IMG/VR virus record: IMGVR_UViG_3300049595_000603
Location: 1 to 44,787 of that record
DNA: 44,787 nucleotides
Direction: 5' to 3' (one strand)
Source: a virus
Position 1 is the stretch's first letter. Each line of letters begins with the position of its first letter. Positions 1 to 44,787 of the stretch are shown piece after piece. Below the pieces are notes generated by a model. It saw only the letters and a list, made by a program, of their open reading frames with translations. It was not told the DNA's origin and made no database searches. Made by a program: the position numbers and the translations under genes.

Positions 1-207
1 CATGTATCCTTCTAGACCTAGAATTGGCTTAATGCCCTTTGCTTTTGCAATACGGTGCAGTTCCCTATGCCCAGATAAAGTACCGTGGTCAGTGATGGCT
101 ATTGCAGGCATCCCTAACTCAACTGCACGGTTCACGTATTCTTCTGGAGTAGCAATCCCATCAAATAAACTAAAATGGGTATGGACATGTAAGCCGACGT
201 AGTTCAT
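1..207 (-). CDS. dnaE: DNA polymerase III alpha subunit (DnaE-type), N-terminal fragment
   Basis: This is the 5' end of a replicative DNA polymerase gene; the first 69 residues are present and the gene runs off the left edge. They form the start of a PHP domain, with HVHTHFSLFDG at residues 7-17 and AITDHGTLSG at about 37-46. These match the metal-binding His/Asp motifs at the N-terminus of bacterial DnaE proteins. The ATG lies one base after the TAA stop of the upstream gene, so translation is probably coupled. It is the last gene of a run of helicase, primase, probable ssDNA-binding protein and polymerase. A stand-alone PHP phosphoesterase is possible, but the replication context favours DnaE. 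The polymerase domain itself cannot be seen here. Confidence 0.85.
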   Translation of the reverse strand, partial: MNYVGLHVHTHFSLFDGIATPEEYVNRAVELGMPAIAITDHGTLSGHRELHRIAKAKGIKPILGLEGYM

Positions 208-208
208 A

Positions 209-862
209 TTACCAATCAGCGTTAGTTGCTGAGGTGGCAGATGGGCCATCAAAGCCCAAATAGAACGCTTCTTGTTCTGCGTATGGAACCTTGCGTAGTG
301 CAGATTCTAGTGGGTAAGGCTTAATGTCTCCCCAGTTAAATGGTTCCTTGTCTGGTGCAGATGGAATAAGAGTGTAATTTGTTTCAGTTCCCTGACCATT
401 ACGCTTTAACTTCCACTGTACATTTGAGATGCTTCCTGTTTCAAGTGCATACTCACGAATTGTGTTGAATGATGATTGCTTGCTGATACCCATTGACCAG
501 ATTGCAACATATGGTGATTCAATGCCATCGTCTACAAGAACGTTGCAGTAGAAGCGAAGACGTGCTCTCCAGCCAGCCTTTGGATCCTTGCGGTGCATTT
601 CTTCAGCCCAGTCACGACCTTCTGTATCCATTGTGTCTACAGCCTTGCGCTTATAGTCCTTTGGGTTTGTGTGTTCTGATACAACAATTGCTAGTCCACG
701 CTCTGCGTTATAGTTTGCTGAATCTTCGTCTAGTTCTTCTAAGAACCGAATCTTTACTGATTGTCCGTCAGCAAGTTTTAGCCACTTAACCTTTGGACCA
801 TCTCCACCCTTTGGGCCGTCTAGTACTGGGCCCATTTCCTTTATTCCTCTTAGTATTGCCAT
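209..862 (-). CDS. Probable single-stranded-DNA-binding protein
   Basis: A 217-residue soluble protein with no signal peptide or membrane segment. It has the general look of phage ssDNA-binding proteins: a short basic and Gly-rich N-terminus, a core starting with KWLKLADGQSVKIRFLEEL (about residues 26-44), an aromatic and basic middle (RARLRFYCNVLVDDG) and a KLKRNGQGTETNYTLIP segment. The C-terminus is only weakly acidic, unlike classic SSB tails. It lies between primase and DNA polymerase genes, where an SSB is expected to coat template strands. No catalytic motif is visible. The assignment rests on overall resemblance and context, so a different replication accessory role is possible. A weak extended -10 candidate lies at 889-897. 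Confidence 0.55.
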   Translation of the reverse strand: MAILRGIKEMGPVLDGPKGGDGPKVKWLKLADGQSVKIRFLEELDEDSANYNAERGLAIVVSEHTNPKDYKRKAVDTMDTEGRDWAEEMHRKDPKAGWRARLRFYCNVLVDDGIESPYVAIWSMGISKQSSFNTIREYALETGSISNVQWKLKRNGQGTETNYTLIPSAPDKEPFNWGDIKPYPLESALRKVPYAEQEAFYLGFDGPSATSATNADW

Positions 863-886
863 GTGTTTTCTCTTTTCTGTGTTATG

Positions 887-1831
887 TTAGTTTAGCATAG
901 ACTGTATTGATTTGTCAAACTGGAAGTCCAGTTCTTGAATTGACTTATCGTCCATGTCGCCTATATCTTTATATTGCTTATTTAGTTGTATTACAGATAC
1001 ACGAGAACCAAGTTTTTCAACTATCTTAGTTTTCATATTTCCACCTGCTTCATCGTTGTCTGCAATAACAATTATATCATTAAAGTACTTTTTAAGCAAT
1101 TCTATTTGTATGTTAGATACGTTTGAGCCAAGGGTTGCTACTGCAGGAAAGCCACACTGGTCAAGCCTAATAGCGTCAAATGATGACTCTACAACATACA
1201 CTTTCCCAGAACTCTTAACCCTGTGAAGATTAAAAAGTGTTTTTGATTTTGGAAGTCCTGGAGTATTCTTGAACTCTTTGCCCTCAATAGATCTTCCAAC
1301 AAAGCCAATTGGTAAACCATCTGGGCTATGAACAGGTACAGTAACCATATCCTGTTTGTCTGAGTATCCTAAAGAAAACTTTGATGCAGACTCTTTGGTT
1401 ATCTTTCTGTAGTTAAAATAATCTTTTGCTCTATCAAAGGAAAGAAGGTTATTGTGCAAACGCTTAAGAACTAGTTCATCAAACAGTGTGAACTCTGGCT
1501 TTTTGTATAGCGCCTTATCTATATCGGTCTCAATACTTGTTTCTGTCTCTTTACTTTTTATAAATCTTGCTGCTTCAAAGTAAGTCCTGTTAGACATATG
1601 CATTACGAACTCTGTAAGTCCAGTTACATGATGACAGGCAAAGCAAAAAAATGTTCCATTGTTCTTGTCTATTTCTCCTGCTGGCGTTCTATTGTTATTG
1701 TGGTATGGACAAAAGATTATATAGTCTGAGTCTACCTCAGACTCAATCGTTACACCTGTTCCTGTGAGAACTCTTTTGATTTGTTCTTTTGTGTATAGAT
1801 TGGTGTGCTTCCGTCTATCCCTGCTATCCAT
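887..1831 (-). CDS. dnaG: DnaG-type DNA primase
   Basis: A 314-residue primase that would make RNA primers for lagging-strand synthesis. The N-terminal CHC2-type zinc finger is visible as Cys41, His44, Cys63 and Cys66. A TOPRIM catalytic fold follows, with the conserved acidic residues in VVESSFDA (Glu215) and IADNDEAGG (Asp258, Asp260). It is about half the length of bacterial DnaG and lacks the C-terminal helicase-binding domain, as is common in phage primases. The start overlaps the preceding gene by 82 bases. No alternative in-frame start before the zinc finger is visible, so the overlap is probably real. The DnaB-like helicase encoded just upstream is its likely partner. Confidence 0.92.
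   Translation of the reverse strand: MDSRDRRKHTNLYTKEQIKRVLTGTGVTIESEVDSDYIIFCPYHNNNRTPAGEIDKNNGTFFCFACHHVTGLTEFVMHMSNRTYFEAARFIKSKETETSIETDIDKALYKKPEFTLFDELVLKRLHNNLLSFDRAKDYFNYRKITKESASKFSLGYSDKQDMVTVPVHSPDGLPIGFVGRSIEGKEFKNTPGLPKSKTLFNLHRVKSSGKVYVVESSFDAIRLDQCGFPAVATLGSNVSNIQIELLKKYFNDIIVIADNDEAGGNMKTKIVEKLGSRVSVIQLNKQYKDIGDMDDKSIQELDFQFDKSIQSMLN
889..897 (-). promoter_or_regulatory. Possible extended -10 element (TGCTAAACT)
   Basis: On the minus strand this reads TGC-TAAACT, about 26 bases before the ATG of the probable SSB gene. It is the weakest member of the recurrent TGN-TATAAT-like family in this window, and no clear -35 is present. Confidence 0.3.
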
Positions 1832-2076
1832 TCGCTTTGCTTTCTCCCTGTATGTATACCGTGTACTGTTAATTCAAACTCAAAATATTTTTTTCTTTCA
1901 TTATAGTCTATAGTAAAGTCTGGGTTTATGTCAAGTCTTGGTACGTATCCAGATAGGCGCATCTCAGACTCCAGTAGCCTGATATATTCTTCTTTAAGCC
2001 TGCCAAGTGCCGATTCGTCATGAATTACTCCATTCAAATTGAACTTCTTGATTGGCTTGTGGTGATAGTTCGCCAT
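1750..2076 (-). CDS. Hypothetical protein between helicase and primase
   Basis: I do not recognise this 108-residue protein. It has no cysteines, no transmembrane segment and no clear catalytic motif; it is charged, with a central FEFELTVHG strand-like segment and a polar C-terminus. It sits between the DnaB-type helicase (14-base gap) and the primase, whose first 27 codons overlap its 3' end in another frame. The unusual overlap and the position suggest a replication accessory role, but that is inference only. No Shine-Dalgarno sequence precedes the ATG. Instead a -10-like box ends seven bases before it, suggesting a leaderless message. Confidence 0.7.
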   Translation of the reverse strand: MANYHHKPIKKFNLNGVIHDESALGRLKEEYIRLLESEMRLSGYVPRLDINPDFTIDYNERKKYFEFELTVHGIHTGRKQSEWIAGIDGSTPIYTQKNKSKEFSQEQV

Positions 2077-2083
2077 GTAACAT

Positions 2084-2092
2084 ATTATACCT
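2084..2092 (-). promoter_or_regulatory. -10 element AGGTATAAT before the 108-aa replication gene
   Basis: The minus strand has a perfect TATAAT that ends seven bases before the ATG at 2076. It overlaps the TAG stop of the helicase gene. Unlike most boxes of this family it lacks the TG extension (AGG instead). The spacing predicts a transcript starting at or next to the start codon. Confidence 0.5.
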
Positions 2093-3311
2093 ACTTATCT
2101 TCATAGTCTTTATATCTGTAGTATCCCTTGTCAAAATCAACCTGTACAAGGAAGTCTCCCATAAACCCATTACGGTTCTTTCTAAAAGCACACTCAATAA
2201 TATCGCTATTGCTTGCACGACCAAGTGCAATAACCCAGTCTGCATCGTATGCAATCTGCCTTGACCAAGCAGTCTGTCCAAGAGTTGGAACACCGCTTAG
2301 ATCATTTACATCGTCTGGTGTTGCAGATGAGATAGCAATAATTGGAACCTCTTCTCCAATAGCCATGAGTTTGAGTTCTCTTGAAAGGTTCTTCATTCGT
2401 ACCGTTTCGTTGTCTGACTTCTGATTAGGAGCCATCAACTGTAGGTAGTCAACGATTACAAAGTCTGGTTTATACTGATCAATCTTTCCACGAAGAACTG
2501 ACGGATTGATTTCTCCACCCTGGTCATTTGAAATGATATGAAACTCTGGCTTACCCTTTAAGTGCCTTTCATGCCAAGCCTTAAGAGTGTCCAACTCAAC
2601 ATCTCCATTAGACAATTTTCTGTGCGACCAAAGGCCTTCTCCCATAATTGTAAATACACGGTTACGAACTTCTGTCTCGCTCATCTCAAGTGAGATTACA
2701 AGGGGTGTCTTACCCTGTTTCCAGGCTTGTACAGCAAAGTACAGAGCCATCCATGACTTTCCTATACCTGGGTATGCTAAAAAGACCCCTAATTGACCTG
2801 GCATAATTCCAGAAGGAAGATAGTTATCGAACCCTGGAAGATTGGTTTTAATTCCAACGTGCCCTGCTGCTTGCTGAATCTTTAAATTCTCAAAGTATGC
2901 TACTGCAGACTCAAGGTCAGTTACGTCAATATCACGAATGGCCGAAGTGTTTTTCTTTAACTCTGATGTTTGTGTAATTAAATCATTTAGTGCAATATTG
3001 CCCTGATTGTTTTGAACATTTGTTGCTGCAGATCTTAAGATATCTTTAAGGCTATCATTTAGATATTCTCCCTGCAACTCTTCAAGGTGATGTTTTGTTG
3101 CACCAACATTTGAAATAGGAGAGAAATCTCTAAACTTTTCTGTAACCAATTCTGAAGGAGGAAGTGACTTATTGTTTTCAAAGTATAGCCGTATGAAGTT
3201 CCAAATATCTCCGTGAGTTCTAAGTAAGTTATCTACGTTGGCCTGTAAAAGAACGTGGATCTGCTTATCCTGAAGAACTGCAGTAATTAGTTTGGACTCT
3301 GTATTATTCAC
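2091..3311 (-). CDS. dnaB: DnaB-family replicative helicase
   Basis: A 406-residue RecA-fold helicase that would unwind the replication fork in the 5'-3' direction as a hexamer. The N-terminal helical domain covers about residues 1-130. The ATPase core follows, with a Walker A variant AYPGIGKS (residues 179-186), the LVISLEMS motif characteristic of DnaB (about 204-211), Walker B VIVDYLQLM (Asp288) and a later SRQIAYDADWVIAL segment. It is slightly shorter than bacterial DnaB, as usual for phage versions. The start overlaps the preceding small gene by 8 bases. The primase two genes downstream is its likely partner. Confidence 0.93.
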   Translation of the reverse strand: MNNTESKLITAVLQDKQIHVLLQANVDNLLRTHGDIWNFIRLYFENNKSLPPSELVTEKFRDFSPISNVGATKHHLEELQGEYLNDSLKDILRSAATNVQNNQGNIALNDLITQTSELKKNTSAIRDIDVTDLESAVAYFENLKIQQAAGHVGIKTNLPGFDNYLPSGIMPGQLGVFLAYPGIGKSWMALYFAVQAWKQGKTPLVISLEMSETEVRNRVFTIMGEGLWSHRKLSNGDVELDTLKAWHERHLKGKPEFHIISNDQGGEINPSVLRGKIDQYKPDFVIVDYLQLMAPNQKSDNETVRMKNLSRELKLMAIGEEVPIIAISSATPDDVNDLSGVPTLGQTAWSRQIAYDADWVIALGRASNSDIIECAFRKNRNGFMGDFLVQVDFDKGYYRYKDYEDK

Positions 3312-3612
3312 TTAGCCACTCCTTAGCCATTCTTCTACGCTCTGCTCTCTCTTCATCGTCTCTTTTTTTATCTTTTTTTGCCTGTAAAATTTTTTCTGCG
3401 TTATAAGCAAAGTAATTCCATGAAGGATTTTCTGAAACTGAAAAATAATACTCAAGTATATCGTAGCAGCCAGATAGTCCGTATGACTCTACAAGGCCAT
3501 CTGAGGCCCACTGCTCTACGTTTAAATTAAGTGATGGCTTTGACTCGTACCTTGCGGTATGATACTTACTGTATCTTGAAAGCAAAGCCATACGGTCTTT
3601 GCGTTCTGCCAT
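3304..3612 (-). CDS. Hypothetical protein upstream of helicase
   Basis: An unrecognised 102-residue protein. The first two thirds are aromatic-rich (YSKYHTARYESK, YDILEYYFSVSENPSW). The C-terminal 30 residues are highly charged and probably helical (KKDKKRDDEERAERRR). It overlaps the helicase start by 8 bases and shares a base with the stop of the preceding gene, so the three are probably translationally coupled. A helicase-loading or helicase-binding role would fit the position, but no loader motif is visible and this is inference. Confidence 0.7.
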   Translation of the reverse strand: MAERKDRMALLSRYSKYHTARYESKPSLNLNVEQWASDGLVESYGLSGCYDILEYYFSVSENPSWNYFAYNAEKILQAKKDKKRDDEERAERRRMAKEWLSE

Positions 3613-3824
3613 TACTCGTTAATTTCAGACTTTGCTTCGTTAATCTTTTCAGTTAACTTATCTTCTACAAACTTATAAACACGTTCAAATGCCTGGTCTG
3701 CAGTTTCTCCGTTACGTCTTGAATCTACAATTCCAAGATCAAGTCTTAGTGATTGAAAGTTTCCAAGGTTAAGTGTGTATCCAAGTGTTACAGATACCTT
3801 TGTGTCTTCGTTTTCCATGTTCAT
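3612..3824 (-). CDS. Small conserved-looking phage protein
   Basis: A 70-residue protein of the type often found next to phage replication genes. It consists of a predicted beta-rich first half (VSVTLGYTLNLGNFQSLRLDLG) and an acidic amphipathic helix at the C-terminus (DQAFERVYKFVEDKL). No function is known to me. An AAGGG Shine-Dalgarno lies upstream; the first ATG (MNMEN) and the ATG two codons later are both usable. It lies nine bases downstream of the MerR-like gene and abuts the next gene. Confidence 0.7.
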   Translation of the reverse strand: MNMENEDTKVSVTLGYTLNLGNFQSLRLDLGIVDSRRNGETADQAFERVYKFVEDKLTEKINEAKSEINE

Positions 3825-3832
3825 ACCCTTCG

Positions 3833-4375
3833 TTAAATAGATTCAGACCAGATTGGAATGAATCGACCATCTTCAGTTCTCGTATATGTAAGTATACCAT
3901 CGCCCATTCTTCGTGTCAACTCTTGCTTGCTTGGGGTGATATCATTTGTTATTAAATTATCTTTTCTTGGTCTACCAATATGGTATGTAGCAAGTATATC
4001 ACGAATCTCCCTTACTTGCGATTCTGAGTAATAGGATCTTACCTGAAATCCTCTTGCTCCACCTTTTTGAGATCCCGTTGGAAATGGAATAACTCCTCGT
4101 TTCATTAGTGATGGCATATATTTTTTATGGCGATTAACTAAATCAGCAGTCTCTCTAACAGTATATGCTCTTTCACGTTTCTTTTTAAAATCAGAAATTA
4201 AACAACTTTCAATCTGATCTTTTGTTATATTGTAAACAGACATGATCCCGTTAGACTTGTTTAGGTGGTGTACTCTTACAAGGTCTCCATTTAAGAACCA
4301 GACCTTTTTATTCCCTGGAATTACAGGGAGGACATTGTAGCCTTCGCTCTCGATACTTCCCTTTTTAACAGCCAT
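3833..4375 (-). CDS. MerR-like helix-turn-helix DNA-binding protein
   Basis: A 180-residue protein with a winged-helix/MerR-like segment at about residues 68-130. It begins AYTVRETADLVNRHKKYMP and continues LMKRGVIPFPTG, then a basic loop (QKGGARGFQVRSYY) and a helix (SESQVREIRDIL). This is the layout of excisionase/MerR-type DNA-binding domains. The N-terminal 60 residues look like a small beta domain (NKKVWFLNGDLVRVHHLN). GGAGGGG just before the ATG supports the start, even though the first 55 bases overlap the end of the zinc-ribbon gene. It lies between structural and replication genes, so a regulatory or replication-initiation role is plausible; the target is unknown. Confidence 0.6.
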   Translation of the reverse strand: MAVKKGSIESEGYNVLPVIPGNKKVWFLNGDLVRVHHLNKSNGIMSVYNITKDQIESCLISDFKKKRERAYTVRETADLVNRHKKYMPSLMKRGVIPFPTGSQKGGARGFQVRSYYSESQVREIRDILATYHIGRPRKDNLITNDITPSKQELTRRMGDGILTYTRTEDGRFIPIWSESI

Positions 4376-4512
4376 GACCCCTCCGCAGAACTTTCTGGTG
4401 GGTTATAAAAACTTCTTGATCCACATGAAATGCAATAGGTTTCAAGGTGACCGACTGTACTGTATTGTCTATCAAGAAACATTCTCCCACTACATCTTTT
4501 ACACTTTAGCAT
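4321..4512 (-). CDS. Small zinc-ribbon protein
   Basis: A 63-residue protein with two CxxC knuckles (Cys4/Cys7 and Cys27/Cys30) spaced as in a zinc ribbon. The C-terminal 30 residues carry no further motif and overlap the next gene. Its ATG overlaps the TAA stop of the preceding structural gene (TAATG). Phage zinc ribbons often bind nucleic acid or RNA polymerase, but nothing here shows a target. Because its 3' end overlaps the MerR-like gene by 55 bases, one of the two boundaries could be misjudged; both keep good coding character. Confidence 0.65.
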   Translation of the reverse strand: MLKCKRCSGRMFLDRQYSTVGHLETYCISCGSRSFYNPPESSAEGSWLLKREVSRAKATMSSL

Positions 4513-4955
4513 TAATTAGGTACGCCAATGATAATTAAGTTAACATCAATAGACACATCTCCAGATGTATTAAATCTTACAATTCCTTCAACTCCAGATG
4601 TTGTAATGCTTTTTAAAACAATTGTAACGTTTTTGCCAGCAACTGTATTGCCAGTGTTGATGGCTGTTGCTGTTGCAATTGGAGTGTACTTAAATTCACC
4701 AGGGAAAGAATATGTAAATGATTTTTCTTCTCCAGCAGTGATTGTTCCGCTATTAACTACACGAACGTATCCTCCGATAACTCTGGCCTCACTGCCTTTA
4801 ATATTTTGTCTTCCAGCATTTGGGGTGTCAATGGAGGTGTACTTATATGTTGCTGGTGAAATAGCAGATGATAAATCATTAACTGCTTGGGCTAACTGAG
4901 AAATGTATGTAACGTCTAGTGGTTGTCCACGCTCAGGTAAAGGTATTTTTGCCAT
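4512..4955 (-). CDS. Small virion or tail-tip protein
   Basis: A 147-residue protein rich in Thr, Ser, Val, Ile and Gly with no Cys, typical of small beta-rich phage tail or baseplate proteins. The start MAKIPLPERGQPLDVTYISQL is followed by a segment with alternating hydrophobic residues. It is the last gene of the tail module before the replication module. No Shine-Dalgarno precedes the ATG; a perfect extended -10 ends nine bases upstream, so the message is probably leaderless. Virion location is inferred from composition and position. Confidence 0.6.
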   Translation of the reverse strand: MAKIPLPERGQPLDVTYISQLAQAVNDLSSAISPATYKYTSIDTPNAGRQNIKGSEARVIGGYVRVVNSGTITAGEEKSFTYSFPGEFKYTPIATATAINTGNTVAGKNVTIVLKSITTSGVEGIVRFNTSGDVSIDVNLIIIGVPN

Positions 4956-4964
4956 AGTATATTA

Positions 4965-4973
4965 ATTATACCA
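4965..4973 (-). promoter_or_regulatory. Extended -10 promoter TGGTATAAT (leaderless start)
   Basis: The minus strand reads TGG-TATAAT. The box ends nine bases before the ATG at 4955, and no Shine-Dalgarno lies between. It fills the 18-base gap between two structural genes. Confidence 0.65.
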
Positions 4974-5405
4974 CTAAACGGCTATCTGTGTTGATGTAAA
5001 AATTGCAGCATTTGTGAAATATTTTTTTGGATATGTAGGCACCTGAACTGCAACCTGAAAAGAAGATATTCCTGTTGGGACGAGTGTAGAAAATTGGGTT
5101 GAAGAAGAACTAGACAGATAGGTCCAGTCCTCTATATTTGTCTTTATATATACATCGTATTGCTGAAATGTCGTGGATGTTGGATTCTGCCAAACCATGT
5201 TAATAACATTTGATAAAACAGTTACTGAGCAAGCAACCTGTGCCACTGTTGGAGTAGTAACAGAGTAGTATGGAGACCAGTGAGATGTCCTGTTTCTGTC
5301 TTCAGACACTATCCTATATCTAACTAAATAGTTTTGCTCTGTTCCATTAAATGCTGGAAGGTCTTCTTTTTTTATAACAACCTTTTTAACAACTGGGTTT
5401 GACAT
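4974..5405 (-). CDS. Fibronectin-III-like minor tail protein
   Basis: A 143-residue protein with a single Cys and the spacing of a fibronectin type III or Ig-like sandwich. Features are YLVRYRIVSEDRNRTSHWSPY (residues ~26-46), VINMVWQNPTSTTFQQYDVYI (~67-87) and a closing FQVAVQVPTYPK strand. Such domains decorate tails and baseplates and may contact cell-surface sugars. It is translationally coupled to the larger baseplate-type gene upstream (shared position 5405). No enzymatic motif is visible. Confidence 0.55.
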   Translation of the reverse strand: MSNPVVKKVVIKKEDLPAFNGTEQNYLVRYRIVSEDRNRTSHWSPYYSVTTPTVAQVACSVTVLSNVINMVWQNPTSTTFQQYDVYIKTNIEDWTYLSSSSSTQFSTLVPTGISSFQVAVQVPTYPKKYFTNAAIFTSTQIAV

Positions 5406-6541
5406 TAAAGAACATCCATTCCAAACCTAAACTCAATGTGATTTGTTGTATTAGCATTTTTAATTATTGGCTCTGCATTTAAATTTTTTATCACAGAGTA
5501 TCCAGATAGCCCGTATACAGGGTTAGAGGATGTCACATTTTCTAGTCTTAGAGCATCCAAGCAAACATAGTAGTCACTTGAAGCAACATTGTTTTTTATT
5601 ACCGAAACATAAAACTTTACAGTGTCTACAACGTTCCAAGTAAAACCAGATGTCTTAATTAAATCTTGAAGTTCTACTGAAGATACAAAATATCGTCCTG
5701 TTGCAAAATCAACAGTTGGATCTGTATCCTTTAAGACTATTTGATGCCTTGCATACTGAGAGTTTGTAGAGTTTGCCTCATCCGTATCAGAAAATTCAAC
5801 AACAATTCTAACTTCGTCTGGCTGTACCTCTGATTCTCCATCTTTATTTATAACAGAAAAAGCAAGTTTAAGTTGATCTGTTGGAGCATTTTTATTAAAG
5901 TCAACATTTGCTCCAGTCAAGTGTATGTGACTTGACCCATTTGGAACACCAACAACTCCGCTAGTAAGTGACAGGTTTGTCATGTCTCCTCTTATAACCA
6001 TAATATTGTTTAAGAATCTACATCTTTCATACCGTGACGATCTTTCCTGATTTGTAAAAATTCTATTATCTGCGTTAGTTTGAAAAACTTGACTACTTGT
6101 ACTGATAATATTGTTAGGAGGATTTGATCCTGAGTCTAATGGTTCATAAATTGGAAGAATTGCTACAGCACCATTTTGGTTATGGTATTCCCAGTTTTCT
6201 GTTCCGCTAAAAGAATATATTGTTTTGCTATCATAGGATCCTGCAGTTGGGTTTGCCCCTGCTGACCAAACGCCTACTTCAGTTATCTCATATCTTTCTG
6301 CTGTTGGAAGTTCTGCTGTAAAAACAATTTTTGATTGTCCGTTTTCAGTAACATATCCACGAGATGTTATTGGTACACGAAACATTTCAAAATCTAAAGA
6401 TTTTTTTGCAGAGTAGTCTCCAAGAACTCCATCAGCAGGTAGTGGTTTTGCTCCACAGCCAATAGCAATGTATGATGCATATGCTGGGGCCTGTCCAACA
6501 AGATATTTGGCTAAAATATTCTTACCTGTATTAGTTATCAT
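5405..6541 (-). CDS. Baseplate or tail-fibre attachment protein
   Basis: A 378-residue structural protein. Its N-terminus (MITNTGKNILAKYLVGQAPAY, then IAIGCG) is the pattern seen in phage proteins that attach fibres to the tail tip. An early segment (IVFTAELPTAERYEITEVGVW) resembles the beta domain of P2 gpH/gp37-type N-termini. The rest is Thr/Ser/Asn-rich with a jelly-roll-like second half (VRIVVEFSDTDEANS, FYVSVIKNNVASSDYYVCLDAL). GGTGAGG before the ATG supports the start. It follows the large tail-tip protein and its 164-residue companion, so it probably sits at the distal tail. Confidence 0.55.
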   Translation of the reverse strand: MITNTGKNILAKYLVGQAPAYASYIAIGCGAKPLPADGVLGDYSAKKSLDFEMFRVPITSRGYVTENGQSKIVFTAELPTAERYEITEVGVWSAGANPTAGSYDSKTIYSFSGTENWEYHNQNGAVAILPIYEPLDSGSNPPNNIISTSSQVFQTNADNRIFTNQERSSRYERCRFLNNIMVIRGDMTNLSLTSGVVGVPNGSSHIHLTGANVDFNKNAPTDQLKLAFSVINKDGESEVQPDEVRIVVEFSDTDEANSTNSQYARHQIVLKDTDPTVDFATGRYFVSSVELQDLIKTSGFTWNVVDTVKFYVSVIKNNVASSDYYVCLDALRLENVTSSNPVYGLSGYSVIKNLNAEPIIKNANTTNHIEFRFGMDVL

Positions 6542-6544
6542 TTT

Positions 6545-7039
6545 TTATACCTCACCATATATTGTACCATTAAGTGTCTCTCCACTGTTTAGTATCTGAA
6601 CATCAACCTGCTCATCAGGGTCAAGGGAAGAAACATTTATGACAAGATCTCCAGTAACGGGGTCTAAATATACAACCTCTCCACTTGGCCCTGTCCCGTA
6701 AGGAGGTAACTTTGACTCTAGCCTTATTGGAAAATTCTTAAAGTATGTATCTGCAGTGCTTTCTAGTTTTATTATATTATTAGGGTTGTACTGAATATAC
6801 AGATCTTTAAGGTTTTTTAAAGGGCTATAGATTACATCTTGGCCATTGATTGTGTCACTTCTTGATATATTTATTAATTCTTGTCCCCCAATATTTTCAA
6901 AAATCATATCTGCCATGATGTCTATGTCCATTGGAGGATTGCTCAAAGCAATTAGTTCTGGCGTTGCAGACTTAACTGATGCTAAAGAGGATGACTTTAT
7001 GTCTGGCTTTGATTGATTTGCTACTGAATCCGTTGTCAT
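6545..7039 (-). CDS. Tail-module protein of unknown function
   Basis: A 164-residue protein whose ATG overlaps the stop of the large tail-tip gene (TAATG). The first 45 residues are polar and probably flexible. The middle contains FENIGGQELINISRSDTINGQ, followed by an Asn/Ile-rich segment and a beta-rich C-terminus (EVVYLDPVTGDLVINVSSLDP). The FENIGGQELI pattern is familiar from small actinophage baseplate-region proteins, but I cannot name a function. It lies three bases from the next gene. Confidence 0.6.
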   Translation of the reverse strand: MTTDSVANQSKPDIKSSSLASVKSATPELIALSNPPMDIDIMADMIFENIGGQELINISRSDTINGQDVIYSPLKNLKDLYIQYNPNNIIKLESTADTYFKNFPIRLESKLPPYGTGPSGEVVYLDPVTGDLVINVSSLDPDEQVDVQILNSGETLNGTIYGEV

Positions 7040-10000
7040 TAAACGACCTCACTTAAAAATACTGTCATTGTTGGACCATCGTTTTCTCTTGCATACTCTA
7101 TATTATACACAACAAATCGTTTTTCTACTGATGAAACCATATCTATACCATTATCAACATAGTCTACGGAAACAATATCTCCAAGTTGGATCATAGGGTT
7201 TGCAAATATCTTAACACCCATCGATCTTCTTGGTTTCATTATTTTTTTAATAACCCAAGACATTAGGTTTTCTGCTGCGTCATGAGACTGAATATATGGA
7301 ACTTCTAGACTAAAGTCTTTTTTGCCGTAAGACATACGGCTTAATTTTATATCCTCATAATCTTTTGCAACTTTAAATGGGTATGAGACTAAAGATGAAT
7401 CAATGGTCTCTGGATCTGCCAAATTACTATTCTTTGCAAAATACTCATCAACTGTTAAGTCGTTGTCAGATTGCTGGCTAAAAGCAATTCCCTGAATTCT
7501 TAAGTAATTTCCACTACTTTCATCTAAACTTAAGGCAGTGTCTGTTGAGTTAAAAACTAAAAACTCTGCTCCGTATGATCCCGCTGTAAATCCAGAAATT
7601 GAATAGCCTTTAATTCTGTTAAATGTAGGAGAGAGTTTTGCGTATAGTGCTGGATAGGCCTTGTCATACTTAATATTAAATGATGCAGCCTCTCTCATTA
7701 TTGTTCCAAACTCTTCAAAGTACATACTAAATGCAGGTGGCTCGGCAGAACTTATTCCTGCAAGATAAGTTCCTTGCACGACACCACTCATCGCATACTT
7801 CATAAATGAATCGTTTGCATTTATTTCAGAATCACCAAAGGCTGAGGCTATTGGAGCATTAATCTTAAATGCAGTATTTTGCGAGTAATTATTTGCAAGT
7901 GCATATATATTTTCAAACATTACCCTAGATGATCCACGAACAAAAAGGGCCATATTGTTGTATGCTGGCAATGGCTCTTCGTCGTCAACTGTTGCAATTA
8001 GATTGTTATTTATATATAAGAAAAACCTTCTTCTTGTTCCAATATCTTGGTACTCAACGGACAGGTCAAAGACTGTTGGGTTTTCTTCTGTTGACATTCT
8101 GTATTGACCAGTAAATCTTCCATCGTCTACAACAATATTTGTTAGTCCTTCATACAACTTGATAGGAATTGCATTAGTTCCAGATGCCTTAACCTTGTAA
8201 AACATTACGTTGTTTACATTTTTTTTCTCAGACTCATTAAGGTTGTTGGCACCCAAAGCGATAATTTCAAAGTAGTATCCGTTATTACTTTCTGGGTTAA
8301 TCATTACTGCTAACCCTCCAGAACCTCCAACGATACTGATACTTTTTTCTGGAGTTGTCCCTGGAACAGTAAAGTATGTTGATGCACCTACTGGAGTTTG
8401 TCCACGATTTGCATCATTTTCAACCTTGCCTACAATTCTCATTCTAGTCCCAAAATGCTTATACTTGTTTTCTAATTTTTTATAAACGTAAGAAACAAAA
8501 TCAACTGGCGACTCTGTTGTAGTAAACCCTGGACCGTTCATGACTAAAGCCGAAGACTGTACAGTACCTGCCTGTGTAGATAGCATTCCGTTTACTTCTG
8601 ACTCAGAGATATATTTTGATGCTAAGAAGTTTTTTATAATACCATTTCTTGATGTTTTTTGTGCAAGAGTATTGTTTATTCCTGCTGGGCCAACAGTAGT
8701 TACAGGTGCTGTTTGGTTTAAATCAAATAAGTACTTTGACTGCATCGTGCATCCACGAACATTAGAATTGTTTGACCAATAAGGGTTTAAACCTGCCCCA
8801 TGCTCAGAAACTGGCGTTCCGAACTGACCTCTTCCATGCTTTGAAACTGGACCATTCTTAAGTTTATATACACCAGAAATTTCTTCGTAATTTGGCTCTG
8901 CATAAATTCTAACTAGTCCTGTTGGATATATCTTTCCATTAAACGGCAAAGATGAAAAATACTTATCGTACTCTTGAACATTATTGATCCAGACATCTCC
9001 AGTACCAGAAATATTGTACTGAACCGCATCATACTTAATAATTTCTCCGTTTGAGTAGAAGTATCCGTTATACCTAGTTATCCAGTAAACTCCTTCTCCA
9101 AGGTCCATTATATTGTCTACAAGCCTATTATTTTTTACAGATGGTAAACTTTCAGAAAGGTTTGAGTTTAATGGTATTGCACTTAGCATATATGTTGATT
9201 GGTTTCCAACTTCGCCATTGATAGATTTTGTATTTTGAGTTCCCTGAACTTCCCAAAGAAGCACTGGCTTGTATATCCAAGTTTTTTCATTATCTATAAG
9301 GCTTGCCTGCTTTATGCTTCCTAGAGATCTCTGTATATATCTTGTTGTATATACAATTTTCCCATCGTTATACACTTCATTATCTTGTGATGTTATTTCT
9401 ATAATATTAGAAAGTTTGCTATTTGATTTTTTATTTTTTAATACTCCATCATCACTAAAGTCTGTAGTTCCATAAAGCGTAAGGTCTGTTGGTCTTTGAT
9501 CTAATGACGGCATTATATAATCTTTGCTCATCATAACAAAGTTATTGTATTCATCAAAAAACATTGCAGTCTGAGTTGATATGGCAATATCCTCTAAAAC
9601 CTTTGCAACACTTTTTTCTGGAGGAATAAAAAAGTATGGTATTATTACTTCTGATTCGCCCTCTACTCTTTTAAAAACATAATTAGAAAATCCTATTGAA
9701 TCAAGAAGTATAGAAACTGCAGAACTTACAGAGGCATTAGTCAGTAGCATTTGTGGTGCAGTCTGTGATTCAAAATAAAAATATAAATCTCTAAGTTCTA
9801 TTGAAACTTCTTTTGATTGATTATTTAGTTTTGGAAACCCATCTGCGTACATCGTTTTTATTGGCATGTAGTATTCAATGCCCTGTGTATCTGTTATAAC
9901 TTCATATAGTTTTATTTGAATGTTTTTTGAAACATATCTACTAATTATGCTTGTTGGGTTATCTGAATGAAAAGCATCGTCAAAATCAAATAGTGAAATC

Positions 10001-11316
10001 GATCCTGTTGAGGCGAGTAGTTGTCCTACTGGCAATCCGCTTACTCCTAAATCAGAAGCACTCTTGTTTACAGAGTATTTCATTACCCTATCGCTTAAGT
10101 CTGCTGTTAGCCTTGGAGATATTTCAATTAAATCAAAAGTAGAATCAAACTTATTCATTGAGTCAACAACTATTCTGATGCCAGAAATATATTCAAACTC
10201 TTTATATTTTGTAACATTATTAGCAACAAAAGATGGTGGGTTTGTTAGATCTGTTACAAAACTTGTGAGTCCACTGACAACTGAATCTTCAAGGGACCAC
10301 CCGTATGTTGGTGTAAAGGTTTTCCAGGCACCCCTACTCCATATGTGGAATGTGCCCAAAGATGTACTATTTGGTACAACCAAAAATGCATCTCCTTCAT
10401 TTGCAGACTCTGGCCTTAGTAGTACAGAGGAAATCTCTTTAATAAAATTAAATGTATCTGAGTATGCGACTGGAACTATTAATCCATAAGACAATTCTAC
10501 GTATCCATCAGATCCTATGATTGCTGTACCGTCTTTTCTTTTGTCACTGCTAGAAAAAGACTTAGCGTCTACCCAACTATTATTTTTTAATACTTGAATT
10601 TTCCAGTTGTTAGGCGTAGTTCTATTGTTTTCTCCAAAGTAGGGATCTAAAAATGTTTCAGCAGAGTTTGAGAATATTCCATAGTCCAACTCCCCAGTAT
10701 TTGTTTGCATCTTTACAACTATTCTGTTTGCTGGTATCTGCTCTTTATAAACCACGAATGGGCAAGCATCTTCTATTCTATTCTTTCCATTTACTGTCTT
10801 GTTGGCAACTCCATACTCAATACCACTTTCTGTTCTAAAAGATGTCCAGTATTTAAATGGATCCTTTTTATCTGGCATATAGTATCTTGGTCTCTTGGCC
10901 ATATTGATATTTGGATTATGTAAAAATTTACCATTAAGGTATGTTGCCTTATTGATTCCGCTGCGTGGACGTTGATATGAAAAACAATTTTCTAAAGAGT
11001 ACAGCATCTTCATTTTATCTTTTGCTGGATACAAGGATGTTGGAATACCTTCGTCATCAAATCCACCATCTATTTTTATGTCTGCATCTGTTGCACCAGT
11101 GTAATATTTTACACCGTTTGTACTAGATTCTAATGGATCAAAAGTATTTGGAATTGTTCTGTATGCAGAATCCTGCTGGGTTGGTCTGTATCTATAGTTT
11201 CCAACCATCTTAATGTTTGATGCTATATTCATGTTCCATTCAGCAATTACTGATGATCTTGTTTGAACTGAAGAGTTTGTCTCTATATAATTTAATAAAT
11301 CTTTGTCTTGAAACAT
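7039..11316 (-). CDS. Large tail-tip (tail-associated/baseplate hub) protein
   Basis: A 1425-residue protein encoded right after the distal tail protein, the usual place of the Tal/gp27-like hub. The middle (about residues 410-690) has the hub-like pattern of strand-rich segments such as NIQIKLYEVIT and KEVSIELRDLYFYFE. A later stretch (about 1030-1160) looks like a LamG/concanavalin-type jelly roll (GGLAVMINPESNNGYYFEII, FFLYINNNLIATVDDE). The C-terminus (GDIVSVDYVDNGIDMVSSVEKR) again resembles hub proteins. The ATG at 11316 was chosen over the upstream ATG at 11349 because it overlaps the previous stop (TAATG) and has GAAGAGG before it. Possible roles are adhesion and membrane penetration; I see no lysozyme or peptidase motif. 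Confidence 0.7.
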   Translation of the reverse strand: MFQDKDLLNYIETNSSVQTRSSVIAEWNMNIASNIKMVGNYRYRPTQQDSAYRTIPNTFDPLESSTNGVKYYTGATDADIKIDGGFDDEGIPTSLYPAKDKMKMLYSLENCFSYQRPRSGINKATYLNGKFLHNPNINMAKRPRYYMPDKKDPFKYWTSFRTESGIEYGVANKTVNGKNRIEDACPFVVYKEQIPANRIVVKMQTNTGELDYGIFSNSAETFLDPYFGENNRTTPNNWKIQVLKNNSWVDAKSFSSSDKRKDGTAIIGSDGYVELSYGLIVPVAYSDTFNFIKEISSVLLRPESANEGDAFLVVPNSTSLGTFHIWSRGAWKTFTPTYGWSLEDSVVSGLTSFVTDLTNPPSFVANNVTKYKEFEYISGIRIVVDSMNKFDSTFDLIEISPRLTADLSDRVMKYSVNKSASDLGVSGLPVGQLLASTGSISLFDFDDAFHSDNPTSIISRYVSKNIQIKLYEVITDTQGIEYYMPIKTMYADGFPKLNNQSKEVSIELRDLYFYFESQTAPQMLLTNASVSSAVSILLDSIGFSNYVFKRVEGESEVIIPYFFIPPEKSVAKVLEDIAISTQTAMFFDEYNNFVMMSKDYIMPSLDQRPTDLTLYGTTDFSDDGVLKNKKSNSKLSNIIEITSQDNEVYNDGKIVYTTRYIQRSLGSIKQASLIDNEKTWIYKPVLLWEVQGTQNTKSINGEVGNQSTYMLSAIPLNSNLSESLPSVKNNRLVDNIMDLGEGVYWITRYNGYFYSNGEIIKYDAVQYNISGTGDVWINNVQEYDKYFSSLPFNGKIYPTGLVRIYAEPNYEEISGVYKLKNGPVSKHGRGQFGTPVSEHGAGLNPYWSNNSNVRGCTMQSKYLFDLNQTAPVTTVGPAGINNTLAQKTSRNGIIKNFLASKYISESEVNGMLSTQAGTVQSSALVMNGPGFTTTESPVDFVSYVYKKLENKYKHFGTRMRIVGKVENDANRGQTPVGASTYFTVPGTTPEKSISIVGGSGGLAVMINPESNNGYYFEIIALGANNLNESEKKNVNNVMFYKVKASGTNAIPIKLYEGLTNIVVDDGRFTGQYRMSTEENPTVFDLSVEYQDIGTRRRFFLYINNNLIATVDDEEPLPAYNNMALFVRGSSRVMFENIYALANNYSQNTAFKINAPIASAFGDSEINANDSFMKYAMSGVVQGTYLAGISSAEPPAFSMYFEEFGTIMREAASFNIKYDKAYPALYAKLSPTFNRIKGYSISGFTAGSYGAEFLVFNSTDTALSLDESSGNYLRIQGIAFSQQSDNDLTVDEYFAKNSNLADPETIDSSLVSYPFKVAKDYEDIKLSRMSYGKKDFSLEVPYIQSHDAAENLMSWVIKKIMKPRRSMGVKIFANPMIQLGDIVSVDYVDNGIDMVSSVEKRFVVYNIEYARENDGPTMTVFLSEVV

Positions 11317-11972
11317 TATGCCTCTTCCAGTGTAAGAGACACATTCCAAAAGTCAAAGTTTAAACCGCTTCTTTTTACAACTGAATAACTAAAGTCTGAG
11401 AAAAAAACTTCTACTATCTCATTATACTTATTAATATTATTAAATCTATTATCTATCTCGCTAGTGTCTGTATCTTCAAAATTTGTATACTTATCGTAAG
11501 AAAGATATACCCAGAAAGAACCTCTGTGATTTTCATACCAATTAAGAAGTTCTACTCCGCCTGCTCCGCCATCTGTTGTAAACTCTAAAGGGTTTGTCCT
11601 TGATGCGGTCTTAAGCATATCTGCATTTCCATTAGCATCAAAGTCTGCCTTGGTATCATATGCTCTTGATGGGAGCATATCCCAGGATGCTGTTATCTGT
11701 AGTTTATCTGCAATATGATATGACCTCATTCGGCCATTAATCATTCTTTCTCTTTTTTCAATTCTGGTAGGCTTAAAATTAATGTCTGATCTGTTATCAT
11801 CCGAAAGTATTAAAAACTCGCCATTGGAGCCTTCAGAGGCTGTATAGGACCCTATTTCACTGCCGTCTGGGATGTAGAAACCATCAACCTTTGTTCCAGG
11901 GTTATCAGCAAATAGCATTGCCTGTGGTCTAGAATACTTCTTTCTTCCAGACATGTAATTGTTAGTTGCCAT
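11316..11972 (-). CDS. Distal tail protein (Dit-like)
   Basis: A 218-residue protein between the tape measure gene and the hub gene, where siphophages encode the distal tail protein that caps the tube and organises the tip. Consistent features are the order of charged turns and strands (INFKPTRIEKRERMINGRMRS, ITASWDMLPSRAYDT) and a C-terminal strand block (VEVFFSDFSYSVVKRSGLNFD, then VSLTLEEA). The final VSLTLEEA is typical of tail-tube-like folds. Its stop overlaps the start of the hub gene and its start touches the tape measure stop, so the three are coupled. The call is mainly from position plus fold-like character. Confidence 0.6.
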   Translation of the reverse strand: MATNNYMSGRKKYSRPQAMLFADNPGTKVDGFYIPDGSEIGSYTASEGSNGEFLILSDDNRSDINFKPTRIEKRERMINGRMRSYHIADKLQITASWDMLPSRAYDTKADFDANGNADMLKTASRTNPLEFTTDGGAGGVELLNWYENHRGSFWVYLSYDKYTNFEDTDTSEIDNRFNNINKYNEIVEVFFSDFSYSVVKRSGLNFDFWNVSLTLEEA

Positions 11973-14900
11973 TAGATTCTAGTCCCCCTAAGTTTTTGTG
12001 ATTCAACGCTTCGTATTTGTGTCATAACAACCCTTGCAATTTCATCAGGGTTTGCTTCTGACTCTACATTAACATTAATACTATAATTATACACTGAGTC
12101 GCCAACTGATGATCCATTATTAATTGACTTCATTTTTTCTAAACCATAAGACTGCACAGCATACTTGCTCATCACAAACTCTCCTGGAGTAAGCATTGCA
12201 GGAACTGTATCTGTGCCACGAGCAAATGTGCTATTCCCCAACACTCCAGATATTAGTCCTCCCTTAGATTTATACTGTGGGGGAACAAACTTGCTGCCAA
12301 CATACACACCTGTTCCTGGAACAAGTTTTTGTGCTGGTATAAACGTACTTCCAGAGTAAACTCCTGTTCCTGGTTTAATTCCTGGATTTGGATCAACCTG
12401 CTTTTTTGGTGTAGGCGTTGGAGTAGGTTTTGGGGTAGGCTTTGGTGTAGGCTTTGGTGTAGGCTTTGATGTTGTAGTTGATGCAGAAAGTCTTGCTTGT
12501 GCTGCTGCAAGTTGTGACGCAATAGATGCTGCACCAATTGCTCCGCTTTCTGCTAATGCTAGTTTGCTTGGGCTAACTCCTGCTGCAGCCTTTGCTGCAG
12601 ATTCAAAATGACCCTTTGCTAATGCTGCTGCATATGCATCTGCTGCAGAATCACTCTTTGAGCCAGCACTTCCATCTACTGCTGCTGCTGCATCTGCTGC
12701 TACTTCTTCTGCTGCTGCATCTGCATTTGCTTTAATTCCATCTGCTACAACCTGTGCTGCTGCAGCGTTTTGTGCTGCTGCGATTGCTGCAATAACCTCT
12801 GCCCACTTAGCCCTAATTGCTTCAATGGCTGCAAGCATTCCTCCAAATACAGCAGTAAGATTTTGTGCTGCTACCTCACTAAGTTCAATTTCTGCTTTTA
12901 TCTTTTCAAACTGATCTCTTGATTTTCCTAAAACAGTCAAGTTAGATACATCTATATCAAGTCTTCTCTGTGCTAAATCATTTTGGTGCTGCATATCTGC
13001 AATGCTATCCTCAAGAGGCCACAGTTGTTCTTTATTAATTTTATAGATTGCATCTTCTTTATCTCTAATCTTTAGAAGTGCTGCTTCTCTTCCTTCTTCA
13101 AAATCATAAATTTTATCTTGCAGAGCCAAAATGTCTGCCATAATCTTAAGTCTTTCTGGATTATTTTCCATCTTATAGATTTCTTGACTTATAACAAACT
13201 GTCTTTCAGAAATTTGCAGTTGACTCAAACCGCTCTCTGCTCCACGCAAACCATCTAGTTCGTTTGTACGTGCCTGCTCAAGAGCATCCATCACTCCTTC
13301 TTGATTTCTTGATGCTTGGTCAGCACGACTTGCCTGCATAGCCCTTGCTGCTGCTGATATATCTCCCTGAGTAAGAGCATCTGCAAGATCTAACTGGCTT
13401 TGCTGCTGAGCAATAATTCCATCATTAATATCTGCTACCTTTTGTAGCGCTTCTGCCTGCTTGTCATATCTCTCATTAATCTTTTCTGCTTGGTTTGCCA
13501 TAATTGCCAAGTCATTAGAAAGTTTTGTATTTTCATCATTTAACTTTCCTATAGCACGATTACCAAAGATTGGATTCATCTCTAGTTCTCTTTCCATATC
13601 ACTGATTTTTTCTGAAGCCTCTTCGATTGGTCGTGTATAGTTCATTTCAATATCTCGTTCCATACCACGAATTTCACGATTAATTAATTCTATTTGATGT
13701 CTAAATCCTGCTGCCTTAAGTTCTGCTTCTGCAATTAACTTATTGTTCTTTTGAATAGTTGCAACATCTATCTTGTTTTGAGGAGAAGAGAATCCTTCAA
13801 CGCCGTTTCTAATCCCAGATTCAAGTGCAGCAAATAATCTTTCTGCTGCGTCAATTCCAGGCTGTGCTGCTTCTCCATACTTACCAGCATTATACTTTAC
13901 CTGAATATCAATAATTTTTTTGGCTTCAATAGAGTTTAGGAAGTCTGCTATTTCTTTAGCGTCGACCTTTCCATCTTTGAGGTCTTCAATTAAATGCTTT
14001 GCTAGTGCTGGATCTTCTAGTGCTGCTGCCATCTGATCTGCTGACATTCCTGCAGCCTTCATTGCAGTCATAAGTTTTGGCATTTGCTCTAAAAGTTTGA
14101 ACTCTTCATTTGCCTGAATCATTTTTTGTCTAAGTGCAAATCTTTCTAATTCAGAACTAGCCTTCTTTAAATCATCTATGTATGCTTTTCTTTCAGGTGA
14201 GCCTTCTTTGCCAAGAGTTCCTGCTGCAATTGCTGCTGCTACCGCAGCATCTTCTACATGCTTTAGCGCATCTGTTGCACTTACTCCGCTGGCAATAAGC
14301 ATTCTAAATGCTTTTTCTTTATCTGCAATTTCTGACACAGTTTCTTTATTTACAAGTTGAGCCTCTCCAATTTGTGCTTCTCTATAAAATCTCATTAGGC
14401 CATCGCCTGTTTTTGTTAGTCCCTCAATGTTAGCCTTTGTTCTTGGCTTACCCTTTTTAAATTTAAAGATTGCTTTTTCATTCTTTAAGTTTGCTATGGC
14501 CTTAAAGTCTTCTGCAGACATTCCCATAATCATGTCTCTAAATTCTTTTGGAACCTTCATCTTAAGCATTCTTTGTTGCAGGCCATCAAACACATCCATT
14601 AATGAAGATATGTCCTTTTTAGCCTTCTTACTATTAAGAGCAGCAAGCATTGACTTTAGTGGTTGTGTTGCATCAAATGCACCGTCACGAACATTCTTTA
14701 TTCTCATTGCAAGTTCTTCAAGGAAGTCTAATGGATTCTTTTTGCTTCCCTTGTCTCCGCCATCAAGAGGTCCACCAGGCTTGCTTGCAATAGTGGGGTC
14801 AGAACCAAAGATTGCTTCTACACCCTTATTAGCCCACGCTGCTGCTGCTTTAAAGTCATTTAGAGGAAGTGGCTTTCCATTTGCATCTAGTGTTAGCAGT

Positions 14901-17900
14901 CTAATTACAGTGTTGTATTCTGCTGTGTATTTTGCCGACCCCTTATCGCCCTTTAGAATTGCTGCATTTTCAGCCTGCAATTTAACCCAAGCATCCTTTT
15001 CTGCTTGTGTCTTAAATGATGTTGCCGTAGTAAACAATGTTGTATATGTTTCAAATGCTTCTTTTCTTACTTCTGGTTTTAGTTTTGAATAGTAATCCCA
15101 GTTATCTATAATTCCCTGCATGTCTACATTATTGTCTATTCCAAATTTAATAATTGCTTCTTTTTCTATTGGATCTGGTAATGCTTCAAGTGCTGCTAGT
15201 TTGTTTGATAACTCAACTAGTCCAGGCATACCAATTGTATCTATAGTTGCCTGCATATCTACTTCTAGGCCATCTGATCTTTGAAGAACTGCAATAGCCT
15301 TTCCTACTCTATCAAACTCTTCTGGATTCTTTCTAGACATCTGTATCATAATTCTCTTAGCAGTTTTCTTGTCAACACCGCTTAACATTCCTGCAAGTTC
15401 TGCCATCTTTGCTCCACCGTGTAGTCTCATACCAACTGCTAAGACTGTGTCCATCTTTTTTAGGTCGCCCTTAAAAATTTTCATCATTGTTTCAATTTGT
15501 TCTGGCTGCATTTGTCCAGACTGCATTAGGAAGTTTATTTTTGCTTCAAAGGTTCTTCCTTCATTTTTATTTGCAAAAGACTTATCTTCGTCTGCTCTAG
15601 CACCCAGATCCAAGACTCTTTGTGCTGATGCTTCTTGTGCTGTACCCTTGTACTTTGCTTTTACATCTGCTTTCTGTGCATCAAAGAAAGCATCTTGTCT
15701 TCTTGCTGCGTCATTTAAAAAGTTATTGCCAGTAAATAATTTTGATTTATTTTGATTAATAATATCACTAGCATAACTTGTTTGTCTTGAAATCTGTGCA
15801 GCAACAAGATTGTTAAGTCTGGCCATTCCAGCCTCTTGCTCCTTTGTCATTGCGACAATCTTTTCTTGTATTTCTAACTGCTTTTCTTTATTGGTTGTTG
15901 CTACCAACTCATTTTTTAATGTTTTTAATTGCTCATCATAGTACATAGACATTGCATCTGCTTGTGCCTGTGCTGTTTCAATTGCTGAAGATCCCGCAAC
16001 AGCAAGTGCTGCTGTTTTATCAGATCCAGATGCTGCACCAATAAGTCCAAGAGTTCCAAACATAGAAAGTTTGCTGTTGCCACCAACTTCTGACCTATCC
16101 TTTGAATTAACTTTTCTTACTAATTCTTCAGACAAAGATGCTGATCTTTGTGCAATTCTTGCTCTTACCTCTAAAGGATCTTTTGCTAAATCTTCTCCAT
16201 TTGGTCCAATAAGTTTTCTTAACTCTAAATTAATTCTTACGCCAGCAACAGAATCTTTGAGATTAATTCCCATCTGAGTTGCAATATCTTGTCCAAGTTC
16301 AGGGGCTATTGTTCCGTCAGATATCGCTGCTGCTATCTGTAATGCAAACTGTTCTGCTGCAACCTGTGTTCCATTCTTTGTTGCATTTGCTACAAATGCA
16401 TTTTGTAGTGCTTTACCTGCTTCTCCCTCAAGGAACTGTGCAGACTCCATAGTACTCTTTCTGTTGACCTCAACATAAGTATTTAGTTGTCCTTCGCCCC
16501 TTCTTTTATTCATTAATTCAGAAGCGCCTACCTTACCAGTTTGCTCTCCTATCTTTTTTAACATGTCTGCAGATACTGTTGTAGATCTTGTAAACTTTGC
16601 AATGGCTATTGCAGTACCTTCTAGTTTTTTATTTAAAGCATATGCTCCAATAGCAACTGCTGCGAGTGCTGCGACAATACCTTGTGGTCCAGTCATTCCT
16701 GCAATCATCGGCGCAAATTGTGCTACTGTTGCTACTGCTCCCAAGCCAGCCGTTACTGCAGGTGGGGCTCCTGCCATACCAGCAACCATTGCTGCCGTAC
16801 CTGCTGCTCCAGAAACCTTTCCAGAAAACTTTCCAACTTTCTCTCTACGCATTCCACGCTTCTTTTTCTTTATTTGGCTTTCAGTAAGCGTTGTTGGTTG
16901 TCTCTTTCCATCTTTATCTAATTCTGGATCAAAAAGTATATGACCATTCTTGTCTCTTGTATAGTTAGATGCCTCTTCGTATGCCTCAACTGACCCCATT
17001 CTATTTTTGTTTAGATCATTTTGTGATTGACTTCCTGGAGGAACAATTCCATTTTCTGCTGCTTGCAATGCTGCTTGCTCTGCATTGTATTTTTTAAGTC
17101 TTTCAAGTTCTCTTTGCTTTTCTGCTTCAATTTGCTCATTTATGTTAGCAACATTTGTTGAAGATTCTGCAAGGTCTTGCTGAGCAAAACCAGTCTGATC
17201 TGTTGCTTGAAGGACATCATTAAGGTTTCCAGTTGTTGCATTTGTGATCTGTGCGCCAGTTGAAAGGTTTGTTGCATTTTCTGTTTGAGCATTAACAGCA
17301 TCCTGTGTTACGCTTGCAAGTTCTTCTGTTTGACCTGCTACAACTTCAGAAGATTCTGCTGTAGTTTCTGTATCATCAACAATTCTTCTTAGGCCATCGC
17401 CTTGCTCTGCAGTTCCATTCGCTACGATTTCGTTTGGTGTTGCACTACCATTTTCTAACTGGGTTGCTTGGATATCTGCTTCTGCTGCTTTTATTCTTAA
17501 CTCTGCTGCTTTTATTTCTGCTTCATCTGCCTGCTTTTTTAGTGCTCTAGCATTTTCAGCAGTGTAAATATTCTTACCATCTTCACGTGCTGCGACTTCT
17601 TCCCATTTTGCTGCTTCAGTTCTAAGTTTTGCTGCTGATGCTTCTGCATTAGATGCTTCATTACTTAGCCTATCTGCTTCTTCACGAGCCTTGCCAATAT
17701 TAATAGTATTACCTTTAACAGTAACTCTTGATCTACTCTCGTCCTTAATCTGTTGTACAACCTGTGATTGTGCTGTGGCTGCTTGCTCCGTACTTACTGC
17801 TAACTGTTCGGCTGCTGCTTCAGTTCTTCCTGTTAATGAAACAGTTGCAGAAGAACTAGTTGACGCAGATGATGAACCTCCGACAGTTCCTGTAGCACCA

Positions 17901-20900
17901 AGTTTTCTTCTTTGTCTATCTTGAGACTTAAGAATTTGTCTTTCATCACGCATCTCTGGAGTATCAATATCGTCATAAAATGCTTTGTTTCCAAGATCCA
18001 TCTTGTCAACTTTTGCTTGCGTTTCTGCTGCAGTTGGAACTGCGGAACTTCCAAGTCTAGAAGACTGTGCAGAAACTGCTGCTTCTCCTTCTTGCATTCC
18101 TTGAACAATTCCATCAGCAACTTCTCTACCAGCCTTTATTCCCTTTTTAGATGGAGACCCTGCATCAGTTCCTTGAGGTCCTCTTACTCCGTCTGCTGCT
18201 GCTGCGCCAACCTTTGCTCCCTCTGCTTCGGCTCTGGCCTTATCTTCTGCACTGGCTTCAATCTTTGGAGCAATTGATGCTAACTCTGCTTCTTGCTTTG
18301 GAATTCTATAATCTTCTACTTCTGCTCTCTTTTTTGCAATAATCGCTAGTTGTTCTTCGGATAAAGGAAGTCTTTCCTTGCTTGTTTTTCCATCTGGTCC
18401 AACTGTTGTTCTATTTACTACTGGAGACTCTACATTTGATCTTCCTCCATACATTGATTCAGATCCTGGGTAATGAGAAAACTCCATGCTGTCTATGTCG
18501 TCTGAAAGTTCTGGATGCTTTGCTTTTAATCTTTTCTTTTGTTCTGCAGCATAGTAAGCCTCTGTTGTTCTTTCATCTCTCATTGTTGCTTCTCCAGGCT
18601 TACCATCTCTACCTGGTTTTACATCAACAACTGGATTACTTGGAATTATAAAATCTTGTGCTTTCTTTGGTGCAATGCGCTGTCTAATAATTTCTTTTTC
18701 TTTATTAGTTAAATCTGTTCTTTCTTCTATTGCCTTTAATGCTTTATCTGATGCAGTCTGCCATGATGATGTGGTTCCATCGTAAGCAAGAACCATTTCG
18801 TCAAGTGTTGATTCGAGTTCTACTAATACCTCTGATGCTCTCTCTGCTGAAGCCCCTGCTTTTTCCAAAGGAACTCTGATGTTTTCGTCCATAGAGTCTC
18901 TACCAAATTCACTTTGTAAATAATCTGGATCTTGTCCCATTTCTCCAGCAGCATTTTTTCCGTGGTTTACTTCTTTTGGTGCCAGGTTTCCAGCAGCAGA
19001 ATACTTTTTTTCTAAAACGCCAACAGGCATTCTTAGTCTGTCCGTTTGTGAGTTAAGCCCTAGTTGCTCAAATAGTTTTGCAATTATGTCTGATGAAAAT
19101 GGAGATTTGCCAGTACCCTTAGAGTACTTCATTACAGAACCATTTTGAAGTGCAGCAACTAGTTCTGGGTTTTCTTTTGCAGTCTGCTTGGTAATAACAA
19201 CTTCACCAGGAGTTAACAATGCTGGAACTGTATCTCTATTTCCAGATCCTGGAACAACTCCACCTGTTGCAAACTTCTTTGGAGGCAATCCTGCTACTGC
19301 TCCTGCTGGTCCTGGAACTGTATTAAATAGTCCTGGGGAGTTGCTTGCTAGTGCTCTAGCCTGACTAGATGCATTTGAATATGCTGCTGCAAGTGAATCT
19401 ACGGCTGCTTTCTCAACATTAAAGGTAGATATCAACTGGCTATGAGATGTATGAAGTGCATTTGTTTCTGCAAGGTTTTCAATTTGTTGATTAGTTAAAT
19501 AATCAAAACCACCACCCAATACATTGTTTTGTCCATTAAGTTTTGCAATTCCTCCACGCAACATTGCAAAGAATTTTATAAGGTTGGCAACACCGTTAGC
19601 AAGAATACCAAATGTCATCAAAGCAACTGGGGCAAGGCCTCCAATTACACCAATCATAATTGTTATTACTTTTTTAGTTCCATCCCCTAGTCCATTAAAT
19701 TTTTCTAAAATCTTTCCTGCAAAGGCGACTATTGGAGTTACTGCTTCTAGGAATGCCTTGCCAACTGGAACCAACTGTGTTTTAAGGTTTTCCATTGCCT
19801 TTTTAAATTTAGCGCCAGTTGAGTCTTCAATTCTTTTTAATTCTCTTTCAGATAGAATTGCTAGTTCTTCTACTGATGCCCCAGCAAGACCAAGTGCTCG
19901 GGCTGCTTGAGAAGAATCTTTTGTAACGTTTTGGAATAATGTTGACAGACGAGCAAACTGGAACTTTCCAAATAGTTGTTCGATTGCTCTTGCACGGTTA
20001 AGTGGATCTAACGTGTCAAGCGCTCTAGCAAACCCAACAACTGTTCCCTTTAAATCTCCAGCATTATTATTGACTATACCTTTTATATTTATACCAAGTT
20101 CAGCAAGAAATTCTGCTGACTTTTTTGAAGGGTTAATCATGGATGCAAGACCAGACTTAAGTGCGTTAGCACCTTCTGATGCGTTGATTCCACCTTCCTT
20201 CATAGCAGTCATAAAGAATGCTAGATCTTCAACGTTACCACCAAGTTGCTTTACAACTGGTCCAGCCTTTGGAATAGCAATTGTTAAATCTTCAATAGAT
20301 AGAACAGTCTGGTTTTCTACTGCGTTAAGGAAGTTTATCTTGCCTGCTAGTTCTTCTGTTGCAAGACCAAACGCATTTGTTAATGATATTGTTGTCTCAA
20401 GAGCCTGCTGCTGTTCTACCTGACCAAGTACAGAAAGTCTGGTTGCCTGAACTACCTGAGCACTTAGTGCATCTCCAGTAAGACCCATTGCTGCAGCAGA
20501 GGCAGCCATTTCCATAGTATCCTTTACTGCGATTCCATATTTTGTAAACTCTTTTCCAAGTCTTTGAATATCTGCAACTGCCTTGTTTGTTGCGTCACCA
20601 GAGGTTGTCATGTCTCCATAAACTCTAGTAAACTTAAGAACAGCCTGTTCCATTTCCATGAATGTCTTTGCTGCTGTAGAGCCAAGAATGGAAAGTGGTA
20701 TTGTCAAACCAACCATCAACTGACGGCCAGCCCACTGAGTATTCTTACCAAAGTTTAAAAGTTGTGTGGAGCCTTGCTTTAATAGTTGATTCAGGAACTG
20801 CTGTCTTTGTGCAGCCATTTGCATGCGAGTTGCATAGTCTGTATACTTGCCACCAGCCATTTGTAAGTGCTTTGGTATGACCTGCAAAACCTTGATCATG

Positions 20901-21322
20901 TCTCCATTTGCAGCCTGCATCTGGATATACTGTGACTGTAGAAGTTTTACTCTATCTTTACGAGCACGGTTAATAATCTCACGCTCTTGGGCAAACATGC
21001 CCTTAAATGTTTTGGTGTTGGCTGTTGCAGCAGCGACAGTGTATCTAAAATACTCTCGCATTGAGAGTTGGTTTTTTTCAAGTGCACTAGTAAAAGATGA
21101 AGTGCTTGTCGCTACTTCTTTTTGTGTTGCTACAAACTTACCAGTTGCATTAATAGCCTGCATTAATTGGGAGTTGAGTCCCTTTTGTGCATTCATTGCA
21201 GCAACATTTCCCTGAGTTAGGGATTGGTTGAAACGGCTTAGTCCCGCCTGTAACTGACGTAATTGTGCTAGTGCATTGGAGGTATCAAAATTAATACCTA
21301 TATTTGCATTTACGTCAGCCAA
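11972..21322 (-). CDS. Tape measure protein
   Basis: A 3116-residue protein, among the longer tape measures; it would set a tail of roughly 450-470 nm. Residues 1-190 are Gln-rich and helical. About 215-490 is a TP901-type core (MEMEQAVLKFTRVYGDMT, MAASAAAMGLTGDALSAQ, FMTAMKEGGINASEGANAL). Hydrophobic segments lie near 550-590 and 1490-1560. Long Ala-rich coiled coils cover 1100-1400 and 2400-2800. A KPTP repeat occurs near the C-terminus, and the protein ends with a VPAMLTPGEFV motif typical of tape measure C-termini. The start is TTG at 21322 with AGAGGTG six bases upstream; no in-frame ATG fits. It follows the tail chaperone genes, as usual. Confidence 0.95.
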   Translation of the reverse strand: MADVNANIGINFDTSNALAQLRQLQAGLSRFNQSLTQGNVAAMNAQKGLNSQLMQAINATGKFVATQKEVATSTSSFTSALEKNQLSMREYFRYTVAAATANTKTFKGMFAQEREIINRARKDRVKLLQSQYIQMQAANGDMIKVLQVIPKHLQMAGGKYTDYATRMQMAAQRQQFLNQLLKQGSTQLLNFGKNTQWAGRQLMVGLTIPLSILGSTAAKTFMEMEQAVLKFTRVYGDMTTSGDATNKAVADIQRLGKEFTKYGIAVKDTMEMAASAAAMGLTGDALSAQVVQATRLSVLGQVEQQQALETTISLTNAFGLATEELAGKINFLNAVENQTVLSIEDLTIAIPKAGPVVKQLGGNVEDLAFFMTAMKEGGINASEGANALKSGLASMINPSKKSAEFLAELGINIKGIVNNNAGDLKGTVVGFARALDTLDPLNRARAIEQLFGKFQFARLSTLFQNVTKDSSQAARALGLAGASVEELAILSERELKRIEDSTGAKFKKAMENLKTQLVPVGKAFLEAVTPIVAFAGKILEKFNGLGDGTKKVITIMIGVIGGLAPVALMTFGILANGVANLIKFFAMLRGGIAKLNGQNNVLGGGFDYLTNQQIENLAETNALHTSHSQLISTFNVEKAAVDSLAAAYSNASSQARALASNSPGLFNTVPGPAGAVAGLPPKKFATGGVVPGSGNRDTVPALLTPGEVVITKQTAKENPELVAALQNGSVMKYSKGTGKSPFSSDIIAKLFEQLGLNSQTDRLRMPVGVLEKKYSAAGNLAPKEVNHGKNAAGEMGQDPDYLQSEFGRDSMDENIRVPLEKAGASAERASEVLVELESTLDEMVLAYDGTTSSWQTASDKALKAIEERTDLTNKEKEIIRQRIAPKKAQDFIIPSNPVVDVKPGRDGKPGEATMRDERTTEAYYAAEQKKRLKAKHPELSDDIDSMEFSHYPGSESMYGGRSNVESPVVNRTTVGPDGKTSKERLPLSEEQLAIIAKKRAEVEDYRIPKQEAELASIAPKIEASAEDKARAEAEGAKVGAAAADGVRGPQGTDAGSPSKKGIKAGREVADGIVQGMQEGEAAVSAQSSRLGSSAVPTAAETQAKVDKMDLGNKAFYDDIDTPEMRDERQILKSQDRQRRKLGATGTVGGSSSASTSSSATVSLTGRTEAAAEQLAVSTEQAATAQSQVVQQIKDESRSRVTVKGNTINIGKAREEADRLSNEASNAEASAAKLRTEAAKWEEVAAREDGKNIYTAENARALKKQADEAEIKAAELRIKAAEADIQATQLENGSATPNEIVANGTAEQGDGLRRIVDDTETTAESSEVVAGQTEELASVTQDAVNAQTENATNLSTGAQITNATTGNLNDVLQATDQTGFAQQDLAESSTNVANINEQIEAEKQRELERLKKYNAEQAALQAAENGIVPPGSQSQNDLNKNRMGSVEAYEEASNYTRDKNGHILFDPELDKDGKRQPTTLTESQIKKKKRGMRREKVGKFSGKVSGAAGTAAMVAGMAGAPPAVTAGLGAVATVAQFAPMIAGMTGPQGIVAALAAVAIGAYALNKKLEGTAIAIAKFTRSTTVSADMLKKIGEQTGKVGASELMNKRRGEGQLNTYVEVNRKSTMESAQFLEGEAGKALQNAFVANATKNGTQVAAEQFALQIAAAISDGTIAPELGQDIATQMGINLKDSVAGVRINLELRKLIGPNGEDLAKDPLEVRARIAQRSASLSEELVRKVNSKDRSEVGGNSKLSMFGTLGLIGAASGSDKTAALAVAGSSAIETAQAQADAMSMYYDEQLKTLKNELVATTNKEKQLEIQEKIVAMTKEQEAGMARLNNLVAAQISRQTSYASDIINQNKSKLFTGNNFLNDAARRQDAFFDAQKADVKAKYKGTAQEASAQRVLDLGARADEDKSFANKNEGRTFEAKINFLMQSGQMQPEQIETMMKIFKGDLKKMDTVLAVGMRLHGGAKMAELAGMLSGVDKKTAKRIMIQMSRKNPEEFDRVGKAIAVLQRSDGLEVDMQATIDTIGMPGLVELSNKLAALEALPDPIEKEAIIKFGIDNNVDMQGIIDNWDYYSKLKPEVRKEAFETYTTLFTTATSFKTQAEKDAWVKLQAENAAILKGDKGSAKYTAEYNTVIRLLTLDANGKPLPLNDFKAAAAWANKGVEAIFGSDPTIASKPGGPLDGGDKGSKKNPLDFLEELAMRIKNVRDGAFDATQPLKSMLAALNSKKAKKDISSLMDVFDGLQQRMLKMKVPKEFRDMIMGMSAEDFKAIANLKNEKAIFKFKKGKPRTKANIEGLTKTGDGLMRFYREAQIGEAQLVNKETVSEIADKEKAFRMLIASGVSATDALKHVEDAAVAAAIAAGTLGKEGSPERKAYIDDLKKASSELERFALRQKMIQANEEFKLLEQMPKLMTAMKAAGMSADQMAAALEDPALAKHLIEDLKDGKVDAKEIADFLNSIEAKKIIDIQVKYNAGKYGEAAQPGIDAAERLFAALESGIRNGVEGFSSPQNKIDVATIQKNNKLIAEAELKAAGFRHQIELINREIRGMERDIEMNYTRPIEEASEKISDMERELEMNPIFGNRAIGKLNDENTKLSNDLAIMANQAEKINERYDKQAEALQKVADINDGIIAQQQSQLDLADALTQGDISAAARAMQASRADQASRNQEGVMDALEQARTNELDGLRGAESGLSQLQISERQFVISQEIYKMENNPERLKIMADILALQDKIYDFEEGREAALLKIRDKEDAIYKINKEQLWPLEDSIADMQHQNDLAQRRLDIDVSNLTVLGKSRDQFEKIKAEIELSEVAAQNLTAVFGGMLAAIEAIRAKWAEVIAAIAAAQNAAAAQVVADGIKANADAAAEEVAADAAAAVDGSAGSKSDSAADAYAAALAKGHFESAAKAAAGVSPSKLALAESGAIGAASIASQLAAAQARLSASTTTSKPTPKPTPKPTPKPTPTPTPKKQVDPNPGIKPGTGVYSGSTFIPAQKLVPGTGVYVGSKFVPPQYKSKGGLISGVLGNSTFARGTDTVPAMLTPGEFVMSKYAVQSYGLEKMKSINNGSSVGDSVYNYSINVNVESEANPDEIARVVMTQIRSVESQKLRGTRI
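12407..12468 (-). repeat. KPTP-encoding 12-bp tandem repeat in the tape measure gene
   Basis: Roughly five tandem copies of a 12-base unit (GGTGTAGGCTTT on the plus strand) encode a Lys-Pro-Thr-Pro linker near the C-terminus. Such repeats are prone to change copy number; the linker probably separates the helical body from the terminal VPAMLTPGEFV motif. Confidence 0.85.
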
Positions 21323-21335
21323 TCACGACACCTCT

Positions 21336-21659
21336 TTACTTGATTGAGTTTAAAAGACCTGTTGCATCAGAAAGGTTCATACCTGAAGCAGCATCAATGA
21401 TCTTGTAGACTGTAGGAAGATCTAGATTTTCCTCAATCGCCTCTCTGTTGTCTGCTAATGCAGGCAAGTATTGTTTAAATGCAATCTGGACACAGTCAAG
21501 CAAAACATCCATTGACTTGTCGTTATCATCTGCCACATCCTGAAGACCTGAAAAATTCTTCATAAATGGCTTAAGCAAAGAGATCTTAAGTGGTCTTGCT
21601 TCAAACTTTGTACCGTCGATAAGAGAAAGTTCGTTCTTATCTTTAACATCTGTACTCAT
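21336..21659 (-). CDS. Short tail assembly chaperone paralogue (G-like)
   Basis: A 107-residue protein between the longer chaperone and the tape measure gene. It aligns with the N-terminal half of the longer one: both have DG-x-x-x-E-x-x-PLKI near the start, a QF/QYLP-type helix, and a closing motif (LDLPTVYKIIDAASGM here, VDLQNIYDILDITAGI there). These proteins chaperone the tape measure before tube assembly. The second ATG (Met-Ser-Thr) is the better start because GGAGG lies six bases before it; the upstream ATG at 21671 overlaps that Shine-Dalgarno. It has no C-terminal T-like extension, so it probably supplies a free G-type protein. Confidence 0.75.
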   Translation of the reverse strand: MSTDVKDKNELSLIDGTKFEARPLKISLLKPFMKNFSGLQDVADDNDKSMDVLLDCVQIAFKQYLPALADNREAIEENLDLPTVYKIIDAASGMNLSDATGLLNSIK

Positions 21660-21683
21660 ATTATCCTCCATTGTAGTTGTTTA

Positions 21684-21692
21684 ATTATACCA
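21684..21692 (-). promoter_or_regulatory. Extended -10 promoter TGGTATAAT upstream of short chaperone
   Basis: The minus strand reads TGG-TATAAT in the gap between the two chaperone genes, about 24 bases before the preferred ATG at 21659. A leader with GGAGG follows, so this gene would have a normal ribosome-binding site. Confidence 0.6.
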
Positions 21693-21708
21693 TAAACAGG
21701 CTTGTTTT

Positions 21709-22392
21709 TTACTCTATTTTTTCATAATTTAGACCTAGGCCTATGCCAAATCCAGCCCTTTGTGCATTGACTCCTTGAAGCGCAACAATGTCTTTTGAGT
21801 TGGCTGCTTGACCACCACTAAATACTCTGGCTTTCATTTCTTCCCAAGCATTACTCTTTTGAGCATTTTTATCTAGGTCAACCCCCTGCATTGCTGCAAG
21901 GAACTTTTTTTCATCGTAGTTTAATTCTCTGCCTATAGACAGTGTTATCATTAATTCTGGCATGGACAAAGATCTTTCAAGTTCGTCATAATCTTTCCAT
22001 ATGCCCAACAAAAACACCTCAGACTCTAATTTTGCTAAATCTAGTTCATCCCAGGAAGATCCGCTATCTACGGCTTGTTTTTTTATTGGCTCCTCAGATT
22101 GTTCATTAATCTTAATCCCAGCAGTTATATCCAGTATGTCATATATATTTTGTAAGTCAACATACTCTTCTAGCATTTCTTGAGTCTGTGTGATTTCTGG
22201 TCTAAACTGTTTCATACATATTCTTGCACATTTTGATAATGCAATTATTGCTTCAAGGTCTCCTCTGGAGTTTCTTACCTCATCAAAGATATCCATTAAC
22301 TGTCTAAGATATTTTATTTTTAATGGGGCTAACTCTATCTCTACACCATCTTGTAGGATAATATTTTTTGTATTATAAACAGTTGTTGCCAT
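21709..22392 (-). CDS. Long tail assembly chaperone (G-T type in one frame)
   Basis: A 227-residue protein directly downstream of the major tail gene. Residues 1-95 match the G-like chaperone domain. Residues 110-205 (DELDLAKLESEVFLLG, RELNYDEKKFLAAMQGVDLD) look like the T-type extension that most siphophages reach by -1 frameshifting. Here G and T are in one open frame. A run of seven A (22078-22084) at codons Ile-Lys-Lys 103-105 is a slippery site at the junction; a -1 or +1 slip would stop within a few codons and give a short G-only protein. The start at 22392 was chosen because an extended -10 ends six bases before it; upstream codons run into a terminator hairpin. Confidence 0.75.
   Translation of the reverse strand: MATTVYNTKNIILQDGVEIELAPLKIKYLRQLMDIFDEVRNSRGDLEAIIALSKCARICMKQFRPEITQTQEMLEEYVDLQNIYDILDITAGIKINEQSEEPIKKQAVDSGSSWDELDLAKLESEVFLLGIWKDYDELERSLSMPELMITLSIGRELNYDEKKFLAAMQGVDLDKNAQKSNAWEEMKARVFSGGQAANSKDIVALQGVNAQRAGFGIGLGLNYEKIE
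22078..22084 (-). promoter_or_regulatory. Candidate A7 frameshift site at the G/T junction
   Basis: The minus strand reads ATA AAA AAA CAA, so tRNA-Lys pairs can slip by one base onto identical codons (A AAA AAA). In the -1 frame a TAG follows after four codons (22064-22066); in the +1 frame a TAG follows after two. Slipping would truncate rather than extend the product. No strong downstream stem-loop is obvious, so this is a candidate only. Confidence 0.45.
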
Positions 22393-22398
22393 CATACA

Positions 22399-22407
22399 AG
22401 TATACCA
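22399..22407 (-). promoter_or_regulatory. Extended -10 promoter TGGTATACT (leaderless start of long chaperone)
   Basis: The minus strand reads TGG-TATACT, six bases before the ATG at 22392 and immediately after the hairpin at 22415-22440. No Shine-Dalgarno is present. Confidence 0.65.
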
Positions 22408-22414
22408 AACAGAA

Positions 22415-22440
22415 AGGCCCAACCCCGAAGGATTGAGCCT
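22415..22440 (-). terminator. Terminator-like hairpin after the major tail gene
   Basis: An 11-base-pair stem (with two G-T pairs) closes a TTCG tetraloop on the minus strand, starting 18 bases after the major tail stop codon. TTCTGTTT follows. The stem is strong and the U-tract is interrupted, so it may terminate partly or protect the 3' end of the tail mRNA. Confidence 0.75.
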
Positions 22441-22458
22441 CTCATATATTAAGTTGTA

Positions 22459-23097
22459 TTATGCGCCTGCTGGGATAGTGCGATCTACGATCTTACCGTA
22501 TGATGCATTATCGTTTGGAAGAAGACGGAATGATACTTCGAACATTGTCGCTTCGTCTCTCTTTGCAGATACTGAAACGCTTTCGATTGAAAGTGCACGG
22601 TATGCTACATAGATTCTTTCGATTGAAGATCCTGCTGCACAGTCTCCTGTACCTGGACCTACTGCAACCAAACCACGCTCAACTGGACATTCTCCGATGT
22701 CTCCTGCTGAAAGGTTGAGTGCTGATGATCCTGCTCCTGCAGTGTTGTATGCTCCTAGATCGTCGTCCTTACCTGCTAATGCAAATAGAAGATTCTCTAG
22801 TGTTGCTTCTGCAAATGTAGTATTTAGGTTAACCTGCATGCCTTGCTTAAATAACTTAGCAACGTCAAGTACCTGGTCTACTGCAACTTCACCGAAATCT
22901 GGCTGGAATTGAATTTCCAAACCATTCATTGTGTATCCAACGTTACGGAATGCGTCGTCATCAGAAAGGGAATCCTTAAATGATGTCGCTGCTTCGTATG
23001 CTGGAAGGTCTGCGTCTGTGAGTACGCCTGCTTCATGTGTGAAGAGGGCTGCTGCTCCAACGATAATATCGTTGCTGCTACCACGTGTATATGCCAT
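22459..23097 (-). CDS. Major tail tube protein
   Basis: A 212-residue protein placed between the tail terminator gene and the chaperone genes, the standard site of the major tail protein. It begins MAYTRGSSNDIIVGAAALF and contains a short NGLEIQFQPDFGEV strand segment and alternating strands in the C-terminal half (SIESVSVSAKRDEATMFEVSF), as in tube proteins. The ATG at 23097 is preceded by AGAGGTG; a GTG three codons upstream is less likely. Its isolated -10 promoter, long leader, strong ribosome-binding site and terminator hairpin suggest a separately and highly expressed mRNA, as expected for a protein with hundreds of copies in such a long tail. Confidence 0.85.
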   Translation of the reverse strand: MAYTRGSSNDIIVGAAALFTHEAGVLTDADLPAYEAATSFKDSLSDDDAFRNVGYTMNGLEIQFQPDFGEVAVDQVLDVAKLFKQGMQVNLNTTFAEATLENLLFALAGKDDDLGAYNTAGAGSSALNLSAGDIGECPVERGLVAVGPGTGDCAAGSSIERIYVAYRALSIESVSVSAKRDEATMFEVSFRLLPNDNASYGKIVDRTIPAGA

Positions 23098-23151
23098 ATT
23101 TTTCACCTCTTTTTTTTCTTTTGGATTAAAAGGGCTTGTTTCCTCACCTTA

Positions 23152-23160
23152 ATTATAGCA
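23152..23160 (-). promoter_or_regulatory. Extended -10 promoter TGCTATAAT of the major tail gene
   Basis: The minus strand reads TGC-TATAAT, about 54 bases upstream of the ATG at 23097. The leader between contains a purine-rich stretch and AGAGGTG. No consensus -35 is seen at the expected distance. Confidence 0.65.
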
Positions 23161-23167
23161 TCCCTTT

Positions 23168-23719
23168 TTAGGGGTTTACTGAGTCAATTATGTCTTGCAT
23201 CTGGTGGTAGTCGTAGTCGATGATTATTTTGTTACCCGCATAGGTTCTGGCTGTTCCAAAGTCAACTATGTCCCTTGCCTCTTCTAATTGGTAAATCCTA
23301 AAGTTGTGGAAGTAGAATTTACAGGTCATGCCACCTATTGGGGCGTGATTTCTAGCCCAAGTATTTATATCTTCGGCAGTCTCATCACCACGATCCATAA
23401 GCCTTAAAACTGCTTCTTGTATTTGAATCATTCTAACTATTGGATTGTCTGCCTGAGCATAAAAATAGTACAAAACTTGCTCGCATTTAATATGTGGAAA
23501 TGCTCCACGGCGCATTCTAAACATTCTGTCATATACAGCCATTGCTCCACCTTCGGGAAATGATGTCTGTAATGCTTCTATTGTTGATGGGCCTGTTGGA
23601 AAAAATGGAATTAGTTCATTTTGACTTCCAGGTTGAGGTAGAAAGTCTGCAAGTTTTTCTTGTAAGTATGTATTAATCCATAATATAGGAGTGTTCATTG
23701 GTGATAGTGAGTCTGTCAT
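23168..23719 (-). CDS. Tail terminator-like protein
   Basis: A 183-residue protein encoded just before the major tail protein, where siphophages place the tail terminator (lambda gpU-like), which caps the tube at the head end. Visible features are an N-terminal helix (ILWINTYLQEKLADFLP), a strand-loop region with FPHIKCEQVLYYFYAQA, a helix (RMIQIQEAVLRLMDRG) and a strand-rich C-terminus (CKFYFHNFRIYQLEEARD). These suit the mixed alpha/beta terminator fold. Its start touches the stop of the neck gene. The call depends mostly on gene order. Confidence 0.6.
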   Translation of the reverse strand: MTDSLSPMNTPILWINTYLQEKLADFLPQPGSQNELIPFFPTGPSTIEALQTSFPEGGAMAVYDRMFRMRRGAFPHIKCEQVLYYFYAQADNPIVRMIQIQEAVLRLMDRGDETAEDINTWARNHAPIGGMTCKFYFHNFRIYQLEEARDIVDFGTARTYAGNKIIIDYDYHQMQDIIDSVNP

Positions 23720-24393
23720 TATGATGCCACCGTTGCGTTAGCGACCCATCGATATCCTGTAGATAAACCAACAGACTTTCCGCCACGCTTTCCCCTTCCT
23801 AAATTTTTCTTATACGATATTGGGTTCTCGAAGTACTGCTTAAGATTACCACTATTTAAAAATGCTTGAGTAAAGTATCTACCAAAAAACATATCAAAGG
23901 CTTTTTCGAATTCTCCCTGTGTAGTTCCTCCTGGGTTATCAACAACAACCTTCTTTCTGGTGTAGACTACTTCTCCATTTACTTCAAATCTCAAAACCTC
24001 AGAGTTGCGTGGTTTTATAACTACGGTTGTTCCATCTTCCATTATTGATGCTTTATTACGAAACGGCTCTTTTGATCCCTGCTTAATTGTGCTTGACTGT
24101 TTAAATGATGATATAAATGAAAGACCAATGTTGCTAACAGTATAGTTTATGTCAAACAGTCTGGCATCTGGGCTACCATTTTTATACCACTCATAAACAT
24201 GGTGCAAAGTTTCTGGAGACACTCTTGCGTTGGAGTCTATAAATTGAGAAGCAATTTCAGAAACTTCAGTTCCAAGTGACTTTAAAAACTCAGTCTTACC
24301 TTTTTGGACTCCTTCAGTAAAGCCAACAGAGTAGTCAATAATGTTCTTCATTTCTTTTTTAAATGCTTTGTTGTCAAATCTAACGGCTATCAT
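23719..24393 (-). CDS. Neck / HK97 gp10-like head-tail protein
   Basis: A 224-residue protein in the slot between head-tail stopper and tail terminator. The first part (FDNKAFKKEMKNIIDYSVGF, then GKTEFLKSLGTEVSEIASQFI) resembles the helical start of HK97 gp10-like proteins. The C-terminus is basic and Gly-rich (NLGRGKRGGKSVGLSTGYRW), which may contact DNA or the portal ring; that is inference. It overlaps the preceding gene by four bases (ATGA), showing translational coupling. Longer than typical gp10 (about 130-150 residues), with an inserted strand block in the middle. Confidence 0.55.
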   Translation of the reverse strand: MIAVRFDNKAFKKEMKNIIDYSVGFTEGVQKGKTEFLKSLGTEVSEIASQFIDSNARVSPETLHHVYEWYKNGSPDARLFDINYTVSNIGLSFISSFKQSSTIKQGSKEPFRNKASIMEDGTTVVIKPRNSEVLRFEVNGEVVYTRKKVVVDNPGGTTQGEFEKAFDMFFGRYFTQAFLNSGNLKQYFENPISYKKNLGRGKRGGKSVGLSTGYRWVANATVAS

Positions 24394-24836
24394 ACATCCA
24401 CCGCCTGATTCTCTGATCTTCTAATAATTAGTTTGTAGTATTCAACTCCACCAAAAGGTCCTACAAATGGATCTTGTGTTGCAATTTCAAAGATTGTGGA
24501 CTTGCCTGCTCTTGGGCCAGATGTTTCTGTGTAAATATCGTTACAGTTTTTATCTCTAATGTTTGTAACTATAACATTTGTAATTGAGTTTTTGGCTTCA
24601 AGGCTGGACATTCTTATGTCGGTCTTTACTCTGCCAATTAAAAGTTTTTCTTCTGTAATATTTACGTTTGGAGTTAACTCTTCTTTAAATGCTCCTCCTG
24701 CTGATGAAAAAGAACATGCAATTGTTCTATCCAATATCCATGTCTTTTGTACGTTTCCATAAACTCCTTGCTCAACTACAGGATGGTAAACATCTGCAAG
24801 CATCGGAAACGTAAAGTCTGGCTCTTCGCATATCAT
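24390..24836 (-). CDS. Head-tail stopper/head-closure-like protein
   Basis: A 148-residue beta-rich protein between the adaptor and neck genes. Its opening (FTFPMLADVYHPVVEQGVYG) and pattern of strands fit the small barrel of head-closure proteins (SPP1 gp16-like), which prevent DNA leaking from the portal. The segment ITNVIVTNIRDKNCNDIY and the end GGVEYYKLIIRR also suit a beta barrel. The start overlaps the adaptor stop (TAATG). No motif is decisive, so the call rests on length, fold-like pattern and position. Confidence 0.5.
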   Translation of the reverse strand: MICEEPDFTFPMLADVYHPVVEQGVYGNVQKTWILDRTIACSFSSAGGAFKEELTPNVNITEEKLLIGRVKTDIRMSSLEAKNSITNVIVTNIRDKNCNDIYTETSGPRAGKSTIFEIATQDPFVGPFGGVEYYKLIIRRSENQAVDV

Positions 24837-25756
24837 TAAATTATCCCTGGCTTGACAATGGTCTTAACATATTTGTCAAGTATCTTATCAACTAAGAAGT
24901 TACCAGTACCGCCAAGCATTGCCTTGTCAAATTGAATTCTAAATTGATCTGTATTGTATGCTGTTATATATCTCTTGTAGTAATCTAATTTTCCACACTT
25001 AAGGTCTTCAATTAATAACTTCGCTGCATACTCTACATCTTCAGGAACGTTTAAATATCCATGATCTACAACGAATGTATAGTCATATCCTGATGGGAAA
25101 GATATTCCTTCGTATCCGTAGTAACCAAGATCTCCGCTTGCCACTGGTAGGTTTTGCGCTGTTGATTCATACCTGTTTAACTCAAGAACATCTGCACGAA
25201 CTCTCTGTATAGCGGTCTTGTCTGGTGTTATTGCATACTGATACTCACTCAAATCTGGAGTTGATCTATCGTAAACTAAAACATTGTTCTCATAAACCTT
25301 GAATACTCTATAAACTTTTTCCCACAAAGAGAAGTAGTCTGACCCATTGCCAGTTCCAACTATTGTTATCTTTTTGTTATAAAAGCCTTCTGGCACAAAT
25401 GTGTCTATCATTGACCTTGCTACTAATTCTAAAATTTTATATTCTGCAATTTCTGATGCAGTTGTTCCTAATGTATTTGGGTCTACGTATGGCCTGATTA
25501 GTTCATAGTATTCTTCGTGAATTAATTCTTCACCCTCGCTAATTTTATAAATCTCTACTCTGTAATTATTATCATACCTTCCAGGAAGATATATGTTTAT
25601 ATTGTCTCCTGTTGACCATCCTAAAAATTCTAAAACCTGGACTGAAAGGTCCGCCATATCTGTTACTCTTGCGTAAATATCTGCATCTTCGTACCCTGAA
25701 GGTACTACAAAATTTACAACAATGTCATCGTATGGCGGAACTCTCAATATCTCCAT
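24836..25756 (-). CDS. Head-tail adaptor protein with extra N-terminal domain
   Basis: A 306-residue protein encoded after the capsid genes. The C-terminal 80 residues (VPEDVEYAAKLLIEDLKCGK, then a basic YYKRYITAYNTDQFRIQF segment and IVKPGII) match the helical character of portal-binding adaptors (HK97 gp6/SPP1 gp15 type). The N-terminal ~110 residues form a separate beta-rich, Tyr-rich domain (YEDADIYARVTDMADLSVQVLEFLG, INIYLPGRYDNNYRVEIY) that resembles an Ig-like or carbohydrate-binding sandwich. The total is about twice the usual adaptor length, so the N-terminal domain may decorate the neck. Two bases separate it from the preceding gene. Confidence 0.5.
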   Translation of the reverse strand: MEILRVPPYDDIVVNFVVPSGYEDADIYARVTDMADLSVQVLEFLGWSTGDNINIYLPGRYDNNYRVEIYKISEGEELIHEEYYELIRPYVDPNTLGTTASEIAEYKILELVARSMIDTFVPEGFYNKKITIVGTGNGSDYFSLWEKVYRVFKVYENNVLVYDRSTPDLSEYQYAITPDKTAIQRVRADVLELNRYESTAQNLPVASGDLGYYGYEGISFPSGYDYTFVVDHGYLNVPEDVEYAAKLLIEDLKCGKLDYYKRYITAYNTDQFRIQFDKAMLGGTGNFLVDKILDKYVKTIVKPGII

Positions 25757-25758
25757 AT

Positions 25759-26220
25759 TTACTTACCGAATTCCTTGGCAACTTCTTCTGGGGTGGCTGT
25801 GCGGATGTGTGAACGAGTAAGCCACTTTTCAGCAGCATCCTTTTCAACAATGTTGTAGCCACGGTAAACCTTACCTATTTCTGGCCAAGTAACATTCTTT
25901 GTTGAGTAAAGTGCTACAGTTTCTTTCTTTGCAGCAGGCTTAGAAGCCTTCTTCTTTTCAGGTGCCTTTGGTGCTGTGGTTGCCCCAATCACTCCTTCTG
26001 CAACAGAGCCTAGTGCCTGAACTTCTTCAGGTGCCTGGTAAACTGGTGCTTCGATAGCCTCTTCGTGAACTGGTTGATGTACTTCTTCTACAACTGGAGT
26101 TTCTACAACATGCTCGACAACTGGTGCCTCAACAACAGGCTCTTGTGCAACTAGTGCTTCAAAAACTGGTGATTCATGTACTGTTTCTTCTACAATTGGA
26201 TTTTCATTAATGTTTTCCAT
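25759..26220 (-). CDS. Acidic VEP-rich head-associated protein
   Basis: A 153-residue protein just after the major capsid gene. The first ~65 residues are a low-complexity acidic tract of repeating Val-Glu-x-Pro (APVVEHVVETPVVEEVHQPV). A Lys/Ala/Pro linker follows (APEKKKASKPAAKK), then a compact C-terminal domain (YSTKNVTWPEIGKVYRGYNI, then VEKDAAEKWLTRSHIRTATP). The C-terminal domain is of a type often seen in actinobacterial phages behind the capsid gene; its function is not established to my knowledge. AAGGAGG before the ATG gives strong translation. A head-tail or capsid-interior role is inferred from position. Confidence 0.65.
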   Translation of the reverse strand: MENINENPIVEETVHESPVFEALVAQEPVVEAPVVEHVVETPVVEEVHQPVHEEAIEAPVYQAPEEVQALGSVAEGVIGATTAPKAPEKKKASKPAAKKETVALYSTKNVTWPEIGKVYRGYNIVEKDAAEKWLTRSHIRTATPEEVAKEFGK

Positions 26221-26237
26221 AATTCCTCCTTGTTAGT

Positions 26238-26246
26238 ATTATATCA
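26238..26246 (-). promoter_or_regulatory. Extended -10 promoter TGATATAAT after the capsid gene
   Basis: The minus strand has TGA-TATAAT overlapping a second TATAAT at 26246-26251. Both lie between the hairpin at 26260-26289 and the AAGGAGG of the VEP-rich gene. Confidence 0.6.
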
Positions 26247-26259
26247 TTATAAGTAGTAA

Positions 26260-26289
26260 GGGGAGCAGGAGCGTTAACTCCTACTCCCC
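26260..26289 (-). terminator. Terminator-like hairpin after the major capsid gene
   Basis: Two 12-base arms (GGGGAGCAGGAG and its near complement, one mismatch) close a six-base loop, 21 bases after the capsid stop codon. Only a short mixed tract (TTACTACTT) follows on the minus strand, so it may be an mRNA-stabilising stem as much as a terminator. Confidence 0.65.
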
Positions 26290-26310
26290 CTAAATTGTAC
26301 TGTTTACAGA

Positions 26311-27459
26311 TTATTCGTCTGCTGCAGCATCAGCGAATGCAATTGCATCCTGCTCTTCCCATTGAATACCGAAGCGAACGAAGACTGTATATTCTACAGT
26401 GTCCTTCTTTGGCTTGTATTCACGGTTTACTGTGATGTCACGCTGGAATCCCCATACACGGTTCTGTGGGAATGTCAAGTCGACATATCCTGCAGGGTAG
26501 TAAGGAACTTCCTGTACGTCAATTCCGAGAACACGTGTTGTACGTGCTCCACCGAATGTCTGTGCTCCACCATCAAGGTATGCCTGACGGTTAGTTGGAG
26601 TACCACCAGCCTGAGAAGCAAATGCTTCTGCGACTGCGTCTGCTAGAGTACCGTTGTTCTTAACGATTCCCTGGAATGCATCTGTACCAGCATAGAACTT
26701 CAAGTTAGACTTGATAGCACGATACTTGCGTGGCATTGCTAGGATGATGTTCTGCATTACATCTGTTGTCCAGGCGTTATTAGCGACTGTTACTACAGCC
26801 TCATGAGCATCTCCGTCTGTCTTAACGCGGTTTACGAAACCTTCCATGATTGAAAGGAATGCGTCTGATCCTGCACCTGTTCCGTTGATTGCAAGGTCTT
26901 CGATATCATTACCGAAAGCGTTTGTCATCAAGCGGACAATGTGATCTTCTAGTGCTGCACCTTCGATGTTATCTTCTAGTGCTTCTGCAGATACTTCCCA
27001 GTCAAGACGAATCTTCTTTGTAGTCAATTCAACCTTTGAGAATGTTGCACCTGCGTTTGTGTAATCGCCAACTGCTTGCGCTGCTGCACGAATAACACGC
27101 TCTCCGACGTTTACCTTTTCGAGTTCCATTGTATTGGCTCTCATAGTAACACGACGGCCATCTTGGGCGAGAATGGTAGCATCCCACACGTAGTCGATAA
27201 AACGACGTGCTTGCTCTGGGCGTAGGATACCTGATCCAGCCTCACCTGAAGGGTTAACTGCATTTGGTCCAGATGTTACTCCTGATAGTGCTGTTGGGAT
27301 ATTACCCAAGACACCACCATCGGTGTAATTACCTGGTACGTTTGAACCTGCTTCAGATCCAGATGCGAATGCACCTTGTCCCTGATACAGTCCTGGTGCT
27401 GTTCCACCAAGATTACCTGAAGTTCCAGGCTGGTTCTTTTCTATATTTTGTTCCGACAT
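26311..27459 (-). CDS. Major capsid protein (HK97 fold)
   Basis: A 382-residue protein directly downstream of the protease/scaffold gene. The first ~75 residues are Gly/Ser/Pro-rich and flexible, a tail that the protease may remove. The remainder shows the HK97-type order: an N-arm and E-loop-like region (RRVTMRANTMELEKVNVGER), a long helix with EDHIVRLMTNAFGNDIEDLA, P-domain and A-domain segments (NLKFYAGTDAFQGIV), and a closing ITVNREYKPKKDTVEYTVFV typical of capsid C-termini. AGGAGGTGA gives one of the strongest ribosome-binding sites in the window. The downstream hairpin also fits high expression. Confidence 0.88.
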   Translation of the reverse strand: MSEQNIEKNQPGTSGNLGGTAPGLYQGQGAFASGSEAGSNVPGNYTDGGVLGNIPTALSGVTSGPNAVNPSGEAGSGILRPEQARRFIDYVWDATILAQDGRRVTMRANTMELEKVNVGERVIRAAAQAVGDYTNAGATFSKVELTTKKIRLDWEVSAEALEDNIEGAALEDHIVRLMTNAFGNDIEDLAINGTGAGSDAFLSIMEGFVNRVKTDGDAHEAVVTVANNAWTTDVMQNIILAMPRKYRAIKSNLKFYAGTDAFQGIVKNNGTLADAVAEAFASQAGGTPTNRQAYLDGGAQTFGGARTTRVLGIDVQEVPYYPAGYVDLTFPQNRVWGFQRDITVNREYKPKKDTVEYTVFVRFGIQWEEQDAIAFADAAADE

Positions 27460-27495
27460 ATTGTCACCTCCTGTGATTTTTTACTTATTGTTTTT

Positions 27496-28812
27496 TTAAT
27501 TAAATAAGTCGGCTGTTTTGAGGAAACTACCGCCCCATAGGGATTTTTCAACCGTTTCAGGTTGATTCTGTACTATCTCGCCGAGATCGCCAGACTTTCG
27601 GAAAGCAGTGTCTTGCTCTACAAGTTCCACACGCTTACCAAATTCATTAAATTCACTTGACACTGCTGCAATATCTTTTGCAACTGCTTCAAATGATGTT
27701 TTTGCTGTTTCAACATCTACCTTAGAAGACTTAAGCATTTCTACTTCGGCCTGCAAAGACTTAACTGTTGAAACTAGATCGCTAAAGGCTGATTCTAGAG
27801 TGTTCTTGATTTCTGCAACTGAGTCAACAATTGCTTCATCTGATTTAGATACTTCTGTAACTTCTTCAACTACATCTGCTGCAGGAGTCTCTTCAGACTT
27901 TGCAACTTCTTCAGATGCTGGGGCTTCATCAGCCTTAGCAACTTCTTCTGTAGGTGCCTCAACTACGGCATCAACCTCTGGAGCGACCTCTGACTTTGCT
28001 ACTTCTACTGATGCTTCTGTTTCAATAACTTCTGCAACTGTTTCTGTGTTTTCTGTCATAGGTTGTACCTCCTTGTTAATCTTAGAAGTATTAATGCCTT
28101 TAGCACTATCAACTAAGAATTTTATCATGTTTGTTTTTTCACTATCCGTTTTTTCAACGAACCCTATATTTTCCATCTGCTCACCAGTAATTGGGCTAAG
28201 TTCTGATTCATTTTCAGATGCTATAACAATACCATTTTGCTTATCGTAAAAAACATTTTCTAGGACAGTTGAGTCACCTTTAATAACATCTACACCATCT
28301 ACCTTTTCAACCGACACAATGTTTGCAAATTGATTAGCAGGGGAATCTACAAGACTCAACTCTACCAAATCATATTCCTTAATAACTCTGATTGACTTAT
28401 CTGACTTCTCATCATAGGCATCGTCCCACTTGTTCATTCGTCCACCAATAGAAAAACCTGTAAGTGTTCCATCGAGAACCTTTTCCCAAGTATCTTGAGC
28501 ACCCTTTGAAACATATGCTGAAACAAATACTCCCTTATAGAATTTCTTTGTCTCTGGATCAAAATATTTATCTTCTTTAAAATCTACCATCTTGCCTACT
28601 GCTACTGGCTGATGCATTTCTCTAATGTTCCCACGGAATTTTGCAAATGCTGCCATGCTTGCTTCTGCAGTTACGATATCGTCTTGCTTATCAAGGTTGT
28701 CAAGGGATGCAAAACCAGATACAATTCTGCGTTCTTTATCTACCTTGGTTAAAGGCATAGATAGGCGAATATTATCACCATCTGAATTCCAATGCGCTTT
28801 TGATATAATCAT
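27496..28812 (-). CDS. Capsid maturation protease fused to scaffold-like region
   Basis: A 438-residue protein. Residues 1-170 match HK97-type prohead proteases: RRIVSGFASLDNLDKQDDIV (about 29-48), a candidate catalytic His67 (REMHQP), the GFSIGG motif with candidate Ser121, and ELSLVDSPAN (151-160). The rest is very acidic and low in complexity, with VAKSEEAP-type repeats at about 255-340 and a coiled coil at about 340-420, as expected for an internal scaffold (delta domain). It would cut itself and the capsid N-terminus during head maturation. No Shine-Dalgarno precedes the ATG; a -10 box ends nine bases upstream, so it is probably leaderless. Confidence 0.85.
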   Translation of the reverse strand: MIISKAHWNSDGDNIRLSMPLTKVDKERRIVSGFASLDNLDKQDDIVTAEASMAAFAKFRGNIREMHQPVAVGKMVDFKEDKYFDPETKKFYKGVFVSAYVSKGAQDTWEKVLDGTLTGFSIGGRMNKWDDAYDEKSDKSIRVIKEYDLVELSLVDSPANQFANIVSVEKVDGVDVIKGDSTVLENVFYDKQNGIVIASENESELSPITGEQMENIGFVEKTDSEKTNMIKFLVDSAKGINTSKINKEVQPMTENTETVAEVIETEASVEVAKSEVAPEVDAVVEAPTEEVAKADEAPASEEVAKSEETPAADVVEEVTEVSKSDEAIVDSVAEIKNTLESAFSDLVSTVKSLQAEVEMLKSSKVDVETAKTSFEAVAKDIAAVSSEFNEFGKRVELVEQDTAFRKSGDLGEIVQNQPETVEKSLWGGSFLKTADLFN

Positions 28813-28821
28813 GGTTATTCT

Positions 28822-28830
28822 ATTATATAC
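28822..28830 (-). promoter_or_regulatory. -10 promoter GTATATAAT of the protease gene
   Basis: The minus strand has TATAAT ending nine bases before the ATG at 28812, with no Shine-Dalgarno between. It lacks the TG extension (GTA instead). It fills the 38-base gap after the portal gene. Confidence 0.5.
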
Positions 28831-28850
28831 CCTTTTTTTCTAAAGTATCA

Positions 28851-30458
28851 CTATTTGGACATATCGGACACGTCGTCAGATTTACGACCTTCGCCTTTTG
28901 GATTTCTTCCACTTACTGTGGCTGGTCCATCAGACTGGTTGTTAGTTCTTTCGGTGTCCCTTGCACGGTCTGCATTATCGTTTGCTGCCTGTTCTGGCTT
29001 TGGATCAAACGGTTCATTTCCGCCTTCTATCTGAGGAAGTCCAAGAAGTTCTCTTCCCTCATTTGGCATCATAACCTGAGTCTTAACAAGTCTCTCAATA
29101 ATCTGTGACTGAGCAATCTCATCTGTAAGTGTAAGTTCATTAAACTTAAACTCCAGAATATCTGTTTTTTCTTTTACTATCTTGTTGATCATCTTCTCAA
29201 GATTTCTTTGTGCTGGTCTTGCAACCTGCTCTTTAAATGTTCTGTCTTGAGACAGTGCTGCTGCGATTGCTGCAGAGTCAGAACCACCAATCTTAGAAAG
29301 AGGAACTTGGTGTGCAACAAGAATGTCATCTCTATTTTGCTTACGGTATTCTTTAAACGATGCTTCTTGGATTCCATTTTCTACAGGGTCCATCTTAAAC
29401 TCTACCTTGTTAGTGTCTGAGTCACCAGGAAGCGGTATGTAAAGAGTTCTGTGATTCTGTCCTTTAAGACCAGTCTGTAAGAATCTAAACATCTTGTCTT
29501 CTGCTTCAGCAGATAACTTAGCGCCCTTAAGTGTTACAACATACCTGGGAGTTGCCTTATTCTGAAAGTAATCAATGTTGTACTGTGACGCAAGTTGGTC
29601 TCCATGAAGTGATCCGATTGCAGACATAATATCTGGTACTCCATAGAATGTATTAAGTGGTGAGTATTCTTTAAAGTGAATGATCTCGTTAGGACGAGCA
29701 TCTGTTCCAAGCGGGTTTGGGTTACTTGCTCCAAAGTTACGGAAGTAAACTACTTTATTTGCAATAACCTGGACAAAGCCATCACGAAGACGACGAACAC
29801 GCATTGTTGTAGAAGGGATATGTCCAACATATCCAATATCACCACGAACAGTTCTACCTACTTCAAGGTACCCGTTACCTGTTGCTTGAAGATCTGTAAA
29901 AACCTTTTCCATGGTTGTTGTAAATGAGTCTTCTGTGTTTAGCGATTCTAGCCAATCACTTAGTTCAATCTTTGCTCGTTCAATTCTCTTACGTGCATTC
30001 TCTGCTGTCTTTGGCTCTGATGCTTCTAACTTAAGCATTGTTCTTTGTGAAACCTTAAACTCATATCCAAGACCTACAATGTTCTCAACCTTTGCATCAA
30101 TTGCTGCATGGTTAGCAAAAGAGGTGTCATAAAAACTTGCAAGTTCATAAAGATTCCACGGAGGCGTAATTACATCAAAGAGTCCATAGGCATTTCTAAA
30201 TACTGTTCCTGAGTTAATTTCTTTAGACTTTGCCCCATCACGACCTGTGCTTTCTGCTCGTGAACTATCAATATAGCCTTGTGTTGCTTCTCCCTTTACG
30301 ATGCGGGAAGTTCTTCTTTTAAAGTTTGAGTCAAGTCCCTGTAGGTCTTTAATTACATCCCAAGACTGATTAAAAGGGTCCTGCTTTGTAAATGTATCAT
30401 CTTCTGGAAGTGGGCTGTCTGTCTTTGCTCTAATAAAAAATTCTTTTTCTTCACTCAT
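28851..30458 (-). CDS. Portal protein
   Basis: A 535-residue protein upstream of the protease and capsid genes, forming the dodecameric DNA gate at one head vertex. Portal hallmarks are GLFDVITPPWNLYELASFYDTSF near the start of the wing region, GNGYLEVGRTVRGDIGYVGHIP (about 195-216), the ASQYNIDYFQNKATPRYVVTL helix, the IPLPGDSDTNKVEF segment and KIGGSDSAAIAAALSQDRTF with the following helix. The C-terminus is polar and acidic. The start overlaps the stop of the preceding gene (TAATG). Confidence 0.9.
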   Translation of the reverse strand: MSEEKEFFIRAKTDSPLPEDDTFTKQDPFNQSWDVIKDLQGLDSNFKRRTSRIVKGEATQGYIDSSRAESTGRDGAKSKEINSGTVFRNAYGLFDVITPPWNLYELASFYDTSFANHAAIDAKVENIVGLGYEFKVSQRTMLKLEASEPKTAENARKRIERAKIELSDWLESLNTEDSFTTTMEKVFTDLQATGNGYLEVGRTVRGDIGYVGHIPSTTMRVRRLRDGFVQVIANKVVYFRNFGASNPNPLGTDARPNEIIHFKEYSPLNTFYGVPDIMSAIGSLHGDQLASQYNIDYFQNKATPRYVVTLKGAKLSAEAEDKMFRFLQTGLKGQNHRTLYIPLPGDSDTNKVEFKMDPVENGIQEASFKEYRKQNRDDILVAHQVPLSKIGGSDSAAIAAALSQDRTFKEQVARPAQRNLEKMINKIVKEKTDILEFKFNELTLTDEIAQSQIIERLVKTQVMMPNEGRELLGLPQIEGGNEPFDPKPEQAANDNADRARDTERTNNQSDGPATVSGRNPKGEGRKSDDVSDMSK

Positions 30459-30862
30459 TAGTCATCACTTCCATACTTAGCAATTGTGTCCTTGGCTGCC
30501 TGAACTGCACCAAGGTCATTAAGAGAAGGAATCAGACCTTCTGCCATTCTTTGTTTTTGCTCAGAGTATTCTTCTTCTGAAATTCTTGTTAGTCCTGGGA
30601 CGAAGATGCATTCTCCATCTCCTTCATCCCCGTAATATTTTGCTGCTTCTTTGAGTTTAGAGATTTGGAGGATGTCACCCTTCATTGATTCAATGTTGAG
30701 AACTGAACCTGTTCCATCCGTAAACCACTTACCGTTAGCCTTCTTATACACATATAGACCCCAGTCATAATGCTTTTCAATAACTTTTGCACGGGACTCG
30801 CCCACTTGCCCCTTCATTTTGGGCAGTTGCTTCTTCTTTTTACGTGGATCTTCCATATTCAT
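30458..30862 (-). CDS. Conserved-looking phage protein upstream of portal
   Basis: A 134-residue soluble protein. The N-terminus is strongly basic (EDPRKKKKQLPKMKGQVGESR). The middle has a small beta domain (YDWGLYVYKKANGKWFTDGTG, LNIESMKGDI), and the C-terminus is a helical segment. Proteins of this kind precede portal genes in other large actinobacterial phages, but I know of no established function. The basic N-terminus could bind DNA. A TGGTATACT box ends seven bases before the ATG and no Shine-Dalgarno exists, so the first ATG (MNMED) is probably a leaderless start. Confidence 0.65.
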   Translation of the reverse strand: MNMEDPRKKKKQLPKMKGQVGESRAKVIEKHYDWGLYVYKKANGKWFTDGTGSVLNIESMKGDILQISKLKEAAKYYGDEGDGECIFVPGLTRISEEEYSEQKQRMAEGLIPSLNDLGAVQAAKDTIAKYGSDD

Positions 30863-30869
30863 ATCAATA

Positions 30870-30878
30870 AGTATACCA
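30870..30878 (-). promoter_or_regulatory. Extended -10 promoter TGGTATACT (leaderless start)
   Basis: The minus strand reads TGG-TATACT. The box ends seven bases before the ATG at 30862, in an 18-base gap after the LamG-like gene. Confidence 0.65.
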
Positions 30879-30880
30879 CA

Positions 30881-33800
30881 TTAGACAGCATCAGAGGTTA
30901 TTTGTTTCGATGTGATACCTTTATAGACTGTATATTCGTATCCATTAACCGTAAAAACCTTGTCAGTATCAACAATTATCTTATTTGTTCCAGTATAACT
31001 CTTATAAATAGTAGATGGGTCTACTCCGTAATAACTTGTTGAAGAAAGAATTAGAACACCATCCCAGACAGATGGAGATGTCTTCCAGTAGTCCCACTCA
31101 AGAGTGAGGGGGATTGCATACTTAACAGCAAACCAAGGTCGAACATCTACCTTTTGAACCTCTTGAAGGTTGGTTGACTGGTAGTAAGATATTGTGTTAA
31201 ATGTGATAGGTCCATTTAGGTTAATTGACCCAACCCTAGAATTAAAGTCTAGCAGTGTAGGGAATGCAATTCCAAGGAACCCCCACTCCTTAACTGTGAT
31301 TACTGGCTCTTTTACTAATTTACCGTTCCAATAAAATCCAATGCCGTCTTCAAGCCTTCCAGTTTTAACATTTACAGCATATATCTTTGCTCTTTCTCCG
31401 CTAGGATGTATTGCAACCATATAAAACTTAATATGTGTGTTTTTTGCTTTAATCTCAAATATCTCTGTTGAAGCATAAGGGAAAGCGTCTTGGTCATAGC
31501 GTATTGCTGTTTGCATAGCCATTACTTTGTAATTGCTTGACATCTCTTTGTTAATGGGAATAGAAAGACCACGATTAATTATTGGGTCGTAGGTTCCTTT
31601 TAGTTCGATCCCTGTGTACCGTGTAAGATATAGATAAGGAGAACTGCCCTTGTAAATTGTAAACGGATTTCTAGATTTGTAGTCATAGTAGAATCCAGAC
31701 TTCCTATATGGATAAATTTCATTTCCAAATCTTGTACCAATTGGGTTTGGAGATGTTGAGTTAAAGGCTTGGGAAGCATATTCTAGATTTCTTATCTTTA
31801 CCCTGTTATTTATAATTCCCTTTACGTTAAAATCTAAGTGAGTTACTATAGCAAGGTCCAAAACACGAACATCCTTTGGTGGATAAATAATCATGTTATT
31901 TACAACTTCATACTTTGTACTCATCCAGTTTTCTCCTGGAACAACAATGGAATCGTTTGATGGCTTTTCTATATTAACAAAGTTTGACTCTGAAAGGTTT
32001 GCCCCATTTGCTATATATTGAAATGTTACATAAGACTTTACCAAAGAGTTTGATGTGTCATACTTGTAATTTTTATATGCTCTATTTTTTAAATCATCGT
32101 AGTTTAAGTAACCAGTAAACAACTGATTATCTAATGACTGATAAGTCCTTTGAATTGGCAGGTTATACTCATCGGTTAATTCTCTATATGTCCATTCCCC
32201 AGTTTGTTCTTCTTCAATAAAGTTTGATGGTGCTGGATAGTTAAGGTTAAACTGTAGAAGATCTAAGTCATAATATGAACTGTTTTTTTCATCTTCCACA
32301 TATTGAGCAAAGTATGTAAGAGGAATATAGTCTTCCCAATAACCTTGTATATCTATATCTAGTGCATATTTATCAAAGTAACTTGAAGGAGAAAGTGTAT
32401 AACTTGCTGTGTGTACCTGGAAACCTTCCAGTGGGTACGAGTCTACGCTTCCAGAGTCAACTACTTGGTCCCACTCTGCCTCATTGGTTCCAAAATAATT
32501 ATCTGTAGAGTTGTACGCCACATCTATTGTATCTGAGTACAAATCAAAGACGCTCTCATCGTTTAGAGGTATTCCTCTTTCATTAAATAAATACTCAATC
32601 TTTTTATGATTTCTTGCTGTGCAAAAACCAACCTTGTATATTTTACCAGTAAAGGTTTGTGTTAAGTTTGACCTTCCACCTATGTAAAACTTTAGGGTGT
32701 TGATATTGCCAAAGAATGATGCAAGATTTCCTCCAAAATACTTAGAGGCTTTGTCTATATCTAATCCAACAGAAAACATTTCTTCTATCGCTATTCCAGT
32801 AAATGGGTTTGAGCCTGACCAAGAAAATGTTGCAAGAACTTCTTCTGTTGATCCATACTTTAACTTATACACAACATTTTTGTTTTGTGTAGATACCTCA
32901 AAGTAGTCTGATGAATTTTCAGACTCTATCCTAAACAGTATCTGTGTTGATGTTGGCTCTTCTAAAAACTTAAAAGATCCATAAAAGGATCTAACCTTTT
33001 GATTTAAAAAGTTTAGATTATCAAAGTACATATATCCGCTTGCTACGGAATCAAAGGAAAAAAACTTATTTGTTTCATTTTGAATGTCTTCAAGATCAGA
33101 ATATAACTGATCTATATTTGAAGATCCTAAAACTATTTCTGGAAGTTTATAGTCTGGTGTGCATAAAAGATTATTTTCAACACTAAGATTATCAACGATT
33201 GCCTGACCCCACTTGCCTATATTTGGGTATGAGTAATTATTTGTATAGTCTGCAAAAGGATAGTCGATATACACAGATGAGCCACTGTATGCCTGATTAA
33301 TGCCTTCTGGAAACTCAACTCCCTGACCATAAACAAATCTTTTTTTAGCAAGAATTGTTGGAACTTGATAGGTATATATTGCAACGCAATCTACCTCTAT
33401 TGGCGAAACATCCTCGTATGCATAAAATCCTATCCAGTCCTGATCTTTTGACAATGAGTTTAATTTTGAAGGGAACACAAGTTCAGAACTAAGATAGTTT
33501 AAAGATATAACCTGCTCACCATTTATAAGAAGTGATGAACTATTTTCTGAAAATCTAATGTGAATGAGCATTGGTCTAGTCCACTCTCCAACATAGTAAG
33601 ATCCAGAACTATCTCCAATTTTTAAAATAATAAAAGGTCCTTCTACATATATTCCATCAGTAGAAGCAATTGGGCCAATTATTCGCTTCTTCGTAACTGA
33701 GTCTGAATTAATTCTTAACCATGCCTCTAGAGTATATTCTTTGTACTGCCCCGCTTCAGATAAAAACCCCAATCCTGGAATTATAAGGGATGGCATATTT

Positions 33801-34588
33801 GGGTTTGGTAAAAGTTTTGTTAGGTTTGATGCACCATAAACAAGTGGGATTCCTGTATTTTTTGCTACAAGGCTGTTGTCTTTAACTATGTAGTATGCTT
33901 TGTTTTCTTGAAGTCCATAAGCATCTGCCTCAATTCCAAAAGATGAAGGCAATGCAATACTTGACGGCAATGCAGACTTTTGAACTCCAAGAGATGAAGA
34001 GTTAAATTCTTCACACCACTGTCCAGCAGTAATTCCATTTATCAAAAACTCATAGTCATCCGTAGTTGACGCACCCCCTATGTAATTAATCTTTATAACA
34101 ATTCTAAACTCAGTATTATCTTCTGGAATGTCAAATGTTTCTGATATAAAAAACCATCTACCCTGAACAGATGTTGTATAAGACTTTAGCCTTTGAATTG
34201 TGCTTCCAGATGTTGTGTCATAATATTCATACCCTATTTCAAAACTAGAGGCATAGGCACTTATCGAGTTAAAGAATGCCCCAATTGAAAATGTTGATAA
34301 TGTTTTATTTAATGAAGAAAAGTTAACAATGTTATTGCTTATGCAAGTTATCTGCCCAAAATCATCTTCTGTCAAAACACCAGTTATTTTTGTAGTTTGG
34401 CTTTCTGGAAATGGCTCATCAAATAAAGAATGTGATGTGGATGTTCCATTTGTTATAGTCCACAAGTTGATATTACGATCTGATTCGTCTATTAGGCTTA
34501 TATAGTCAGCCTTGTCATCAAGGGACCAAAGAGCGATGGGGTGCTCTGCATAAATTTTTTCTGCATATAGATTTGACGGATTAGACAT
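30881..34588 (-). CDS. Large LamG-like minor tail protein
   Basis: A 1235-residue protein with a start of the minor-tail type (NLYAEKIYAEHPIALWSLDD). At about residues 280-400 there is a concanavalin/LamG-type jelly roll (EYTLEAWLRINSDSVTKKR, IHIRFSENSSSLLINGEQVI), and a second weaker one near 555-660 (FYGSFKFLEEPTSTQILFRI). The second half is Tyr/Asn-rich with more strand-like segments. Such domains usually bind cell-wall polysaccharides. It lies apart from the main tail module, between the metabolic cassette and the portal region. The ATG has no Shine-Dalgarno; a TGATAAAAT box ends nine bases upstream. Confidence 0.7.
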   Translation of the reverse strand: MSNPSNLYAEKIYAEHPIALWSLDDKADYISLIDESDRNINLWTITNGTSTSHSLFDEPFPESQTTKITGVLTEDDFGQITCISNNIVNFSSLNKTLSTFSIGAFFNSISAYASSFEIGYEYYDTTSGSTIQRLKSYTTSVQGRWFFISETFDIPEDNTEFRIVIKINYIGGASTTDDYEFLINGITAGQWCEEFNSSSLGVQKSALPSSIALPSSFGIEADAYGLQENKAYYIVKDNSLVAKNTGIPLVYGASNLTKLLPNPNMPSLIIPGLGFLSEAGQYKEYTLEAWLRINSDSVTKKRIIGPIASTDGIYVEGPFIILKIGDSSGSYYVGEWTRPMLIHIRFSENSSSLLINGEQVISLNYLSSELVFPSKLNSLSKDQDWIGFYAYEDVSPIEVDCVAIYTYQVPTILAKKRFVYGQGVEFPEGINQAYSGSSVYIDYPFADYTNNYSYPNIGKWGQAIVDNLSVENNLLCTPDYKLPEIVLGSSNIDQLYSDLEDIQNETNKFFSFDSVASGYMYFDNLNFLNQKVRSFYGSFKFLEEPTSTQILFRIESENSSDYFEVSTQNKNVVYKLKYGSTEEVLATFSWSGSNPFTGIAIEEMFSVGLDIDKASKYFGGNLASFFGNINTLKFYIGGRSNLTQTFTGKIYKVGFCTARNHKKIEYLFNERGIPLNDESVFDLYSDTIDVAYNSTDNYFGTNEAEWDQVVDSGSVDSYPLEGFQVHTASYTLSPSSYFDKYALDIDIQGYWEDYIPLTYFAQYVEDEKNSSYYDLDLLQFNLNYPAPSNFIEEEQTGEWTYRELTDEYNLPIQRTYQSLDNQLFTGYLNYDDLKNRAYKNYKYDTSNSLVKSYVTFQYIANGANLSESNFVNIEKPSNDSIVVPGENWMSTKYEVVNNMIIYPPKDVRVLDLAIVTHLDFNVKGIINNRVKIRNLEYASQAFNSTSPNPIGTRFGNEIYPYRKSGFYYDYKSRNPFTIYKGSSPYLYLTRYTGIELKGTYDPIINRGLSIPINKEMSSNYKVMAMQTAIRYDQDAFPYASTEIFEIKAKNTHIKFYMVAIHPSGERAKIYAVNVKTGRLEDGIGFYWNGKLVKEPVITVKEWGFLGIAFPTLLDFNSRVGSINLNGPITFNTISYYQSTNLQEVQKVDVRPWFAVKYAIPLTLEWDYWKTSPSVWDGVLILSSTSYYGVDPSTIYKSYTGTNKIIVDTDKVFTVNGYEYTVYKGITSKQITSDAV

Positions 34589-34597
34589 TATAGGTCT

Positions 34598-34606
34598 ATT
34601 TTATCA
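34598..34606 (-). promoter_or_regulatory. Extended -10 candidate TGATAAAAT
   Basis: The minus strand reads TGA-TAAAAT, ending nine bases before the ATG at 34588 of the LamG-like gene and overlapping the end of the oxygenase gene. One base off the TATAAT consensus. Confidence 0.45.
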
Positions 34607-35113
34607 CACTATGCGTGTGAACCATCGTGGTGCCGTATATCTGATACCCTCAGTTATTGGCTTAACACCATGGACAAAATCTGGAGTATCTGGGAAACAC
34701 ACAAGATCTCCAGCATCAGGCTTAATGTGTACGTCATAGTCTGGGAAGTATATTTCTCCCCCTACATAATCATTGTTTAAATATATTAAAGTTGCTATGT
34801 CATTAGGCTTTGTGGAATCAAAATGTTCGTGCATTCCATCCCCTTGACTAAATCTAGCAATATGGGTTTTGGTGCTATCATAATCTTGGAATGGGCCCAC
34901 GTAGTTATCTCTTACAAACTTCAAAGAAAGTTGTCCATAAAAATTTAAAAGGCTTTGAATATCTGAGTCTTCAAATTTTGCATGAAATGTAAACTCTTTT
35001 TCACCATTACCAAACTCAGTAAAAGAGGAATCGACAGACCTGGCATAGTCTGAAACAAGCATCGCATCTTCTGGGTCCATGAACCCTCTTATAACTTTTA
35101 TTTGGTCATTCAT
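34604..35113 (-). CDS. 2-oxoglutarate/Fe(II)-dependent oxygenase
   Basis: A 169-residue enzyme of the prolyl-4-hydroxylase-like double-stranded beta-helix family. It would use 2-oxoglutarate, O2 and Fe(II) to hydroxylate a protein or small-molecule substrate. All key residues are visible: the HxD pair His97-Phe-Asp99 (HEHFDST), the distal His148 (FVHGVKP) and the 2-oxoglutarate-binding Arg158 (EGIRYTAPRWF). The segment YVGGEIYFPDYDVHIKPDAG is also typical. It overlaps its paralogue by 8 bases. The substrate is unknown; phage versions have been proposed to modify host or virion proteins. Confidence 0.85.
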   Translation of the reverse strand: MNDQIKVIRGFMDPEDAMLVSDYARSVDSSFTEFGNGEKEFTFHAKFEDSDIQSLLNFYGQLSLKFVRDNYVGPFQDYDSTKTHIARFSQGDGMHEHFDSTKPNDIATLIYLNNDYVGGEIYFPDYDVHIKPDAGDLVCFPDTPDFVHGVKPITEGIRYTAPRWFTRIV

Positions 35114-35714
35114 AAAAACCCTTTATTTCCCAGTTTTCCCAGTCAACTTCTTCATAGGATGCTTTATTTTCCATCCAGTGTTGACCTCTTTTACCCATCC
35201 AGGCTTCTGACAAGAATAGATCTCCAGAAATTATTTTTGTTATACCATGGTTATTTTCAAACTTTTCTTTAAAATAGACAAGATCTCCAGGCTCTGGCTT
35301 AAAAGATTTATCTAACTCAGGGAAGATAAAGTCTCCTCCATCTTCTGCATTTTGCCAAACAATAAAAGAATAGTAGGTTCCTTCTGGCTTTGTCTTTTCA
35401 TTGTTGTGTGGCTCTGCAAATGCGCCACTTCTATATCTTGCTATGTAGTGCTTAGAAAACATTGGTGGATGATATAAATCTTCATTTTCGGATTGAACTA
35501 TATCGTAGTAGGATCTAGAGTACTTTGAAAAAACATCTAAAACATTGTCTGGCATTTCTCCACGAGTATGTATGTCAAACTTTGTACCATCGTTGTCAAA
35601 TAAATTATCGTGCAATGGTACATGGTCTTCCCTTGTATGAAATTTTATATTTTTAATATACTCTTGAACTATGTCTAAATCTGATTTTTCTATAAACCCT
35701 TTAACTATTTTCAT
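35106..35714 (-). CDS. Degenerate 2-oxoglutarate oxygenase-like protein
   Basis: A 202-residue paralogue of the following gene with the same fold order (HYIARYRSGAFAEPHNNEKT, GGDFIFPELDKSFKPEPGDL, NNHGITKI). The iron-binding HxD reads His103-Asn-Asn105, and the position of the 2-oxoglutarate-binding Arg is Leu166. Distal His156 remains. It is therefore probably not a standard oxygenase; it could be inactive, a binding partner, or have changed chemistry. The ATG at 35714 overlaps the reductase stop (TAATG) and is preferred over an upstream ATG that overlaps the reductase gene. The alignment was done by eye. Confidence 0.75.
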   Translation of the reverse strand: MKIVKGFIEKSDLDIVQEYIKNIKFHTREDHVPLHDNLFDNDGTKFDIHTRGEMPDNVLDVFSKYSRSYYDIVQSENEDLYHPPMFSKHYIARYRSGAFAEPHNNEKTKPEGTYYSFIVWQNAEDGGDFIFPELDKSFKPEPGDLVYFKEKFENNHGITKIISGDLFLSEAWMGKRGQHWMENKASYEEVDWENWEIKGFYE

Positions 35715-37747
35715 TATTTTCCAATCTTTATTTCGCAATAGTCTGTAGTGCAGTACATCTCACCTTGAGCCTCAAGATTTTCTGCTCCATCATAAATAGC
35801 AGCAAAATCAATGTGCTTCAACTTGCCAATATATGACTCATATTGCTCTTCAGTAATCTGAGTATATGGCTGTTGTGGATATGTATGGTTTCCCATTGGT
35901 AGGAATGAGACTGCCTTTAGTTGTCCCTCATACATATGCAGTGCTGGAACAACATGCTTTGACTCTGTTTCCTTGTCAAATGAAAGTGTTACAGAAACAC
36001 CATTGTCAGACCAATACTTCTGAGCAGTTGCAGCAAGAGCAATCTTCTCAAATAATGTAACATCCTTTTCAGATCTTGGATGACCTGACTTAATTGGGAA
36101 GTATACAACTGATGTGTTTGCTGATACTACGTCGTCTTCAATTGTGTACCCCGCTGCTTTAAACAGATGCATCATTGGATCTGTGTTTCCAAATCGAACT
36201 GCACGAAGGAAGAAGTTTCCTCCAGGTCCCCAGTGAACTCCAGGAGTTGCACCAGAAAGAATTGAAACTGATCCTGATGGCTTAACCGTTGTTACACGAA
36301 TTGACTCACGAACACATAGCCACTCAGAGTACTGGTGATCATAGTGACGAATCTTGTTGTAGCCTTCATCCATCCACTCACGAACAATTGGCAAACCCTT
36401 TTGATCTGCAAATGATGCAATACCAGTAAGTGATGTACCAATACGACGATTACGTTGCATAATGCCGTTTGTTTGTGGCCAGTGTGTTGGAACAAGAGTT
36501 ACGGTCTTTCCATAAAGGTATGCAAACTTTAGGGTACGCAGGAAATCTTCCTTAGATTCATGACGATTCAAGTGCACTTCTACAAGTGTACATAGTTCGT
36601 ATGATTCCAATGGCTGCTCCGCACATGGGTTAAATCCCATCACACGATAATCCTTACCGTCTGGCGCATCCTTTAGTCGTCCATAATTACGAGCAACATC
36701 AAGCCAGATAAAACCTGGTTCTCCGTTTTCTGTAATTAAATCTACATAGTCTTCGTACTTTGTTCCCACTTCTGCTGAAATAGAATTATTAGACATCCAA
36801 GCCCAACCTGGATTCTCTGGATCAAATGAGTTACGCTCTGGGAACATCTCTGAATTCTTTAGATTCATAAATGTTTCATCTCCTGCTGTACCCAAAGCAA
36901 GTGTTGCTGATCTACGAACATTGCCTGATACCACACAGGTACCAATAAGGTTTACAAGGTCTACGATAGCACGAGAGTCTAGTGTTTCTCCGCCTCTGGA
37001 GCCGATTACACGGTCTATCTGGTCGTGCAACTTGATAAGAGGTGCAGGCCCTGATGCAACGCCTCCAAAGCCCTTAATAGGGGCTCCAAGAGGTCTGATT
37101 AAATCGTAGTTAAACTTCTGAATACTCTGGTTTGCTCTCAAGTAAGAGTTAATGAGAAGGCGTACTGACTCTACCCAGCCTTCACGAGTGTCTGGAATTT
37201 CGAACACCTGTTCTGGTTCTGTTGGGGTATAGATTGAGAAATTCTTATCCTGTCCTACTGTGTCAAACCCTACACCAATGCCAAGCATCAATGCATCCAT
37301 TACCCAGGCAAACAAGGCTCCTGGATCATTCTTATCAAGGTCCTTTGTTGAAACCATTGCACAGTTTTGTAGTGCTGCTGAGTTCTTCTTCTCCATAGTC
37401 ATAGGGGTTCCAAATGCCCACATGCCACGACCTGGTGGTGTCCATTTTAATTCAAACATTCTTTGGAATGCTTCTTGTGCAGACTTCTGTGCTTTGTAAT
37501 CATTCCACGGTAAACGGTTTTCTTTAGCATGATTCTTCTGTACTGAATACATACCCTCGATTACACGGCGACACACCTCGTGCCATCTTTCTTTAGTTCC
37601 ATCTTCCTTCATGCGAGAATATGTACGAATAAAAGTAATTTCTCCAAGTGAATTTTCTGCTGCATCCTTAAACCCAAATGGGCTTTCTTGGCTTTTGTAC
37701 TTTTCTACGAAGTCCTCTGGAAGTTTAAAACTAAAAAAATCTGACAT
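35714..37747 (-). CDS. nrdJ: Class II (adenosylcobalamin-dependent) ribonucleoside-triphosphate reductase
   Basis: A 677-residue monomeric reductase of the Lactobacillus leichmannii RTPR type (about 739 residues there). It makes deoxyribonucleotides for phage DNA synthesis with a B12-derived radical, with or without oxygen. The matching catalytic residues are Cys129 (LQNCAMVST), Asn373/Cys375/Glu377 (FNPCAEQ, thiyl site), Cys386 (ESYELCTLVE, eleven residues on, as in RTPR) and the C-terminal redox pair Cys666/Cys671 (CTTDYC). The N-terminal TYSR and PPGRGMWAFGT motifs also fit. A promoter with a palindrome lies just upstream. The host must supply or import adenosylcobalamin. Confidence 0.95.
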   Translation of the reverse strand: MSDFFSFKLPEDFVEKYKSQESPFGFKDAAENSLGEITFIRTYSRMKEDGTKERWHEVCRRVIEGMYSVQKNHAKENRLPWNDYKAQKSAQEAFQRMFELKWTPPGRGMWAFGTPMTMEKKNSAALQNCAMVSTKDLDKNDPGALFAWVMDALMLGIGVGFDTVGQDKNFSIYTPTEPEQVFEIPDTREGWVESVRLLINSYLRANQSIQKFNYDLIRPLGAPIKGFGGVASGPAPLIKLHDQIDRVIGSRGGETLDSRAIVDLVNLIGTCVVSGNVRRSATLALGTAGDETFMNLKNSEMFPERNSFDPENPGWAWMSNNSISAEVGTKYEDYVDLITENGEPGFIWLDVARNYGRLKDAPDGKDYRVMGFNPCAEQPLESYELCTLVEVHLNRHESKEDFLRTLKFAYLYGKTVTLVPTHWPQTNGIMQRNRRIGTSLTGIASFADQKGLPIVREWMDEGYNKIRHYDHQYSEWLCVRESIRVTTVKPSGSVSILSGATPGVHWGPGGNFFLRAVRFGNTDPMMHLFKAAGYTIEDDVVSANTSVVYFPIKSGHPRSEKDVTLFEKIALAATAQKYWSDNGVSVTLSFDKETESKHVVPALHMYEGQLKAVSFLPMGNHTYPQQPYTQITEEQYESYIGKLKHIDFAAIYDGAENLEAQGEMYCTTDYCEIKIGK

Positions 37748-37784
37748 AATGTGTATCGTCCTTTCAAAAACGGATTAAGTGTTA

Positions 37785-37817
37785 AGTATAGCAGAGTTTT
37801 ATAAAAAGTAAAACTCT
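37785..37817 (-). promoter_or_regulatory. Reductase promoter with overlapping perfect palindrome
   Basis: The -10 TATACT (37785-37790) has a TGC extension, and a weak -35 TTTTAC lies 17 bases upstream (37808-37813). A perfect 9-base inverted repeat (AGAGTTTTA, 7-base spacer, TAAAACTCT; 37793-37817) covers the spacer and the -35. It may be an operator; as an RNA hairpin it lacks a U-tract. Confidence 0.6.
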
Positions 37818-37837
37818 ATGTAAACCTATAGTTTATA

Positions 37838-37975
37838 TTAAGAAAATGTTACACGAGAATTGTGTACAACTGGAGAACATCTTTTGCAATATGTTTTCTT
37901 GGCATCTGTAACTGGACAAGATTCTTGAACAATTTTATGACCAAGTAAAAAACAAACTATTTTTTTTGTTTTCAC
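37838..37975 (-). CDS. Tiny cysteine-rich (zinc-binding-type) protein
   Basis: A 45-residue protein starting with GTG that overlaps the TAG stop of the upstream oxygenase (TAGTG), so it is probably translationally coupled. It reads VKTKKIVCFLLGHKIVQESC and has a later YCKRC knuckle. Four cysteines (8, 20, 30, 33) and a His are arranged like the short zinc proteins of tailed phages with a C-x-LGHK start (DUF1660-like). It fills most of a 227-base gap otherwise without a gene. I do not know its function. The remaining 90 bases to the reductase ATG hold the promoter and palindrome. Confidence 0.6.
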   Translation of the reverse strand: MKTKKIVCFLLGHKIVQESCPVTDAKKTYCKRCSPVVHNSRVTFS

Positions 37976-38673
37976 TATACTAAAGGAATCCAGTGTTGCT
38001 CTTGATCCATACCAAATCTCTTTAAATCTGCAAGAGGTGTTAGATCATAAGCAACAGTTATTCTAGGACCTTCCCAGTCCCAGTCTGCCATAGCGTGTGG
38101 ATGTCCCATTTCAGAAAGGATTGCACGATTATTTACATTATGGTTTTCTATTTCTTTATCAAAAACTCTGTAATGAGTTATAGATGGTTCTGCACTTACA
38201 GAATAGTACCCATGAAAGTTTGGAGCCCCTGAAGGTCCATGATCGTGCCAATCTAGTTTACCTTTTCCAGAATGTGTTATATTAAACCATCCCTGAACCA
38301 TAAACTTTTGCCTATCAAAATCTATTTCATAATACTCGCATGCTTCTTGTGTCATTTCACGAATAGACTTGTAAAGATTATGCAGTCCTGTTGAATGGAA
38401 TTGAAATACGTTGTACTCTCTCCATTTCATTGTAGATACGCTATTTGACTGCTTCCAAAGTTCATTATCTTTAACTTCTGTTATTCCTATTAACTTTGCT
38501 TGTTCAATCTTCTTGTACCTATCTTGTAATTCTGCAGATAGTATCATTAAGTTATTGTCTAAATGTCTTTCAAAAAACTTGTGAGGTTTCTTAGACTTAC
38601 TTACAGACGCTGTGCCCCAATCTAGTTTTTGTGGCATGCCGTTATCGTTTGGTGGAAGGCTATTGCTATTCAT
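37975..38673 (-). CDS. 2-oxoglutarate/Fe(II) oxygenase-like protein (HxH type)
   Basis: A 232-residue protein with a different oxygenase fold pattern from the pair downstream. WHDHGPSG (His143, His145) is followed by HGYYSVSAE, a distal His191/His193 (GHPHAM) and Arg204 (GPRITVAYDL). This resembles the putative 2OG-Fe(II) oxygenase group with an HxH rather than HxD motif, common in environmental phages. The N-terminal 110 residues are helical and form a family-specific extension. The substrate is unknown. Its own promoter lies upstream, and the tiny zinc-type gene overlaps its stop. Confidence 0.7.
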   Translation of the reverse strand: MNSNSLPPNDNGMPQKLDWGTASVSKSKKPHKFFERHLDNNLMILSAELQDRYKKIEQAKLIGITEVKDNELWKQSNSVSTMKWREYNVFQFHSTGLHNLYKSIREMTQEACEYYEIDFDRQKFMVQGWFNITHSGKGKLDWHDHGPSGAPNFHGYYSVSAEPSITHYRVFDKEIENHNVNNRAILSEMGHPHAMADWDWEGPRITVAYDLTPLADLKRFGMDQEQHWIPLV

Positions 38674-38700
38674 TCTTTACCCTTTTCTAGTAGTGTAATA

Positions 38701-38709
38701 ATTATACCA
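38701..38709 (-). promoter_or_regulatory. Extended -10 promoter TGGTATAAT for the oxygenase/reductase cassette
   Basis: The minus strand reads TGG-TATAAT, 27 bases before the ATG at 38673. A leader with AAAGGG follows. It separates the metabolic cassette from the structural gene upstream. Confidence 0.6.
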
Positions 38710-38728
38710 TTAAAAAAATGTATACCGT

Positions 38729-40333
38729 TTATGCTTGATTTGGGTTCCATTCGTTACCGTCGTGCGTTAGTGCACTATGTGTAAAGAATAGGTCGTTAGG
38801 CTCACAGTTAATAGTAATAACTGTGTGATCATAATCATGCATTTCGAGTACTGATATTTCTGCCCATCCATTGGTAGAATAATCCCAAATTAGGTCTGTA
38901 GGAGTTAGGTTGTCTGCTCTACACATGAATACCGTAGCGTCTCTCTTTATCAATATAAGGTGGTTTGGAGAGAAGACATCTTCATTAACGCTAATTACTT
39001 TATCAGAAGGATGTATCGTTACTTTATTAACTGTTGTGGTAGTTAGCGTTAGGTCTGCAATATCTTGCGTTGATGTCCAAGCCATCAATTCTTCTGTTGT
39101 GTAAGAGTTTGCAAACTCTGGAAGTTCTACAGACATTAGTACATCTCCGACGTAAACGTCTTCTGCAGCCTTCATAGATCCGTCTGCCATTCTGACCTTT
39201 GTCATTGGTGCAAGCGATGCCATGAAGCGTGGTGTGAAACTGAATCCAGACGGTGAGAATGAGAACGGTGAGAATCCGAATGGTGAGAATCCAAACGGAG
39301 AGAATCCGAATGGTGAGAATCCGAATGGGGAGAAACCGAACACTCCGAATGGGGAGAAACCAAATGGAGAGAACGAGAACACTCCAAATGGAGAGAACGA
39401 GAACACTCCGAATGGGGAGAATCCAAACACTCCGAATGGGACGAATGAAAATGTTGTTGTTATGCTATTTGAAGCACCAGATGCTGGCCCTGCTCCACAA
39501 GCATTAACTGCAGTAACAGTATAAGTCTGTGCAGTTCCCTGTTCTTGAGAAATATCAATAGAAGTTGCTGCTGTGCTTCCAGATTTTCCATCAGATGAAA
39601 CCCAGTTGTATTGAGTAATTGCTGAACCACCGTTTGATGGTGCTGTCCAGGTAATTCTGTCTACTCCTGCTGAAGGTGATGATGCTGAAACTGCTGTAAC
39701 CTGTCCTGGAACTGTTGTTACAGTTACTGCAGAAGAAGAAGCGGTTAGTTCAGAGTTTCCATTTGCATTAGAAACTCTTCCCTGGAAAGTATAGTTTGTT
39801 GCTGACAATAAACCAGTAACGCTAACTGGAGAGGATGCTGAAGAAGCATTTTGTCCACCATTAGAAACTGCATAGTATCCAGAGATTGCTTTTCCTCCAG
39901 TTGCATTTGCTGTCATTGCAACTGTTACAAGTCCATTATTCAAGGCACGAGCAGAGCATGAGACTGTTATTGCTCCTAAAGATGGTGCCTGTGGAACAGT
40001 TGTTGCTGTGATCTGATTTGATGCTGCTGAGTCAGATCCACGGCCACCTGCTGTGTTTGTTCCGTATACCTTAAATGTATAGTTGGTTGCTGATGAAAGA
40101 CCAGTAACTGTTAAAGGAGATGATGCACCAGTTGCAGTTTTTGTTGGATCTTCAACAGCATAAACTGTAAAAGAATCTGCTGCGTTTGGACCAGTGGCAG
40201 TAAATGTTACTGTCGCTGCACCATTGTTATATGGACGGTTAGTTCCAACATCTGTTGCTGTTCCTATGGTTGGTGCGTATGGAGCCAGGAAGTCGTTTGA
40301 CGACTGGCTCATTCTACCTGCTTGTTTTGACAT
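38729..40333 (-). CDS. FN3 / FSPFG-repeat / Hint-domain virion protein
   Basis: A 534-residue protein with three parts. Residues ~19-293 hold three fibronectin-III-like domains (repeated TVTGLSSATNYTFKVYG pattern). Residues ~296-368 are a Phe/Gly/Pro/Ser tract with eight exact FSPFG units, some spaced by VFS or VFG. Residues ~373-526 are an intein/hedgehog-like Hint domain: SLAPMTKVRMADGSMKAAED starts it with Ser373 where most have Cys; SPNH (455-458) matches block B; FFTHSALTHDGN ends it with His524-Asp525 in place of His-Asn. Similar Hint domains occur in environmental phage structural proteins. It may process itself. AAAGGAG precedes the ATG. The neighbours suggest fibre or capsid decoration. 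Confidence 0.75.
   Translation of the reverse strand: MSKQAGRMSQSSNDFLAPYAPTIGTATDVGTNRPYNNGAATVTFTATGPNAADSFTVYAVEDPTKTATGASSPLTVTGLSSATNYTFKVYGTNTAGGRGSDSAASNQITATTVPQAPSLGAITVSCSARALNNGLVTVAMTANATGGKAISGYYAVSNGGQNASSASSPVSVTGLLSATNYTFQGRVSNANGNSELTASSSAVTVTTVPGQVTAVSASSPSAGVDRITWTAPSNGGSAITQYNWVSSDGKSGSTAATSIDISQEQGTAQTYTVTAVNACGAGPASGASNSITTTFSFVPFGVFGFSPFGVFSFSPFGVFSFSPFGFSPFGVFGFSPFGFSPFGFSPFGFSPFGFSPFSFSPSGFSFTPRFMASLAPMTKVRMADGSMKAAEDVYVGDVLMSVELPEFANSYTTEELMAWTSTQDIADLTLTTTTVNKVTIHPSDKVISVNEDVFSPNHLILIKRDATVFMCRADNLTPTDLIWDYSTNGWAEISVLEMHDYDHTVITINCEPNDLFFTHSALTHDGNEWNPNQA
39230..39448 (-). repeat. 15-bp tandem repeat encoding FSPFG
   Basis: Tandem and interrupted copies of a 15-base unit (plus strand GGTGAGAATCCGAAT and close variants) encode FSPFG. 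Some copies are joined by 9-base inserts for VFS or VFG. The synonymous variation between copies is limited, suggesting recent expansion or conversion. Confidence 0.9.
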
Positions 40334-40356
40334 AGTTAATCTCCTTTAATTTTTTA

Positions 40357-41901
40357 TTATGCTGAAAGGTCTCCGAAGACCAACCATCCACTTGAAGTCT
40401 TCATTGCTGTTACAACTGAGTTTGTAGTTCTGAACTTCAAACCTGGTGTTCCTACAACGCTGTTGGTTGAAGCAAACTGTGCTCCAGTTCCTGAAGCCTG
40501 GTAGAAGTCAATTGACTGTCCAGTTGAGTATCCTGTTGCAGGAAGTGTAATCGTTACTGCTCCAGTTAGTGGAACAAACTTGTCTGCTTCTCCCGCTGCA
40601 AGTGTTGCAGATGATGAGATTGCTGTTGCAAATGTTGTTACAGATGGAACTCCCAACTTTGTTTGAGTACCGTCTGAAAATGCTATTCCAGATGCTGATA
40701 CAGTTACTGTACCAGTAAATGTTGGGTCTGCAAGCGGTGCCTTTGCTGCTAGAGAGTTTGTTACTGTTGTTGCAAAGTTTGCATCGTCACCCAGTGCTGC
40801 TGCAAGTTCATCAAGAGTATTTAGTGCTGCTGGGGCAGATGCGATTACTGCATTTACCTGTGATGTAGCATCTGCAATAGCCTCTGACTTAGCAGTTGCG
40901 ATTGCTGTAGCCTGTGCTGTTGAAACTGGCTTATCTGCATCTGAAGTATTGTCAACATTTCCAAGACCTACGTGAGCCTTTGTAACACCTGATACAGTTC
41001 CTGTGAATGTTGGATCTGCCTTTGGTGCCTTTAGGTCAAGAGCAGTTTGTGCTGCTGTTGATACTGGCTTATCTGCATCTGCTGTATTGTCTACATTTGC
41101 AAGGCCTACTGAAGACTTTGTTAGTGCTGAGACTGCAGTTGAAACTGCTCCGTCAGCATATGTCTTAGTTGCAAGTGCTGCAGTGTCTGAAATACCGTGA
41201 ACATTTGTTGTAACTGCATTGTGGTCAGAAACTGCTGTCCCAATTGCTGATGCTGTTGCTGCTGTAGTTGCAAGGGCTGCTGTGTCTGCAATGCCATGAA
41301 CATTTGTTGTATCATCATTGTGTGCTGTTATTGCTGTTGAAATATTTGTTTGTGTTGCTAAAACTGATGTGTCAGCAATTCCGTGAACATCTGTGCTGTC
41401 ATTATTGTGTGCAGTAAGTGCGTTACTTGCTGTAAGTTCGGCTGCTGACTGGGCTGCTGTAGCCTTTGTCTGTGCACCAGTTAATGTTTCAAGTTGCGCT
41501 GTATCTGCAATGCCATGAACATTAAGAGTCTTTGCTTCGTGGGTATCTACTGCTGTATCTACTGCTGTAACGAATTCAGCAATTTCTCCTAGTGTGTCTA
41601 AGACTCCTGGGGCATTAGTAATTAGTGATCCTAGTTGTGAAATTGGAATATGTCCACTGGCATTTAGTGTTGCAATACCATCTGGCTCTCCAACAAGTGC
41701 TACTGGAACGTAGTCATCTAAAGATCCGCCTAGGTCTTCTAGGTTCTTAAAGTAAGATAGTGCTGACCATGCGTTTGCTCCGTCACCCATCTTAAACTGA
41801 TTAGTATCAATTTCAAATCCGATTTCTCCTGCTGCTAGAGTTGGGTTCGCAGCCGTCCATTGTTCTGCAGTTCCTCTGCGCTGTTGCATTCTTGTTGCCA
41901 T
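40357..41901 (-). CDS. Tail fibre / receptor-binding protein
   Basis: A 514-residue fibre-type protein. The first 50 residues (MATRMQQRRGTAEQWTAANP, then AGEIGFEIDTNQFKMGDGANAW) are the well-known N-terminal module of phage hyaluronidase-like/tropism-determinant fibres. The shaft has repeated NVHGIADTAAL units (about residues 128-250) and NVDNTADADKPVSTA units (twice), both typical of trimeric fibre shafts. The last ~80 residues form a different, probably globular tip (TFATAISSSATLAAGEADKF, SIDFYQASGTGAQFA). A leader with AAGGAG precedes the ATG. The tip should contact the host surface. Confidence 0.75.
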   Translation of the reverse strand: MATRMQQRRGTAEQWTAANPTLAAGEIGFEIDTNQFKMGDGANAWSALSYFKNLEDLGGSLDDYVPVALVGEPDGIATLNASGHIPISQLGSLITNAPGVLDTLGEIAEFVTAVDTAVDTHEAKTLNVHGIADTAQLETLTGAQTKATAAQSAAELTASNALTAHNNDSTDVHGIADTSVLATQTNISTAITAHNDDTTNVHGIADTAALATTAATASAIGTAVSDHNAVTTNVHGISDTAALATKTYADGAVSTAVSALTKSSVGLANVDNTADADKPVSTAAQTALDLKAPKADPTFTGTVSGVTKAHVGLGNVDNTSDADKPVSTAQATAIATAKSEAIADATSQVNAVIASAPAALNTLDELAAALGDDANFATTVTNSLAAKAPLADPTFTGTVTVSASGIAFSDGTQTKLGVPSVTTFATAISSSATLAAGEADKFVPLTGAVTITLPATGYSTGQSIDFYQASGTGAQFASTNSVVGTPGLKFRTTNSVVTAMKTSSGWLVFGDLSA

Positions 41902-41942
41902 TTTATATTCTCCTTATGGGGGCTGCCCAATTATCTTATCTT

Positions 41943-41951
41943 ATTATAACA
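41943..41951 (-). promoter_or_regulatory. Extended -10 promoter TGTTATAAT of the fibre gene
   Basis: The minus strand reads TGT-TATAAT, 41 bases before the ATG at 41901. The leader contains AAGGAG. It is the only promoter-like site in the gap after the 149-residue gene. Confidence 0.6.
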
Positions 41952-41958
41952 TCAATTT

Positions 41959-42408
41959 TTAATTGAAATTATCTACTACACTACCACCATCGAATACAAC
42001 TGTCCAAGTTGTTGTACTTGGTCCACCTGCATCCAAACCTACACCCAATGGGCTATTGAATGATCCACCTTCATAGAACTGAGATACTATGAAACCAGTT
42101 CCATCAATTGCGGTATCGTGAATGTGCTGTGGTAAGTTATTTGTATCATCGATAGTTGCCTGGGTATACCAAGAACCCTCGTAATAGAAGTTAACTCTGT
42201 TTGTTAGAGTGTCTAGCCACATTGTTCCATTAGTTGGTGAAGAAGGAGCGGTTGAGCCAACAGCCATTGAACGGTTATCGACATACTCCTTAGTTGCTGC
42301 ATGTTCAGCAAGAGTTGGTGCTCCTACTGTTACTGCATTTCCGAATGTACCGCCGTTTGCTACGACTAACCCATTCTTGACCTTGAAGTCTTTATCGACT
42401 GTTGCCAT
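41959..42408 (-). CDS. Short fibre or adhesin-type protein
   Basis: A 149-residue protein with the N-terminal anchor module shared with the next fibre gene (MATVDKDFKVKNGLVVANGG). Then comes the common fibre segment APTLAEHAATKEYVDNR, a PTNGTMWLDTLTNRVNFYYEG segment of the kind found near fibre tips, and a His-containing end (NNLPQHIHDTAID). It is too short for a shaft, so it is probably a small adhesin or fibre cap. AGGAG precedes the ATG. No enzymatic motif is visible. Confidence 0.65.
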   Translation of the reverse strand: MATVDKDFKVKNGLVVANGGTFGNAVTVGAPTLAEHAATKEYVDNRSMAVGSTAPSSPTNGTMWLDTLTNRVNFYYEGSWYTQATIDDTNNLPQHIHDTAIDGTGFIVSQFYEGGSFNSPLGVGLDAGGPSTTTWTVVFDGGSVVDNFN

Positions 42409-42443
42409 TTACTGCTCCTTCTTCCAACTATTTTTATTTTTTA

Positions 42444-44036
42444 TTAAACTAGAAGTGTACCCATAACAGTAACTGTTGAGTCATTGTTAGCGGTTGTTAC
42501 CTGTAGTTGTACGTTTGCTCCTGAAATACCTGCTGAAATTGATGACGCTGAGCCATTTGTTCCAACAATTCCGTATTCAGTGATTGCAATGTTATCTGAA
42601 GAGTCAAGTGTCAAAAGGACCTTTGATATTTCAGTATGTGTTCCGTAGGCAACCTTTACAAGGTATTCTGCTGAACGGTAGTCAGCCTTTGCGAAGGCGT
42701 GTGCTACTTGAATTCCTGCTGTAGGTGCTGATAGTGTTGCTGCAATCTGCTTAGCAACTGAGTTTAACTCAACAGAAGTAAATGAACGATCTGTTCCATC
42801 TACCGCATCACGAGCACGAGCATCTGTAAAGTACTTATTTGTACCTTCTGCAAGATCAGTAGTTGTAGAATCTGCTACACCGTTTTCTGCGGTAATAGTA
42901 AGTCCTGCACCTGATCCTGTGATTGTGATATTTGTAAGATTTGCACCAGTCAAAAGATCTGCTGCTGAAGTCTTGGCACGAGAATCTAGGAAGTATTGGT
43001 TTGTTGCACCCTCTTCAATATCGTCTGTGTCAAGATCATTAATTGCATTTGTAGCAAAAGATTCAGCATTAGTCTGTGCTGTTAAAGCAGAACCTGCTGC
43101 ATCGTAGTTTATTGCAAGGCCATCTGCGTAGTCTTCTGCTGCTGATTGTGCTGCTGCTGCTGCACCATACATATCGTATGCTGCTGCTGTTGCTGCAACT
43201 GCTGCTGTGTTGAAGTCTGAGATGTCTGCTGAATCAAGGCCAACTACAGAGATTACATCGTCTGTAATATCAATGTTTGCGCCTTCAGTTAGATTGTTCT
43301 GCTTGCCTGCAACAAGGTTAGCAACATCAGTTGCATAGTTTGGATTATCAGCCAATGCTGCAGCCAACTCATTAAGTGTGTCAAGAAGGGCTGGAGCACC
43401 GTCTACAAGGGCTGCAACTGCATCGTCTGCATGCTGTTCTGCTGCTGCCTGTGCAAGACCAATTTCTGTGCTTGTCTTGTATGCTGACCAAGCCTTATCT
43501 GTAGCAGTGCCATTTGCATCGCTAATCTTTGCATCTGCATAATCTTCTGCGTTAGACTGTGCTGTTGATGCTGAACCTGCTGGGTCATAGTTTGGTGCAA
43601 GGCTATCTGCATAAGACTTAGCATCTGCCTCTGCTGTGTCAGCATATCCCTGATAAGCAGTTGTAATTGCTGTCTCACGAGTGTCTGTGTAAGCCTTAGC
43701 GTCTACTTCTGCCTGGTCTGCGTATGCTTCATAAGCAGTTGTAATTGCTGTTTCTCTTCCATCTGTGTAAGAGTTTGCTGCTGTCTCTGCATCGTCTGCT
43801 GAACCTGCTGCATCATAATAAGCATCTACTACTGTACGATCAAGTGAAAGTTCTCCACCTGCTGAAACATCAAACTGGTTTGATACTGACTTGACTAGTG
43901 TTTCTCCACCAATCAAATCAAGAATGTATTGATCTCCTGCATTTTCTGTAAGAATTACCTCACCGTTGATTGTACCTTGTAGGCCTTCAACGACGAGTCC
44001 ACTCTTAATCTTAAAATCTTTATTTACTGTTGCCAT
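42444..44036 (-). CDS. Long tail-fibre-type protein
   Basis: A 530-residue protein. The start (MATVNKDFKIKSGLVVEGLQ) matches the start of the 149-residue gene. The body is Ala/Asp/Tyr-rich with repeats such as YDAAGSA-x-x-AQ-x-NAE and TDTRETAITTAY, forming a probable coiled-coil shaft. LLDTLNELAAALADNPNYAT also occurs, nearly unchanged, in the 514-residue fibre. The C-terminal ~75 residues (TEISKVLLTLDSSDNIAITEYG to the end) match a domain also present at the end of the 148-residue upstream gene and at the tips of many environmental phage fibres. AAGGAG precedes the ATG. Confidence 0.7.
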   Translation of the reverse strand: MATVNKDFKIKSGLVVEGLQGTINGEVILTENAGDQYILDLIGGETLVKSVSNQFDVSAGGELSLDRTVVDAYYDAAGSADDAETAANSYTDGRETAITTAYEAYADQAEVDAKAYTDTRETAITTAYQGYADTAEADAKSYADSLAPNYDPAGSASTAQSNAEDYADAKISDANGTATDKAWSAYKTSTEIGLAQAAAEQHADDAVAALVDGAPALLDTLNELAAALADNPNYATDVANLVAGKQNNLTEGANIDITDDVISVVGLDSADISDFNTAAVAATAAAYDMYGAAAAAQSAAEDYADGLAINYDAAGSALTAQTNAESFATNAINDLDTDDIEEGATNQYFLDSRAKTSAADLLTGANLTNITITGSGAGLTITAENGVADSTTTDLAEGTNKYFTDARARDAVDGTDRSFTSVELNSVAKQIAATLSAPTAGIQVAHAFAKADYRSAEYLVKVAYGTHTEISKVLLTLDSSDNIAITEYGIVGTNGSASSISAGISGANVQLQVTTANNDSTVTVMGTLLV

Positions 44037-44053
44037 TTTTTATATCTCCTTAG

Positions 44054-44500
44054 TTATGCCTTAAGTCCAATTCGTGCGTAACGAACTGTGACTGGCTTGA
44101 TCGCAGGGTCTGGAGTGACTGTTAAGGCCACGGTATTTCCAGTGCGAGAGACATTAATGGTGCCAATATTCCCATCATTGTCGATTGTTCCGTATTCGCT
44201 GACATTTACATTTGTACCGTCAACGAGAATTGTTAGTTCGGTTGCATAGAACTTATTGTCCCCTGCAGAGGTCTTTGATATTGAAACAATATACTTGACC
44301 ATTCGCCAAACTGTAGCGTCAAAGTTATCAACAACAGTTACGTTCTCAATACCAGTGATTGTGTTTTCATTATTACCTGCTGAGCCAAGGTCTGTTGCCT
44401 GTGCTGAAGCGGTATCGATTAAATCTTCATAGTTTTCTTGAGTTGGTCTATCTCCAGTTTGGAATAGACTCTTAACTGCTGGAATTGATACTTTAGCCAT
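44054..44500 (-). CDS. Small fibre-region protein with shared C-terminal domain
   Basis: A 148-residue protein with a short helical N-terminus (SIPAVKSLFQTGDRPTQENY) followed by a beta-rich domain. The second half (LTILVDGTNVNVSEYGTIDN, then GTINVSRTGNTVALTVTPDP) aligns by eye with the C-terminus of the 530-residue fibre gene downstream. It therefore looks like a free-standing tip domain with an attachment segment. No Shine-Dalgarno precedes the ATG; a TGATATAAT box ends six bases before it, predicting a leaderless transcript. Confidence 0.65.
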   Translation of the reverse strand: MAKVSIPAVKSLFQTGDRPTQENYEDLIDTASAQATDLGSAGNNENTITGIENVTVVDNFDATVWRMVKYIVSISKTSAGDNKFYATELTILVDGTNVNVSEYGTIDNDGNIGTINVSRTGNTVALTVTPDPAIKPVTVRYARIGLKA

Positions 44501-44506
44501 GTGGTA

Positions 44507-44515
44507 ATTATATCA
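44507..44515 (-). promoter_or_regulatory. Extended -10 promoter TGATATAAT (leaderless start)
   Basis: The minus strand reads TGA-TATAAT, ending six bases before the ATG at 44500 in a 33-base gap. No Shine-Dalgarno is present. Confidence 0.65.
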
Positions 44516-44533
44516 CCCTTTTAATTAATCTAA

Positions 44534-44743
44534 TTAGAGAATATAGTTGCTGTATCCAATAACTTGAAGTGGGATTGGAGGTGGATTTGTTTTTGAATAT
44601 CCAAACACACTTACGTTTGTAAAGCGAACTCTAAAAGGTAATACTTCAAGTAAAACCGCTTTTGGCTGTATGTGATCTATACGAATAGACCTTGAGTCAA
44701 GTTCTTTTATTTGTCCGTGTGCTAATTGATGAGTTGTTTGCAT
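44534..44743 (-). CDS. Small structural-type protein
   Basis: A 69-residue protein whose ATG overlaps the stop of the gene cut by the right edge (TAATG). The second half (PFRVRFTNVSVFGYSKTNPP, then IPLQVIGYSNYIL) has the alternating pattern and the ending typical of small virion proteins. No Cys or membrane segment is present. It belongs to the fibre module by position; I cannot assign a function. Confidence 0.6.
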   Translation of the reverse strand: MQTTHQLAHGQIKELDSRSIRIDHIQPKAVLLEVLPFRVRFTNVSVFGYSKTNPPPIPLQVIGYSNYIL

Positions 44744-44787
44744 TACTGTGTTATGTCTTCAACAATAACCATTGAGCCTTTGGCTAC
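44743..44787 (-). CDS. Partial gene at the right edge (C-terminal 14 residues)
   Basis: Only the end (VAKGSMVIVEDITQ and a TAA stop) is inside the window. The stop overlaps the next ATG, which supports a real coupled gene. Nothing can be said about function. Confidence 0.5.
   Translation of the reverse strand, partial: VAKGSMVIVEDITQ

Follow-up and report, generated by a model that had tools for sequence, protein, structure and literature searches.

Here we report a tail-gene locus in which the short (G) and long (GT) forms of a tail-assembly chaperone appear to be supplied by two genes with opposite promoter and leader classes. The locus lies in IMG/VR virus record IMGVR_UViG_3300049595_000603, of which the whole stretch of 44,787 nucleotides was analysed (hereafter the window). 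According to PMC5009743, a -1 frameshift by which the G:GT ratio is set is widely conserved among long-tailed phages other than T4. We consider it probable that a terminator ends the mRNA of the major tail protein gene (mtp), that a leaderless promoter behind it yields little GT, and that dosage is controlled by two promoters in place of a frameshift. A clade embedded in a group of frameshifting relatives would then have dropped the frameshift, and the steps of its replacement can be read in the DNA: a duplication, an in-frame fusion, the loss of a heptamer, and two opposite promoter and leader classes. This makes it testable whether the tail needs the frameshift itself or only the ratio.

Table 1. 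Features of the tail-gene locus in the window, in the order of transcription.
Feature	Coordinates	Strand	Basis
Extended -10 TGCTATAAT, upstream of the major tail protein gene	23152..23160	-	TGNTATAMT search
Major tail protein gene (mtp), 212 aa	22459..23097	-	phrog_2175, E 6e-29; 46% identity to Streptomyces-phage 'major tail protein'
Terminator-like hairpin, UUCG loop, then TTCTGTT	22412..22443 (core 22415-22440)	-	Sequence, scan and fold; present in 115/115 fused-type loci
Extended -10 TGG-TATACT (TGGTATACT)	22399..22407	-	Window sequence; -10 ends 6-9 nt before ATG in 114/115 fused-type loci
ATG, predicted start codon and predicted first mRNA base (leaderless)	22390..22392	-	6 bases past the -10; ATG in 115/115 and no Shine-Dalgarno in 115/115 fused-type loci
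GT-type tail-assembly chaperone (227 aa), with G and T parts in a single fused frame	21709..22392	-	phrog_10504 (residues 1-105), phrog_10474 (residues 131-189); predicted fold
Extended -10 TGGTATAAT of the G gene	21684..21692	-	TGNTATAMT search; TGn-TATAAT in 109/110 second-G genes
Shine-Dalgarno GGAGG of the G gene	21665..21669	-	Read from the window sequence
G-type chaperone, paralogue of the GT N-terminal part, 107 aa	21336..21659	-	phrog_10504; 30% identity to GT residues 1-99
Long ORF after G, 3116 aa, in the place of the tape measure	11972..21322	-	ORF list; identity inferred from Streptomyces-phage gene order

Neither phrog_10504 nor phrog_10474 has an assigned function, and the identity of GT and G as chaperones comes from their homologues in Streptomyces phages, which lie between tail protein and tape measure and many of which are annotated as tail assembly chaperone. 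The structure model of GT (mean pLDDT 78) gave three matches at E <= 0.001 in a viral fold library, one of them named tail assembly chaperone (6.4e-4), and weaker matches to Arthrobacter phage Kitkat (1.6e-2) and to the GT of N15 (3.8e-2). Comparison with the PDB, for G by profile and for the GT model by fold, yielded no significant match, and no Pfam family was found for the tail protein, GT or G at E 0.001. Homology and position between major tail protein and tape measure are those of a lambda-type chaperone; a T part in the -1 frame with a slippery heptamer was not found, GT being one open frame. The short spacing between GT and G showed no terminator-like hairpin, so the GT mRNA probably continues into G. 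The first-pass annotation of the gap behind mtp had overlooked the fused GT and the separate, Shine-Dalgarno-led G gene, which supply the likely purpose of the arrangement.

The gap itself proved to be built as that annotation had described it. The spacing from the mtp stop to the ATG at 22392 is 66 bases on the minus strand, which is the strand of all features in Table 1; the core stem AGGCTCAATCC/GGGTTGGGCCT with its TTCG loop (22440-22415) has 11 bp, two G-U pairs included, and lengthens to 14 bp with the flanking pairs (22443-22412); and TGG-TATACT, claimed to follow the stem within eight bases, begins after seven (TTCTGTT). The RNA of positions 22448-22399 folds at -23.4 kcal/mol (z -5.4), with none of 200 shuffles equally stable. 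When the 60-mers downstream of 38 window genes were compared, only those of mtp (z -4.7) and the capsid gene (z -6.1) beat all 200 shuffles; these are the two genes that one expects to be the most expressed. A stable, G + C-rich hairpin right after a coding sequence is what an intrinsic terminator would look like, and the hairpin at 22440-22415 has the most pairs of any site returned by a generic terminator scan of positions 14000-32000. The T-run 3' of the stem satisfies the rule of that scan, yet it is interrupted (TTTCTGTTTGG), and generic sites in the region showed no excess (14 found against 13.1 expected). Rfam at gathering scores gave no match and ARAGORN no tRNA. A similar order of elements follows the capsid gene (26311-27459), where a 16-bp hairpin (26292-26257) precedes TGATATAAT (26246-26238) and a gene at 26220; here, too, the promoter comes after the terminator, but the gene is led by a Shine-Dalgarno sequence.

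Six bases, TGTATG, lie between the -10 and the ATG at 22392-22390, as had been claimed. The place of a -35 element (22427-22422) reads CGGGGT and falls within the hairpin, and an extended -10 promoter is therefore the only type possible; the TGn that defines it precedes the -10 both in the window and in 109 of 115 related loci. The longest-ORF start, TTG at 22422, sits in the 3' arm of the stem, and a further in-frame ATG at 22395 lies just three bases past the -10, which leaves 22392 as the start predicted to fit a transcript that begins about seven bases past the -10. The earlier statement that the start at 22422 is wrong because it lies inside the hairpin thus gains support from its position in the 3' arm together with the ATG and -10 comparison across the 115 loci, and for annotators of fused-type genes a start-codon rule follows: 22392 here, and not 22395 or 22422.

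In the window, TGNTATAMT occurs 14 times against 4.8 expected, a number reached by none of 100 shuffles, and 13 of the 14 sites are on the minus strand, many of them just before gene starts. A scan for -35/-10 promoters found 35 sites against 42.2 expected, hence without excess, and the promoter at 22407-22399 was not among them. Taken in the window alone, the spacing -10-N6-ATG is no more frequent than chance would give (2 found, 1.5 expected; 46 of 100 shuffles), and -10-N7-ATG occurs 4 times against 1.2 expected (4 of 100 shuffles); the significance of the -10-to-ATG spacing comes from the relatives and not from the window by itself. Several other minus-strand starts stand near a -10-like box without an obvious Shine-Dalgarno sequence, namely 44500 (6 nt), 30862 and 2076 (both 7 nt), and, by eye, 4955 and 34588 (9 nt). 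This phage may perhaps use leaderless starts quite generally.

Named relatives of the tail protein comprise 127 Streptomyces and 5 Rhodococcus phage records, all below 60% identity, and they point to an actinobacterial host. A search for the host with the ribonucleotide reductase of the window led to a single 3-kb contig, from a metagenome-assembled genome titled Chitinophagaceae (L181, JAFMJX010000223.1); a protein that it encodes shares 84% identity with residues 1-140 of the query, and it is probably a phage contig binned into that genome. For comparison, 179 loci were collected from IMG/VR and two GenBank phages, the window's own copy being left out: the best 80 matches listed with the window tail protein, 19 with the tail protein of Streptomyces phage Braelyn, and 78 further loci with an alignment, taken from another list of the best 80 matches. 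As two of the IMG/VR sets hold only the best 80 matches, the 179 loci are a sample. They were classed with two profile HMMs, one for the G part and one for the T part; one comparison took in 77 of the 80 fused loci.

Two layouts account for nearly all of these loci. Among the matches listed, 110 of the 179 have a fused GT and a separate second G, and five have a fused GT without a second G (four are cut inside GT, and one ends 151 bases after it), so that a second G is present in all 110 fused-type loci with more than 151 bases beyond GT. Another 57 loci have one G with a T frame that overlaps it in the -1 frame by 22-91 nt; the remainder, three with G only and four with neither, are all at contig ends. 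A second T frame in a fused-type locus, or a second G in a frameshift-type locus, was found in none of the 179 loci among the matches listed. In many GenBank records of Streptomyces phages the T part is entered as a hypothetical protein of its own, with a separate start, although the loci that were read show it overlapping G in the -1 frame.

Promoters and leaders were surveyed in 169 loci, with start codons picked by script; the three G-only loci were set aside, and six frameshift-type loci that each repeat a contig already taken were removed, which reduced that type from 57 to 51. The fused-type GT gene begins with ATG and has no Shine-Dalgarno sequence in 115 of 115 loci among the matches listed. 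Its -10 is TATACT in 81 of the 115, and the distance from the end of the -10 to the ATG is 6 nt in 96 and 7-9 nt in 18; in the remaining locus (L067) the script had taken an ATG further along, and the earliest ATG that fits is again at 6 nt. A -10 placed this close would let transcription start at the ATG itself. The second G gene (110 loci) has TGn-TATAAT in 109, with a distance to the start of 21-39 nt; four or more bases of AGGAGG are present in 104, and its starts are 93 ATG, 14 GTG and 3 TTG, script-picked and possibly misplaced in part. With GT lacking leader features and G having a Shine-Dalgarno sequence and 21-39 nt, opposite leader classes occur in one genome; TGn stands before the -10 of both. 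Among the 51 frameshift-type loci listed, the -10 lies 18-44 nt from the start (ATG in 18, TTG in 17, GTG in 16) and a Shine-Dalgarno sequence is present in 50, which places the single chaperone gene of this layout, by these features, in the leader class of G. The fused, leaderless layout and the overlapping, leadered layout do not mix (115 and 51 loci, respectively, among the matches listed).

The hairpin, too, is a constant feature of the fused type: it is present in 115 of 115 gaps among the matches listed, in 57 different sequences, with 0 of 2300 dinucleotide shuffles equally stable, and ends 0-8 nt before the TGn (the 8 again belonging to L067 and its misplaced start). Sequences that turn over while the geometry stays are what selection on structure and spacing looks like. 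Frameshift-type gaps fold as well, with hairpin-to--10 distances of up to 25 nt; the shuffle figure refers to the fused type only. Together with the -10 near the ATG and the missing Shine-Dalgarno sequence, the comparison lends support to the original proposal of a terminator packed against a leaderless promoter. One could instead see the hairpin as protecting an RNA 3' end, or as the place where a longer RNA running through mtp, GT and G is processed, a reading that would suit the interrupted T-rich tail (TTCTGTT) and the lack of excess in the generic terminator scan. Processing, however, would need neither a hairpin fixed so closely before an extended -10 in every fused-type locus nor a -10 at 6-9 nt from the ATG in 114 of 115, and such a hairpin follows only the capsid and tail protein genes among the 38 of the window, so we regard this reading as very unlikely.

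The slippery heptamer of the relatives was sought in the G/T overlap of 37 frameshift-type representatives, where a canonical one in the G frame was found in 28 (CCCAAAN in 27, GGGAAAC in one). The other nine, which all belong to the Streptomyces Samistivirus type or lie near it, have CCCGGAA there, and as they are without a canonical heptamer their frameshift is presumed from the overlap. CCCGGAA in place of CCCAAAN was noted in the Samistivirus-type loci L081, L088-L091, L094, L096 and L098-L100. CCCAAAN was found in 3 of 59 fused GT genes and in none of 57 second G genes; in the fused GT the relatives' heptamer has been lost. It would be highly improbable, in our estimation, that the fused gene still yields a short G-like product by slippage and that the second G is dispensable. 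Some XXXYYYZ heptamer does occur in codons 85-135 of 16 of the 59 fused GT genes, and the low identity between G and GT (30%) means that the second copy could serve another role; against this, the heptamers other than the three CCCAAAN are of mixed types, and the second G is kept in each of the 110 fused-type loci with more than 151 bases beyond GT.

Codon choice bears on the abundance of the two forms independently of the promoter reading. Codon adaptation was measured in 56 of 59 fused loci relative to the codon choice of the tail proteins taken together, and averaged 0.604 for the second G and 0.435 and 0.453 for the N and C halves of GT; G exceeded the N half of GT in all 56 loci and the C half in 55 of them. 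Within the window the values were 0.748 for the tail protein, 0.674 for G and 0.377 for GT, the last being the lowest among the 12 genes measured. These values suggest that G is abundant and GT scarce, and they favour the earlier view of an abundant tail tube and a low-abundance chaperone (0.748 against 0.377).

A tail-protein tree of 96 rows, one per 95% cluster, has the fused type clustered; it needs at least two changes of layout, of which well-supported branches force only one. A frameshift-type locus with GGGAAAC (L137) sits beside the fused clade. A single origin of the fused layout is likely, and the fusion, the leaderless start and the second G may have arisen together, in which case the fused clade offers no independent repeat of their link. 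The first G-domain tree (30 of 57 fused loci and 37 frameshift-type loci) requires two changes for the frameshift-type G. When the long-branch loci L137, L127, L162 and L155 were removed (28 of 57 fused loci), each group fell on one side of a branch; the frameshift-type G had a support of 93 and was not starred, and the first tree, with the four loci in, is less clear. The split of GT N-terminal part, second G and frameshift-type G in the reduced tree is as one old duplication would give.

It is conceivable, though we think it unlikely, that terminator and leaderless promoter are real but ordinary, and that their tie to the GT/G split reflects shared ancestry without a dosage function. Signals are tightly packed in this genome, actinobacterial systems often use leaderless starts (PMC7148126 puts leaderless transcripts at about 14% of mycobacterial genes), a single origin is compatible with the tail-protein tree, and the five other window starts named above are also near a -10. 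What argues against mere ancestry is that the opposite leader classes of GT and G are kept across 59 clusters (95% tail-protein identity) while the hairpin sequences turn over, and that codon adaptation differs in the same direction in 56 of 56 loci.

Under the preferred reading of two promoters in place of a frameshift, the 66-base spacing would hold an intrinsic terminator set against an extended -10 promoter. The hairpin and T-rich tail would stop the abundant mtp mRNA about 13-20 bases before the next ATG, and the extended -10, off consensus at one base, would begin a leaderless GT mRNA at the ATG at 22392, as its geometry implies. The G mRNA, with its Shine-Dalgarno leader, would begin from the consensus TGnTATAAT promoter. 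Scarce long GT and plentiful short G would then come from two genes with opposite promoter and leader classes, where the relatives would make both forms from one gene by -1 frameshifting. We infer termination at the hairpin, the exact start site at 22392, the G:GT ratio and its setting by promoter and leader class from the arrangement of these elements. A leaderless start need not be a weak one: leaderless reporters in M. smegmatis are described as being translated about as well as one control leader, with a lower predicted transcript production (PMC7148126), and TGN is reported to accompany stronger, not weaker, promoters in M. tuberculosis (PMC3898074). A more elaborate version, in which the polymerase terminating at the hairpin occludes or restarts at a promoter whose upstream half lies in the terminator, strikes us as distinctly unlikely; if such a coupled device were real, GT output would be tied to tail-tube output, and the ratio of tube, G and GT would be set by the coupling and not by ribosomal slip.

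Comparison with known systems places the locus near lambda G/GT, which likewise has a short and a long form with a shared N-terminal part, encoded between major tail protein and tape measure, and in which the short form is the more abundant (30:1; PMC5009743), the same direction as suggested here by codon use. It differs from lambda in that GT is one open frame, G has its own gene, the heptamer of the relatives is absent, and there is a promoter for each gene. Some T4-like phages are described as having one short and one long fused chaperone gene without a frameshift (Vladimirov et al. 2022, cited in PMC10274946), the long gene being the short one fused to a downstream part, so the principle is already in print. 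The phrog matches, the 30% identity and the locus classes show the same pair of a separate short gene and a long fused gene in our case; the likeness concerns the described gene layout only, and here the layout sits among frameshifting relatives and has opposite leader classes. In a literature search we recognised no paper with this layout in the Streptomyces-phage relatives or with the leader classes of the two genes. The Streptomyces phages Braelyn and Muntaha (Stanwilliamsviridae) share the order of tail protein, chaperone and tape measure and, in the gap behind the tail protein gene, a hairpin and a sequence resembling an extended -10, but have a single G, a T overlapping it in the -1 frame, and a Shine-Dalgarno leader. 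Mycobacterial leaderless genes also have a -10 box near the start codon and no -35 consensus (PMC3898074). They differ in that the gene considered here is a phage gene, in the frequency of TGn (109/115 here against 7% reported for M. tuberculosis; PMC3898074), and in that the promoter here abuts a terminator hairpin. Outside the fused clade, one frameshift-type locus (L101) has an extra ORF of about 100 codons in the same gap, about 12-354 nt past the tail protein stop and directly behind a hairpin, with TGGTATAAT 7 nt before its ATG in a leaderless-like position.
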